From: Hysterangium stoloniferum
Taxonomy: Eukaryota > Basidiomycota > Agaricomycetes > Hysterangiales > Hysterangiaceae
Length of the DNA: 64,000 bases
Direction: 5' to 3'
Assembly (NCBI GenBank): GCA_015178975.1
Contig: WHVD01000156.1
Coordinates: 1 to 64,000, forward strand
How positions within the stretch are numbered: position 1 is the stretch's first letter; every line of letters starts with the position of its first letter. Of the stretch, positions 1 through 64,000 are shown in pieces. The notes beneath the pieces were generated by a model. That model saw only the letters and a program-made list of their open reading frames with translations, searched no databases and was not told where the DNA came from. The position numbers and the translations under genes were made by a program.

Positions 1-1449
1 TTGGATGAACATTGGCTATAGGTTTTATCCGACCCTCAAAGTCTCCCTATGGAGCCCCTGTCCTATTCGTTCGGAAAAAGACGGTTCCCTTCGACTTTGC
101 GTTGACTTTCGAGGACTAAACGCGATTACTCGAAAAGAACAAGTACCCCATTACCATAATCTCCGATTTACTCGACGCCCCTCGAAAGGCCCGAATTTAT
201 ACAAAGATAGATCTCAAACACGCCTATCATTTGGTTCGGATCGCCGAAGGTGACGAATGGAAAACAGCTTTTCGCACTCGCTATGGTTCCTTTGAATGGT
301 TAGTGATGCCTTTCGGCCTCACCAACGCTCCGTCGGTCTTTCAACGTTTTATCAACGACGTCTTTTCCGACCTACTTGACGTCTTTGTCATTGTGTACCT
401 AGACGACATCCTCATCTTCTCCGAAGACCCTACACTTCATGATGAACACGTCCGTGAAGTCCTCCGAAGACTCCGAAAACATGGTCTTTTTGCGAATGGT
501 AAAAAATGTTCTTTTGATGTCGACACGGTTGAATACTTAGGCTTCATGATGGAACCCGACGGTCTCCGCATGGACGACTCTAAAAATTCAAGTCATTCAA
601 GATTGGCCGGAACCCCGAAAGGTTAAAGATATTCAGTCCTTTTTAGGCTTCGCCAATTTTTATCGCGTTTCATTCAAAATTACTCAAAAATTACCGTTCC
701 GCTCACTCGTCTTACTCGCAAAGACACCCCGTGGAATTTCTCCGACGAATGCCGATCGGCATTCCAGGAATTGAAAAGTGCATTTACATCCGCCCCTATT
801 TTGTCGCACTGGAAACCCGACGTTCAACTCATCGTGGAAACTGATGCTTCGGACTATGCGCTTGCCGCGATATTGTCCATTCTGGACACCGATGGTGAAG
901 TACACCCAGTAGCTTTTCTGTCTCGCACATTTTCGGCGCCCGAACTCAACTACGACGTTCACGATAAGGAATTACTCGCATCTTTGAAGCTTTCAAGACA
1001 TGGCGACATTATTTGGAGGGCTCGGCCACCCGGTAGATGTTATTACAGACCACAAAAATTTAGTTTACTTTTCAACCACAAAACTTCTCACCCGTCGACA
1101 AGCTCGATGGTCCGAATACCTCTCCGCTTTCAACATGGTAATCCGCTTCCGTCCCGGCCGCCTTGGTGGAAAACCCGACGCTATGACTAGACGATGGGAC
1201 GTCTATCCTAAAGAGGGGAGTAGCGACTACGCCACAGTTAACCCGCATAATTTCAAACCTATGTTTTCATCGGAACAACTGTCCGCATCTATCCGAGCCA
1301 CTTACCTCATTCATCCAGTCTTGCGAAGTGTTATCCTTATGGATACCGAAAAGTTACATCAAGACATACTATCGGCAATTCCATTAGACCCAGTCACCAA
1401 AGCACACCTCGATAACCCGTCCGACCCGATCAACCCCGATGGTCATTAG
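1..1449 (+). pseudogene. Ty3/gypsy pol remnant 1: reverse transcriptase and RNase H
   Basis: This is the decayed 5' half of the pol of a Ty3/gypsy retrotransposon, whose reverse transcriptase and RNase H copy element RNA into DNA. The RT palm is seen in pieces: a [16 protein letters not shown] block near 75-120, [14 protein letters not shown] near 303-345, and the catalytic YLDD box at 396-407. The thumb/connection (EYLGF, then QDWPEP and [13 protein letters not shown]) and RNase H (ETDASDYALAAILS near 837-880, [13 protein letters not shown] near 1035-1075) follow in changing frames. At least three frame changes (near 150, 590 and 990) rule out a working product. The 5' end of the element (LTR, gag, protease) lies outside the window. 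The assignment to Ty3/gypsy follows from domain order (RT, RH, then IN) and is secure. Confidence 0.93.
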
Positions 1450-2822
1450 ACTCACAAGGTTTCATTCGACTTGACAATCGCATTTATGTACCGGATTCCG
1501 ACACCCTTCGGCCGCGAATCCTACAACATAAGCACGACCACCCAATCTCAGGACATTTCGGCCTCAATAAGACCCTCTCACTCATTAGAAGAGAATATAC
1601 ATGGCCCGGCATCCGAGATTTTGTTAAGCACTATTGTAAATCCTGTACTACATGTTTACGCTCTAAATCACAGCGACACAAACCATATGGCCTACTCAAA
1701 CAATTACCGATACCGGAAAAACCCTGGAACTCGATTTCTATGGATTTTATCGAGCACCTGCCAGCATCCGAAGGTCACACAGCAATCCTAGTTGTTGTGG
1801 ATCGGCTCTCAAAGCAAAGTATTTTCATTCCAACATATGACACGATAACATCTGTACAGTTAGCTGAATTATTCGTTACCCATGTATTTTCCAAGCATGG
1901 CGTTCCGTCGCATGTCACATCCGATCGCGGCTCCGAGTTTGTCTCTCACTTCTTTAGGTCACTGGGAAAAGCACTAGACATGAAGTTACACTTCACTTCG
2001 GGCTATCACCCGGAAGGCGATGGACAAACCGAACGCATGAATCAAACCTTGGAGCAATACATCCGTGTCTATTGCAACTATCAACAAGACAATTGGAAAT
2101 CACTACTACCGCTGGCCGAATTCGCATACAACAACGCACCAAATGCCACTACTGGCATTTCGCCTTTCTTCGCAAATAAAGGCTACAACCCCAACATCGC
2201 AATCCACCCGGAACGCGATCTCGCATCCGCCCGTGCTCAAGACTTTGTTACAAACCTTGACGAGCTACATCAAGAACTTCGTAAAACTATCGCAATGGCT
2301 CAAGAACGATACCAACAGTCTGCGGATAAAAACCGACTTCCACCTCCTGATTTCAAGATCGGAGACCGAGTATTCGTTAAAGCCGAGTTTTTCCGAACCA
2401 CTAGACCTTCTAAGAAGCTCTCTGAAAAATATTTAGGTCCTTTTGAAGTTATAGCACAAGCCGGCACGCTTTCATGGACGCTTCGGCTCCCCGACAACAT
2501 GCGTGCAGTACACCCGGTATTTCATGTATCCATGTTAGAACCTTGTGTTGCTAACAGTATACCCGATCGCATACAACCACCACCCCCACCCGTGATCATC
2601 GACGGGGAACCCGAATTTGAAATATCGGAAATCCTAGACTCCAAGATCGACAATCGCAGGCGATTGTGCAAGTTACTTTATTTGGTCAAATGGACTGGCT
2701 ATGAAGGTACAGATGAAGAAACTTCCTGGATTCTAGCCACCGAACTTGGCAATGCATCGGAAATTGTTTTAGCTTTCCATCAAACGTATCCGAATAAGCC
2801 CGGTCCTTTAGACTCTCTTTAG
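1450..2822 (+). pseudogene. Ty3/gypsy integrase with C-terminal chromodomain (element 1)
   Basis: This continues element 1 and encodes the integrase that inserts the cDNA. The HHCC zinc domain lies at about 1520-1680 in another frame (HDHP...GHFG, then CKSCTTC). From 1740 an uninterrupted 360-residue frame carries the core: MDFIEHL with the first Asp, TSDRGSEF with the second Asp, and PEGDGQTERMNQTLE with the Glu of the DDE triad. A GPFEVIAQ/LRLPDNM module and the typical HPVFHVSMLEP segment follow. The last 70 residues (EFEISEILDSK, YLVKWTGYEGTDEETSW) are a chromodomain, which in chromoviruses directs integration to heterochromatin. This part is intact, whereas the upstream pol is frameshifted. 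The stop is at 2820-2822. Confidence 0.93.
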
Positions 2823-2946
2823 TCCTCGCACGGTAACCGACGGCCTCCGGTTCTTCAAACATCAAGTCTCACTAGTCGATGCTTTCAATTTTCAATTTTC
2901 AATTCACGTTTCAAAAAAAAAGGGGATAAAATCAATTATTATTTTG

Positions 2947-3952
2947 CTAACTACCCAAAGTACCCTCCACTACTTCCCCTTCCTCCTCGGCCTCCGAAGC
3001 TCTTGCTTCACCGACGGCAACCGATATTCCCTTCCCTCCTGTTTCCTCCAAGGCCCTAACCGGCTCAACTTCGTCCGAACTAGGCAGCTCGAGATACTGC
3101 TCGAGCTGCCCCCCGACCCACTGTAACATGGCTGTCTGTTCTCCAATAGCCACTCCCAGCAGTCGCATTTGCTCTTGTAGGAGCCCCTGCTGTCGCAGAG
3201 ACTCGTTTCGCCACCGAGTGGTCTCCGAGAAGTACAACCGCATAAGGCGGTTCTGTTCCTCCATCGCGTCTGTCTGGCGCTCTCCGTAGATCACACCCAC
3301 GTCGGCCCCCGGGTAGGTACAACCAAGTTTTTGACTCGCACACTCTTGACATGTGCGGCCCCGACCGTTCGCCCGAGGATGGCAAGCCCGGTTCCGAGCA
3401 GTGCAGCGGTTACACCTAGGATCGTTTTCAGGCCCCGCCTTTGGGACTCCTTTTTGTCTCTATCACTAAAAGTCAGTAACAGCAAAAAAAATATATATAT
3501 GCATAAATACCTTCGGGCTCGAAGGCCCCGCAGCCTCATCCTCATCTTCCTCGTCCTCTTCATCGGAGACCGACGGTGATACTGCCTTTCGCTGAGAAGA
3601 AAACATTAGTAGAGATTCGCAGTGCGGTATTTCTCCTAACTTACCTTCCCTTCTCGTTTCTTTCTCGCCTCCTCCTCTCGGCCCGACCGGCCTCCTGCTG
3701 TTTTTTCCTCGCAAGATCAGCCTCCCGACGCTTGCGCGTAGCTTCCACCTCCGCCCGTCTCTTCTCCTCGGCCTCGGCCACCTCAATCGCTTTCAGCTCC
3801 TCCATCTCCTTTCGTTCCTCCTCCTCGCGTGCCTTTTTCCTTGCCTCGAGTTGGCGACGACGCTCTAGTGCATTCAGCGTCCCACTCGGACCCAACGCGG
3901 GAGTTACCGTCAGCCTCACAGGGATGGTCTTCGCCCCAGTGTTCATTGACAT
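2947..3952 (-). CDS. Convergent Zn2Cys6/coiled-coil gene of Ty3 element 1
   Basis: This is a multi-exon gene facing pol and lying between the pol stop and the 3' LTR. The proposed start is the ATG at 3952 (MSMNTGAKTIP). Exon 1 (to about 3648) encodes a short Pro/Gly-rich head and a roughly 80-residue Arg/Glu/Lys-rich coiled coil. A GTAAGT donor and a TTCTCAG acceptor near 3590 lead to an acidic exon (SDEEDEEDEDEAAGPSSPK). A second intron (about 3530-3475) precedes a cysteine cluster at about 3340-3420 with spacing CX2CX6CX10CX2CX6C, which is the fungal binuclear zinc (Gal4-type) spacing. The C-terminal exon is helical and acidic (MEEQNRLMRLYF...) and stops at 2947. Exon phases did not join cleanly between exons 1 and 2 by my reading, so this copy may carry an indel. 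The function is unknown. Three relatives occur in this window (8050-8887, 23994-25691, 54850-55815). Confidence 0.6.
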
Positions 3953-4111
3953 TGTGTTTTGGAGGAAAGATTGAAGAGTAAAGCGCCTTGTAACCTCCCA
4001 TTTCTTATATGCGAAAATTTTACCGGTCACATGACGTTCTGACACACAACCCGTAGCCGACGTTGTTTTACGTACACGATCTAGATTTTCGGCCTCCTTG
4101 GGATTTCGGCC

Positions 4112-4125
4112 AAATGAGGGGATAC
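4112..4125 (+). other. Polypurine tract of Ty3 element 1
   Basis: The purine-rich run AAATGAGGGGATAC abuts the 3' LTR and is the expected plus-strand primer site. Similar runs precede the LTRs of element 2 (8952-8965) and, on the minus strand, element 3 (54625-54640). Confidence 0.6.
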
Positions 4126-4847
4126 TGTTACGACTGTGTCGTAACCCTTCGCAAACCGACGGCCCCCGACGGAATACCCTCGTTATACGTCTCCGACAAT
4201 ACAACACCTCGGAAGCCGTCGGACCCCCGACGCTGACGTATGCTCTCCGGTCAATCAAACCCGACTACGCCTTTCTGTCTGGTTATGTTTGATATGTCCC
4301 TTTCATCATGTTGATCCGTCTCATCTTATGTTCCACATATGTCTAACTATATTTGTAGTCCTCGAACTATTTCCTTTTATCGTAATTTCCATTCTCGGTT
4401 ATCATCGGCCTCCGAACTAATCATAAACTTCCTGTTCCTAGTCAAGCTTATTGTTAATGCCGTTTTCCGCCCTCCTCCCCATTAGTACTTTCTAGACGCC
4501 TGTTACTTGTATATGAACTCGCTGTAATTGTAGTTACTAGGCAATCAGAATATCGACTCAGAATACCCTCATACGTCTGTAGCAGTCTCATACTAGGAGA
4601 ATCTCTCTTCCGCCTTCGCGTGCGCTCGCCCACTCTCGGCCCCGACCCCTTGGCCCGACACCTGACTTTTCCTTCGGTTCCGATCGGTGTCTTGCCGAAA
4701 AGTTCTTCTTAGGATTTAGTCTTCGCCTGTCCGAAATTTAAGGACAACCTACGGATATTTGCGAGGGCGCAGCATATAAGCTGAAGCCAAGTCCTTCCGA
4801 TCGGTCCCCGTCGGCCACCGACATTAGTCAGTTTCTAGTTCTTAACA
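4126..4847 (+). repeat. 3' LTR of Ty3 element 1
   Basis: The LTR starts TGTTACGACTG directly after the polypurine tract and ends TTCTTAACA, so the termini are the inverted TGTTA...TAACA. It is about 722 bp. The sequence immediately after it (from 4848) leads into the middle of a different Ty3 pol, so element 1 may have inserted into element 2. The 5' LTR and the other target-site copy are outside the window, so the 3' boundary rests only on the terminal motif. Confidence 0.65.
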
Positions 4848-7800
4848 CAATCCGAATATCAATATAGTCAATCAAAAGACTCTCAAACCTTTGTGGTCTT
4901 TATTCGCGATGAATCTTTCAAAACTTGTAAAGCCTCTGGTGCAAAAACTACGACTTCGACATCATTTGACATACCGAACGTTCCAACCGAATATTCTGAC
5001 TTCTCGGATGTTTTCAACAAAAAAGAAGCTGAAGCTTTACCTGAACATCAAAGTTATGATCACGCTATCCCATTAGAAGAAGGAACTATTCCACCTATGG
5101 GTCCAATCTATTCGTTATCCGGGACAGAACTTCAAGTGCTACGAGAATATCTTCAAGAGAACCTTTCAAAAAAGTTTATTCAATCGTCACAATCTCCCGC
5201 CAGCACACCGATTTTATTCGTTAAGAAGAAAGACGGAAGCCTACGACTTTGCGTCGACTATTGAGGACTTAATAAAATCACATGGAAAAGCTGATATCCG
5301 CTTCCTTTAATTCCTGATCTTTTGGATCGACTTCGAACGGCGAAATATTTTACAAAAATTGATCTCCGAGGCGCCTATAATTTAGTTAGGAGATGAATGG
5401 AAAACAGCCTTTTGGACTCGATATGGATCTTTCGAATATTTGGTTATGCCTTTTGGACTGTGCAATGCTCCAGCAACCTTTCAACAATTAATGAATGAAA
5501 TATTTTCAGATTTACTTGATATTTGGGTAATTATCTATCTCGACGACATACTAATATTTTCCGACAATCTCGAAGAACATTTACGACAAGTTTGAGAAGT
5601 TCTTCGACAGCTTCGACAAAATCGATTATTTGCAAAACCCGAAAAATGCGAATTTCACAAAACCAGTGTCGAATTTCTAGGATATGTTATTTCTCCTCAA
5701 GGCGTATATATGGATGAAGAAAAAATCAAAGTTATTCAAGACTGGCCCGAACCGCAAAAAGTCCACGACATTCAATCATTTTTAGGATTCGCAAATTTCT
5801 ACCGAAGATTTATTCCAAGTTATTCTGAAATCGTTTTACCGTTGACTCGACTTACTCGAAAAAAGGTTCAATGGCATTTCGACGAAAAATGTCGACATGC
5901 ATTTAACTATTTGAAAAAAGACTTTACTACAGCTCCGATTTTAATTCATTGGAATCCAGACTATAAACCCATACTCGAAACTGACGCTTCTGATCATGCC
6001 ATAGCTTCAATATTTTCTATGCAAACTCCCGATAACGAGATTCATCCAGTCACTTATCATTCAAGAACTCTTTCGACCTCTGAAATTAACTACGACACTT
6101 ACGATAAAGAATTATTAGCAATATTCGAATCTTTCAAAATTTGGCGACATTATTTCGAAGGAACAAAAGAACCAATTGAAGTTTTAACGGATCACAAGAA
6201 TCTCGAATATTTTGCGACAACTCGAATTTTGTCCTGACGACAAGCTTGATGGGCAGAATATTTATCGACCTTTAATTTGATTATTCGATTTTGACCGGAA
6301 AACTAAATTTGAAAACAGATATTCTTTCCAGAAGAAATGACGTTTATCCGAATGAATCCGACTACTCGAAAAAGAATCCGACTAATCTTCGACCGGTATT
6401 TACAAATGAGCAAATTCAAGCCTCCTTACGTGCAACATATTATCTTCCAATAGTGAGAAAAGCTACTCTCATTATAGATACAGATCAACTATTGCAAGAT
6501 ATATTCAAAGCTCAAAAAGAAGATCAATTTACTCTTGACAAGATTCGACAGATTTCCGACAGTACCGAAGAAGATTGGCAAAAGAACGAACAAGACTTTT
6601 TATGTTTCCGAAACAGAATTTACGTTCCCGATTATCAAACTCTCCGACTTCGAGTTCTTCAATCACGACATGATCACATTACTGCAGGCCATTTCGGTCA
6701 AACGAAAATGTATCGAACAATATATCGAGATTTCTTTTGGCCACGACTCCGACAAGATATTCAAAATTTTATTCGATCATGCGTAACGTGTACAAAATCG
6801 AAAACTCCACGACATCGACCTGTTGGATTACTTAAACAACTTCCGATTCCTCTTTGACCATGGCATTCGATCTCGATGGACTTTATCGAACAATTACCGA
6901 CCTCGAATGGTTATGACTCAATACTCGTAATTGTCGATCGACTTTCGAAACAAGCAATATTCATTCCAACTTATACTACGATCAACGCTCCCGAACTTGC
7001 TCGACTTTTCGTATTACATGTCTTTTCAAAACATGGAGTCCCCAGTCATGTAACTTCCGATCGAGGATCCGAATTCGTATCGCATTTCTTTCAATTTCTC
7101 GGAACAGCACTCGACATGAAATTACATTTCACTTCGGGATATCATCCTGAAGGCAATGGACAAACCGAACGAGTCAATCAAACCCTCGAACAATATTTAC
7201 GAATATATTCAAATTATCAACAAGACAATTGGGCCGAATTACTTCCTTTAGCCGAATTCGCTTACAACAATGCATCTTCCGAAACAACTGGTGAAACGCC
7301 ATTTTTTGCTAATAAAGGTTATCATCCATTGTTAGAAATTCACCCTGAAAAAGATCTAGCTTCCACTCTAGCTCGCGATTATACAACAGATCTCAAAGCT
7401 CTACATAAACATCTCAAATCAAATATCCAGAAAGCGCAAATATGTTATCAAAAATATTTCGACATACATCGAAAAGAGTCTTTCGACTTTCCGATCCATT
7501 CTCAAGTCTTTGTACGATCTGACTTCATTCGAACGACTTGACCATTGAAAAAATTTTCGGAAAAATTATTAGGCCTATTCGAAATCATTGCTCAACCAGG
7601 ATCTCATTCATATACATTAAAACTCCCCAATCATCTCAAAGGAATTCATCCCGTCTTTCGCGTCTCAATGTTAGAACCATTTTATCCCAATACTTTCCCA
7701 AATCGAAAACAACCTCCTCCTCCACCAATTTATGTTGAAGAAGAACCTGAATATGAAATTCGAGAAATTTTGGATTCAAAATTCGATAAAGATATAAAGA

Positions 7801-7942
7801 TTCATTACGATATTTAGTTGCTTGGTTAGGTTATGAAGGTACAGACAAAGAAACTTCGTGGTTAGGATCTCAAGATCTCGAACATGCTTTCAACCTTATT
7901 GAAGAATTTCATCAAAAATATCCGAACCTTCCACGACATTAA
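4848..7942 (+). pseudogene. Ty3/gypsy pol remnant 2 (RT-RNaseH-integrase-chromodomain)
   Basis: This is an AT-richer Ty3/gypsy pol, 5'-truncated just before RT. From 4893 the frame runs through [34 protein letters not shown] and YLDD (5536-5547). RNase H (ETDASDHAIASIFS, DHKNLEYFA), the HHCC domain (near 6660-6800), integrase (MDFIEQLP from 6876; TSDRGSEF; PEGNGQTERVNQ) and a chromodomain ending LGYEGTDKETSW, with stop at 7940-7942, follow. There are three indels (near 5388, 6298 and 7800). Eight internal TGA codons (5262, 5292, 5593, 6235, 6247, 6292, 6855, 7539) fall where relatives have arginine. Arg codons in this element are almost all CGA, so CGA-to-TGA transitions explain the damage. 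It is non-functional as it stands. Confidence 0.93.
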
Positions 7943-8049
7943 AATTTTCATTCAACTATCTTTCGACACTTATTTCGACATCTATTCAACAAAATCGAAA
8001 AACATATCAAAAACGCAAAAAACATCAATTATTCAAAATTTTAAAGTAT

Positions 8050-8887
8050 CTACAAATCTTCCATTTTTTCCTCTCTCACTTCTGCCATCTTATCAAACCA
8101 TTCCCCCCTAAATCTTCCACTATTAACACTAATGTCAGTCTCCTCACTAAAATCGCCACTTTCGACCAATTTCTTCAACAAAACCGAAAAATCTTCTCTG
8201 AACGCCTTAATCTCATCAATCAAATCTTCCATGGTATCTTCCAATTTCGACATTCTTTCACCGATCGATTTTATTTCTTTTTCCAAGTCCCTGTCCGACC
8301 GATGTTCCGACCTTCTCGACTGTCTAGAAAAATTCGACATTCTTGACATGACGTTGCGACGACTATTTTTCCTTTGCCTGAGCTTTCGAATCTCTGGACT
8401 ACCACCTTCACTTTCGTTTTCCGATTCTTCAATCACGTTTTGACTCTTTTTTTGGTTTCGACGTGGTTTTCCGGCTGGCCTATTTACAGTCCAGTAACAG
8501 GCCCAATGCAATTGATTGCACCGATCACAATTCGATGACGCGTTAGTTTTCTTGCACACAAAATTTGTGTTAAAACACATAGTGCAACTGGGAAAAAATA
8601 AATCAGTAAAAATTTGACCAAAATTCGACAAAACCGAAAAATTACAAATTTTCCGATTTTGCCTCAAATTCCCATTGCATTCCAATTCCCTTACAAGTCA
8701 CCTTATCGAATGGTTCTTCACAATCCACTATGCGCTTTTTGGGAATTTCTTCTAAAAAATAACTAATTAACTAATTTAGAGAAATCCCAGGAAACCACTT
8801 ACCAACCGCACCAGCACCTATCTCTTTATCCTCGAAACCCAAAAACTCAGATTCTGATTCGAATTGATCAACTTCTATGTCAGACAT
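8050..8887 (-). CDS. Convergent Zn2Cys6/coiled-coil gene of Ty3 element 2 (apparently intact)
   Basis: This gene faces pol 2 and lies between it and the 3' LTR. It has three exons in my reading: 8887-8803 (acidic start MSDIEVDQFESESEF), 8751-8646, and 8587-8050. The introns are 8802-8752 (GTAAGT...TTTTTAG) and 8645-8588 (GTAATT...TTCCCAG). The phases join exactly to give 242 residues without a stop. The exon 2/3 junction creates a cysteine cluster CX2CX6CX8CX2CX6C (CTMC...CKK...CDRC...C), which is the Zn2Cys6 spacing. A basic Arg/Lys-rich stretch, a coiled coil (LEKEIKSIGERMSKLEDTMEDL) and an acidic tail follow. By analogy with Zn2Cys6 proteins it could bind DNA in the nucleus, but that is inference. 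The neighbouring pol is heavily mutated, so the clean frame here is notable. Confidence 0.7.
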
Positions 8888-8965
8888 TGATGGAGAAATA
8901 TGAAAATAGACGATGAAAACTTTTCAAACTCCGACCTCGTGGGCTCGGTCACAAAGGGAGGATAC

Positions 8966-9394
8966 TGTCACAACCGTCACATGTCACATATTGTCACAAA
9001 CATTCAAAGGTAACCTTCAACAACTCTTCGACCTATCGAATTCAACTCGACAAATCGAACATTATTCGACACCATCGAATCTCTTTTGACATGTCTCATT
9101 TCAATGTCATATATGATTTCATAATTAGTTCATAACATAGTCATAACGATACAACAAAAAGCATAAAAGGGCTACGAAAGGAGCGAGGGAAGTCAGTCGA
9201 AATATCTGTATATTAGTGATATTAATAATCTATCTTGTCGTAACATCTTCGACAAATACTTCCGTGAGTTCTCGCAACTGGTAATAGCCTCTTACTTCAT
9301 CGACAGGGCGAATATATACTTCGTCAAACGAGGCTTTTGAGTTCAATTAGTAGAATATTATTCAACTTTATTGAAGAATAATTGATTTGTGACA
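8966..9394 (+). repeat. 3' LTR of Ty3 element 2
   Basis: After the purine run AAAGGGAGGATAC the LTR begins TGTCACAACCG and ends TTTGTGACA, giving inverted TGTCACA/TGTGACA ends over about 429 bp. It contains a CATAAAAGGG TATA-like stretch near 9160. The 5' LTR is not visible, so no target-site duplication can be checked. Confidence 0.7.
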
Positions 9395-10211
9395 GGGATA
9401 GACCCTGCGTCTAAATGAATAAACTTTAATATGAGAAACCAAGAAAGTGAATGGTAATATCAATTGCAACCTACATAAAAAAGAACAGTCACAGATGCTG
9501 AAAGCATTCTGTGAGATGGGAGAGGAAGGAACAAAGACAAGGGAAAAATAGAGAGAGATGGTCATGTCAATGTGACATTGATTTAGCAAGAGACCTATGA
9601 TGGTAGAAGACACTATGTCACACCACAATTTGCGAGTCGATGCCGAGTTGATGTCTTATGTAATGTGTCACAACTTACCATTGATTCGTTAAGCTGCCGG
9701 GCATCTGTGCAGACCCCGATCAGGCTGTGCGATCCTGGGCAGGTCCGTGCAGAGCCCGGCCGGCCTGATATCTTGGTTGCACCAGGCACAACCAGTCTGC
9801 TGGGCGCCTGTTCAGACCCTGGGCAGCCGGGATCAGGCAAACCGGCACCTAGTCGGGCCGACAGGCCTGATTAGGATTTTCGGATTTTTCCGACATCGAT
9901 GAGAAAGGAAAGGGGCTGAGAGTTACCGAAGTTCTTTTTGATCATGACTATCTTGTCGCTGCCAAAACACAGGTTTAGTGCCTACAGTTATATATCATCA
10001 GAACATGTAGAATTCCAACAACATAAGCGCGCGGGAATAAAGTTCGTAACGCCTTCCGATTATTCCAACGCTTTCAACTGAGATTATTTGGCTACTAAAG
10101 AACTCGATGGGCATAGCATCTGTGATTGATGATCATACGTTCAAGTGGATAGCCCTGTAAAGAGAATAAGCTAATAAGGCAAGGCTCTTTGGTAGTTCTC
10201 TTATCGACGCC
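9395..10211. other. Intergenic, with a GC-rich island at about 9690-9880
   Basis: No gene is supported here. A GC-rich patch (repeated CCGG/GGCCGG-like words around 9700-9870) stands out from AT-richer surroundings. From about 9900 the sequence is the upstream part of the 3.2-kb unit that is repeated at 13140, so the promoter of the first membrane-protein gene lies in about 9906-10211. Confidence 0.4.
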
Positions 10212-12042
10212 ATGAATTCTTACAACCCTGTACCGTTGACGCACGCCCAGGACAGCGAACAGCAAGGACAACGCAACGTAGGTTGAAATATGTTGACTTT
10301 GGAATTTTCTTTGACATATCTGCTGACATTGCATGCTGTAGCTTGGTGGTTTTCAGTCTAGCCAATCATCGAGAAACGAGGTGCTAGCCAGTCGGCGATT
10401 TCAGCAGAAAGAAAAACGGGATCTGCACCCCTTGAGTCTCATAGTTTTAGGCATATGGACCTCGTACATTGTAGCGACCATTTTTCTCCTCGAGCAGGCC
10501 GCCGCCGCCGCCCCACGCAGCGTTGATCAGCCTTGGATATTCAACGTTCTGCCAAGCCTAATGCTCACTTTCTTCGCTCAAGGTCACATATCTGTTACTA
10601 CCCTACATCTGTCTCGAGTCGCTGTTTCGGCGATTCAGCAGGAGAGCACAGCCCCGCACTCCTGGGCCGAGCTCTTCTGGCTGGCTGACCATGAGTGGTC
10701 TGGTCCCATCGGATTCGCAAGGGTTGTGATCACCATGATCAAACGGAGGATCCGTGCATCTTTAACATTTTTCATCTTTGCATTCACGTGTATGGTAGCC
10801 CTTGCCACGCCCGTGATACTTTCCCATGCTTATGGTGTCGGCCCCGTCGATGTAACGATTAACACCACAATCACCCCAAATACATTCTCTCTAAATGGGC
10901 TGACGAATATAGACAGTGAGATACAAATGGGGACAGGCATTGGCTCATGGACCACTGGTCTATCCGTGTTTGACATTTACAACACTAGTATATTCACTCC
11001 AGAAGGATCGTCACGAGAGGTTCCCAATGACTTCTTTTTTGCCGGGAATATCCTAGATTCGAATGCCACGCTGCCAGGGTTACGACTTCAAGGGAGCTGC
11101 GAACCATTTTCCAATGAGTCTTCAATAGGTGTTGGGCAAAATATGACCCTCTTTCCCTATGAATCCTGTATTAATTATTTCTCCACGTTCTCGAACATCA
11201 ATGCTAAAAACGTCAGCATCCAACCAGATAATGTAACCATCACGTTCGGCTATTGTACAGACGCAGTTGACGCCGTACACTCCATCGGTGACATCGACTC
11301 CATAGCTTATATCTTCCTTCAGACCAACAATGGAACTGTATCTACTAGTGGTGTCATAAAGTGTCAAGCATTGTTATCGTTCGGTAGTGCATCATTGTGG
11401 GGAACTCAGGGGATCTATAATTCATTTCAGGACCTTGCTTACAACGACAGTCAAGCACAGACAAAAGCAATTATTATAAACCCTCTGGGAAGTACGCTAA
11501 AAGGCCTCGCTGTTGAAATGGCTCCTATCACCCCTTCGGATTGCACCGAATCCTCCTCCAATTGTAGCACAGATGAGAAGCAATCAATGCTGTTAAAACA
11601 GCTAGGGTATAATAGCACTGGCATTGCAGGAGATCTTCACTACGTTCAGCCGGGTCTTGACATCTTCGCAAGCCGAATATGGCTCGGTGTTACTCATATG
11701 ACGGCTGGACTTGGTTTACTATCTCGTTCATCAGACACAGCTTACCCCGCAGTAGTTCGGCACGCCACACCGGGACGAACGCGCTCAAGTCAATTCGTCG
11801 TTGGGTCGTGTGCATTGCTAGCCTTGTGGATGTCTGGGTTGATATATGTTTCCATTGAGAGTTACCGTTTGTCTATCGACTCTAGCCTAGGAAGTTATGT
11901 TGCCGCTCGTTTACACGCGGAGGATACTCGTTTATATCCAGGAGATGAGCCATTGTGGGATAGCCGATCTCACTCTGGTGAATTATCCGGCGATGAACGA
12001 CTTAATAGCCCGTTCGTATCTGAAAGCCGGATCGGGAGATGA
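10212..12042 (+). CDS. Tandem membrane glycoprotein-like gene, copy 1
   Basis: I do not recognise this family. Two exons are supported: 10212-10277 (MNSYNPVPLTHAQD..., 22 codons) and 10357-12042. They are separated by a 79-nt intron (donor GTAGGT, acceptor TTTTCAG) that joins in phase 0 and gives 583 residues. A cytosolic head precedes a hydrophobic segment at about residues 45-67 (SLIVLGIWTSYIVATIFLL), a weaker one near 82-102, and a strong one near 159-185 (TFFIFAFTCMVALATPVIL). A roughly 310-residue region rich in N-X-S/T sequons and cysteines follows, probably extracytosolic. A last transmembrane segment lies near 502-522, followed by a tail of about 60 residues. The same layout recurs twice downstream. 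A surface or endomembrane protein is likely, but its function is unknown. Confidence 0.8.
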
Positions 12043-13446
12043 CTCGGACGAGATGTAGCTAAAGACCGGCCTTGCCAATGGACTTTTTTAATTTGGACAA
12101 TTGTAACCTCTACTTAGTTTACCAGCAGATATCTGTGGATGGCGGAGAATTTTTAAAAGCATTGTGCCAAACTTGAGTACGGACGCCAGGTCTAGTTGAA
12201 ATTGGAAAAACCATGCCCGAAACTGGGAACTGTGTCATAACAGACAGATACCTGATCCATGTTGGGTGTGAAATATTCAGACGGTACTAGTACTTATTAT
12301 GGATTGCCGATGACAAACGATCTTTGAACAAAAGAGGCACTTTTAAATTATACTACAATTAGTAAACAATAGTCAACGAAACAGACTTCCTGTGTGGACA
12401 ACATCGGGCCGGTGTAGTAGCTGGTCAGGTTAAAAAGCCCTTGTCAACTTTGAAGTTTGAAGTCGGAAGGGACATCCGACCCATCACCTGGCGTTGTAAT
12501 GGTTTGGTGATGATTTGACCGCCGGTTGGGACATTCTCCATCCACTGCAGAGATAATCCCGGTCGTGGTGCACCATTGTTATTTGAAGGATGTATGTTGG
12601 GAATCTCTCCAACCCTTTCCACTGGATTTATCATCATGGGTGAATCTTGTATAACCCTCCTTGCATTCTCATTGTCACACTACACCCAGTTCACTCCGGG
12701 ACAAACCAAAAGAATGCAAGTAACAATAAACTGAGTATCCTGCGACGATAGTGGAACAGTGTCGCGAACTGAAGACAGCCCATCATACCTTAAACTGGGA
12801 AAGTTAAAATGCTATGCTATGCTATGCTATTAACACATAATAGTACCACCGGTGTGCTAATCGGTGAACTTGTCCCGTCTCCATGATCACGGTGGCCTTT
12901 TTACCGCTGAAACCTTTGGACGAGTGATTGTAGAGCTTCATCTAGAGTTCGTGATCTCATTCGCGTGTTACAAAGTTAGAACTTTCAGGATCTGTCATAT
13001 CGAGTACCGCCTGGAGTCATTCGCCAATGTCATCCTGTTTGTCGTCGCGGAGGAGCCTATACTCAACATATATTCCCAGTCTGGAACGTTCTCAGTACTT
13101 CAGAATACATGGTAGCATTGCCTCTTCGACGACAAATGAAAGGGGCTCAGAGTTACCGACTGAATTTCTTTTTGATCATTACTATCTTGTCACCTGTCAA
13201 AACACAAGTTTAGTGCCTACAGTTATATATCATCAGAACATGTAGAATTCCAACAACATAAGCGCGCGGGAATAAAGTTCGTAACGCCTTCCGATTATTC
13301 CAACGCTTTCAACTGAGATTATTTGGCTACTAAAGAACTCGATGGGCATAGCATCTGTGATTGATGATCATACGTTCAAGTGGATAGCCCTGTAAAGAGA
13401 ATAAGCTAATAAGGCAAGGCTCTTTGGTAGTTCTCTTATCGATGCC
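12043..13446. other. Spacer between membrane-protein copies 1 and 2
   Basis: The first 600 bases match the 3' flank of copy 3 (17076-17646). A short ATGCT/TGCTA microsatellite lies at about 12811-12830. From about 13137 the sequence repeats the upstream flank of copy 1 (offset 3235 bp), including GAAAGGGGCT...GAGTTACCGA. No separate gene is supported. A minus-strand frame at 12425-12637 is conserved at 17437-17646 but changes almost only at amino-acid-altering positions. Confidence 0.5.
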
Positions 13447-15406
13447 ATGAATTCTTACAACCCTGTACCGTTGACGCACGCCCAGGACAGCGAACAGCAA
13501 GGACAACGCAACGTAGGTTGAAATATGTTGACTTTGGAATTTTCTTTGACATATCTGCTGACATTGCATGCTGTAGCTTGGTGGTTTTCAGTCTAGCCAA
13601 TCATCGAGAAACGAGGTGCTAGCCAGTCGGCGATTTCAGCAGAAAGAAAAACGGGATCTGCACCCCTTGAGTCTCATAGTTTTAGGCATATGGACCTCGT
13701 ACATTGTAGCGACCATTTTTCTCCTCGAGCAGGCCGCCGCCGCCGCCCCACGCAGCGTTGATCAGCCTTGGATATTCAACGTTCTGCCAAGCCTAATGCT
13801 CACTTTCTTCACCCAAGGTCACATATCTGTTACTGCCCTACACCTGTCTCGAGTCGCTGTTTCGGCGATTCAGCAGGAGAGCACAGCCCCGCACTCCTGG
13901 GCCGAGCTCTTCTGGCTGGCTGACCATGAGTGGTCTGGTCCCATTGGATTAGCAAGTGCTGTGATCACCATGATCAAATGGAGGATCCGTGCATCTTTAA
14001 CATTTTTCATCTTTGCATTCACATGTATGGTAGCCCTTGCCACGCCCGTGATACTTTCCCATGCTTATGGTGTCGGCCCCGTCGATGTAACGGTTAACAC
14101 CACAATCACCCCAAATACATTCTCTTTAAATGAGACGACGAATATAGACAGAATTATGCAAATGGGGATAGGCATTAGCTCATGGACCACCGGTCTATCC
14201 GTCCTTGACATTTACGACGCTAGTATATTCACTCCAGAAGGATCGTCACGAGAGGTTCCCAATGACTTGTTTTTTGCCGGGAATATCCTAGATTCGAATG
14301 CCACGCTGCCAGGATTACGACTTCAAGGGAGCTGCGAACCACTCTCCGATGAGGCTTCAATAGCTGTTGTGCAAAATACCACCCTCTTTTTCTCAGAATT
14401 TTGTGACAATTCTTTCTCCACGATCTCGTACTCAAATCATGGAAACGTCAGCGTCCAACCAGATAATGTAACCATCACCGTCAACTATTGTTCAGACGCA
14501 GCTGACGTCATAAACTACATCGGTGACAGGGACTCCACCGCTTATATCTTCCTTCAGACCAACAATGGAACTGTATCTACTAGTGGTGTGATAAAGTGTC
14601 AATCATTCTTATCGTTCGGTAGTGCATCATTATGGGGAACTCAGGGGACCTATAACTCATTTCGGGACTTTCCTTACAACAACAGTCAAGCACAGACAGA
14701 AGCAATTAACCCTCTTGGAAGTACGCTTGTAGGCCTCATTGATGCCATGGATCCTTCGCTTTGCTCCCCATTCTCCCCCAATTGTAGCAAAGATGAGAAG
14801 CAATCAATGCTGTTAAAACAGCTAGGATATCATAGCACTGGCATTGCAGGAGATCTTCACTACGTTCAGCCGGGTCTTGACATCTTCGCAAGCCGAATAT
14901 GGCTCGGTGTTACTCATATGACGGCTGGACTTGGTTTACTATTTCGTTCATCAGACACAGCTTACCCTGCAGTAGTTCGGCACGCCACATCGGGACGAAC
15001 GCGCTCAAGTCAATTCGTCGTTGGGTCGTGTGTATTACTAGCCTTGTGGATGTATGGGTTGATATATGTTTCCATTAGGAGTTACCGTTTGTCTATCGAC
15101 TCTAGCCTAGGGAGTTATGTTGCCGCTCGTTTACATGCGGAAGATACTCGTTTATATCCAGGAGATGAGCCATTGTGGGATGGCCGTGCTCACTCTGATG
15201 AATTATCCGGAGATGAACGACTTAATGGGCCGTTCCTATCTGAAAGCTGGATCGCCGTGAATTCCTACAACGCTGTACCGTTAACTCACACCCTGGACAG
15301 CAGACAGCAAGGACAACGCAACGTAGGTTCAAATACATTGACTTCGGAATTTTCTTTGACATATCTGCTGACATTGCATGCTGTAGCTTGGTGGTTTTCA
15401 GTCTAG
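13447..15406 (+). CDS. Tandem membrane glycoprotein-like gene, copy 2 (reads into copy 3)
   Basis: Exon 1 is 13447-13512 and exon 2 starts at 13592 after a 79-nt intron identical in position to that of copy 1. The N-terminal 170 and C-terminal 120 residues are nearly identical to copy 1, while the sequon-rich ectodomain differs by many substitutions and small indels. Where copy 1 ends with SESRIGR and a stop, this copy has SESWIA and continues straight into the first exon of copy 3 (15257-15322), whose ATG is GTG here. If the 15323-15401 intron is retained, the frame stops at 15404-15406. If it is spliced at the same donor and acceptor as in the paralogs, the frame runs on in phase 0 through copy 3 to 17075, giving a predicted 1156-residue double protein. 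Confidence 0.75.
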
Positions 15407-17075
15407 CCAATCATCGAGAAACGAGGTGCTAGCCAGTCGGCGATTTCAGCAGAAAGAAAAACGGGATCTGCACCCCTTGAGTCTCATAGTTTTAGGCATA
15501 TGGACCTCGTACATTGTAGCGACCATTTTTCTCCTCGAGCAGGCCGCCGCCGCCGCCCCACGCAGCGTTGATCAGCCTTGGATATTCAACGTTCTGCCAA
15601 GCCTAATGCTCACTTTCTTCGCTCAAGGTCACATATCTGTTACTGCCCTACACCTGTCTCGAGTCGCTGTTTCGGCGATTCAGCAGGAGAGCACAGCCCC
15701 GCACTCCTGGGCCGAGCTCTTCTGGCTGGCTGACCATGAGTGGTCTGGTCCCATCGGATTCGCAAGGGTTGTGATCACCATGATCAAACGGAGGATCCGT
15801 GCATCTTTAACATTTTTCATCTTTGCATTCACGTGTATGGTAGCCCTTGCCACGCCCGTGATACTTTCCCATGCTTATGGTGTCGGGCTCGTTGATGTAC
15901 CGGTTAACACCACAATCACCCCAAATACATTCTCTCTAAATGAGATACCGAATATAGACAGTCCTATACAAATGGGGACAGGGTTTATCTCATGGACCAC
16001 CGGTCTATCCGTGTTTGACATTTACAACACTAGTATATTCACTCCAGAAGGATCGTCACGAGAGGTTCCCAATGACTTGTTTTTTGCCGGGAATATCCTA
16101 GATTCGAATGCCACGCTGCCAGGATTACGACTTCAAGGGAGCTGCGAACCATTCTCCAATGAGTCTTCAATAGCTGTTGAGCAAAATACCACCCTCTTCC
16201 CGGAATTTTGTAACAATTCTCTCTCCGCGCCCTGGAGCTTAAATGCTAACAACGTCAGCATCCAACCAGATAATATAACCATCACGTTCAGCTATTGTAC
16301 AGACGCAGCGGGCCTCATCGCCAGCAACGGTGACATCTCAAATATTGACTCCATGGCTTATATCTTCCTTCAGACCAACAATGGAACTGTATATACTAGT
16401 GGTATGATAAAGTGTCAATCATTTTTATCGTTCGGTAGTGCATCATTATGGGGAACTCAAGGGATCTACAACTCATTTCGGGACCTTGCTTACAACGACA
16501 GTCAAGCACAGACAGAAGTAATTACTATAGACCCTCTTGGAAGTACGCTTTCAGGCCTCATTGGTCAAATGGGTCCTTCGGATTGCGCCGAATTCCCCTC
16601 CAATTGTAGCACAGAAGAGAAGCAATCAATGCTGTTAAAACAGCTAGGGTATAGCATTGCAGGAGATCTTCACTACGTTCAGCCGGGTCTTGACATCTTC
16701 GCAAGCCGAATATGGCTCGGTGTTACTCATATGACGGCTGGACTTGGTTTACTATTTCGTTCATCAGACACAGCTTACCCTGCAGTAGTTCGGCACGCCA
16801 CATCGGGACGAACGCGCTCGAGTCAATTCGTCGTTGGGTCGTGTGTATTGCTAGCCTTGTGGATGTCTGGGTTGATATATGTTTCCATTAGGAGTTACCG
16901 TTTGTCTATCGGCTCTAGCCTAGGAAGTTATGTTGCCGCTCGTTTACATGCGGAAGATACTCGTTTATATCCAGGAGATGAGCCATTGTGGGACAGCCGA
17001 TCTCACTCTGGTGAATTATCCGGCAATGAACGACTTCATCGGCCGTTTGTATCTGAAAGCTGGATCGGGAGATGA
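15402..17075 (+). CDS. Tandem membrane glycoprotein-like gene, copy 3 (second half of fusion)
   Basis: The main exon of the third paralog starts after the TTTTCAG acceptor at 15401 and ends at 17075 (SESWIGR stop). It carries the same transmembrane layout as copy 1: an N-terminal hydrophobic segment, a second before the ectodomain, and a C-terminal one followed by the ARLHAEDTRLYPGDEPLWD tail. Its own first exon survives at 15257-15322, but the start codon is GTG and no spacer or promoter separates it from copy 2. It is therefore probably expressed, if at all, as part of the copy 2 transcript. An independent start further in (for example an internal ATG) is an alternative. The 3' flank matches that of copy 1. 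Confidence 0.75.
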   Translation, partial: SSQSSRNEVLASRRFQQKEKRDLHPLSLIVLGIWTSYIVATIFLLEQAAAAAPRSVDQPWIFNVLPSLMLTFFAQGHISVTALHLSRVAVSAIQQESTAPHSWAELFWLADHEWSGPIGFARVVITMIKRRIRASLTFFIFAFTCMVALATPVILSHAYGVGLVDVPVNTTITPNTFSLNEIPNIDSPIQMGTGFISWTTGLSVFDIYNTSIFTPEGSSREVPNDLFFAGNILDSNATLPGLRLQGSCEPFSNESSIAVEQNTTLFPEFCNNSLSAPWSLNANNVSIQPDNITITFSYCTDAAGLIASNGDISNIDSMAYIFLQTNNGTVYTSGMIKCQSFLSFGSASLWGTQGIYNSFRDLAYNDSQAQTEVITIDPLGSTLSGLIGQMGPSDCAEFPSNCSTEEKQSMLLKQLGYSIAGDLHYVQPGLDIFASRIWLGVTHMTAGLGLLFRSSDTAYPAVVRHATSGRTRSSQFVVGSCVLLALWMSGLIYVSIRSYRLSIGSSLGSYVAARLHAEDTRLYPGDEPLWDSRSHSGELSGNERLHRPFVSESWIGR

Positions 17076-17780
17076 CTCGGACGAGATGTAGCCAAAGACC
17101 GGCCTTGCCAATGGGCTTTTTAATTTGGACAATTGTAAGCTCTACTTAGTTTACCAGCAGATATCTGTGGATGGCGGAGAATTTTTAAAAGCATTGTGCC
17201 AAACTTGAGTACGGACGCCAGGTCTAGTTGAAATTGGAAAAACCATGCCCGAAACTGAGAACTGTGTCATAACAGACTGATATCTGATCCATGTTGGGTG
17301 TGAAATATTCAGACGGTATCGATGACAAACGATCTTTGAACAAAAGAGGTACTTTTCTCTTATACTACAATTGGCAAACAATAGTCAACGAAGCAAGCTT
17401 CCTGTGCGGACGAAATCGGCCCGGTGTAGTAGCTGGTCAGGTTAAAAAGCCATTGTCAACTTTGGAGTTTGAAGTTGGAAAGGACATTCGACCCATCATC
17501 TGGCGTTGTAAAGGTTTGGTGATGATTTGACCACCGGTTGGGACATTCTCCATCCACTGCAGAGATAATCCCGGTCGCGGTGCGCCATTGTTATTTGAAG
17601 GACGTATGTTGGGAGTCTCCCCAACTCTTTCCACTGGATTTAACATGCCACTGTATTCATTGTCGCGCGTAAACCTTGTTTAATCCTCCTTGCATTCAGA
17701 TCGTCACACTACGCACCGACCAGACGCAAAAAGATCTCAAAAGGCTCACCTCCTCATACCTCGAACGCAACCACAACACC
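17076..17780. other. 3' flank of the membrane-protein array
   Basis: This is homologous to 12043-12640 up to about 17646, after which the similarity ends at the boundary of the duplicated unit. No gene is supported before the stop of the next gene at 17781. Confidence 0.4.
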
Positions 17781-18778
17781 TTATAATCCAATCCAACTAT
17801 AGCTGCCCGCAAGAGCACCCCCCGCCGCCCACATACCGTACTGTGCACCAGAGATTGGTGTCTTATCCCTGAACGGCACACCGCTCTGGTACAGGACCGC
17901 AACAAGCAAGACGTACTCAATGAAACTGTTTCCGAGCGCGAGTCCCGGGGGCGTCATTTCCATCTCTGTCATACCGTTCGGATCGCGAATGATGGCGTAG
18001 GTTTGGTTGGGCGCAGATTTGGGGCGGAACTGGCAGCGTGCATGGGTTATTAAACACGATTGGTCGCGACGAGAGGGCGACTTGTGACATCGATACGTAC
18101 ATAGACAGTCCCCTCAATCTCGACAACATTGTATTCATCATTCTCGTACCTGATCCTCCTGGTATGCTCATCATCCCCAGGCGGGACAAAGTCCCTAGGG
18201 TGGCCCTTGTATCCCTTGAACTCCATGTCCGCCGCAGAGTGCGAGTGCCATTTTAGATGCCCAATAGTCGTGCCGTCTATCTTCTTGATGTATGTCTCCT
18301 TCTTCGAGGGCGAAGCCACGCTCCACGCAACGCGACCCCATGAGTCAGTGAAGGTGCTATTGAGGATGCCACTACCAGGAGCAGAACACTTGAAGACAAT
18401 ATTCGGTTGTTGCTGCTGCTATGGCGGCTGCTGGTACTGGGAAGGTGCAGGGTACGCACCCTGCTGCTGCGGGGGCGGAGGAGCACCATATTGACCCTGT
18501 GGAGGAGGCGGACCGGATTGTCCTGGGGGTGGTGCGCCGTATTGTCCTGGGGGTGGTGCACCACCGTACTGGCCTGGGGGTGGTGCAACGTACTGGCCTG
18601 GGGGTGGTGTACCGTACTGGCCTGAGGGTGGTGCACCGTACTGGCTTGGGGGAGGAGCACCGTACTGGCCCAGTGGTGGTGTACCGTATTGGCCGGGCGG
18701 GGGCGGGTATTGTCCTTGTGGTGGGGGTGCGCCATACTGGCCAGGAGGCGGGGGGGTATTTTGGTAATTGTACGACAT
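17781..18778 (-). pseudogene. PPGQYG-repeat protein with DUF6593-like C-terminal domain, one amber codon
   Basis: The start at 18778 gives [13 protein letters not shown], followed by about 90 residues of imperfect PPPGQYGAP repeats. At 18419-18421 a TAG stands inside a glutamine run (CAG CAG CAA CAA follow). Beyond it the same frame stays open through NIVFKCSAPGSGILNSTF, WGRVAWSV, TTIGHLKWHSH and NVVEIEGTVY. A 71-nt intron (18100-18030, GTACGT...CTGCCAG) then joins in phase 0 to FRPKSAPNQTYAIIRDPNG...GNSFIEYVLLVAVLYQSG, ending at 17781. The folded tail resembles the DUF6593 family of Agaricomycetes, whose function is unknown. A single C-to-T change (CAG to TAG) would explain the break. Read-through, a strain-specific null or a sequencing error are all possible. 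Confidence 0.65.
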
Positions 18779-19513
18779 GATGCTCGATCGTGGAAGAATG
18801 AAAGTTCAGGATGGAGTTCAAGGATTGAGTTTATAAACAATCGATATCCACGCATCGACGTCATCGGACCCCATCTTTGTTCGTTGATCGCTATTATTCT
18901 CCCTATTGGTGCAGACAAGATGGTCCTTGTTGAAAAAACTGTTGCCATAGCTGTGTTGGCATACTTTCCCCATTCGGCACATTTCCGAATCCGGACTCCG
19001 GGAGTGTCTCTGATCAAGGCAGTTAGTCCTGCACAGGCTGTGCTGTGTATGATACATCATCAAAAGTCTTGGACACTACTGCCGTTGTCGTAATGGTACT
19101 ATCAACGTGAAATCAGCTGAAGTCATAGTTGGCGGCACTGGGAGCCAATCAGCATAGAAAGTCTTACGACTGCTTATAGGCTTTAAGCTTGACAATTTCA
19201 CTGGAAACATGCACTACCGTGTTAGTGCATTCTTCACGCTAAGACATCAAGAAACCGAGTCGGGTGGAATAAAACTATCCGATGATACATGTATACGATT
19301 GTGGAGATGATGCATTTGTAATGAGAGTGTGCCAGTGCAGACATGCCATGTGAGAAAAGACGAAGCAGAGCAATGTTAATTGTGAATTGGAGCCTGGCCT
19401 GAGCAGGACTAACCGAGGACATTTCGGTGGGTTGAAACCCGATTTTGAAAAAAAGAAAAAGGAATCGATAGAGCGAGGAACGCTAATAAGCAACTACGGA
19501 AATGCGAAGCTAC
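18779..19513. other. Intergenic between the PPGQYG gene and the Tao3-like fragment
   Basis: I see no convincing gene here. A possible last exon of the Tao3-like gene could begin after the GTGAGT donor at about 19514 (a frame starting MSSVSPAQARLQF lies on the minus strand at 19422-19234), but no acceptor or homology settles it. Confidence 0.35.
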
Positions 19514-21557
19514 TCACGATCTCGCCTCCATGCGCATCCCCATCCCGTCGAATATCCTGCTCTTCCGATCGAATGCAAAGGAGTCTTCATCGCTCACGGT
19601 GAGTATCTCCATGTCATCACCCTCACTTAGTTCCTCTTCATCCGAATCACCGAAAAGATACTCTCCTGGGGACGGTGGCGCGACGTCGAAAAGCTGGTCT
19701 GCCAAAGGCGTTTCGGGGATCATTTCAGGGTGGCTCGAATTTGAGCTGGATTTACTTAAAATGGCCTGTGCACGCTGTAGGGCTTCTTCGCTAGGCTCAG
19801 CGCCTTGATCTTTGAAATATGTATTTAGGCCTGCAAGTCGACCTAAAAGATCCCCCAAGTCGACCTCTGGCATTTCGTATGAGTATGACATCTCGGGACC
19901 TGGTTCAAGTTCTGGTTCAGGCTCAAATATCAGCAGGGATGGTCGAGGCATGCGACACATCATATGTTAACATTATGTTTAACCTCGTATCGTGTGTCGT
20001 GACTTCGGGTTGAGCGATGCACCAGCCTGTATCGGAAGGAATGCCGAAAACGGCGCATTGTTCGGGCTTAATTGGGTTTACCTGCATACTCATGCGCATG
20101 CTCATTCGGAGAACCTAAAAAGATCTTTGTCAATACTCAATACTATGCTCTGAACTTATTTACTTCCTTGTGTTGCCTTTGGTCCACCGCCAACAATTGT
20201 CACGGGCTCATCAAGGACTTCAAGTGCCTGCGATGCCAAGTCTGTTTGCAACAAGCGCAAAAGCGGCATAAGCAACTCCGATCCGAGCAATTCCAAGGGA
20301 TTCCGTGATTCGCGATGTGAGAAAAGGCCCTTCAGAACTTGCATAGCTTTGACACGCAGCCATCGTTGAGGATTCAGTACCAGACTGAGCAGAAGTGTCA
20401 CGACTTCAGTCCAGTGTCTGGCGCGAAATTATCCCGCAGACAGGCAACAGTCTGCCGCAGAAAGTCCTCCTTAGTTCGAAACCGGCTCTTCGCGAAGGAG
20501 GTCATAATGCGAGACAAGTTTGAAAGTCTATAAAGACCCAAGCGAATATTTCGTGAAATGAATCGATCCGAATCTTTGAGCGTGTTCATACGATCAAACA
20601 CCTGTTCAACAACACCACAAAAATATCGTCGAAGGGCATGCAAGTCACTGTCTCCTCGGTTGTCCGCTCTGACCAAAAAATTTCTAGTCTCTCGCACGAA
20701 CGAGAGAAGTAGGTGCAATGAAGCATGATCACCTAATGAACGAGGATCATAGACGAAATGTGCAGTTAACTGGTAGATATGAGCGACCGATGCGTAAAGA
20801 TGTTCTTGGCCACCCCGCTGAACAATTTTACGGCCATCGATGATATGCCGAGTCATTGGCTTTAGTTCCACTAATAACGTTGCAAACACGCTCTGATGGA
20901 TAGACCCAAACGCAGAGACTACATCGTCTCGGAAGGTCGCATGCTCCGAGGCTAGAAAAGCAGTCAAATGTCGGAATAGCCCCTTTGCAGTGGAAAGTCT
21001 CTCCTGCTGAACTGCCAGATCGGACGCCGCTCTTGTGTGATCTCGTACAACTGGTGGTCGGCTATCTGAAGAGGTTGCGGCAGCACATAGAGCTCTGATC
21101 CAGAAGTGCCACTGCTCTATGGTTGCGGAACACTCCGCAACAGATTTTTCACGTTCCTGCAAACCAGCATATCCCGTTGAGACCGGTGAACGCCCCGTAA
21201 TCCCAGCTAGCGCAGACATAAGGGAATGGTACCGAACAACCGCCGCATTGAGAGTATCGCGCCACGTATCCACAACAAGAGGATGGTTGTCCATGCAGAG
21301 TTTTATAAACGAAGGAAATACGAACCGCCAAAGACGATTATCGACCTCTTTATCGCTTTCGGCGAGCCGAAGGAAAGCGTCCGAAGAATGGTGCTCGCGC
21401 CAGAAAAGCAGCTGCTTGCGGTCGACTGCATGGAGAAGATGTCCCTTATCATCCAGGAAAAGGCGTCGCATGCCTTCTCCGTTGAGTATATCGATAATGT
21501 CTGGCATTCTCGGCCTTGAGCTAGCTTCATCACCATCTTGTACCAGTGTGAACACCT
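19514..21557 (-). pseudogene. Furry/Tao3/Mor2-like cell-morphogenesis gene, 3' part
   Basis: Furry-family proteins are very large scaffolds for NDR/Orb6-type kinases in polarised growth. The minus strand reads through a 385-residue block (21555-20398: IEQWHFWIRALCAAA, FRDDVVSAFGSIHQSVFATLLVEL, FFCGVVEQVF-like helices). In a shifted frame it continues with HWTEVVTLLLSLVLNPQRW and PLLRLLQTDLASQALEVLDEP (20430-20160), a strong family signature. VLRMS plus FGIPSDTGWCIAQPE (20110-20000) and DLGDLLGRLAGLNTYF with an acidic tail (19900-19514, GTGAGT donor at its end) follow. The frame change near 20430 fits a 2-nt GC expansion. The N-terminal thousand or more residues are missing: the frame begins at the TSD of the element at 21558. 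It is probably a truncated pseudogene fragment. Confidence 0.75.
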
Positions 21558-21763
21558 TGTTGGAATGTGTACATCATGAACAACAGATTCCGAAGATCAC
21601 ATCTATTTTAGGACAACAAAGGAGTTGTATCACTCACCATTTCTTTTATTCCACTGCTTATTGTTCTCATTGTTTCATTGTTCTAGCAAAGATATATAAG
21701 CAGTAGATAGTATTTGACTGTACTTTAGTCCATTATACAATATTTAGGTCTTACTTTTTAACA
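21558..21763 (+). repeat. 5' LTR of the non-autonomous copia element
   Basis: This 206-bp LTR begins TGTTGGAATGTG and ends TTTTTAACA. A TATATAAG box near 21690 is a plausible promoter. The last 25 bases (ATATTTAGGTCTTACTTT...) are shared with the copia LTRs at 31106 and 36001 (opposite strand). Confidence 0.9.
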
Positions 21764-21783
21764 GGTTATGGGCCCCGGCTCGC
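21764..21783 (+). other. Primer-binding site, half-tRNA type
   Basis: GGTTATGGGCCCCGG directly follows the LTR. It is complementary to the anticodon arm of an initiator tRNA-Met (GGGCCCATAACC, with anticodon CAT), as in copia and Ty5, which prime from a cut initiator tRNA. The same word follows the LTRs at 51220 (+) and 36001 (minus strand). Confidence 0.7.
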
Positions 21784-22539
21784 GCCGTATAACCAAGTCA
21801 CGAAACACTGTCCAATTGTGTTTTCAAGTCTCAAGACCCACCTTCCACTTTCTGCACAGGTTGCATATTCATCTTCGAAATGCTCTTTGGCCCACATTCC
21901 CTTTAGGGCTTATTATTCAGGACTAATCCCAACAATAACAATTCGAAAACCCATTTATCACATCTACCATAATTCTATTTCATCCACAAGACTTTACACC
22001 CTGTTCTACAATCGACAACTTATATAACGTAACTCGTCACCATTAATTCGACAGACAGCTAGGAGCTTTCCTTCACGACAAACCGATCATATCCTGTCTC
22101 GCGTCAACCAATTGATTCGGTTGTATTTTTTTTTAGGTCTCTGGTAGTAAACTACATGGCAGGAGGAGCAGAGCGGTGAGGAGGAGCGTCGAAGAAAACA
22201 CCGCACCATGGAAAGAAGCGGCGCCCCTGTGTTTAGTGAGGCTGAATCTGACACCACTTAAAACACCTTCCCTCTTGACTTCGCGCGATCGCAACGACTT
22301 TCCACACCTAATCACATCTCATCGTATCTGCCACATCCACTGCCCTTCGAGATCCCTTTCAACTTTTGACCCGCACGTAATTGGGTCCACTTCATCGTCT
22401 TGTCTGCGCTCGACATCCTCGGCGTTGTCGCCTTATCTGTCCTATCCAATCAGCGATACAACGTCACTGCTATTGAGTTCTGGTGGCGTCGATTTCAACA
22501 TTCTATTGCGACGCATAAACGTCATTTCATTATCACCTC

Positions 22540-23480
22540 TGAGCGAAATTTTCGTGTGCCAATCTGCACCCTCATCTATCGGCTCTGTGCGAATTTTTAG
22601 TTTGCCACTATGCACTGTCTTACTATCGCTCTTGAGCGAAATTTTTGTGCCATTAGGTACCATCATTTTACTATCGCCTCTGAGAGCAATTTTCGCCGTC
22701 ATTTTTCTGTCGGCTATATTTTCTTGGAACCGCCTGTTCCAAAGTCTACCACAACCACTCCTCAATAGGAACTAGGTAATTTCTGAGACAAAATTTATGG
22801 CAAGAATTTATAGAGCTTAAACTTGATTTTTTGGGAACCGCCTGTTCCAAGTTGACCGCAACCACTTCTGTCTGGCCGGTGACGAAACTTACGGCAATAT
22901 AGTTCAATTTTTATGGAACCACTTGTTCCAAGTCCACCGTACCCACCTTTGTGTGGCCATTTCGGCGACAAAATTTATGGCACAATTTATTGAGTATAAA
23001 ACTCATATTTCATTTCCTCGACATACGATCCTTCTATTGTAACAGGGTACAAAACAAACCCGAACTTTTTCCTGACATGCGACCATTTAGCTTTTGCAGG
23101 TGCATGCATAATCAAGAGGCAATACCACTGTGAGGAACAAGACCTTAACACCGAGACAGGAAGAAAACTTTGAATTCTTGCCTTACGGATTTTTGTTTGG
23201 GCTAAATCCAACTCTGGAACACCCTCAATAACCTATTACTTTTTTATTATTACTTGCCTAGCAGTGCGTCGGTCCTTATACAAGACTATGCAAATCAAGG
23301 AGGAGAATTTTACCCCTACCTTCTGTGACTCAGCAACCTTTTATGGTCGACGACTGCTATAAATCACAACAATCTACTGTATCTTACATTGTCTAACAGT
23401 CTGTCCATTTTTGTACAAGCCGATGCGAGTCGAGGAGGAGAATTTAGTCCTACCTTATGCGACTCAGCAAGCTTGTCTGG
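22540..23480 (+). repeat. Internal tandem repeats of the non-autonomous element
   Basis: Three kinds of short duplication are visible. GAGCGAAATTTT-containing units recur about three times in 22540-22700. Units of about 95-100 bp with GGAACCGCCTGTTCCAA...ACAAAATTTATGGCA recur three times in 22725-22990. An 80-bp unit with GAGGAGGAGAATTT...GACTCAGCAA occurs twice (about 23258-23340 and 23395-23478). Each GGAACCGCCTGTTCC word is itself close to a palindrome. Confidence 0.6.
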
Positions 23481-23787
23481 ATGACGATGACGACAGCGTT
23501 TCCTTGTTGGAGAGCAGCGTTTTCCGCATTCGAGCACAATATTTTCCTCATTCGACTATCACACCTTCCTTGTCTGAGTGCTACATCTTCCTCATTCGAA
23601 CGTTCTCAAACAAACACACTCTGCTAGAAGGACAGGAGGAGTAATGCGTCAAATACCTACTCTACCTTGCCGATTTCACCTTGTGCCTACTGACAATGTC
23701 CGACTTCATGGTTTCCTCGATCCCCAGTAGTGATGACTCCCACACATGAGGAGGAGCTCATTTACTGTTGTCCATGCTGAGGAGGAG

Positions 23788-23993
23788 TGTTGGAATGTGT
23801 ACATCATGAACAACAGATTCCGAAGATCACATCTATTTTAGGACAACAAAGGAGTTGTATCACTCACCATTTCTTTTATTCCACTGCTTATTGTTCTCAT
23901 TGTTTCATTGTTCTAGCAAAGATATATAAGCAGTAGATAGTATTTGACTGTACTTTAGTCCATTATACAATATTTAGGTCTTACTTTCTAACA
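23788..23993 (+). repeat. 3' LTR of the non-autonomous copia element
   Basis: This 206-bp copy of the 5' LTR is preceded by the polypurine tract GCTGAGGAGGAG and ends TTTCTAACA at the CACCT target duplication. One visible difference from the 5' copy is TTTTTAACA versus TTTCTAACA, which suggests a young insertion. Confidence 0.9.
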
Positions 23994-25691
23994 CACCTTT
24001 TGCAGGCTGTTCTGTTCCTCCAGAGCCTTGATAAACCACTCAATGAGAGTGTTGGTGACTCCATCAGACCCCAGCCAGTGACACACCAATTTGGAAGAAG
24101 CACACTCATAACAAGTATGCCCCCACCCCGTTTGTTTGTGGCATAGTTGCTTGCATGTGGTACACCAATTGTACTTGGGAACATTCTTGGAGCCCATTTC
24201 AAGTGTCTGCTTGGACTTCTGTCAAAATGTTAGTCACCGGCAAACCAACCAACTCCATATATGTTAAGGGAGAGGCAAGCTCATGGAGGGTTTCTGGAGA
24301 AACCCACAGATATGTTAAATTTGATGATGAAACACACCTTTTTATAGGGGGAGTCCACCAATTATTGCAACTTTTCATATGAAGATGCTAATTGTGGACC
24401 ATGCATTTGGAGGTTAATGTGTGTCAGAACCACTATACACCTCCCAGAGCATCCAACCTATATTGTCAGGAGGTGCTACACTAACTGACACAAGATATTG
24501 AGACACAAGTACTTTTATTACAAGCTTATTAAACCCTTGTATATTGTGTATTGCAATAGAGTCAACTCATACTATTTTTAATAAGATACTCCAGTAGGAC
24601 TTGGCTTCAGCTTATAGGCTGCACCCTTGTGAGATCATGGTGTCCAATTTCAAACAGGTGGATGGGAAACTTGGGGAGTCTGGGAGTAGTTGATAGGTTG
24701 AGAGGTCAAACAGTCAATAAGTTGGAAGGCCAGTTGGAAGGCCCATGGACTCCGATGAGTCGATAGCATTGTTTTTCAAAGATGAGAGATAGTAATTGTA
24801 CAGGGTATGTATATGCTAAGTTACTGGGGGAGAACTAAGTCAATTTTATGACCAGATTGTATGTAAAAACATTAGCTAGACTATATAGATTGTGGAATGT
24901 ATGCAATACCAAATCCAGTAATAATAAAGATCAAAACAAGTAATAATGAAATGAGACAAGTAATCATAAAATGAGATGAGCAAACACCAAACTAGGTGTT
25001 AGGGATGGAACAGAACAGAGGCAGGGCATGAAAAATGACAGGTCATTTGACCATAACAGGAATGGGGCTCAGTTAGAGAGCTGATGGGTTATGCGGGTAG
25101 AGTCCAGTGACTGGTGCATGAGATAGAGTCAGATATAGACAGGTTTGACATGCACAGGTCCTGGCAGGCACTCTGGTTGTGACTGTACTTTGGGTACCAT
25201 ATAGAGGGTCAGGTGCATATAAGGTGGGGTCCAGATGCTGGCAGGGTTTCTGGTTAACTATAACCTGGTGGGTATAGAGAGTCAGGTGCATGTAGGATGG
25301 GGTCCAGAGCCCAGCAGGTTTTCTGGTCCTAACAATATGCACCTTTGGGCTAGGAGATCCTGCCTCATCCTCCTCCTTGGAGTCCAAAGGACTCTTTGCC
25401 TTAGGCTGGTAGCTGTTAGAAGCTTTGGAAACCCGAGTTGAATGAATCACTCACCTTCCATCCTTCATTCTCTTTCCTCAACTTCTCAACTTCTACCACT
25501 GCCTCCCTCACTTTCCGCTCAGCCTCCTTGACCTCAGCAACCCTCAGTACCTCTGCCTCCTTCTGTCCCTCCTTCTCATGCAGCAACTGGTGTTGCTCCA
25601 TCCATTGCCCCATTTCCTCAAATCCCAGAATTCCACTGGAACCCACATCAGTTTTCTTCTGGAATGTAGGCATGGGTTCAGGAGCCATTGA
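23994..25691 (-). pseudogene. Third Zn-cluster/coiled-coil gene, split by a solo LTR and 3'-truncated
   Basis: The 5' exon reads from 25691 (MAPEPMPTFQKKTDVGSSG) into a Glu/Lys/Val coiled coil and ends with a GTGAGT donor near 25455. An acidic exon (SKEEDEAGSPSPKV) follows at about 25390-25335. It is then interrupted by the LTR at 24262-25334. The cysteine cluster exon (24200-23994) reads VPKYNWCTTC, CHKQ, CYEC, C with spacing CX2CX3CX9CX2CX6C, so one gap is shorter than in its relatives. The frame ends at the CACCT site of the copia insertion. Removing that insertion joins it in frame to the Tao3-like fragment (QKV-FTLVQDG). No Ty3 pol is next to this copy. A remnant of the Ty3 3' region is seen at about 25826-25855. 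Confidence 0.65.
24262..25334. repeat. Solo LTR inside the third Zn-cluster gene
   Basis: The repeat starts TGTTAAGGGAG and ends TGGTCCTAACA, with flanks ATATA and ATATG (an imperfect 5-bp duplication). Its body matches the LTRs at 37635-38452 and 53571-54624 (shared CCAGTAGGACTTGGCTTCAG and TATAGGCTGCACCCT). It carries an extra stretch of about 290 bp (24310-24590) absent from those copies. No internal element sequence accompanies it. Confidence 0.75.
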
Positions 25692-25825
25692 GGGTGGTGA
25701 TGGTAACAAAGAGAAAAGAAAAAACATCTTTTTCTCTTATGTGTGATTCTTGATTAAACTGCCAGGTCACCTCATGCTTTGACACATACTCAGGTTACTG
25801 ACTAGTTTTTATGTAAAAACATTTT

Positions 25826-25855
25826 TTCGGCCTCCTTGGGAACTTGGCCAAATAG
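25826..25855 (+). repeat. Remnant of Ty3 3' end (PPT-proximal)
   Basis: TTCGGCCTCCTTGGG followed by TTGGCCAAAT matches the region just before the 3' LTR of element 1 (4085-4115). The match breaks off at about 25855, where sequence shared with 40260-40380 and 47760-47870 begins. It shows that the orphan Zn-cluster gene once belonged to a Ty3 element. Confidence 0.6.
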
Positions 25856-25883
25856 CACGGTAGTGTATGGGAACCTCAGTATT

Positions 25884-27309
25884 CTAAGTGGGGGAGATCA
25901 CCCTATGTATTAGCGTTCTATGGAGATCAGTTCTATACCATATATCCGCACAATCATGAGTTCTTGCATCTGTCAATAAAGCTACCCAGCATGAGCCAGT
26001 TAGAAATGCCGTTTGATTTGGGAAGGGCCAGAGAAAACATATTCCGGACGGCTGAAATGCTCTCCCCATTTCATAGGACCAGTTAACAAATCCGTTTTTT
26101 GATAAATTTTCAAGTGGCATAACTGCCGCTGCTAGCTTCACCATTAACCGTGTGGGTTATAAATGTTAGAAGGAAGACATAAACAACCTCAGTCACGTAT
26201 AAGTATAACGGAGTATATATAATAAGTACCTAAACAATCTACAGCTTAAGTATATAAGTGAGTAATGCGCAGAAGCGTATTTATACTCACCTCAGCATGT
26301 ATGAGGTTAACTGTAAGTTTATCCACAATAAAAAAAATAACAAAAGGGATTTCCCATAGTCTGCTGTTGGTCGTGTTATTCCGGAGTGACTGGTTAAATC
26401 TGTAAATACACATACCTTCTAATCCCCTTGAAACTTCCCCCACACCAGAAAACTCCCTGCGTACAATGGACTGAAGGCGAGAAGGCAATGTATATTGATA
26501 GTTCTAAACACAGACATGTAAGTAACTGGAGGGAAGGGTAAACTTGAAAATGACCGCAATCCGACTGATAGCATCTCCGGACAGCTGAAGTTGTCGGGAC
26601 CGTTCAGCTTGGTCCTGAAGGTACTGTAACATATTATTCAATACCAGTTGATCATAGAGACGCTTCCTGGGAAGTGACAACCATAAATATTGACTCGAAA
26701 AGGCCGTTATAATGTGAGCCTACCTGGTCACTTCAAACTTGTCAAGTTTTTTTCGGAACTCGATATTCAAGGATGATATCTTCTGTTCTTCTTCTTGAAG
26801 ATTTATCACACCAACTTTCAACCGACGTTGCCCATTTACAGCTTTAGCCTTGACATCAGCAACAAAACTTTGAATATTGTCATATATCAGGAAATAACCC
26901 CATGCTCCACCAAGGAAACTACTCACGACATCAACTCATTGTACACATTTTTCAACTCTTGTGGAAGGGTCTTGCTGTCTAGAAGCTCTGCACCGCTGGC
27001 ACGGCTATCTAGTAAGGTCCAATTTTCTCTGGCTGCTTTGAGACGCTTCGTATGAATAGACGGTGAGTCGTTGCATATGATGGAGAATCATTGTTTTATT
27101 TGTTCACTCACCTCAAATGAGTCAAGGAAGAATACAAGGCCCCCAACGGCACTTTTGAGTGGCGGGAACGCATCAACAGACTCTTCAGTGCCGTCGAGGG
27201 CTAATCGTGCAACATTTCCTGTAGTTTCGAGGATGGCATTAGTAGGAGGTGGTTTCACACCACGTTTGAGCTTGCGAATCCACCTTGAAAGGGCTGCCCA
27301 GCCTGTCAT
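25884..27309 (-). CDS. Helical repeat-family protein resembling basidiomycete NLR N-terminal regions, copy A
   Basis: The start at 27309 (MTGWAALSRWIRKLKRG) is followed by ILETTGNVARLALDG and FPPLKSAVGGLVFFLDSFE, a motif string I associate with N-terminal helical regions of Agaricomycete NACHT/NLR-like proteins. Likely short introns follow. RLKAARENWTLLDSRASGAELLDSKTLPQEL ends at a GTGAGT donor (about 26926). AKAVNGQRRLKVGVINLQEEEQKISSL runs to a GTAGGC donor near 26722. KRLYDQLV...QDQAERSRQLQLSGDAISRIAVIFK follows, then NYQYTLPSRLQSIVRREFSGVGEVSRGLE. A further block (LAAAVMPLENLSKNGF...FQPSGICFLW) ends at 25884. No nucleotide-binding domain is seen, so this is either a stand-alone helical protein or a fragment. 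Gene structure is tentative. Four related copies lie at 28775, 39190, 45130 and 45765. Confidence 0.55.
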
Positions 27310-28774
27310 CTCAGGAGAGCATGATGTGAGAGAACCAAAGTTGTGCAATCTGAGAATAGCGCCAACGATTATCACGATTATATGGAAGATCTGAAAGGTT
27401 GTTCATGTATGCATATAGCGCATAGGACTCTAAAAAGAGTGCTTTACGGACAGGCCTGTGTCGTACTTCCTGTGCAAATGCCCTATGATTTGATTCAATA
27501 GCTTCCTCGGTGGAAGTTTACTGCTGTAGCTAATTGCGCCCCGTGTGCCAAAGTGACAGCGCAAGTCAAAGACAGACAGAAATCAAGAATGATGTATCCT
27601 CTTGAACATGCGAATTGTCTATAGATTGTGTATGACTACGACTTGGACCAGCGACGTGTCCACTAATGAACTGATTACCGCTTGACTGGGGTCGTAGGAA
27701 AACGGGTGGGCGCAGAAAGAAGGGGTGGATACGGTGCGGTGCATTATCTTAATGCTGTTCAGAGCTGGCACGGCTTCAGACTCCACGTATAAATTGTGAC
27801 AATGAGGCAGTATGCGTGCCAGGTGTGGTTCCAATACACTGCTCGTAATTATATTATTTATTTTCTCAACTTTCCCAATCCTCACATGCCCCCCGTCCAA
27901 ATTGGGCAACGACATTCCAATACTGCAGAATTATAGATGAGCCATTTAAACACTATCAAACTCGGCATAACTCTCAAGTCAGCACTGATGATCAGAAGGC
28001 CATTAGAGCAAGCTAGGGGCTTCAAAATCCTAAACCCTGGAAAAAGAAGACTTACAAAGCTACTCATAAATTCTAACACGTATTATGATTTTCAACGCCA
28101 ATTTCCGGTAGGCTTTAGTGTATCCCCGAGTATTTGATTCTCAGCTTTGTTCTCATGGACCTACAAGGATCTCTTTTTCAATTGGAGTCGGACGGCTTTA
28201 TTTTTACTAGCAGGGAAAATACTAAACCAACATTGATGCGAATCAGCTTCTCCGACCCCGAAAACCCACCCGGTACAGACCACACAAGGGGACTAGTAAT
28301 ACGACCCGAATTCAGATTCGGGGGGTACCGGACCTTTTGGACCGTTCGCTGGAATCCAAACTGCCGATTAACGAATTGTATGCCTCCTGGAGTACTAATA
28401 ACATAATTGGAGCATGCGGACATAGGCGTATTGCCTTAACATGTCCATATGAGTGGAAAATGGGATGTGGATTAGTTTCCCTGACTACAGACAAGTCGGC
28501 AAATCAGTATAGAATTAGAACGAAGTAGAAACACTAACTCGTGCCTCCTTCCCGCCACTCACTTGCATACAATTTTTCGTTAACCGCGTGGGTTATAAAA
28601 AAAATATTAAGAAAAAGGCATTTTTTATGGTTTGCTGTTAGTTGCATTCATTTGGATTGATCGGTCAAACCTGTAAATACACTTACCTTCTAATTGTCTT
28701 AATTCGATCTGCATATAATACAATTCTTTGTGCATACTAGATTGCAGGCTAAGAGTCATATCACTTAGTTGATT
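27310..28774. other. Upstream part of the helical-family repeat unit and spacer
   Basis: 27360-27900 is homologous (inverted) to 37400-37634 plus 38458-39190, that is, the 5' flank of copy C, so the repeat unit includes about 1.3 kb of upstream sequence. Several short open frames overlap on both strands (for example 28134-28406 and its antisense 28178-28423), but I cannot support any of them as a gene. Confidence 0.4.
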
Positions 28775-29564
28775 CTAAACAAAAACCCGTAAATGGTTGC
28801 AGGGAAGGATGAACTTGAGAATAACCTCAATCCGATTGATGGCGTTTCCAGAAAGCTGAAGTTGTCGGGACTGTTCTGCCTGGTCATGAAGTTGCTGTAA
28901 CTGATTCTTCAGTTGATCGTGTAGATGTTTCCTGGGAAGATACATCATCGAAATTGGTTGAAAACGTTGCAATGTGAACCTACCTAGTCGCTTCAAACTT
29001 GTGAAGTCTATTTTGGAGCTCAGCTTTCAGAAACGATATCTTCTCTTCTTCTTTTCGAAGATTGATTACACCAAAGAGACCATGCAACTGACGCTGGCCA
29101 TCCACAGCTTTAAGATATCAACAAGGAAACTTAAAATTGACATATATATCCATCAGAAAATAACCCATGCACGGCTAAGGAAGCTACTCGCGACATCAAC
29201 TCGTCGTGCACGTTTTGCAGCTCCGGAGGAAGACTCTCGCTGTCTAAAGCCTCTAAATAGCTGGCACGAGTATCCAGTGAAGTCCAATCCTCCCTAGCAG
29301 CTTTGAGGCGCTTCGTATGAATAAATGATGAACGGTTGCATAGGATAAAGAATCGTCGCATTCGCTCACCTTACGTGATTCAAGTCCAAATATAATACCC
29401 CTAGCCGCGCCTTTGAGTGGTGGGAATGGATCAGCAGATTCTTTAATGTCGTCGGGAGCCAGTCGTGCAACATTGCCAGTAGTTTCCAGGATAGTAGCGG
29501 GAGGTAGTCTCAAACGACCTTTAAGCTTGGGAATTCGCCCCGAGAGGGCTGCCCAACCCGCCAT
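28775..29564 (-). pseudogene. Helical NLR-N-like family, copy B
   Basis: The start at 29564 gives MAGWAALSGRIPKLKGR, then TILETTGNVARLAPDD and FPPLKGAARGIIFGLES. A GTGAGC donor follows. The next exons read KRLKAAREDWTSLDTRAS...LPPELQNVHDELMS, then a FGVINLRKEEEKISFLKAEL block, and KHLHDQLKNQLQQLHDQAEQSRQLQLSGNAINRIEVILKF down to about 28800. Exon order and borders match copy A, but conserved residues are changed (FPPLKGAARG instead of FPPLKSAVGG). It may still be expressed; I see no certain stop inside the exons. The C-terminal block of copy A (LAAAVMPLE) is not found downstream of it. Confidence 0.5.
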
Positions 29565-31100
29565 TGTGGCTGTTGGCCAGAGAACACAAGGATCAGATCA
29601 AAGTTTTGAAATTTATATGGAAAATAACCCCAACAATTATCTGGAAGATGGATGAACCAGGTGCTTGCACAGCCCGTAAAAGCCAGAAGAAGTGCTGTGT
29701 GGACAAGTGCTGTGCTTCGCAGGGAAGAGCTATATTTTAATTTAGTAGCTTCTTTGGCAGAATTGCTAATGCTGTAGCCAATTGCGCCAAAGTGACAACA
29801 TGAATCAAATACAAAAGAAGAATCAACAGTCGAGATGTTCCATTTTGAGCATGTTACTATCTAATGGTCTATACTCGTCTAGAATCGCGCCACTTTCAAG
29901 GTGAATTGTAGCTCAAGAGAGAATTAAACGTCACCCAGCCTTGAGGCTAGGTTCTGTGTTTCGATCGTCTACTAATCATACAAGCGACGTCATCTTCCTC
30001 TTCAGGAGAAATTGTTCAACCCGAACCCAGAACATTTCGGGAACGAACGACAGTTGTAGCTTAAACTTCGAACTCGTTTAGGATGTTGAAGATAGAGTCA
30101 TGTGTAGCCTCGATAACAGTTGGGTTTGACTTAAACAGGCCATTTGATGGAATACGTTACAATACATTGCCTATATCTTAATTTTTTATCTGTTTTTAGT
30201 TGGGCTAGGTCCTTCAAAGACACACGAAGGTAAAGTATGCGGGTTACAAACCACCTCAACGTTCGTGGAGACTATTTGTCCAAGGAAAAATACAGCAGCC
30301 TTCTTTGGCGACCACTAGTTCACGCTGGCATGACGGGTGGATCTGGGAGATAATGTTTCGTCGACCGTATATGACTCTATTTGGCGAGCAAACCCGAGGC
30401 CATACACAAACTTGCCATATTCTAGATGGGTCCGTAGAACTCAGATACACAAGTTAACCTGTACACCCTGTCAGTGATACATTCAACACATCGGATATTA
30501 ATTATCTGGAATGACCTTTGGTCAGTTGTGTCCAAGGTCGAACGGACAGTGGGGTAATATTAGAACTGAAACTTTGAACATAAGGAACATCCCCCCCTCA
30601 TACCCCAAAAAGCAAAGCTGGCTCTTAGCGAAGAATCCCCCTCTACCTTCCACCCCCAGAACGCCATTATTGACGCAAAGTCCGGCATCGAAAGCTGTCC
30701 ACCCCTTAACTGAAACAATAGCCTTCCCTTCACTAATAACTAATAATCGCCGTAAACAACACGACATTCATCATTCCCGCTTGGCAATCTCATACCCCCC
30801 CCCCACTATATCCTCGTTTGAATATGACTGCTAACGTCCTGCATACTTGGATATGTCCCGATGGACCTAGTGCGTTCAATCTGAGACAGAGGTTCTTGGA
30901 GAAATTTTATTTATGATAATAATGTATCATCATCAAGGTACTTTTGTGGTGCTGATACAAAGTTTGGTGAATGATCACACGTGTTGGGGTAATGATAAGT
31001 TTTTTTTTGTTGGTGCGAACTTGAAGGGAAGATTAGGTGTTGGTTTGCTCATACATCGGGTGGGCAAAACTAAATGCGAGCCTGGCATCGACAGGCTGTC
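29565..31100. other. Intergenic, no gene supported
   Basis: The first 300 bases continue the upstream flank of the helical family. 29900-31100 contains only short frames on both strands without recognisable motifs. A poly-C run lies at about 30797. GGATA at 31101-31105 is the target-site copy of the next element. Confidence 0.4.
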
Positions 31101-31105
31101 GGATA

Positions 31106-31334
31106 TGTTAGAAAGTAAGACCTAAATATTATAGCTCAGTCTCGTATAACAGTAGCGTATAACGGACTGAGGTCTAGTGTAATAGAAAAGGTAGTTTATA
31201 TATGTGAAGGGAACAATGGGAATGGTACGAGACAATGCGAGTGGCACGGTCCCATTGTGTAGCCAAAAATAGCCGTGCTACTTGATCGCGTTGTCTCGGA
31301 ATTTAGTGTTGTCCACGATGCTCGAATTCTAACA
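31106..31334 (-). repeat. 3' LTR of the copia element (229 bp)
   Basis: The ends are TGTTAGAAAG and ATTCTAACA. It contains an inverted repeat, CTCAGTC...GACTGAG, at 31135-31171. It lacks the 111-bp internal insertion found in the 5' LTR. Confidence 0.9.
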
Positions 31335-31392
31335 CTCCTCCTCAGCATGGACAACATTTGCTCCTCCTCACGCGTGGGATTACTGGGCTAGG

Positions 31393-34300
31393 CTAGTATA
31401 GCCCCAAGAATCCGCGGATATGTATGAATTTTGAGGGTTCAAGGGGTTTGGTAAAAATGTCAGCGACATTATCCTTCGTGTTGACGTACTGAAGAGTAAA
31501 ATCACCTGCATGGACGCGTTCACGGAGAAAGTAGTATTTGATATTGATATGTTTGACACGTGAGTGGAGTAGAGGGTCCTCAGATAAATTTATGGCAGCA
31601 TTATTATCACAAAAAACGGTGGTAGAAGTCATACAAGGAAAACAAATGCCCGTGAGTAAGGCACAAAGCCAAGTTCCCTCCTTGACGGCCTCAAATGTGG
31701 CTACATATTCAGCCTTGCAAGATGAAGCCACAACAGTCTTCTGCTTTTTGGTGCCCCATGAGATAACGCCAGAGCCCAAGGTAAAAGCATAGCCGCTAAT
31801 ACTGTGGCGGGTATCGAGGCAATTAGCCCAATTGGAATCAGTATATCCAGTAAGGTTGACTGCTAGGGCAACCCAGGTGCAACTTGAGGGTCCTAGTGCC
31901 TTTCAAATAACGAATGACCCAAATTGCTGCGGCCCAGTGTAGAGTCGAATAGCTATCAAGGAATTGGGACAGTTGTTGAACAGCATAAGAAATGTCAGGA
32001 CGAGTAGAAATAGCCAGGTAAAGTAAGCACCCAACCAAAGAACGATAGGGTAGTCTAAGCAAGTCGTTAAGTGCAATGTTGGATAAGGATGTACGGTCAA
32101 AACGGCGGAGTTTGAGACTGTGATCGAAGGGAGTGGAGACAGTAGATGCCGTAGTTTGCCCGAATTGACGTATAATTTTATTGATTAGTGCTGTTTGAGA
32201 AAGAGAAATGGACTTATGAGGCTGATCCCACTCTATAGCAATTCTGACAACAAAACGGGCAGTACCAAGATTGGAAATAGTCCACACACTGCACATCTCC
32301 TGCTTGAAGATTTCATTTTCCGCAGCTGTACTAGCAATGGAAAGGAAATCATCGACATGCACAGCAGCGATAATAATACCCGTGGTACTGCATCTGTAGT
32401 AAATGCAAGATTCCAAGGTTAATCTGGTAAAGCCCCAAGCCAACATCTGTTCGTTCATAGTTCTATTCCAGATTCGACCACTCTGTTTCATCCCGTATAA
32501 ACCTCGGAGTATCATCCAAACGTAATCCTCTTTACCAGGTTCAACAAATCCTTCAGGTTGTTCCATAAATTGGATTTCCTCCTCAGGAAGTAACCCATAA
32601 AGGAAAGCCGTCTTAATATCAATTTGTTGTGCATCCCAACCAAGAGTGGCAGCTATATGGAGCAAAACACGCCAAGATTCCATATGTGCAGTAGGAGAGG
32701 TTGTCTTATGGTAATCTTTGCCATAAATTTGTTCGAAACCTTTGAAAACTAGCTGTACCTTCCATCGGACCACCTTACCAGATTCACCTCCCTTTATTCA
32801 GAAGACAGGCTGCCCTTTGCGTACTTTACATCCCTGAGGGACTTCCATATGAGGGACAAGTTTATAAACCCCCATAGCCTTGAGAGAGTCCAGTTCTTCC
32901 TGGAACCCAGCCCGCCATCTTGAGGCATCCCCCGATTGGAGGGCTTCTGCCCATGTCTGTGGCTCGTCATTGCACGTTAATGGATCGACCCCAAGTGTAT
33001 CAGAGGTGCTTTCCAAGTTAAGATTTAAGTTTGGTAAGTCTGATGCAAATTGGATTGATGAAAGATTCTGTTGTAATTCATCATGATTCACAAGTGATGC
33101 TGGAAGTTCTACGATAGTGTTGTGTAATTCAGTAATGGTGTGCAGACATTCCTGTTTTTGTAATTGCAACCTCTCAGCACTGTCCTTGGACTCCTGAATA
33201 GCACATTCAAGTCTTGCCACCGAAACTGGTTGTCTGGCTGTAGTACGATTGGAACGTCGATGAGGAGGTGGATCAATGATTGGTGTGGGAACAGAATGTG
33301 GTTCGAGCTGTGGTAAGGCTGGAGAAGAATCAATGGGAAGTTCAGTTGGTAGAATGGGGGAATATATATCAGAGGAAGTGTGCTCAAATGATGTAGTAGG
33401 GTTGTTACTCAGTTCAATACTAGGTTCCATCACGGGAGTATGTGGATGTCCATCATGACTCTCCAGGAATTGAACATGATAAGAACTGTAAATTTGTTGT
33501 GTTTTTGGGTCATAGCACCTATATGTTTTCAATTGGCCATCATATCCAACAAGAATACACTCAATTGACCGTTCGTAAATTTTAGGATTTGTCCTATTCT
33601 GAATTAAGATGAAAGCCCGACAGCCAATTTCACGCATATAAGAATAATCCGGAGTGCGGCCATACCACAGTTCCCAAGGTGTCAAGAGATTTAGTGGTAG
33701 TTTTAACATGTAGGTGAGTAGCAGTGAGGTAGAATTCATCCCATAGATATGCAGGCAAACTGGCATAGATACGCATGGTTCTTGCCTTTGACATTAAGGT
33801 GCGATGGAGTCTTTCCACATGCCCAATATGTGCTGATGTGTATGGAGTGGTATATTGGTGGTCTGTTCCTCGTGAGGCTAACCAATTCGCCATATCGTGG
33901 CTTTTGAGTTCACCATTGTCTGTTCTATAAATACCAACCTTTAATCCAGTCTCAACTTCTCAAGCCTGTTCCCAAATTTGAAGCTGTGTAAAGGCATCAC
34001 TTTTTAGTTTAAGTAGGATTGTCCAAGTGAAACTAGAGTAGTCGTCTACAATGTTCATGGCATAGTTGAATCCAGCACGTGAAGTGACATGATGAGGTCC
34101 TGATAAATCTACCCACACCTTTTCCAACTTCCTTGTTGCTCTATGACCCATTCCCTCCTCCTGCTTCTTTGGAACAGGTGTTTTACTCTGTTTCCCGAGA
34201 ATGCAGGAGTCACATTTAGAATGAGTTGAGGAAGAGGTTGGTGTCGCACCTTTGAGAAGGCCACTATTGAACATGTCACGAATAGATTGATAATTTGCAT

Positions 34301-34853
34301 GTCCAAGGTGGCAATGCCAAGTTTCAAGTGTGGGTGCACGATATGTGATGAGAACATGTTCAGCATGGGCGGAATAGATATTCAATGAGTAAAGACTTTT
34401 TTGTGAAAGTAGGTTACCCCGAGCGATAGTTGCACCAGACGACTTGCTACTAAGCCAACAGGAGGTGTCATCAAAATGTGCAATAACATTTGAATCCTTT
34501 GTAAGGCAACGGATTGAAATCAACCGTACTGTGGCATCTGGAATATAGAGAACATTCCGTAAAATGAAGGATGTCCCCTGTCCTATGCGAAGTTTGATAT
34601 CCCCAATACCGATTGCCCATATAGATGAACCACCAATTCCTTTTACTGAGTGAGGAGTGACAGCTTTCAAGGTCATAAAATCAGTACGATCAGGGGAAAC
34701 ATGTACAGATGCACCACTATCCATCCAGAATGGATGTGAGTCAGTTGAAATAGGTGTGCAATTTGATTGGGAAATGGGGGAGATATCGGAAGTATTAATT
34801 GTTGTCATGGTGGATGGGGTACTGTGTTTGGACCAATCCATATTCATTGTCAA
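31393..34853 (-). pseudogene. Copia pol: protease, integrase, reverse transcriptase, RNase H
   Basis: Read on the minus strand, the order is as follows. The protease active site is FWMDSGASVHVSP (near 34720). The GAG-pre-integrase/zinc region is WHCHLGHANY...CDSCILGK. Integrase carries DLSGPHHV, NIVDDYSS, YRTDNGEL and HVERLHRTL, supplying the DDE residues. Reverse transcriptase (32773-31838) reads KVQLVFKGFEQ, IDIKTAFLYG and the catalytic box AVHVDDFLS, where most relatives have YVDD. RNase H is SSCKAEYVA, FCDNNAAINL and ADIFTKPL. Breaks are a TGA near 33960, a frameshift near 33650, a TGA before IKGGESGKVVRWK (32798) and a frameshift near 31860. The gene follows gag in the same frame across one TAG. 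Proteins of this type would supply reverse transcription in cytosolic particles. Confidence 0.9.
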
Positions 34854-34871
34854 CTCCTCCTCAATGACAAG

Positions 34872-35954
34872 CTAACCATCATACTCCACGATATCCTGTT
34901 CCAAAGTGAGGGATGAAGAAGGGGCCAAGGATGACTGAGGGAAAGGAGAGTTAGAGGGGAACATAGCCAGGTTGGCAGTAGGGATTTCCGAAGAAGAAAA
35001 ATCAGAAGAGTCCATATTGACAATATAGATACGACCATCAGCACCCTGTAACTTAATAGGGACTTTTGGCAAAGTAGAGGTAGGAGTGGTTGAGTTAGTG
35101 GGTGCTGGTGTAGAACTGTTCGACTTGGGACCTCGAGCAAGGTGGCGAGCCTGGTTGGATTCATCAAGAGTCTTGCCTGCCATGCCCCCACCAGGACGGA
35201 TGCAATACTCGGCTTCATGGAAATTGTGTTTGCAGTTAGAACAAGTGACAGAGGACTTCGAAGATTGCTGGGCAGAGAGGGCAACTGATTCAGGAAGGGT
35301 GACTTTATCTGAGTTTATGAGAGTTTGCTCATTATCCAAATAAACACGGAGTTGGGTAGATGTAAAAGGGGTAGAGTCGGTAGAGGCAGAGATATCCCAA
35401 GTGATAATAGAACGAACATTCCCAAAATCAGTGGCAAGGGAAGCCAGGAGGGCAATGCATTTCAAAAGGTCTTTAGAAATGTCACCCATTTCATAGGCGC
35501 AGTCGATCAAAGAGCAAATCTTTTCTGCAGTAATGGGTAAAGGGTTGGTATGGGTGCAACGAGTGGTAAGGGCTTCTTGCAACAACTGTACTTGACGTAT
35601 AGCGCCTTCACTCTGGTGGCATTGTCGGATAGTCTCCCAACAAGCTTTTGCACCCAGTTTTCGGTTGAGGTACTCCTGCTCAGATGTCTCCACAGTAGAG
35701 ATGATAAGGGCAGTGGCCAAAGAGTTGTTCGCCAGCCAGTTGGCTCGGGCACACGGTTCAGTATCAGTGGGCTCTGGGATTGTACCATCGACATAACCAG
35801 AAAGTCCAGTGAGGGTAATGAAAAGGTCCGCAGCACGAAGCCAAGGGCGATAGTTTGATTTAAGCTTATCAAGCTTGGGTCCCGTATAAGTAATGTTGGT
35901 ACGGATAAGGGTGATAGACGGCACAAGAGCGTCCGTGGAAGTTTGGGTAGTCAT
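34872..35954 (-). CDS. Copia Gag
   Basis: The likely start is the ATG at 35954 (MTTQTSTDALVPS), giving 360 residues, the usual size of a copia Gag. Visible parts are the N-terminal LKSNYRPWLRAADLFITLTG, a helical UBN2-like region (WETIRQCHQSEGAIRQVQLLQEAL) and a cysteine/histidine knuckle, CSNCKHNFHEAEYC. It ends at a single TAG (34872-34874). Beyond that the same frame continues into pol, so read-through could make Gag-Pol, or the stop may separate the two products. It would form the particle coat and package element RNA. It reads clean, unlike pol. Confidence 0.8.
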   Translation of the reverse strand: MTTQTSTDALVPSITLIRTNITYTGPKLDKLKSNYRPWLRAADLFITLTGLSGYVDGTIPEPTDTEPCARANWLANNSLATALIISTVETSEQEYLNRKLGAKACWETIRQCHQSEGAIRQVQLLQEALTTRCTHTNPLPITAEKICSLIDCAYEMGDISKDLLKCIALLASLATDFGNVRSIITWDISASTDSTPFTSTQLRVYLDNEQTLINSDKVTLPESVALSAQQSSKSSVTCSNCKHNFHEAEYCIRPGGGMAGKTLDESNQARHLARGPKSNSSTPAPTNSTTPTSTLPKVPIKLQGADGRIYIVNMDSSDFSSSEIPTANLAMFPSNSPFPQSSLAPSSSLTLEQDIVEYDG

Positions 35955-35984
35955 CAGTAAAAACAATAGTGGTCCTACTTAAAA

Positions 35985-36000
35985 GCAAAGGCCCATAACC
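35985..36000 (-). other. Primer-binding site of the copia element
   Basis: On the minus strand GGTTATGGGCC immediately follows the 5' LTR. It matches the primer sites at 21764 and 51221 and fits initiator tRNA-Met half-molecule priming. Confidence 0.7.
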
Positions 36001-36340
36001 TGTTAGAAAGTAAGACCTAAATATTATAGCCCAGTCTCGTATAACAGTAGTGTATATTGGACTATATTAAGTACCTAAATATTATAGCTAATACACTATT
36101 AGTATAAATATTTAAGTACCAGTATTAAAGGATTGCTCACCTCAGTCTCGTATAACAGTAGCGTATAATGGACTGAGTTCTAGTGTAATAGAAAAGGTAG
36201 TTTATATATGTGAAGGGAACAATGGGAATGGTACAAGACAATGCAAGTGGCACGGTCCCATTGTGTAGCCAAAAATAGCCACACTACTTGATCACGTTGT
36301 CTCAGAATTTAGTGTTGTCCACGATGCTCAAATTCTAACA
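36001..36340 (-). repeat. 5' LTR of the copia element (340 bp, with internal expansion)
   Basis: It has the same ends as the 3' LTR, but a block of about 111 bp (36031-36141) duplicates part of the LTR (ACCTAAATATTATAGC and the CTCAGTC hairpin region) and adds novel AT-rich sequence. The two LTRs of one element are normally identical at insertion, so this block arose later. Confidence 0.85.
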
Positions 36341-36345
36341 GGATA

Positions 36346-37629
36346 CACATAGCAGACGAAAGTCAGTTAGTGACATTGAAACGGATAATGCTGAAGAGGT
36401 ATTGAACTATAGGTGGCAACTTGCGAGCCATGGACAACTAGCAAAATGCCGGCATCAAGGAACAGACAAGTTCTTCGTAATCACATTATTTGTAAATAAT
36501 GCGATATTGTACAAACAGCGGGTCCATGCAGACTCAGGAATCGTGGCTGCTTCACAGTCCAAATGCACCAAACTATTACATTCCTTCTCCTACCACATCG
36601 TCCGTCACCCCTAGATGACCACCCAGTTAGTTCCTCTGGTATACTGTGATTATGGTTTGGAGGCTACCAGGTTTTCACAGGAGACAGCTATACTATGGTG
36701 ACACCAACATTTAATGTGAATTTTTTTGTGTCATTTATTAAGCAAGAGTAAATAACTGCCCTCCCGGAACAGACGTTGCTACGGGCCTTACTATCCCATA
36801 AAGACTAATTGGTGGAATGTGATGAGTTTGGTCACACTGTTGGGAGGGAAGGTACTGAGGGTGCTGAACATGATAGTGAAGGTCTGGAATTGTTCTCGCT
36901 GTATAGGGGTCTCGATAGTGTGTTGGAGTCTGATTTCCAATTGAAGCATCAACAAGGGAATTGTCACCATACATGTGTACTTGGTGAAACCCCAAGATGG
37001 TACGATGGTAAATGAAGTGATGGAAAACTTCTGGCCTCACCCCACAGTGTCTCCAAAAATAAGTTCCCCCAATTTCATACTGGATTCGAAATGCCTTACT
37101 AAGAACTGATATTGAATTTTTGAAAGTCACCTAGGATAGGACTTAATCCATCAGAATCTAGACATTCTAAGTACTACTTGTTATATAAACCTTCATAGAA
37201 GTCAACTATCAGCAATGACTCTGGCAAGTGATACTACTATTGTCAGTAAGTCTTCTTCTCCCATTTGAACGGAATACTAGTATTGAAGTGTCTAACGTGC
37301 TCTAATGGTCTTCCGATTATCAGTGCCGACTTGAGATTGTGTCGAGTCCGATAATGTTTAAATGGATCATCTATAATTTTGTAGTCATTTTTTGCTGCTT
37401 GACGAGAGCTCGGCAGCTCCTAACCGTTCAATGCTTGTTATTGACGGCAGTAATATCGTGGCCGAATTTGTGTGGGGAATGTCGCTAATGCATGGAAAGG
37501 GTGCATGCAGATATGAGGCATGTGAGGATTGGGAAAATGGATAATATAATTATGAAATTACGAGCAGTGTATTGACACCACACCTCGCACGCATACTGCT
37601 CTGAACAGCATGAAAATAATGTACTGCAC
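36346..37629. other. Intergenic; from about 37350 the 5' flank of helical-family copy C
   Basis: A minus-strand frame of 130 codons (37130-36738) has no recognisable motif and no conserved partner in the window. From roughly 37380 the sequence matches the flank of copy A (inverted 27750-27900 region). Confidence 0.4.
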
Positions 37630-37634
37630 CTCAT

Positions 37635-38452
37635 TGTTAGGATACACACACAGGGCGGGTCTCTGGAGAAACCTGTGGGATATCCAGTAGGACTTGGCTT
37701 CAGCTTATAGGCTGCACCCTCACTAGATCGTGTTGTCCAATTTTGAACAGGCAGATGGGAATCCCAGGGAGTCTGGGCAGGGGTCGTGGGTCGTAAGGTT
37801 GTAGGTCGGAGGTCGTAAGTCGTAAGTGGAGATAGTCAAGAGAGATAGATGTCCCAGAGCCCGTGGGCTCCGACTAGTGTGAGCGGTCTGATAAGAGTAG
37901 GGTTTTAGAGTGGAAAATATATTAGATTGCTGAAGGGAATCTAAGCTAATTTTCTGACTGGATTGTATGTACAACATCTGCCAGTTTATATAGACCGTGG
38001 AGTGAATAACATACCAAATCCAGTAATAACGAAACGAAACTAACAAAACATAAAACGGGAATAATAAACACCAAGTTTGCTGTTAGGAATGGGACGGAAC
38101 GGAGCAGAGTCCGAATCGTGACAAAGCATAACCCATAATGGGAAATGGAGCGGGAGCGGAGTCCTAAATCGTGACAGGTCATTTGACTAAAATGGGAACA
38201 GGGCTCGATTAGAGTGGTGACAGGATTCTAAGTGGGATCCGGTGGCTGATGCGTGGGATGAAGACGGACATAGACGGAGACGGAGTCCAGGGGAAGTCCG
38301 GTAACTGATGTGTCGTAATGAGGTCGAACGTAACAAGTCTTGATGTAACGGAGTCCAGGCGGGAAATCCTATAAACAGACAATTGGTGCTTGTAGCGTGT
38401 GGGGGTGTACGGGTTAGTGCCCGGAGTCTGGCAGGATTGTTCGGTCGTAACA
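37635..38452. repeat. Solo LTR with perfect TSD
   Basis: This 818-bp repeat starts TGTTAGGATAC and ends GGTCGTAACA. It is flanked by the 5-bp duplication CTCAT at 37630-37634 and 38453-38457. It is homologous to 53571-54624, the 3' LTR of Ty3 element 3. It interrupts the 5' flank of helical-family copy C. No internal sequence remains, as expected after LTR-LTR recombination. Confidence 0.9.
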
Positions 38453-38697
38453 CTCATCCATGTCTTCTTTTTGCGCCCACTCATTTTTCTATGACCCCAG
38501 TCAAGCGGTAATCAATTCATTAGTGGACACGTTGCTGGTCCAAGTTGTAGTCATACACCAGCTATAGACAATTCACATGTTGAAGAAAACTGATACATCT
38601 TGATTCTTAATTTCTTTCCTGTACCTGACTCAGGCTGTCACTTTGGCACACGAGTACAATCGGCTACAGCATTAAACTTCTACCAAGGAAATTATTG

Positions 38698-38991
38698 TTA
38701 GAGTATAATATTACAGCTCTTACATAGTCTATGATGTTCCCTGTATTCTTCTGATATTTGTAGTATTTTTCCCAGCACTGTAGGTGCAGTATTGAGTGAG
38801 TTACCTAGTAAGGTAACTGATGTGTAGGTGCTTAGGTAAGCACCCTGTAGCATACTCCGCTGTGGGTGTGGGAAAGTCTCCTTAGTGTTTACTTTCCTCA
38901 CACTCACAGGTATTTCACAGTTGAATACACTTAGTGTTTACTTTCCTCACACTCACAGGGTGTTTGTCAAGAGTTATTCAACTGTTTCAAT
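38698..38991. mobile_element. Unclassified 294-bp insertion with 8-bp direct repeats
   Basis: AATTATTG occurs at 38690-38697 and 38992-38999, and the intervening 294 bp are absent from the homologous sites in copies A and E (GGAAGCTATTGAATC and GGAAACTATTG). It holds a near-perfect 48-bp duplication containing TTAGTGTTTACTTTCC. No clear terminal inverted repeats are seen. The 8-bp duplication would suit a hAT-type non-autonomous element. Confidence 0.55.
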
Positions 38992-39189
38992 AATTATTGG
39001 GTCAAATCATAGGCTTTCGCACAGGAAGTATGACACAGGCTTGGCCGCACAGCACTTTTCAGAGTCCTACACGCTATATGCATACTTGAACAGCCTTTCA
39101 ATGTTTCTTTGATCTTCCAGATAGTCATTGGTGCTATTCTCCCATATAAATTGCACAACCTTGGTTCTCTCATATTGTGTCCTCTTGAG

Positions 39190-39920
39190 ATGGCAGGTTG
39201 GGCAGCGCTCTCAGGGAGGATTCCCAAGCTGAAACGTCATATCAAACCACCTTCTACTAATAATACCATCCTCGAAACTACCGGAAATGTTGCACGATTA
39301 GCCCTCGACGGCACTAAAGAGTCTGCTGATGCGTTCCCGCCACTCAAAAGTGCCGTTGGGGGCCTTATATTTTTGCTTGACTCATTTCAGGTGAACAAAT
39401 AAAACAATGATTCTCTATCATATGCAACGACTGATCGTCTATTCGTACGAAGCGTCTCAAAGCAGCTAGGGAGAATTGGACCTTACTGCATAACCGTGCC
39501 AGCGATGCAGAACTTCTAGACAGCCAAACCCTTCCACAGGAATTGCAAACTATGCACAATGAGTTGATGTCGTGAGTAGTTTCTTTGGTGGAGCATGGGG
39601 TTATTTTCTGATATATGACAATATTGAAATCTTGTTGCTGATGTCAAGGCTAAAGCTGTGGATGGGCAACATCGGTTGAAAGGTAGCTTTGGTATGATAA
39701 ATCTTCGAAAAGAAGAACAGAAGATATCATCCTTGAAGCTCGAGTTCCAAGAAAAATATGACAATTTTGAAGTGACCAGGTAGGCTCATGTTATAACCGC
39801 CTTTCCGAATCAATATTTATGGTTGTCTCTTCCCCAGGAAACGCCTCTATGATCAATTGATATTGAAGAATCAGTTACAGCACCATCAGGACCAAGCTGA
39901 ACCTTCACTTTCTATTTTTC
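39190..39920 (+). pseudogene. Helical NLR-N-like family, copy C
   Basis: The start at 39190 gives MAGWAALSGRIPKLKRH, ILETTGNVARLALDGTKESADAFPPLKSAVGGLIFLLDSFQ and a GTGAAC-type exon end. Exons equivalent to those of copy A follow on the + strand (LPQELQTMHNELMS, GSFGMINLRKEEQKISSLKLEF, KRLYDQL). The copy is cut off at about 39905, within the QDQAE helix, where it joins an AT-rich TTCACTTTCTATTTTTCTT repeat that also occurs at 47345. It is therefore 3'-truncated. Confidence 0.5.
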
Positions 39921-40377
39921 TTTTATCCTGCGCACGTTATTTTCGTTCTCATCTCGACCTTCACTTTCTATTTTTCTTTATCCCGCGCACGTTATTTTCG
40001 TTTTAATCTCATTCTTTTTTATTCTTTTCCTGAGGAGCCTGGGGTGGGATGAGCAATATCGCCGTCCCCCCGGAAGGCAAAGTATTGAATTACATTATTA
40101 TCAGTGACGGCTACGCTTTACATTGACAAAGAGCTGCCAAAGACCCAGACGCCCATCCCGCCAGGGGCGAAATCCCAACAGACATGCAGCAGTCCCGTTT
40201 TCCCTCGATCTAGCCAAGTTTCAATGCTGGGTAGTTTCATTGACAGATGTAAGAATTCATGATTGTGCCGATATGTAGTATAGAACTGATCTCCATAGAA
40301 CGTTAATACATAGGGTGACCTGCGTGGGACCTCCGCTTAGGCTAACCAAGGTTCCCATACATTACCGTGCTATACTG
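39921..40377 (+). repeat. Segmental-duplication arm preceding the LINE fragment
   Basis: 39905-40377 is homologous to 47340-47890 (GAGGAGCCTGGGG, GACGGCTACGCTTTACAT, GAACTGATCTCCATAGAACG). Its last 120 bp also occur inverted at 25855-26000. No gene is seen. It is the left part of a duplicated block that includes the LINE end and the P450 gene. Confidence 0.6.
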
Positions 40378-40834
40378 GACCGATAACCAGCACCGGAACA
40401 CCAGAGCCGACTCAAGCGCCGCGTACAGTGCTAACCTTACAAAGCAAGGGTCTCTTGAGGACTGGTCAGAGTTTGAACCGCTATTTACACAAGGTTGGGA
40501 AGACTCCGTCTGCACTGTGCCCAGCTTCCAAGCGGCAAGATGAGAGTATTTGTCATTTCTTATTGCGTTGTGATGCTCAGGCAGTTCATAGGCGCGCCAT
40601 AGAAAAGAAGTACGGTCGGATACACGCTCACTTAGATTTTTGCTCTCCAACTTGAAGGCGATGCCTGGTTTATTCCGTTACATTAACGCCACGAAGAGAC
40701 TCACTGCTACATTGGGGAAAATCAAAATCCCAAAAAGAGGTGAAGAAGAGATGCAGGGGTGGTACAGAGAGGCGCGGAGTAGTTTTTTGGAAGTGATATT
40801 TGCAGTTTTTTCAATGGCCGCCACAAGTCAGTGA
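40378..40834 (+). pseudogene. 3' end of a non-LTR retrotransposon (LINE) ORF2
   Basis: The frame reads SLNRYLHKVGKTPSALCPASKRQDESICHFLLRCDA, the Cys/His zinc-binding end of LINE reverse transcriptases. After a one-base shift it continues HLDFLLSNLKAMPGLFRYINATKRLTATLGKI to a stop at 40834. Only about the last 140 residues survive; the RT domain is missing, as expected of 5'-truncated LINE copies. The same fragment occurs at 47890-48330, so it was duplicated together with the P450 gene. Confidence 0.8.
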
Positions 40835-41282
40835 GGCGTCAGTACCAATGAGACGTCAGTACATACGTGTATATGAGGCGTCATGACCAACACGCAGCTC
40901 ATAGTTTTTGTATTAGTAGACCACACTCCATTTTGATGGATCCACTTGTTTTCTTTTCGTGTAAGCCTATTTTTTCTTTCTACTTTCACACATCTCAAAG
41001 CATCCCATCATGTACCATGCGTTCGACAAACTATTGTCTAGACTTGCTGCGCGAAGGACGAGGAATCGAGTGTCCTCAGATTGCTTTACTTACAGGTTCA
41101 AGGAAATGATCTCGACTGGCTGCCAGCTGAGATACATTCTAAAGATGTTTGTCATGTTAAAGAAGACATTAAATACCAAAATCGGGTGCAAACCGGCGTC
41201 AATTGAGATTTGCTAGCAAGTCACTCCATCAGGGCTTGCGAAAGAAAGAAAGAACCCTCATTGATATTCCGTTTCCAAAATC

Positions 41283-43193
41283 CTAGCCTTCGTGTACTGT
41301 GACCGCGGAGTTATAGAGCAAGTGTAGGGGGGAGGATGTCTGTGCAAGGGGAAAACAGTAAATCTTCCGGCATTTGTGCTTGAATGTCAGTATTGTTTCA
41401 CTTACAGGAAGATCTGGAACAGCCGCGTAGCTGATGTCAATATCTTTACCTTCGGTATCCTGTGCGGGTGCGAAATCAAAAACAGCAAGGAGACTTGCCA
41501 TCTCGATCCACAATAATGCATAAGCGAGTTCTTGACCCGGACAGACACTACATTGTGCTGGTCACTATGATTGACACACATTTTATGGTTGAAATGTCCA
41601 TACCGTCTCCCGAATCCGAAGACGGAGTAGCCGGATCCGTTTCGGGGGTCTTGTCCACACTGGCTAAGAATCGATCTGGACGAAATATGAGCTGATCGCT
41701 GTATACTGTCTCGTCGTGCAGCATTGCCCAGGCGTTTGCTATGACTATGCTTCCTTTAGGAATTCTATACCCTCGATACTCGTCCTCGTCAGTCGTAGCG
41801 TGCGCGACTCCAGTCGCCGCGACGGGTATCCATCGCAACGATTCTTTTACTAGGGCATCAATATAAGGAAGGTGGGGCCGATCGTCGAATGATGGTAAGC
41901 GGAAGTCACTGTTTTGCGGGGAGCCCAGCACGGTGTCGAGCTCTGCATGGGCACGGCGTTGGATATCCGGATTAAGAACAAGTGCGAGAATGCAATACTC
42001 CAAAGGGGACGTGGAAGTATCTGATGCAGCTGAGAACATCATCCCGTTAATAAATAATTTGGAATATAGAAGTGATACGTACCGCCATATATTGAAGCGG
42101 CAACCTCTGTTACGTCCTGCAATAGTTCCGGGTCCGACATCTCAGCAAGATCACCGAGTGATTCGCCAACGAAGCAAGGTGAGGCGTTCCCCGCGGCCTG
42201 TAATGGTTGGGTCCTCAAACTGTGCAGACTTTTTGAACACTCACCAACTGTCTTTTGTAAATTTCGAAGGGTAGACGGAATAAATCTTGACTAAGTGCTC
42301 TCACTTCCTTAGCATATGCCTTGAATTTGGTGCCAGGAAACCACGCCGGAACGTGTTTCACTGTCCAAAGAAGACGCTTCAGACTCTTTCAGACCATTAT
42401 TGAATTAAATACGCACACCAGGGGATAACATTCACCAGAAACTTCGTGGGGTTTATTCCTACTATCACTTTCGTCAGAACTTCTTCGGCAATTTTCACGT
42501 AGGGGTCATTCCTTGGCTGCACATCAAATCCATATACCATTCCCAAGAACACATTTGCTAGCGTATGCCTTACGCTCGCGTCTAGCTCCTTGGGAGAGTG
42601 TAATAATGACCTGAGGAGACCGTGCGTGCACGACATCAGCCTCAATGAATATGACGCCTTTACTGTTGGAGAATTGATATACTGCGTGAAAATACGGCGT
42701 TGTCTTTTCCAGCTTGTGGTATATCGCTTCACAGGAAAGGACCAGTCCAGATTCATGCTGTGGATGTGTTAGCCGCCATTGCATACTATGCAGAAGAGGT
42801 ATAATGCCACACTCACAGATTCGAATCGTAAATGATAGGCATGTACGGCCTGTCAGAATAGATGCCTGAACGTCGCTCTAACAGATCGTTCGCGACGTCG
42901 ACGGAGTTGATTATAACAATGTGCTTCCCAAGTACTTCCATATGGACGATGTCTCCGTACGTCTCTCCCCACTTCGTGTATTCCTCATACTCTCGAGACC
43001 TTGGCATGTTGAGCAGATTTCCTAGCAGCGGTAGAGGTTTGGGCCCGGGTGGTAAAGGCAGTCGTTTAGGACGAAGGATATATCGTATCCATGTACTGAT
43101 CACTGCGGTGACACCAATGAGTATGGCAATGCCACGGACAGAAGGTGTCCCGAAGTCAGCATGTACACTATAGGACTCGCCATCGTCTGCCAT
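41283..43193 (-). pseudogene. Cytochrome P450, copy 1 (frameshifted)
   Basis: This is a multi-exon basidiomycete-type P450 monooxygenase, membrane anchored, with an N-terminal TM (IAILIGVTAVISTWIRYIL) and the hinge LPLPPGPKPLPLLGN. Exon 1 starts at 43193. The I-helix SDTSTSPLEYC, the K-helix ESLRW and FRPDRFL are present. Next to the haem exon a 4-bp deletion relative to copy 2 (GAAGACGGAG here against GAAGACGCCTCGAG) turns ATRGVFGFGRR into ATPSSDSGD and destroys the haem-binding loop frame. The remaining 3' exon (FAPAQDTEGKDIDISY) is still recognisable. The native substrate cannot be told from sequence. Confidence 0.85.
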
Positions 43194-43451
43194 CCTGTAG
43201 TGTGAGTGCAAGAATGCTGGTCAACTTTGTAAGAACGACTCGCGTATCTACATGCTTTCATCGGATAAGACAGACACCTATATTGGACCGGATCACTGTC
43301 ACGGTCACTCTTTACAAAACACTATTACCCGTCTACGACGTCAGTAACACATCAATTAGTGTCGGCAATTATTTCTGAAATTACCATTTTGTTTTTCTCA
43401 GAATAGGCTTACATAAAGCTGAAATAATAACTACCTCACTAGACACCCCCA

Positions 43452-43885
43452 ATGTCCTCGCTGCACCGCATCAAAATAACCCATTCAGCATCGGCGTCCA
43501 CCCCCGCCTCCACTTCAAAACCCAAATCCCGCACACCCGCTCTACCCCGTAGTCCCACCCGCTCCCAATCACGCCTCAGCTGACGATGAGGATCCCGATC
43601 CTCTCCCGTCACCTTAAGATGAAAACGACGAAACCGGCACTGGCGATGGCGAACCCAACGACAACGCCAGCGAGAGCGTCAATGGCAACTGAAACGGCAA
43701 CGGCAACGCGAACGACGATGACGACGTCGACCATGAACATGAACACGAAAACGGAAATGGAGAGACAGCCTCCGAGCGTAACGCGACCGACACTCGGTCG
43801 GAGGCACCATTCCGGTCGAGTTTCGTTGTGGTCGTGGGCGACCGAGAAAGAGACTGCGTGGGTCGAGGGCTACGCCTGGCCGGCC
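43452..43885 (+). pseudogene. Acidic low-complexity coding remnant preceding the inverted P450 fragment
   Basis: An ATG at 43452 opens MSSLHRIKITHSASASTPAS and stops at about 43580. In a shifted frame an Asp/Asn/Gly/Glu-rich stretch (NGNGNANDDDDVDHEHEHENG) with two internal stops runs on. It connects in frame with the P450 exon at about 43886 (GREV-VKHVPAWFPG). The source gene is not recognised. It is probably a chance chimera made by rearrangement. Confidence 0.35.
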
Positions 43886-44395
43886 GAGAGGTCGTGAAAC
43901 ACGTTCCGGCGTGGTTTCCTGGGCAAAAATTCAAGATATATGCTAAGGAAGTGAGAGCACTTAGTCAAGACTTATCCGTCTACCTTTCGAAAATTATAAA
44001 AGACACTTGGTGAGTGTTCTAGAAAAAGTCTGCATAGTTTGAGGACCCAACCACTACAGGCCCCCCTGCTTCGTTGGCGAAGCACTCGGTGATCTTGCTG
44101 AGATGTCTGACCCGGAACTATTTCAGGACGTAACAGAGGTTGCCGCTTCAATATATGGCGGTATGTATCACTTCTATTTATTGACGGGATGATTTCGCAC
44201 CCGCACAGGATACTGAAGGTAAAGATATTGACATCGCCTACGCGGCTATTCCAGATGGAACTATCTTCCTGTACGTGAAATAAAGCCGCCATTGAAGCAC
44301 AAATGCCGGAAGATTTACTGTTTTCCCCTTTCACAGACATCCCCCTACACTTGCTCTATAACTCCGCTGTCACATTACACGAAGGCTAGGATTTT
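43886..44395 (+). pseudogene. Inverted, internally deleted P450 fragment (copy 3)
   Basis: VKHVPAWFPGQKFKIYAKEVRALSQD (43890-43965) is the exon found on the minus strand in copies 1 and 2. The I-helix-side exon follows with stops (DLAEMSDPEL-like near 44095-44150). The sequence then jumps to the 3' exon, FAPAQDTEGKDIDIAYAAIPDGT, at 44200-44280. The haem, K-helix and F-G regions are missing, so the piece is inactive. Together with 44396-44880 it forms an inverted copy of the 40790-42360 region. Confidence 0.8.
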
Positions 44396-45129
44396 GTAAA
44401 CGGAATATCAATGAGGGTTCTTTCTTTCTTTCGCAAGCCCTGACGGAGTGACTTGCTAGCAAACATCAATTGACGCCGTTTTGCACCGGATTTTGGGATT
44501 TGATGTCTTCTTTAACGTGACAAACATCTTTAGAATGTATTTCAGCTGGCAGTCAGTTGAGACCACTTCCTTGAACCTGTAAGTAAACCGATCTGAAGAC
44601 ACTCGATTTCTCGTCCTTCGCGCAGCAAGTCTAGACAATAGTTTGTCGAACGCGTGGTACATGATGGGATGCTTTGAAATGTGGAGCAGTGAAAGTAGAA
44701 AGAAAAAATAGGCTTACAATGAAAAGGAACCAATTGAATCTATCAAAATGGAGTGTGGTCTACTAATACAAAAACTATGAGCTGAGTGTTGGTCATGATG
44801 ACCTCACATACGTGTATGTACTGACGTCTCATAGACTTGTGGCAGTCATTGAAATAACTGCAAATACCACTTCCAAAAAAATATTCCCCGCTTCTATGTA
44901 CTACTGCGTTTCATCTTCTTCGCCTCCATCAGGAAAGTGGGAAGATCAGTAAGTATGCCGTCTATATTGTCTAGAGCCATCTAGGAGAGCTAGTAGCTCG
45001 GCTAGACACGGCTAGATACACTACTTTCGCGAGATCCCTATTTACTAGTCGGTATAAAAGCTTACTATAGATCTAGGAAGTCTACATGGTGGGTGTAGAC
45101 ACTCCCAAATACCTGATGGGAGAAAGCTA
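44396..45129. other. Inverted copy of the P450 3' flank, then unassigned sequence
   Basis: 44396-44880 is the reverse complement of about 41275-40800 (CTTTCTTTCTTTCGCAAGCC, CATGTACCACGCGTTCGACA-type words). 44940-45129 contains several TCTAGA/AGCTAG-type short palindromes and no gene. Confidence 0.5.
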
Positions 45130-45492
45130 TTAGATCAAATCATAGGGCATTCGCACAGGAAGTACGACACAAGCTTGTCCGCAATGCACTTTTTTTAGAG
45201 TCCTATAGGCTATATGCATACATGAACAGTCTTTCAGATCTTCCATATGATCGCGATAATCATTGGCGGTATTCTTAGATTGCACCACTTTGGTTCTCTC
45301 ACATCGAACTCTCCTGAGACGACAGGTTAGGCAGCCCTTTCAAGACGGATTCGCAAGCTCAAACATGGTGCGAAACTACCGCAAATGTTGCACAATTAGC
45401 CCTCGACGGCACTAAAGAGTCTGCTGACGTGGTCCCGCCACTCAAAAGTGCCGTTTGAGGCAGTATATTTTTCCTTGACTTATTTGAGGTGA
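45130..45492 (+). pseudogene. Helical NLR-N-like family, partial copy D
   Basis: This fragment contains the upstream ATCAAATCATAGGGC block, a damaged first exon (LALDGTKESADV, PPLKSAV) and the exon end near 45493. There the upstream flank of copy E (CTTGATTCCTTTCCTGTACC) begins, so D and E lie in tandem. Internal deletions remove the start and the GNVARLA context. Confidence 0.5.
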
Positions 45493-45764
45493 ACAGATAA
45501 TTGATTCTTGATTCCTTTCCTGTACCTGACTCACGCTGTGACTTTGGCACATGGATACAATCGGCTACAGCATTAAGCTTCTACTGAGGAAACTATTGCC
45601 TTTGCACAGGAAGTACGACATCCGCATAGCATTTTTCAGAGTCATACGCGCTATATGCATGCTTGAACAGCCTTTCAATGTTTCATCGATCTTCCAGATA
45701 ATCGTAGGCGCTATTCTCCGATATAAATTGCACAACTTTGGTTCTCTCATATCATGCCTCCTGA

Positions 45765-47330
45765 CATGGCGGGTTGGGCAGCCCTCTCAAGGAGGATTCC
45801 CAAGCTCAAACGTCGTGTGAAACCACCTTTCACTAATACTATCCTCGAAACTACCGGAAATGTTACACGATTAGCCCTCACGGCACTAAAGAGTCTGCTG
45901 ATGTGTTCCCGCCACTCAAAAGTGCCGTTGGGGGCCTTATATTTTTCCTTGACTCATTTGAGTTGAATAAACAAAACAATGATTCTCTACCATATGCAAC
46001 GGCTCACCGTCTATTCGTACGAAGCGTCTCAAAGCAGCTAGGGAGAATTGGACCTTACTGGATAGCCGTACCAGCGATACAGAGCTTCTAGACAGCAAGA
46101 CCCTTCCACAGGAATTGCAAACTATGTACAATGAGTTGATGCCGTGAGTAGTTTCCTTGGTGGTGCATGGGGTTATTTCCTGATATATGACAATATTCAA
46201 AGTTTTGTTACTGATGTCAAGGCTAAAGCAGTAGATGGGAAACGTCAGTTGAAAGGGGCTTTGGTGTGATAAATCTTCGAGAAGAAGAACAGAAGATATC
46301 ATCCTTGAATCTCGAGTTCTGTAAGGCTGTGGGTATCAGCCTCACTCAGTCAGTAACAGACAGGACAAGAGTATCGTGTTTGTGTGGTACTTCTCTACCT
46401 TTACAGATGTATGTGGTGTAGCTATTATATAGAATGTGGAACCATTGCGTGATCATAACAACCGAGATAGAAACAGGAACGAGGGGTCTGGAATTGTGTA
46501 GTCAAGACGAGAAAGTGAAACAGGATCTTGATCCGGTTCAACCGGAGGACGACCATTAGGGGAGTGGGCCCGTGATTGATTCCAATAACGGGTTGGCACT
46601 TGATCGGGGGAATAGTGGAAAGGCGGCCAGGGGTCGCCAGTGGTCAGAGCTGCGGCTCTGTATGTGTGGTAAGGCAGCCAGGATTACAAGTTCGGAGAAA
46701 AACTTGACAAGTTTGAAGTGAGTAGGTAGGCTCATATTATAACGGCCTTTTCGAATCAATCTTTATGGTTGTCTCTTCCCAGGAAACGCCTCCATGATCA
46801 ATTGGTATCGATGAATCAGTTACAGCACCTTCAGGACCAAGCTGAACAGTCCCGACAACTTCAGCTGTCTGGAGATGCTATTAATCGGATTGAGGTCGTT
46901 CTCAAGTTCACCCTTTTCTCCAGTTATTTACGTGTCTGTGTTTAGAACTATCAATATGAATTGCCTTTTCGCCTTCAGTCCATTGTACACAAAGAGTTTT
47001 CTGGAGTGGAAATCGGGTTAAGGGGATTAGAAGGTACGTGCATTTACAGATTTAATCGATCACTCCAAATTAACACAACTAACAGCAAACTATCCAAACT
47101 TCCTTCTTCTTAATTTTTTTTATAACCCACGCGGTTAATTGTAACGTAGTTTGAAGCTAGCAGCGGCGGTTATGCCACTTGAAAAGTTATCAAAAAACGG
47201 ATCTGCTAGCTGGCGCTATGGAATGGAGCGAGCATTCCAGCCGTCCGGAATATGTTTTCTCTGGCTCAAACCAAATGTCATTTCTCCTCGGAAATATCCA
47301 GAGAAGAAATGTTCCGGGTAGGTTCTCTTG
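45765..47330 (+). pseudogene. Helical NLR-N-like family, copy E, frameshifted and split by a solo LTR
   Basis: The start at 45765 gives MAGWAALSRRIPKLKRR and ILETTGNVTRLAL. One missing base (CTCACGG for CTCGACGG, near 45879) then shifts the frame. Downstream exons remain recognisable: LPQELQTMYNELM, the INLREEEQKISSLNLEF block (to 46319), and after the LTR KLDKFEV, KRLHDQLVSMNQLQHLQDQAEQSRQLQLSGDAINRIEVVLKF. NYQYELPFRLQSIVHKEFSGVEIGLRGLE follows at about 46960-47030. LAAAVMPLEKLSKNG and FQPSGICFLW are at 47155-47270. Confidence 0.55.
46320..46688. repeat. Solo LTR with perfect TSD (369 bp)
   Basis: The repeat starts TGTAAGGCTGTGG and ends CAGGATTACA, with complementary TGTAA/TTACA ends. It is flanked by AGTTC at 46315-46319 and 46689-46693. 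The uninterrupted site is seen in copy A, where the coding sequence runs through. This is a different LTR family from all others in the window, and no internal relative is present. Confidence 0.88.
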
Positions 47331-47889
47331 ATCGTACGAGCTCGACCTTCACTTCCTATTTTTTTTAATCCTGCGCACGTATTTTCGTTCTCATCTCATT
47401 TTTTCTTTTTCTTTTTCCTGAGGAGCCTGGGGGGTAACACGTACGTCGTCCGGGAGGTAAAGTAAGTAATTACATTCAATTACATTACTATCGGCGACGG
47501 CTACGCTTTACATAGACAAACATACCGGTACATGTAGGCTTCACTTCGAGTGCTCGAAGTGCGTTGCAGTCAACTGAAGTAAATAGGTATTTTCAGGCAA
47601 ATCTCAAAAGAAGACAAGTTCAAACAACTGACTGCAACCCAGACGCCCATCCTGCCAGGGCAAAATCCCAACAGACATGCAGCACTGCCACTTTCCGATC
47701 TAGCTAAGTTTCAATGGCTCATGCTGGGTAGCTTCATTGACAGATGCAAGAACTCATGGTTGTACGGATTTATGGTATAGAACTGATCTCCATAGAACGC
47801 TAATACATAGGGTGACCTGCGTAAGGACCTCCGTTTAGAATAACAGAGGTTCCCATCCACTACCGTGCTACATTGGACTGATAACCAGC
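47331..47889 (+). repeat. Second arm of the segmental duplication
   Basis: This is homologous to 39921-40377, with an extra stretch of about 115 bp (47520-47635) holding the short palindrome CACTTCGAGTGCTCGAAGTG. No gene is seen. Confidence 0.55.
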
Positions 47890-48330
47890 ACTAAAGCGCC
47901 GGGTACACAGTTTAACCTTATAAAGCAAGAGTATTTTGAGGACTGGTCATATACTGAAGTTTGAACCGCTATTTACACAAGGTTGGGAAGACTCCGTCTG
48001 TACTGTGCCCAGCTTTCAGGCGGCAAGATGAGAGTATTTCTTATTGCGTTGTGACGTCACGCAGTTCATAGGCGCGCCATAGAAAAGAAGTACGGTCGGA
48101 TACAGGCTCACTTATATTTTTGCTCTCCAACTTGAAGGCGATGCCTGGCTTATTCCGTTACATCGACGCCACGAAGAGACTCACTGCTACATTTGGGAAA
48201 ATCAAAATCCCAAAAGAGGCGAAGAAGAAACGCAGGGGTAGTACATAGAAGCGGGAAATAGTTTTTTAGAAGTGGTATTTGCAGTTTTTTCAATGGCAGC
48301 CACAAGTCAATGAGACGTCAGTACCAATTG
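47890..48330 (+). pseudogene. LINE ORF2 3' fragment, second copy
   Basis: This is the same C-terminal zinc-binding and tail region as at 40378-40834 (LNRYLHKVGKTPSVLCPAF, RYIDATKRLTATFGKI), with small deletions in the CHFLLRCDA block. The sequence after it lacks about 350 bp present behind the first copy (40850-41200). Confidence 0.75.
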
Positions 48331-48505
48331 AGATTTGCTAGCAAGTCACTCCGTGAGGGCTTACGAAAGAAAGAAAGAACCCTCATTGATATTCCGTTTC
48401 CAAAATCCTAGCCTTCGTATACTGTGAACGCGGAGTTATAGAGCAAGTGTAGGGGGGAGGATGTCTGTGGAAGGGGAAAACAGTAAATCTTCCGGCATTT
48501 GTGCT

Positions 48506-50330
48506 TCAATGTCGGGTTTGTTTCACGTACAGGAAGATAGTTCCATCTGGAACAGCCCCGTAGCTGATGTCAATATCTTTACCTTCAGTATCCTGTGCGG
48601 GTGCGAAATTAAAAACAGCAAGGAGACTTGCAATCTCGATCCACAAGAATGCATACGCGAGTTCTTGACCCGGACAGACACTACATCATGGCGGTCACTA
48701 TGACTGACACACATTTTATGGCTGAAATTTCCATACCGTCTCCCGAATCCGAAGACGCCTCGAGTAGCCGGATCCGTTTCTGGGGTCTTGTCCACACTGG
48801 CTAAGAATCGATCTGGACGAAATATGAGCGGATCGCTGTATACTGTTTCGTCGTGCAGCATTGCCCAGGCGTTTGCTATGACTATGCTTCCTTTCGGAAT
48901 TCTATACCCTCGATACTCGTCCTCGTCAGTCGTAGCGTGAGCGACTCCAGTCGCCGCGACGGGTATCCATCGTAACGATTCTTTTACTAGGGCATCAATG
49001 TAAGGAAGGTGGGGCCGATCGTCGAACGATGGTAAGCGGAAGTCACTGTCTTGCGGGGAGCCTAGCACGGTGTCGAGCTCTGTATGGGCACGACGTTGGA
49101 TATCCGGATTAAGGACAAGCGCGAGAATGCAATACTCCAAGGGGGACGAGGAAGTATCTGATGCAGCTGAGGACATTTTTGAAATCATTAGGTCAATGAA
49201 TAATTTTGGAATATGGAAGTGATACGTACCGCCATATATTGAAGCGGCAACCTCTGTTACGTCCTGCAATAGTTCCGGGTCCGACATCTCAGCAAGATCA
49301 CCGAGTGATTCGCCAACGAAGCAAGGTGAGGCGTTCCCCGCCGCCTGTAATGGTTGGGTCCTCAAAGTGTGCAGACTTTTTCCAGAACACTCACCAAGTG
49401 TCTTTTGTAATTTTCGAAGGGTAGACGGAGTAGGTCTTGACTAAGTGCTCTCACTTCCTTAGCATATACCTTGAATTCGGTCCCAGGAAACCACGCCGGA
49501 ACGTGTTTCACTGTCCAAGGAAGATATTTCAGACTTTTTCTGACCATTATTGAATTAAATACGCACACCAGGGGATGACATTCACCAGAAACTTCGTAGG
49601 GCCTATTCCTACTATCACTTTCGTCACAACCTCTTCGGCAATTTTCACGTAGGGGTCATTCCTTGGCTGCACATCAAAGCCATATACCATTCCCAAGAAC
49701 ACATTTGCTAGCGTATGTCTTACGCTCGCGTCTAGCTCCTTGGGAGAGTGTAATAATGACCTGAGGAGACCGTGCGTGCACGACATCAGCCTCAATGAAT
49801 ATGACGCCTTCACTGTTGGAGAATTGATATACTGCGTGAAGATACGGCGTTGTCTTTTCCAGCTTGCGGTATATCGTTTCATACCAAAGGACCAGTCCAT
49901 ATTCATGCTGTGGATGTGTTAGCAGTCATTGCATACTATACAGCCGTACTCACAGATTTGAATCGTGAAGTATAGGCATGTACGGCCTGTCAGAATAGAT
50001 GGCTGAACGCCGCTCTAACAGATCGTTCGCGACGTCGACAGAGTTGATTATAACAATGTGCTTCCCAAGTACTTCCATATGGATGATGTCTCCGTACGTC
50101 TCTCTCCACTTCGTGTATTCCTCATACTCTCGAGACCTTGGCATGTTAAGCAGATTTCCTAGCAGCGGTAAAGGTTTGGGCCCGGGTGGTAAAGGCAGTC
50201 GTTTAGGACGAAGGATATATCGTATCCACGCACTAATCACTACGGTGACACCGATGAGTATGGCAATGCCACGGACAGAAGGCGTCCTGAAGTCAGCATG
50301 TACACCATAGAACTCGCCATCGTCTGTCAT
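48506..50330 (-). CDS. Cytochrome P450, copy 2 (apparently intact)
   Basis: This is a haem monooxygenase, probably ER-anchored. Exon 1 (50330-49954) carries MTDDGEFYG, a TM helix (IAILIGVTVVISAWIRYIL) and PPGPKPLPLLGN. An intron, 49953-49908 (GTGAGT...CCACAG), leads to MNMDWSFGMKRYTASWKRQRR. One more short intron near 49560 is not resolved exactly. The I-helix region is split by intron 49229-49167 (GTACGT...CCTCAG) and reads YGG-AASDTSSSPLEYC. The K-helix is ESLRW and the aromatic region FRPDRF. Haem loop FGFGRR-VCPGQELA is completed across intron 48736-48681. The tail is FAPAQDTEGKDIDISYGAVPDGT, with stop at 48506. Length is about 500 residues, normal for the family. Many basidiomycete P450s with this layout act in secondary metabolism or xenobiotic oxidation; the substrate is unknown. 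Confidence 0.85.
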
Positions 50331-50969
50331 CCTGTAGTGTGAGTGCAGTACAGAGAGTCAGAATGCCGGTCAACGTTTGAACGACTCGCGTATCTACATC
50401 GGATAAGACGAAGACCTTCAATATTGGAGAATACTATATTGGACCGGATTGTTGGAAAACACCATCGAAACTTCTCGTACACCCAACCTTAATCCTCGGG
50501 CATGGATGCCCAGTATTACTTGGACGGTGCCTTGGTAATATATGCGGCAGAATATATAACCTAGAGACAACAGTAGTATCACCTCAGTCCGTTATACGTG
50601 TATACGAGACTGAGGTGAGTTGGTTTATCTCTCAATCCGTCACTTACAAAATACTTATACACTCTAGTTTAATATTAGGTACTCTACCTGAGTCTGTTAT
50701 CCGTGTATACGAGATTGAGTTTACAGCTGTTCCGGGTATTTTTGGCGGAGTTCAAAATTCAAAAAAATCCCGCTCGGGATGGACAGATAAATCGTGTCAT
50801 ATCTCAAGAACGGGGCACGATTAAAATACTTTGATATATGTATTATATAGCATATAGATAGGGAGTTATGTATATAGATGATCTTATAACATGTTCCTTA
50901 ATATTTGGGTATATATCACTGCAATAGCTCCCCCTCATTCAATTCTCGCCTGATTTGCATCTAGGCTTG
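50331..50969. other. Intergenic with relic copia-LTR hairpins
   Basis: CTCAGTCCGTTATACG...GTATACGAGACTGAG at about 50583-50615, and a degraded second copy near 50690-50720, match the inverted repeat inside the copia LTRs at 31135 and 36141. No gene is supported. Confidence 0.45.
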
Positions 50970-51220
50970 TGTAGCTATTCTTATGTATGATATAAAAATA
51001 TATTTTGAGTTATGAGGCTTAATATTAATAATATTAGTAAAGGTTCCCGACGACTCCATCATATTCCAGTGTAACGAGTCAGCGGCTCACTAATGCTATG
51101 TTGTGGGGCCGGCAACTCGACATCCCGTATCCGGAAATATTAGTAATTAGTTAGTATTTATTTAGTATAAAAGACGCGGTAACATCTTGAATAAGATAAT
51201 ATAATCATCTTTTGACTACA
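50970..51220 (+). repeat. Putative 5' LTR of copia element 2
   Basis: The 3' border is well placed because the primer site GGTTATGGGCCCCGG follows at 51221. It ends TTTTGACTACA. The 5' border is set only by the first upstream TGTAG (50970), which complements the CTACA end, and is uncertain. A TATAAAAGAC box lies near 51166. Confidence 0.5.
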
Positions 51221-51236
51221 GGTTATGGGCCCCGGC
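51221..51236 (+). other. Primer-binding site of copia element 2
   Basis: GGTTATGGGCCCCGG is identical to the site at 21764. It is complementary to the initiator tRNA-Met anticodon arm. Confidence 0.7.
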
Positions 51237-51333
51237 CGAAACTAGAACAAGTATATACATACATATCTCTACTCTAGAACTCGACACTCATATCTTTACA
51301 CTGGAAATTCTAATCAAACAATAATTACCTACA

Positions 51334-53570
51334 ATGTCGCTTAATCAATCAAATTCGTTATATAGGATTGACCCCTTAAATGAGGACAATTATTTCACAT
51401 GGAAACAGAAACTCAAGTGGATCTTAATAGAACAAGGTCTATGGGCATACATATGTGGACGGATCGACTGGAGAGCTGATGCCGGCAGACCCTAAGAATA
51501 TAATGGAAGAAGAACGGCGGGCAATTATGGATTGGAAACAGAAAGATCAACAGGCTTATGCGGCAATTTGCTTATGCATAAGTGATAATTACTTGGTATA
51601 TACAGGAGGATTAATTACTGCACTTGATGTTTGGTGAACACTATCAAACATATTCGAGGTGAAAGGCCCCATTGGTATAATTAACAAGTGCCGAGAATTC
51701 TTCAAAACATTTGCTGAAGAAGGTGCTGATATGGAGCTACACATACAAAAGCTCAGAACTTTACAACAAGAACTACATAGTTGTGGAGAATATATCTTAG
51801 ATAAAGATTTTACAAATACTCTACTTACTTCCCTACCAGACTCTTGGTCAACATTGGAGGATAGTCACAATTCATTGAATACACAAAATTTTATGAAAAA
51901 CTCCTCATATTTTTAAGTAAGACTATTTCTCCCGGCTATGACTACATGTTTTAGGGATTTATATTTCATTAACCCAAAACTTCATCTTTAAGACTTGTAC
52001 ACTCCCTTAAAATATGCACAAATGTCATGGTTATACAAGATTATCTGGGTTGTTACCTAATCTTTGGGATAAAATACATTCTCTAGTATCTCCATGACTT
52101 TTAAAATGTCCACAAACATTATAGTTAACCAAAATTATTTGGGTTATGACTTAATCTTTGGGATGAGATGCATCCTCTTGCATATTATACAAACTTTCAA
52201 ATGTAGTTCATATAATTTAAATTTATTTGGTTAAGAAAGTTAACCAGAACTATCTGGCCAACCAATTTTTGTTGTGGAATTTATCCCAAAAGGATAATCT
52301 ATATATGTTTATTTGACTAACTTTTGTCAGATACAAGATAAATATTAATATTTCTTTATTCTCCAGAATATTATCTGATAGGCTGAATTTGATTAAATAT
52401 TAATTTTACAACAAACAATATAAATATATATACTTTAGTGGATAAATAACTTTTAAAGTTTTGGGTTATCCTCCATTTATCACTGCTGTAAATGCAGGAA
52501 TTGAATTGCTTACATCAGATTCATTAATTTCCAGAATCCTGGAAGAAGCCAGATCGCAGAAATTAACTACGGAGAAATCAACTGCACTTAAGGCACAAGA
52601 AGCAAAAATTACCAAGAAGAAGCACCATACAGGTGCTGTGAAAAGAAAGTGCTGAAATTGTGGGGGAAAGGGACACTACCAAGCAGATTGCTGGGAAAAA
52701 GGTGGTGGAAAGGAGGGCCAAGCACCGAAATGGTGGAAACTCAGAAAAGACAAAGACCAGGCCAACCAGACCAATGAAAATAATAACAGCAAAGATTTCA
52801 CATTTGTTTCCAACAAATCAGCAGAGATTACATCAGCAGATTGGCTTGCAGATTCTGCCACAATGACCCACATTGCCAGGAACTGGCAAGACTTTATTAA
52901 TTACATAGCCGAAACGTCATCTATTGAAGGGGTTGCCCCAGGATCAGTCCTCAAGACCTTGGGACGAGGAACTGTCAAGGTACAGTTCAAAAACAACAAT
53001 AAATGCTATTCTGTTGAACTAAGGGACATTAAACATGCCCCAGATGCACCAAACAATCTACTAAGTATTGGGCATTTAACAGATAATGGACATGAGGCTC
53101 TATTTACATCATCGGGTGTCAAATTCAAGTCACCTAATGGTACTATATTTGGAGAAGGCCAAAAAGTTGGGCACATGTAACAAATGAAGGCACAAATCAA
53201 TATGAGCACCAAACCAAGTGGGTTTGCTGTGATTGCTAAAATGTGCACTTGGGACAAATGGCACAGAATACTTGGCCATATCAGTATTGGAGCGGTCAAA
53301 TTATTAAAGAAAAATAAACTAGTTACAGGACTACAGGTGGACAAAACACAAGAATTTACTCAATGCAAGGCTTGCATACAAGGAAAGGCACATGTGGAGC
53401 CATTTCCAAAATGGGCTGAAGACTCTGTAAGCAATGTAGGTGAATTTACCATATCCAATGTATGGGGACCAGCTGCAACCGAAGGACCAAATCACGAAAA
53501 GTATTTTTACTCGTTCATGGATATTAAAACAAGGCAGTGTTTTATTCACGGACACATCAAAGGACCAGGC
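51334..53570 (+). pseudogene. Copia element 2: gag-protease-integrase remnant
   Basis: An ATG at 51334 opens MSLNQSNSLYRIDPL, with NYFTWKQKLKWILIEQGLWAY (Gag N-terminus). One indel near 51450 shifts to GELMPADPKNIMEEE...ALDVW, and a UBN2-like region follows (CREFFKTFAEEGADMELHIQKL). After the MITE at 51856-52474 it resumes ITAVNAGIELL, and a zinc knuckle has a TGA in place of a residue (C-stop-NCGGKGHYQADC). The protease site is WLADSATMTHI; the zinc region is KWHRILGHISIGAVKLL with CKACIQGKAH; and the integrase core begins. The element stops at 53570, where Ty3 element 3 begins. RT and RNase H are not in the window. Confidence 0.85.
51856..52474. mobile_element. MITE-like DNA element, copy 1 (619 bp)
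   Basis: It starts GGAGGATAGTCACAATTC and ends GGGTTATCCTCC, so the termini are inverted GGAGGATA repeats. The flanks are ATT at 51853-51855 and 52475-52477 (3-bp TSD). It is AT-rich and non-coding. It interrupts the gag of copia element 2, and removing it with one ATT restores the Gag frame. It is closely similar along its whole length to 56300-56920. Confidence 0.88.
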
Positions 53571-54624
53571 TGTTAGGGTATGTACACGGCAGGTCTCCGG
53601 AGAAACCTGCAGAATATCCAGTAGGACTTGGCTTCAGCTTATAGGCTGCACCCTCATGAGATCGTGTTGTCCAATTTCAGACAGGCAGACGGGAATCCTG
53701 GGGAGTCCGGGCGGGGGTCATGGGTTGAGGGATCGTAGGTCAGAGGTCATGGGTCGTGAGTCGAGATAGGTAAGGGAGATAGATGTGCCGGAGCCCATGG
53801 GCTCTGACTAGTGTGAGCGGTGTAATTCAAGTAGGAATTTAGAGTGGAAAATATATTAGATTACTGGGGGGAATCTAAGCCGATTTTCTGACTGGATTGT
53901 ATGTACAACATCTGCCAGTTTAAATAGACCGTGGAGTGAATGACATACCAAATCCAGTAATGATGAAACGAAACGAGCAAAACATAAAACAGGAATAGTA
54001 AACACCAAGTTTGGTGTTAGGAATGGGATGGAATGGAGCAGAGTCTGAATAGTGACAAATCATAAACCATAACGGGAAATGGAGTGGGAGTGGAGTCCAA
54101 ATTGTGACAGGTCATTTGACTAAAATGGGAATGGGGCTCTGTTAGAGGGAAGACGGGTTTTATGAGTGGGTTCCAGTGACTGATGTGTGGGATGAGGTCA
54201 GACATAAACAGGGACGGAGTCTGGTGGGATTTCCGGTGACTGAAACACAATGTAACAAAGTCAAATGTAGACAAGTCTGACATATGGAGTCTGGCGGGAA
54301 TTCCAGTAAACTGATAATGGGTGCGTATAGGGCATGGGTGCGTATAGGGTGTGGGTGCATATAGGGTGTGGGTGCATATAGGGTGTGGGTGCATATAGGG
54401 TGTGGGTGCATATAGGGTGTGGGTGCATATAGGGTGTGGGTACATATAGGGTGTGGGTGCGTATAGGGTGTGGGTGCATATAGGGTGTGGGTGCATATAG
54501 GGTGTGGGTGCATATAGGGTGTGGGTGCATATAGGGTGTGGGTGCGTATAGGGTGTGGGTGCGTATAGGGCATGGGTGTGTATAAGTTAGTGCCCGGAGT
54601 CCGGCGGGATTTCTGGTCGTAACA
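53571..54624 (-). repeat. 3' LTR of Ty3 element 3
   Basis: On the minus strand it begins TGTTACGACCAG right after the polypurine tract CATAAAGGGAGGGTAC and ends CCCTAACA. It is homologous to the solo LTRs at 37635 and 24262 but longer, because of a 17-bp minisatellite at 54319-54590. The sequences at its two edges (CAGGC and GTACC) are not duplicates, as expected for one LTR of a longer element. Confidence 0.88.
54319..54590. repeat. 17-bp minisatellite inside the LTR
   Basis: About sixteen head-to-tail copies of GGGTGCATATAGGGTGT, with a few variants (CGTATA, GGGCAT). The period is not a multiple of three and the unit has no stop on the minus strand, so all three minus frames are open and encode the same 17-residue period. 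These frames are not genes. Confidence 0.93.
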
Positions 54625-54849
54625 GTACCCTCCCTTTATGCCGAAGTCCCAAAGAGGCTCTAGACCTCAATAAGGTTCTTGTTGGCTACACGCATGTGTC
54701 AAAAGACATGTCGGTTACACGTATGTCGGTTACACGTATGTGTCAAAGAGTCAGGTGATCTGGAAGGTAAGGTTCAGACGCGACGAGCCTATATATAAAT
54801 TTGAAAAAAATGAAATTTCTTCTTCTTTATTATCCCCATCTTCACCATA

Positions 54850-55815
54850 ATGGGACCAAAACCAACGCCAAGATGTCCTATGCTGACCACTGGGCCCTCC
54901 ACAGGCACTCCATATCGGGCACCTCTCAGCACGGCCCAAAGTTTGGTGCGATGAGAGGAGCAGCACCGACAGCGTGAAGAAGCAGAGAAGGAGGCCAGGG
55001 AGGCGAAAGAGGCCCTGGACAGGGAGTACCAGGCGGCATTGGCCGCAGAGGAAGAGGCTGTGAGGCAGAAGAAAAGAGAAGAGGAGGAGGCTGCATGGGT
55101 GGCCATGGAGAAAGTGCGGGTGGCTGCAGACAGGGCCGCGGTTGTTGTGGGAAAAGTAAGTCCCAAATTTCAACTTGTCGAATTTTACTGACTTGTGTCT
55201 TTCAGTGCAAAGTGACAGAGGTGGAGTCGGAGTCCAAGGGGGAGCTGGAGAGCCCCCAGAAAGTAAGTCTCGGGTCCGTGGGATATCCGTGGAAACTAAC
55301 CATATCAACAGAAGGCAAGGAAGGCGGCACCAGTCCACCTACCCACACAGAATGACCCGCAGTGTTCCAGTTGTAATGACCAGAACACTGAATGCAACCG
55401 AAAGTCTGGCCAGGGTCTGAGCTGCTACCAATGTGCGCACCTCAAAGTGAGGTGCTCACTTGTTCACGAGCAGGCCACGGGGTCCAGGGTGCGAGACATT
55501 AGTGGGTTGGACGGGTTTTCTGGATTGGACAAAGTCCTGGGATGGACCACCAAGGGCATCGAGGCCCAAAATGAGTTGCTCCGGAAGAGCAACAAGGTCC
55601 AGATTGTGGTGGCAAAGGAGCTGTGTGGACTCCATGAGGAGTTTTGGAAATTCCTGGCGGAGTATGGCAGCTATATATATGCAGAGCTGCAAGTCGGGAG
55701 TTCTGAGGATGCCAGGTTGGATGAGGACGGGGTTGCCATGGAGGTCACGGAGCTCCCTGAGAAGATGGCTGAGGAGGCGTGGAAAAAGCACAGTCCCATA
55801 AATGTAGATGAATAG
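54850..55815 (+). CDS. Convergent Zn2Cys6/coiled-coil gene of Ty3 element 3
   Basis: Three exons join in phase 0: 54850-55155 (MGPKPTPRCPMLTTGPSTGTP, then a Glu/Arg/Ala coiled coil), 55206-55262 (acidic, EVESESKGELESPQK) and 55312-55815. The introns begin GTAAGT and end TTTCAG or CAACAG. The total is 288 residues. Exon 3 holds the cysteine cluster CSSC...C...CYQC...C with spacing CX2CX6CX9CX2CX6C, followed by a helical tail (GIEAQNELLRKSNK...HEEFWKFLAEYG) and an acidic end. One TGA at 54952-54954 (GTG CGA TGA GAG) breaks exon 1 where an arginine would suit the coiled coil; CGA to TGA would explain it. The head-coil-acid-cysteine order is identical to the genes beside Ty3 elements 1 and 2. Its function is unknown; DNA binding is inference. 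Confidence 0.7.
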
Positions 55816-56003
55816 AAAATATAAAAGTTTAATAATTTTTTGAACATAAAAGTAAAGTGTGAAAAACATAAGAATCAAAGTCCGCGGAAACTCCACTTAA
55901 GGACTTGAAAACATGTCAGAATCTGTAAAAGCAAAGAGAGACATAGGGTGACAGGGAATAATGTAAATGAGTCCAAATGTAACACGGGGTCCGTGGAGTA
56001 CGG

Positions 56004-57830
56004 TCAGAGAGACGATAGTGGTCCAGGTTTGAGTGGGTAAGCTGTATGAAAGTCAGTAACAATTTCTGTGGCATTACCGAGTTCTGTGGCCAAAATCCAT
56101 GAGGTTTCTTCATCGGTGCCCTCGTAACCCACCCACTTGACCAAGTAAAGCACTTTACAAGTGCGTCGACACTTGTCAATTTTTGAATCTAAAATTTGTG
56201 AGATTTCAAACTCGGGTTCTCCGTCAATAATGACCGGAGGAGGCGGGGATTGCATGCGATCTGGGATAGTGTTAGCAGTACAAGGTTCTAGCATAGAAAG
56301 GAGGATAGTCACAATTCATTGAATACACAAAATTTTATGAAAAGCTCCTCATATTTTTAAGTGAGACTATTTCTCCTGGCTATGACTACATGTTTTAGGG
56401 ATTTATATTTCATTAACCCAAAATTTCATCTTTAAGACTTGTACACTCCCTTAAAAATTTGCACAAATGTCATGGTTATACAAGATTATCTGGGTTGTTA
56501 CCTAATCTTTGGGATAAAATACATTCTCTAGTATCTCCATGACTTTTAAAATGTCCACAAACATTATAGTTAACCAAAATTACTTGGGTTATGACTTAAT
56601 CTTTGGGATAAGATGGGTTCTCTTGTATATTATGCAAACTTTCAAATATAGTTCATATAATTTAAATTTATTTGGTTTAGAAAGTTAACCAGAACTATCT
56701 GGCCAACCAATCCATGTTGTGGAATTTATCCCCAAAAGGATAATCTATATATGTTTGTTTGACTAACTTTTGTCAGATACAAGATAAATATAAATATTTT
56801 CTTATTCTCCAGAATATTATCTGATAGGCTGAATTTGATTAAATATTAATTTTACAACAAACAATATAAATATATATACTTTAGTGGATAAATAACTTTT
56901 AAAGTTTGCGGTTATCCTCCAAACATGAAATACTGGGTGTACTGCATGCATGCTATCTGGAAGCTGTAGGGTCCAAGAGACTGAACCTACTTGTGTGATA
57001 ATTTCAAAAGGACCTAAATACTTTTCAGCAAGCTTTTTTGATGGACGGGTAGTCCGGAAGAATTGAGCTTTGACAAAAACATGATAGCCAATCTTGAAGT
57101 TGGGTGGCGGAATCTGGTGTTTGTCCACTGAATGTTGATATTGCTCTTGGGTGGACTTTATTGCAGTCTGGAGTTCCTCGTGGAGCTCGTGGAGGTCCGC
57201 AGTGAACTCTTGAGTGTGAGCAGAGGCGAGATTTCGTTCTGGATGTACTGTAATATTTGGATTATATCCTTTATTTGCAAAGAACAGGGAAACGCCAGTA
57301 GTGGGTGAAGGTGCATTGTTGTAAGCAAATTCTGCAAGTGGTAACAAGGATTTCCAATTGTCCTGTTGGTAATTGCAATATACATGGAGATATTGTTCCA
57401 ATGTCTGGTTGACACGTTTGGTTTGTCCGTTGCCTTCTGGGTGATGTCCAGACATGATATGTAATCTCATGTCCAAGGATTTTCTAAGGGATCTAAAGAA
57501 GTGAGATACATATGAACTCTGATCCTCAGTCGGATGTTACATGGGATGGAACTCCATGCTTGGAAAATATGTGGATAATAAAAAGTTTCACTAACTGCAC
57601 AGACATAATTGTGTCATAAGTAGGGATGAATATACCTTGTTTTGAGAATCTGTCAACAACGACTAGAATGGTGGAAAAGCCTTCGGAATATGGTAGGTGT
57701 TCAATGAAATCCATAGAGATAGAATTCCACAGGTGTTCCAGTACCAGGAGTTGTTTCAAAAGGCCGTATGGCTTGTGTCGCTGAGATTTTGAGTGGGGAC
57801 AAGTAGTGCAAGATTTACAATAGTGCTTAA
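56004..57830 (-). pseudogene. Ty3 element 3 integrase and chromodomain (interrupted)
   Basis: Minus strand: KSCTTCPHSKSQRHKPYGLLKQL (zinc domain end), then SISMDFIEHLPYSEGFSTILVVVDRFSKQG, and SKHGVPSHVTSD followed by TGA where the family has Arg (DRGSEF). After a small indel near 57480, HPEGNGQTKRVNQTLEQYLHVYCNYQQDNW, a GPFEIITQ module and HAVHPVFHV follow. There the MITE (56300-56920) splits the HPVFHV/SMLEP motif. The remaining frame, SMLEPCTANTIPDRMQ, leads to the chromodomain EFEISQILDSK...YLVKWVGYEGTDEETSW, with stop at 56004. Confidence 0.9.
56300..56920. mobile_element. MITE-like DNA element, copy 2 (621 bp)
   Basis: Same family as 51856-52474, with ends GGAGGATAGTCAC and GCGGTTATCCTCC. 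The TSD is AAA at 56297-56299 and 56921-56923. Removing it with one AAA restores the integrase motif HPVFHVSMLEP on the minus strand, which proves the borders. It is AT-rich with no coding frame. Confidence 0.9.
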
Positions 57831-58529
57831 CACTGGAGGCACCCCAAGATTTTTGGAGTTGCAAAACCTTCAGAAAATCTTGCTATTTGGCCAAATTTGC
57901 TAAGCATTCTTTGAACTGGAAAAACTGTTCAAAAATCTTGGGTTTTAGTAGGTTTTTCTGAGGACAAAAATTGTATCTGAAAACCCTAAAAATGTTGATC
58001 AGGACATTCTAGGGAAACATTGTTGGAAATAGCCTATTTTCTGTGGATTTTCTAAATAGGAAAATTCTTAAAAAACCCTGGGTTTTGTTAGGGTTTTTCC
58101 ACCCAACATAATTCTATCAAAACTGTAATAATTTGCCTAGAGAAATCAATTGAAAACCACATATTTCTACTCAATTTTTCTGCTCAGGGAATTGGGTGAA
58201 AACTGTAGTTTTTTGCGAGGAAAATCTTGTGCCAAGACAAAGTTTTGTTAATGTTTTGTCAAGGGGAAAACCATAATGAAATTGACAATTTAATTATATG
58301 GGAAATCATTGAATAATTATAGATTTCAATAAGATTTTCCTTGGCCATAAACACTATGGAAATTCAAAAAATGTGTTGGTGAAATCTTGAAGAAATTAAC
58401 AATTTCACATGAGTTTCTTAAAGGTTTTTCAAGATGAGAAACCTTGAACTGATTTTTCCTGATTGAGCATGATTCACAATTGTTTGGAATGGTACAGTGG
58501 GATTCACAAATATTTAAGAGGATTGTTTT

Positions 58530-59295
58530 AGATTCAGGTAGATTCTTTTAGATTCAGATAGATTCTTTTAGATTCAGATAGATTCAGATAGATTCAGATA
58601 GATTCAGATAGATTCAGATAGATTCAGATAGATTCAGATAGATTCAGATAGATTCTTTTAGATTCAGGTAGATTCTTTAAGATTCAGATAGATTCAGTGA
58701 GATTCACATAGATTCAGATAGATTATTTTAGATTCAGGTAGATTCTTGTAGATTCAGATAGATTCTGTTAGATTCAGATAGATTCTTTTAGATTCACATA
58801 GATTCAGATAGATTATTTTAGATTCAGGTAGATTCTTGTAGATTCAGATAGATTCTTTTAGATTCAGATAGATTCATTTAGATTCAGGTAGATTCTTTTA
58901 GATTCACATAGATTCAGATAGATTCTTTTAGATTCACATAGATTCAGATAGATTCACATAGATTCACATAGATTCTTTTATATTCACATAGATTCAGATA
59001 GATTCAGATAGATTCATTTAGATTCAGATATAGACTCTTTTAGATTCTGATAGATTCTGATAGATTCTTTGAGATTCACATAGATTCAGATAGATTCTCT
59101 TAGATTCACATAGACTCTTTTAGATTCAGATAGATTCAGATAGATTCTTTGAGATTCAGATAGATTCTTTTAGATTCACATACATTCTTTTAGATTCCAA
59201 TAGATTCAGATAGATTCAGATAGATTCAGATAGATTCACACAGATCCTTTTAGATTCACATAGATTCAGATATATAGATTCTCTTAGATTTTTTT
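58530..59295 (+). repeat. Decamer satellite, left block (GATTCNNNNA)
   Basis: About 75 tandem decamers of GATTCAGATA, GATTCTTTTA, GATTCACATA and GATTCAGGTA type. The register is kept except for a 2-base slip near 59030. It is the reverse-complement partner of the right block. Confidence 0.95.
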
Positions 59296-59305
59296 ATGGT
59301 TTAGG

Positions 59306-61600
59306 GTGAATCTAAAAGAATCTATCTGAATCTAAAAGAATCTATCTGAATCTAAAAGAATCTATCTGAATCTAAAAGAATCTATCTGAATCTAAAAGAA
59401 TCTATCTGAATCTATGTGAATCTAAAAGAGTCTATGTGAATCTAAAAGAGTCTATGTGAATCTAAGAGAATCTAAAAGAATCTATCTGAATCTATGTGAA
59501 TCTAAAAGAGTCTATGTGAATCTAAAAGAGTCTATGTGAATCTAAGAGAATCTATCTGAATCTATCTGAATCTATGTGAATCTAAAAGAATCTAAAAGAA
59601 TCTATCTGAATCTAAAAGAATCTATCTGAATCTATGTGAATCTAAAAGAATCTAAAAGAATGTATCTGAATCTATGTGAATCTAAAAGAATGTATCTGAA
59701 TCTATCTGAATGTAAATGAATCTATCTGAATCTATGTGAATCTAAAAGAATCTATGTGAATCTAAAAGAGTCTATCTGAATCTAAGAGAATCTATCTGAA
59801 TCTATCTGAATCTATGTGAATCTAAAAGAATCTAAAAGAATCTATCTGAATCTATGTGAATCTAAAAGAATCTAAAAGAATGTATCTGAATCTATGTGAA
59901 TCTAAAAGAATCTATCTGAATCTAAAAGAATCTATCTGAATCTAAAAGAATCTATCTGAATCTATGTGAATCTAAAAGAATCTATGTGAATCTAAAAGAG
60001 TCTACGTGAATCTAAGAGAATCTATCTGAATCTATCTGAATCTATGTGAATCTAAAAGAGTCTATGTGAATCTAAGAGAAACTATGTGAATCTATTTGAA
60101 TCTATTTGAATCTATTTGAATCTATCTGAATCTATCTGAATCTAAAAGAATCTAAAAGAATCTAAAAGAATCTATCTAAATCTATGTGAATCTAAAAGAA
60201 TCTATCTGAATCTATGTGAATCTAAAAGAATCTATGTGAATCTAAAAGAGTCTACATGAATCTACGAGAATCTATCTGAATCTATCTGAATCTATCTGAA
60301 TCTATCTGAATCTAAAAGAATCTAAAAGAATCTATCTGAATCTATGTGAATCTAAAAGAGTCTATGTGAATCTAAAAGAGTCTATGTGAATCTAAAAGAG
60401 TCTATGTGAATCTAAAAGAGTCTATGTGAATCTAAAAGAGTCTATGTGAATCTAAGAGAAACTATCTGAATCTATTTGAATCTATTTGAATCTATTTGAA
60501 TCTATCTGAATCTATCTGAATCTATCTGAATCTATCTGAATCTAAAAGAATCTATCTGAATCTATGTGAATCTAAAAGAATCTAAAAGAATCTAAAAGAA
60601 TCTATCTGAATCTATGTGAATCTATGTGAATCTATGTGAATCTATGTGAATCTATGTGAATCTATCTGAATCTATCTGAATCTATCTGAATCTATGTGAA
60701 TCTAAAAGAATCTATCTGAATCTAAAAGAATCTATCTGAATCTAAAAGAATCTATGTGAATCTACAAGAATCTATGTGAATCTAAAAGAGTCTATGTGAA
60801 TCTATCTGAATCTAAAAGAATCTATCTGAATCTATGTGAATCTAAAAGAATCTATCTGAATCTGAAAGAATCTAAAAGAATCTATCTGAATCTAAAAGAA
60901 TCTATCGGAATCTATGTGAATCTAAAAGAGTCTATCTGAATCTATCTGAATCTAACAGAATCTATCTGAATCTAAAAGAATCTATCTGAATCTATGTGAA
61001 TCTAAAAGAATCTATCTGAATATAAAAGAATCTATCTGAATCTAAATGAATCTATGTGAATCTAAAAGAATCAATCTGAATCTAAAAGAATCTATCTGAA
61101 TCTATGTGAATCTAAAAGAATCTAAAAGAATCTAAAAGAATCTAAAAGAATCTAAAAGAATCTATCTGAATCTATGTGAATCTAAAAGAGTCTATCTGAA
61201 TCTATCTGAATCTATCTGAATCTAACAGAATCTATCTGAATCTAAAAGAATCTATCTGAATCTATGTGAATCTAAAAGAATCTATCTGAATCTATCTGAA
61301 TCTATCTGAATCTATCTGAATCTATCTGAATCTATCTGAATCTATGTGAATCTATGTGAATCTATGTGAATCTAAAAGAATCTAAAAGAATCTATCTGAA
61401 TCTATGTGAATCTAAAAGAATCTAAAATAATCTATGTGAATCTATGTGAATCTATGTGAATCTATCTGAATCTATCTGAATCTATCTGAATCTATGTGAA
61501 TCTAAAAGAATCTATCTGAATCTCAAAGAATCTATCTGAATCTATTTGAATCTATTTGAATCTCTTTGAATCTACCTGAATCTAAAACAATCCTCTTAAA
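59306..61600 (-). repeat. Decamer satellite, right block (TCTANNNGAA)
   Basis: About 229 tandem decamers. TCTATCTGAA, TCTAAAAGAA, TCTATGTGAA and TCTAAAAGAG dominate. From 59311 to 61570 the 10-base register shows no insertion or deletion, although decamer types alternate irregularly and point changes occur. The block is about three times longer than its left partner. Confidence 0.95.
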
Positions 61601-62282
61601 TATTTGTGAATCCCACTGTACCATTCCAAACAATTGTGAATCATGCTCAATCAGGAAAAATCAGTTCAAGGTTTCTCATCTTGAAAAACCTTTAAGAAAC
61701 TCATGTGAAATTGTTCATTTCTTCAAGATTTCACCAACACATTTTTTGAATTTCCATAGTGTTTGTGGTCAAGGAAAATCTTATTGAAATCTATTATTAT
61801 TCAATGATTTCCCATATAATTAAATTGTCAATTTTATTATGGTTTTCCCCTTGACAAAACATTAACAAAACTTTGTCTTGGCACAAGATTTTCCTGGCAA
61901 AAAATTACAGTTTTCACCCAATTCCCTGAGCAGAAAAATTGAGTAGAAATATGTGGTTTTCAATTGATTTCTCTAGGCAAATTATTACATTTTTCATAGA
62001 ATTCTGTTGGGTGGAAAAACCCTAACAAAACCCAGGGATTTTTAAGAATTTTCCTATTTAGAAAATCCACAGAAAATAGGCTATTTCCAACAATGTTTCC
62101 TTAGAATTTCCTGATCACCATTTTTAGGGTTTTCAGATACAATTTTTCTCCTCAGAAAAACCTACTAAAACCCAAGATTTTCAAACAGTTTTTCCAGTTC
62201 AAAGAATGCTTAGCAAATTTGGCCAAATAGCAAGATTTTCTGAAGGTTTTGCAAATCCAAAAATCTTGGGGTGCCTCCAGTG

Positions 62283-64000
62283 TAACGAATCCACGGAGTC
62301 TGGGCCAAGTGTATTCTCTTCTTATTAATGATAGAGTTTTGTTGTACCCAAAATGTCCTGAGAGTGGATGATCATGTTTGTATTGAAGGATCCTGAGGCG
62401 GAGGCCATCGGAGTCTGGTACATAGATTTGATCGTCAAGTCTAATGAAACCATGCTGATCAAGAGACCACCGAGGTTGATTGGGGTCCACGGGATTGTCA
62501 AGGTGAGCTTTAGTTATCAGGTCTAGTGGAATTGCCGATAGAATATCTTGATGTAACTTCTCAATATCCATAATGATAATTCCATGGACAATGGGATTGA
62601 TGAGGAAAGTTGTGCAGACCGATGTGGTAAGTTGTTGATTTGTGAAAATAGGTTTCAGGTTGTGCGGGTTTACCATGGCATAGTCGTTGCTCCCCTCTTT
62701 AGGATAGACGTCCCATCGTCTAGTTAAAGCGTTGGGTTTGCCACTGAGATGGCCAGGTCGAAAGCGGATAATCATGTTGAAAGCAGATAGATATTCAGAC
62801 CTGCGGGCCTGCTGATGGGTCAAAAGTTTTGTGGTAGAAAAGTATTCCAGGTTTTTGTGATCTGTTACAACATCAATCGGAGTTCCCGAGCCTTCCAAAT
62901 GGTGTCACCACACTTTGAAAGCTCAAATGTTTGCCAGGAGTTCCTTATCATGAATGTTGTAGTTGAGCTCTGCTCCAGTAAAAGTCTGGGACAGAAAGGC
63001 CATGGGGTGGACTTCTCCATCGGAGTCCTGGATAGACAGAATGGTTCCAAGTGCATAGTTGGGGGTATCCATTTCGACAATGAGCGGGAAGTCCAGTTTC
63101 CAATGTGACAGAATAGGAGCTGAGGAAAAAGAATTTTTTAAAAGATTGAAAGCTTTTTGACACTTATCATTAAAATTCCACAGAGTATCCTTACATGTAA
63201 GATGGGTAAGGGGTACTGTGATGTTGGAATATCCACAGATAAACCATTGGTAAAAATTGGCAAAGCCGAGGAAGGATTGTATATCTTTAAATTTTCAGGG
63301 TTCAGGCCAATCTTTGATGACTTGCACTTTAGTTTCATCCATGCAGAGTCCGTCGGGTCCCATGATGAAACCCAGGTATTCCACGGAGTCCATGTCAAAA
63401 GTACATCTTTTACCATTCACAAATAAACCATGTTGTCTGAGTCTCCAGAGAACTTCATGGACTTGTTTGTCGTGTTCCACGGGATTCTCGGAGTAGATAA
63501 GAATGTCATCCAAGTAAACAATCACACATACATCGAGCATGTTGGAGAAAATGTCGTTGATAAAACATTGAAAAACAGATGGAACATTGGTGAGTCCAAA
63601 GGGCATCACCAACCACTTGAAGGCCCCATAGTGGGTTCTAAAAGTGGTTTTCCATTTGTCACCCACAGCAATCCAGAACAAATGATAGGCGTGTTTGAGA
63701 TCTATTTTGGTGTAAATCCAGGCATTCTGCAGAGCATCGAGCAGATCAGATATAAGTGGGAGTGGATACTTATCCTTTTTGGTGACAGCATTGAGTCCTC
63801 TAAAATCAACACATAGTCAAAGGGATCCATCCTTTTTTCTGACAAACAGAACAGGTGCTCCAAAAGGAGACTTTGAAGGTCGGATAAAACCTATGGACAA
63901 ATGTTCATCCAGGAAATCACAGATTGTGGAAAGTTCCGTGGACAAGAGCGGATAAATATGTCCTAGGGGTGGTTGGGTGCCGTCTTCGAGATCGATTTTT
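62283..64000 (-). pseudogene. Ty3 element 3 reverse transcriptase and RNase H
   Basis: Minus strand from the window edge: [41 protein letters not shown] and the catalytic YLDD at 63505-63516, then CTFDMDSVEYLGFIMGPDG and VIKDWPEP. After a frame change, FLGFANFYQ and RNase H (LIVEMDTPNYALGTILS, DVVTDHKNLEYFS) follow. The linker to the integrase zinc domain (HDHPLSGHFGYNKTLSLIRREYTWPRLRGFV) runs up to the foldback insertion. Frame changes near 63300 and 62950 make it non-functional. The residue after ET in the RNase H motif is Met-Asp-Thr, so DAS is altered. Confidence 0.9.

Follow-up and report, generated by a model that had tools for sequence, protein, structure and literature searches.

A gene antisense to pol in Hysterangium LTR retrotransposons may encode a self-recognising DNA-binding regulator

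Background

Antisense accessory genes of retrotransposons are already known from plants and from Botrytis, and their function is described as not known in a review (PMC7264820). The plant examples of the aORF-3R type include Grande gene23, RIRE2, Retand TRP28 and PvRetro13; a nuclear protein and an own promoter are reported for Grande, and DNA binding is predicted for Retand TRP28 (PMC7264820, PMC11963269). The fungal example is brtn in the Boty-like element (BcGypsy1) of Botrytis (Zhao et al. 2011, Virology, as cited in PMC7264820, PMC8365987 and PMC4227169), which is also named in PMC5987419. HBZ of HTLV-1 is named as an antisense case in PMC11963269. Self-recognition by a transposon is described for VANC of the Arabidopsis VANDAL elements, a DNA-binding protein encoded by the transposable element (TE) whose short target motif has accumulated in the TE itself. 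VANC specificities diverge between related families and the motifs are mainly found in non-coding tandem repeats; both binding and demethylation have been shown (PMC5735166, PMC10398659).

Here we describe three families of LTR retrotransposons (A, B and C) from Hysterangium stoloniferum (Basidiomycota, Agaricomycetes, Hysterangiales), each of which carries a three-exon gene that is convergent to pol and located between pol and the 3' LTR. The stretch analysed, referred to as the window, comprises 64,000 nucleotides (assembly GCA_015178975.1, contig WHVD01000156.1, positions 1-64,000, forward strand). We consider the chances about evenly balanced that this antisense accessory gene encodes a self-recognising DNA-binding regulator that would work in a VANC-like manner.

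Results and discussion

Three-exon genes convergent to pol

Features of the window are provided in Table 1. A first-pass annotation had proposed a spliced gene antisense to pol in three Ty3 elements; all three were recovered at or near the proposed places, with GT..AG borders in 6 of 6 predicted introns. Of the window copies gene B alone reads through, while A and C are broken (exon 1 of gene A counts 308 nt, against 309 in intact copies). The TATA-like sequence of gene C is found at the same place in an intact C copy. A complete element A is available as copy L083, with two LTRs, a gag-like ORF and a pol ORF. Family A can be classified as a Ty3/gypsy chromovirus, given that H2C2, rve, SH3_Tf2-1 and Chromo all score over the Pfam cut-offs; the reverse transcriptase part of its pol was recognised by eye. 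In the scanned pieces of the other families a single domain exceeds the cut-off, being rve for family B and SH3_Tf2-1 for the pol of family C.

Table 1. Features of the antisense genes and their elements in the window (+, forward strand; -, reverse strand).
Feature	Position	Strand	Description
Family A pol, C-terminal part	1416..2822	+	Integrase H2C2, rve, SH3, chromodomain; convergent with gene A
Gene A exon 3	2947..3459	-	Six-cysteine cluster, predicted long helix (exon-product residues 60-123), acidic tail
Gene A intron 2	3460..3510	-	51 nt, GT..AG
Gene A exon 2	3511..3591	-	Acidic stretch flanked by two basic NLS-like clusters
Gene A intron 1	3592..3644	-	53 nt, GT..AG, CTAAT-type branch site
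Gene A exon 1	3645..3952	-	N-terminal head, charged coiled-coil-like stretch; frame does not match exon 2 here
TATA-like sequence, gene A	4001..4012	-	About 55 nt 5' of start codon, read by eye
3' LTR, element A	4126..4847	+	TG...CA
Distal U3, element A	4149..4275	+	Switches together with gene type (A1 vs A2)
CGG-N3-CCG dyads, element A	1..4847		16 spread over the stretch vs 1.65 expected
Family B integrase core (rve)	6858..7541	+	Convergent with gene B
Gene B exon 3	8050..8587	-	Six-cysteine cluster, basic stretch, coiled coil (predicted helix, pLDDT up to 95)
Gene B exon 2	8646..8751	-	Contains PKKR basic cluster
Gene B exon 1	8803..8887	-	Short acidic head
Decayed A/C-gene relative	23994..25691	-	Exon-1- and exon-2-like parts, interrupted zinc-cluster exon, first cysteine lost
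TATA-like sequence, gene C	54791..54799	+	50-60 nt 5' of start codon, read by eye
Gene C exon 1	54850..55155	+	One in-frame TGA in window copy
Gene C exon 2	55206..55262	+	Acidic stretch
Gene C exon 3	55312..55815	+	Six-cysteine cluster, further stretch, acidic tail
Family C pol fragment	56817..57536	-	SH3_Tf2-1 over cut-off; convergent with gene C

The N-terminal head with a coiled coil and/or acidic stretch that had been ascribed to each gene applies to B in part: its head is acidic, but no coiled-coil head is found at the N-terminus, the order of parts being acidic head, zinc cluster, basic stretch and coiled coil. The proposed fourth copy proved to be kin to the A/C family, though not intact, being interrupted and devoid of the first cysteine.

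Kinship of the genes and a swapped cassette

Sequence comparison indicates that genes A and C are homologous, and that gene B cannot be joined to them: with cysteines kept fixed, 58 of 100 column permutations reach the score of the B cysteine region against A/C. The earlier claim that architecture and intron positions are kept holds for A and C (both introns in phase 0) and not for B (phases 1 and 2). For A and C no homologue beyond this genome was detected in protein searches and, for C, a scan of viral contigs; with collections this poor in fungi, the negative result carries little weight.

Family A consists of two subtypes, A1 and A2, which have most of pol and the proximal LTR in common, whereas the gene and the distal U3 are deeply different; by sequence comparison this is a swapped cassette. 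Between A1 and A2 the dS of pol amounts to 0.27-0.37 for three pairs of copies and to 0.78 for one more, based on 84 sites, against 1.5-2.1 for the antisense gene, and LTR positions ~24-150 are not in common. We paired 40 and 41 listed U3 matches with 150 gene matches (of 151 for A). Pairing succeeded for 19 U3 matches, and in all 19 the U3 type equals the gene type; the remaining 29 and 33 have no listed gene nearby and are hence uninformative. One exception to the pairing was seen, copy L026, which combines an A1 gene with an A2-type U3.

Zinc-cluster identity of the encoded proteins

Gal4-type Zn2Cys6 domains have the spacing CX2CX6CX5-12CX2CX6-8C, typically with basic residues between cysteines 2 and 3. 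The antisense proteins fit the spacing (CX2CX6CX10CX2CX6C in A, with a middle X8 in B and X9 in C); few basic residues are present between cysteines 2 and 3. None of them reaches the cut-off of 21 bits for Pfam Zn_clus (PF00172): the best score, 13.9 bits, was obtained for C exon 3 with four intron-derived residues, full-length C proteins score 8.0 and 7.4 bits, and the Pfam scan of full-length A or B yielded no Zn_clus match. Alignment of A to the Zn_clus profile with hhalign gave a P of 4.5e-5. After permutation of the non-cysteine columns (cysteines fixed) the profile score was still reached in 3 of 100 cases for A, 10 of 100 for C, 19 of 100 for B and 12 of 100 for A and C together. The structure prediction suggested at first pass gave low confidence for the cluster itself (AF2 pLDDT mostly <50 in A and B), followed by a long helix at residues 60-123 in A and 101-179 in B (the latter in a frame of 215 residues, the first 36 of which lie outside exon 3). 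A search of solved structures with A exon 3 returned four matches, none of them relevant.

The Gal4-type label fits as far as cysteine spacing is concerned, while the missed cut-off, the weak similarity outside the cysteines and the low AF2 confidence over the cluster leave it unproven and weakly supported. Likenesses to Gal4-type factors are the six-cysteine spacing, the downstream helix (likely a coiled coil), the acidic stretches and the CGG dyads in the presumed target; differences are the lower Pfam score and the location on a retroelement. Some ORFs over the Zn_clus cut-off were considered as antisense genes of other Ty3 families and rejected, since the two that were fetched are tandem zinc-cluster arrays with no pol within 1.5 kb.

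CGG dyads are in excess in families A and C

The typical binding sites of zinc-cluster dimers are paired CGG triplets, and dimerisation is by a downstream coiled coil (PMC5559640). We scanned 2,048 spaced trinucleotide pairs. In family A, CGG-N3-CCG ranks first (23 against 2.78 expected, p 4.5e-14), and in family C the top two are CGG-N5-CCG and CGG-N3-CCG. A repeat on 4.3 kb of family C, fetched after the hypothesis was formed, gave 15 N5 and 10 N3 dyads against 1.67 expected. The two families with dyads are mutually related. Family B has no CGG dyads, nor did the search for enriched k-mers or spaced pairs single out any candidate there.

The excess was also compared with codon shuffles in which the encoded protein and its codon usage stay the same: CGG-N3-CCG occurs 12 times in A pol against 1.57 (reached in 0 of 2000 shuffles), and CGG-N5-CCG 5 times in C gag against 0.81 and 7 times in part of C pol against 1.22 (0 of 1000 in both cases). 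A gag shows little excess of N3 (2 against 0.61), and N4 is higher there (4 against 0.81); over the whole of A, N2 and N4 are also raised (9 each against 2.78). The dyads are dispersed over the elements, gag and pol included; they occur in the LTR, in pol (in all three codon phases) and at the 3' end. Controls from the same genome gave 6 CGG-N3-CCG against 3.5 in 25 kb of host loci, 2 N3 and 4 N5 against 1.6 in 12.7 kb of the window, and 0 N3 and 3 N5 against 3.0 in 26 kb of the window. The decayed C copy of the window has only 2 N3 and 2 N5 dyads in 4.3 kb.

Triplets in dyads are retained in eight older A copies as often as single ones (125/209 against 480/804, odds ratio 1.00). The ratio of N2 to N3 is 7:4 in the A2 cassette against 9:23 in A1, a difference in spacing that is no more than suggestive (Fisher p 0.07, or 0.22 when only the A1 module is taken for comparison). 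In the first 170 nt of the LTR the plain count of CGG/CCG is not above shuffles for A1 (13 against 11.2, p 0.28) and barely so for C (15 against 11.0, p 0.046); it is the spaced pairs that exceed them. For family B, CGA/TCG is enriched in the same stretch (12 against 6.9, 0 of 500 shuffles); it was dropped as a B signal given that the count of TCGA/CGAA/TTCG along the element body is no lower. Genome-wide, GTCGGNNNCCGAC occurs at 825 sites and its reversed pattern at 86; this count was dropped as evidence, as the listed places all bear a single form from the A LTR.

Proposed function

On our favoured reading, the antisense gene, apparently with its own promoter, would encode in families A and C a nuclear, dimerising zinc-cluster protein. 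The dimer would bind CGG dyads throughout its own element, at a spacing specific to the family (N3 for A, N5 as well as N3 for C), mark the DNA of its own family and counter silencing or drive the LTR, in the manner of VANC anti-silencing proteins. Given the paired CGG signals strewn in A and C, an element may use the gene to recognise its own DNA and turn it on. Since the gene runs antisense to the copied RNA, its introns would not be removed from the genomic RNA and would survive retrotransposition, which would explain their retention. It is possible, with the balance tilting slightly against it, that all parts form a complete system of self-recognition, in which an antisense gene with introns encodes a zinc-cluster dimer, its target dyads have accumulated over the whole element with family-specific spacing, and gene and distal U3 are exchangeable as a cassette; this would be a retroelement counterpart of VANC that evolved independently, from a fungal zinc-cluster scaffold. 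A retrotransposon would then mark its own DNA sequence-specifically and evade silencing while leaving host genes undisturbed. Both function and target are suggested here by sequence alone: the protein is predicted to bind DNA, and one spaced motif is in excess in the element that carries its gene. The predicted spacings are directly testable with purified protein. The earlier idea of a protein that acts on the element gains indirect support from the A/C dyads and the gene/distal-U3 cassette, with family B, having no dyads, on the other side.

The strongest alternative is that the protein is real and selected but acts elsewhere (as a nucleic-acid chaperone of the cDNA, in nuclear import or on a host target), while a host zinc-cluster factor reads the dyads. 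The NLS-like basic clusters around the acidic exon would fit such a role, as would the unproven Zn_clus membership, the presence of dyads in pol and the 3' end besides the LTR, and the gene of family B, which goes without dyads. Yet spacing differs by family, as do the family proteins, and no comparable peak is seen in the control stretches of the same genome, so that a host factor would need to drive family-specific spacings; we regard this explanation as unlikely.

It might also be argued that the dyads act as small RNA hairpins (a 3-bp stem with a loop of 3 or 5) in packaging of the genomic RNA, unrelated to the protein. A short hairpin can indeed be formed from CGG-N3-CCG, but strong enrichment is confined to the CGG/CCG pair, with no peak of similar size for six other GC-only trinucleotides (GCC, GGC, GCG, CGC, CCC, GGG). 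Everted pairs are in excess as well (in A CCG-N1-CGG, which forms no such hairpin, 11 against 2.85; in C CCG-N0-CGG, 16 against 4.18), making packaging hairpins an improbable explanation.

Copy number, reading frames and selection

The antisense genes are more than a chance finding. Searches of the genome with them returned at least 151 matches for A, 154 for B and 150 for C, lower bounds with 150 candidates scored for each. Thirty loci each were fetched for A and B, located through the gene itself; an integrase or chromodomain match adjoins the gene on the opposite strand in all 30 of A and in 28 of B. Both introns have GT..AG borders in 32 of the 38 loci of A, in all 6 of C and in 18 of 30 B matches; intron lengths drift while the borders mostly stay, and CTNAY branch sites are present in A and C introns. 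Of 30 B matches, 24 have the six cysteines all in register, and in nine of these the cluster contains a stop; stop counts for B in the genome match list are unreliable, as the query frame runs into intron 2. Among the matches listed, exon 3 is identical in eight A copies, and TGA stops account for most of the decay seen in many old copies of A and C. Decay at CpG sites is 2.4-fold faster in seven copies, the effect that methylation of cytosine would have.

Whole-gene dN/dS ranges from 0.10 to 0.30 for A and C and from 0.09 to 0.23 for B, leaving aside two near-identical pairs (dS 0.01 and 0.02) and copies L029, L031 and L032, in which exon 3 is frameshifted though they passed the first intactness filter; L083 was omitted from the gene alignment. 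Values per exon are noisier, above all for the short exon 2 (one C pair at 1.11 and one A pair at 0.61 among those listed). Of the 15 intact copies 12 were examined, and in none of these is a sense frame open across the gene. Purifying selection on the antisense gene is thereby supported for all three families.

These values also bear on the suggestion, raised for plant elements in the review PMC7264820, that the antisense transcript matters most, providing double-stranded RNA for self-limitation or for host small RNAs, with the protein being secondary. The convergent arrangement of transcription would suit this, but low dN/dS, intact frames and mostly kept splice sites are unexpected if RNA alone matters, and we give this explanation little credence. 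Neutral hitch-hiking, in which a host gene was captured or an ORF arose by chance and does nothing for the element, might be read from the decay of the old copies; it is the least credible in view of purifying selection in three families (dN/dS 0.09-0.30, well below 1), introns kept in register and the eight A copies with identical exon 3.

Comparison with known systems

The plant aORF-3R proteins have domains other than those found here, and no TRP28 domain was detected in Pfam scans of the antisense proteins. The word 'intron' is absent from the text of PMC11963269, whereas the present genes have predicted introns; nor are the plant elements known to have an element-wide target motif, as opposed to the CGG dyads of A and C. 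By its description, brtn is likewise an additional antisense gene of a fungal LTR element with gag-pol and a chromodomain, though in another host, Botrytis. HBZ, which is spliced and has a coiled coil, resembles the proposed regulator in being antisense-encoded, nuclear and borne by a retro-element, but is of the bZIP type rather than a zinc cluster.

VANDALs are DNA transposons, and binding and demethylation have been shown for VANC, while the present system is known from its sequence. The dyads are dispersed, coding sequence included, rather than concentrated in non-coding tandem repeats. What families A and C, though not B, do have in common with VANC is that a short motif is in excess within the TE itself and is not the same from one related family to the next.

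Opposite-strand genes in three Ty3 families

The first-pass annotation had claimed that three Ty3 elements of the window carry a spliced gene on the opposite strand, between pol and the 3' LTR. Gene models obtained by six-frame reading and splice inspection bear this out: genes A, B and C (one per family) have GT..AG introns of approximately 50 nt each, and the C-terminal parts of pol are convergent to all three. The H2C2, rve, SH3 and chromodomain matches of the family A pol part all exceed the Pfam cut-offs, as do rve in the pol piece of family B and SH3 in that of family C.

Features of the window, with the three opposite-strand genes first
Feature	Position	Strand	Remarks
Gene A	3952-2947	-	three exons
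Gene B	8887-8050	-	three exons
Gene C	54850-55815	+	three exons
Junction of elements A and B	4848-4990		element B, apparently 5'-truncated, directly adjoins the 3' LTR of element A
Repeat array	54328-54580		~18-nt unit (..GGGTGTGGGTGCATATA..) within the distal U3 of a C-type LTR; absent from the fetched C copy L086
Three ORFs in a row	10342-17075		very similar, 562-609 aa; by eye, hydrophobic stretches together with numerous N-glycosylation-like sites; no Pfam match for the first ORF at E up to 1
Two similar ORFs	41548-42141; 48523-49440	same strand	presumably cytochrome P450-like; probably a partial duplication
Minisatellite	59176 to ~61700		long, 10-bp period; pol-like sequence in the region
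Inverted arms around the minisatellite	57830-59025; 61088-62283		91% complementary

An intact A copy encodes a product of 300 aa (exons of 309, 81 and 513 nt, introns of 53 and 52 nt) and in one C copy the exons measure 327, 57 and 501 nt and both introns 49 nt; the exons of gene B are 85, 106 and 538 nt long. Intron positions, which had been described as kept, are equivalent between A and C, where all introns are in phase 0 (after ..GK and after ..P(x)K), but not in B, with phases 1 and 2. Both introns have GT..AG borders in 32 of 38 A loci, all six C loci and 18 of 30 B rows; their length is variable (47-57 nt in most A copies), exon lengths mostly remain in frame, and CTNAY branch sites are visible in those A and C introns that were inspected. 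A sense gene of a retroelement would lose its introns at the RNA step and an antisense gene would not, so the introns may well persist because the gene is antisense.

Copies of the gene are numerous in the genome. Exon-3 queries against the fungus's own genome (111 Mb, 554 contigs, with the window at the start of contig C64) gave at least 151 A, at least 154 B and at least 150 C matches, which are lower bounds as 150 were scored each, of 648, 237 and 1,466 candidates (the frame used as B query has 215 residues, the first 36 of which are not part of exon 3). Where loci were fetched (with 1.5-kb flanks if the contig permits, and including L009 and L039, which belong to the window itself), the gene mostly adjoins convergent pol: an opposite-strand integrase or chromodomain match is next to it at 30/30 A loci and 28/30 B loci (exceptions L051 and L059), and pol matches are on the other strand at all six C loci (L077-L082). 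At L040 it is the chromodomain tail alone that neighbours the gene. One locus (L083, 8.4 kb) is a complete family-A element with LTR, gag-like and pol ORFs, antisense gene and 3' LTR, with LTRs that share 99.3% identity across 738 aligned positions. Numerous copies of family C sit no more than a few kb from contig ends (the starts of C1, C16, C25, C102, C103 and others), which may point to a subtelomeric location or to an assembly that breaks at young repeats.

Intact copies and selection

The window's A copy is broken (exon 1 and exon 2 are out of frame), its C copy has an in-frame TGA within exon 1, and its B copy is open throughout (242 aa). All exons read through in 15 of the 38 A and six C loci taken together, after three of the 18 loci that passed a first intactness filter had been removed for exon-3 frameshifts. 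Once two pairs at dS 0.02 or below are excluded, whole-gene dN/dS (NG86) amounts to 0.10-0.29 for A pairs (dS 0.13-2.12), 0.16-0.27 for C pairs and 0.09-0.23 for B pairs; one pair between C and the A2 subtype (dS 2.44) gives 0.30, an A1-C pair is saturated, and pol comparisons range from 0.06 to 0.22. Single exons give noisier values, the short exon 2 most of all, where one C pair reaches 1.11. No open sense frame crosses the gene in any of 12 copies examined from the 15 intact A and C ones (1-11 stops per frame), hence an overlapping sense ORF is not the source of the selection signal. Judged by its sequence divergence, the antisense protein is fast-evolving over the longer term; between A and C, dN is 0.72 for the gene and 0.10 for the integrase region.

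Protein product

The A and C proteins are homologous outside the cysteines as well (47 aa aligned by blastp at E 7e-8), and their profile score is reached by 0/100 cysteine-preserving permutations. Both run from an N-terminal head through a charged coiled-coil-like exon and an acidic exon between basic clusters to six cysteines and an acidic tail, with a long helix predicted by AF2 between cysteines and tail in A. The order in B is acidic head, PKKR, six cysteines, basic stretch and coiled coil. The shared architecture proposed earlier stands for A and C and not for B, which cannot be tied to them. For the supposed Gal4-type cluster the six-cysteine spacing fits, whereas the antisense proteins do not reach the Pfam Zn_clus cut-off and hhalign against eight known clusters scores modestly above permuted columns (reached by 3, 10 and 19 of 100 for A, C and B). 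AF2 (two A sequences, one B) has low confidence over the cysteines and places a long helix after them. Plausibly, the protein works like a zinc-cluster dimer, its membership of Zn2Cys6 being unproven.

A separate repeated ORF family has tandem Zn2Cys6 arrays over the Pfam cut-off (L087, C85:75400-76900; L088, C37:185400-186900; L002, contig C115), and the 1.5 kb examined at each of L087 and L088 contains no Ty3 pol.

CGG dyads

A search of U3 for targets prompted an unbiased scan of all 64 trinucleotides, inverted or direct, at spacing 0-15, with the rate at spacing 16-75 as background (2,048 pairs). In family A (7,045 bp, one LTR) the inverted dyad CGG-N3-CCG ranks first of all pairs (23 vs 2.78, p 4.5e-14), and CGG-N2-CCG and CGG-N4-CCG are also raised (9 each). 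The top two in family C (3,801 bp) are CGG-N5-CCG (13 vs 2.28) and CGG-N3-CCG (12 vs 2.28). For family B, where the gene is present and CGG dyads are absent, and for three other window stretches the CGG/CCG pair lies outside the top 12 rows. The signal is found in only two families, A and C, which are related to each other.

Codon shuffles preserving protein and codon usage yield 1.57 N3 dyads in A pol against 12 observed, a count reached by 0/2000; these dyads occur in all three codon phases and other spacings are not comparably raised. For A gag by itself the signal is weaker (N3 2 vs 0.61, N4 4 vs 0.81). A further 4.3 kb of C, unused before (approximately 0.5 kb of it upstream of gag, with LTR sequence already seen earlier), again has CGG-N5-CCG (15 vs 1.67, p 3.4e-10) and CGG-N3-CCG (10 vs 1.67, p 1e-5) as its top two, and codon shuffles of C gag and pol alone give 5 vs 0.81 and 7 vs 1.22 for N5, and 2 vs 0.34 and 6 vs 1.28 for N3. 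CGG-N3-CCG is also first in a five-kb A2 stretch (11 vs 1.62), which is not independent of A1 because pol is common to both.

The six remaining GC-only trinucleotides lack a peak of such size, and none comparable is seen in host zinc-cluster loci (25 kb; N3 6, N5 3 vs 3.5) or in two stretches of the window, one of 12.7 kb (N3 2, N5 4 vs 1.6) and one of 26 kb (N3 0, N5 3 vs 3.0). Element A at window positions 1-4847 holds 16 CGG-N3-CCG vs 1.65, and the decayed C copy 2 N3 and 2 N5 in 4.3 kb. Other arrangements are raised too: everted CCG-N1-CGG (11) and direct CGG-N7-CGG in A, partly via the composite CGG-N3-CCG-N1-CGG, and everted CCG-N0-CGG in C (16 vs 4.2). Better retention of dyad triplets is not seen in eight older copies (125/209 vs 480/804 for single triplets), though dead copies might not show such retention.

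Cassette exchange in family A

Five copies of subtype A2 (L069, L070, L073, L075 and L076) combine a nearly A1-like pol with a deeply divergent gene, exon 3 being 57-65% identical to A1. Compared with L010, integrase dS is 0.27, 0.31 and 0.37 for L075, L073 and L069, against 1.52, 1.72 and 2.12 for the gene; for L070 the values are 0.78 and 1.62, based on 84 synonymous sites, and L076 (pol dS 0.27) has a broken gene and was left out of the gene comparison. Within subtypes gene dS also exceeds pol dS, but less so (approximately 1.3- to 3-fold for the pairs listed). In L073, L075 and L076 identity drops at the pol end from ~95% to 46-76%, stays low across the gene and returns to 83-84% at the PPT; this step is absent in L024, L028 and L029 over the aligned part. 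Set against A1, the LTRs of two A2 copies are again 86-87% identical from position ~151 onward, and positions ~24-150 align poorly.

Gene and U3 types go together: 11 A1-type U3s are paired with A1 genes, 8 A2-type with A2 genes and none are crossed (18 elements, among the listed 40 and 41 U3 matches, the remainder having no listed gene nearby). Outside these lists, L026 (contig C40) joins an A1-like gene to an A2-type PPT and U3 and so represents another type of recombinant. The gene and the distal U3 may co-travel simply by adjacency; their pairing hints at co-function and does not prove it.

Proposed function and relation to known systems

Dimeric zinc-cluster proteins typically bind CGG triplets in pairs, with a coiled coil downstream of the cluster serving for dimerisation (PMC5559640). 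A zinc-cluster-like coiled-coil product together with spaced CGG pairs throughout its own element would be best explained by self-recognition, in which the antisense protein binds the dyads of the element that encodes it. A host zinc-cluster factor might instead be their reader; self-recognition is preferred because dyad spacing differs between two families with differing proteins. In seven A copies the rate of change at CpG sites is 2.4 times that at other C/G sites, as expected under cytosine methylation, and since each CGG half-site contains a CpG, protein binding and methylation could compete there. Sites across pol and gag would be more in keeping with a whole-element effect (anti-silencing, DNA coating) than with ordinary activation of a promoter.

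The gene position is of an already known kind: antisense accessory genes of plant LTR retrotransposons are treated in PMC11963269, and brtn of Boty in Botrytis is a precedent, according to papers that cite it. The word 'antisense' is absent from 'LTR Retrotransposons in Fungi' and from a Tcn1-like chromovirus survey, and among the titles and abstract starts listed from the open-licence literature none describes a zinc-cluster antisense retrotransposon gene or a fungal anti-silencing counterpart. What looks new is the zinc-cluster-like product, the conserved introns, the cassette exchange and the element-wide dyads. The nearest fungal case found, DNA transposons encoding a TET/JBP dioxygenase, would act on methylation by a different route (PMC12730594). 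The closest functional model would be VANC, the anti-silencing protein of Arabidopsis VANDAL transposons, which, according to PMC5735166, is encoded by a transposable element, binds a short motif accumulated in that element and induces loss of methylation.
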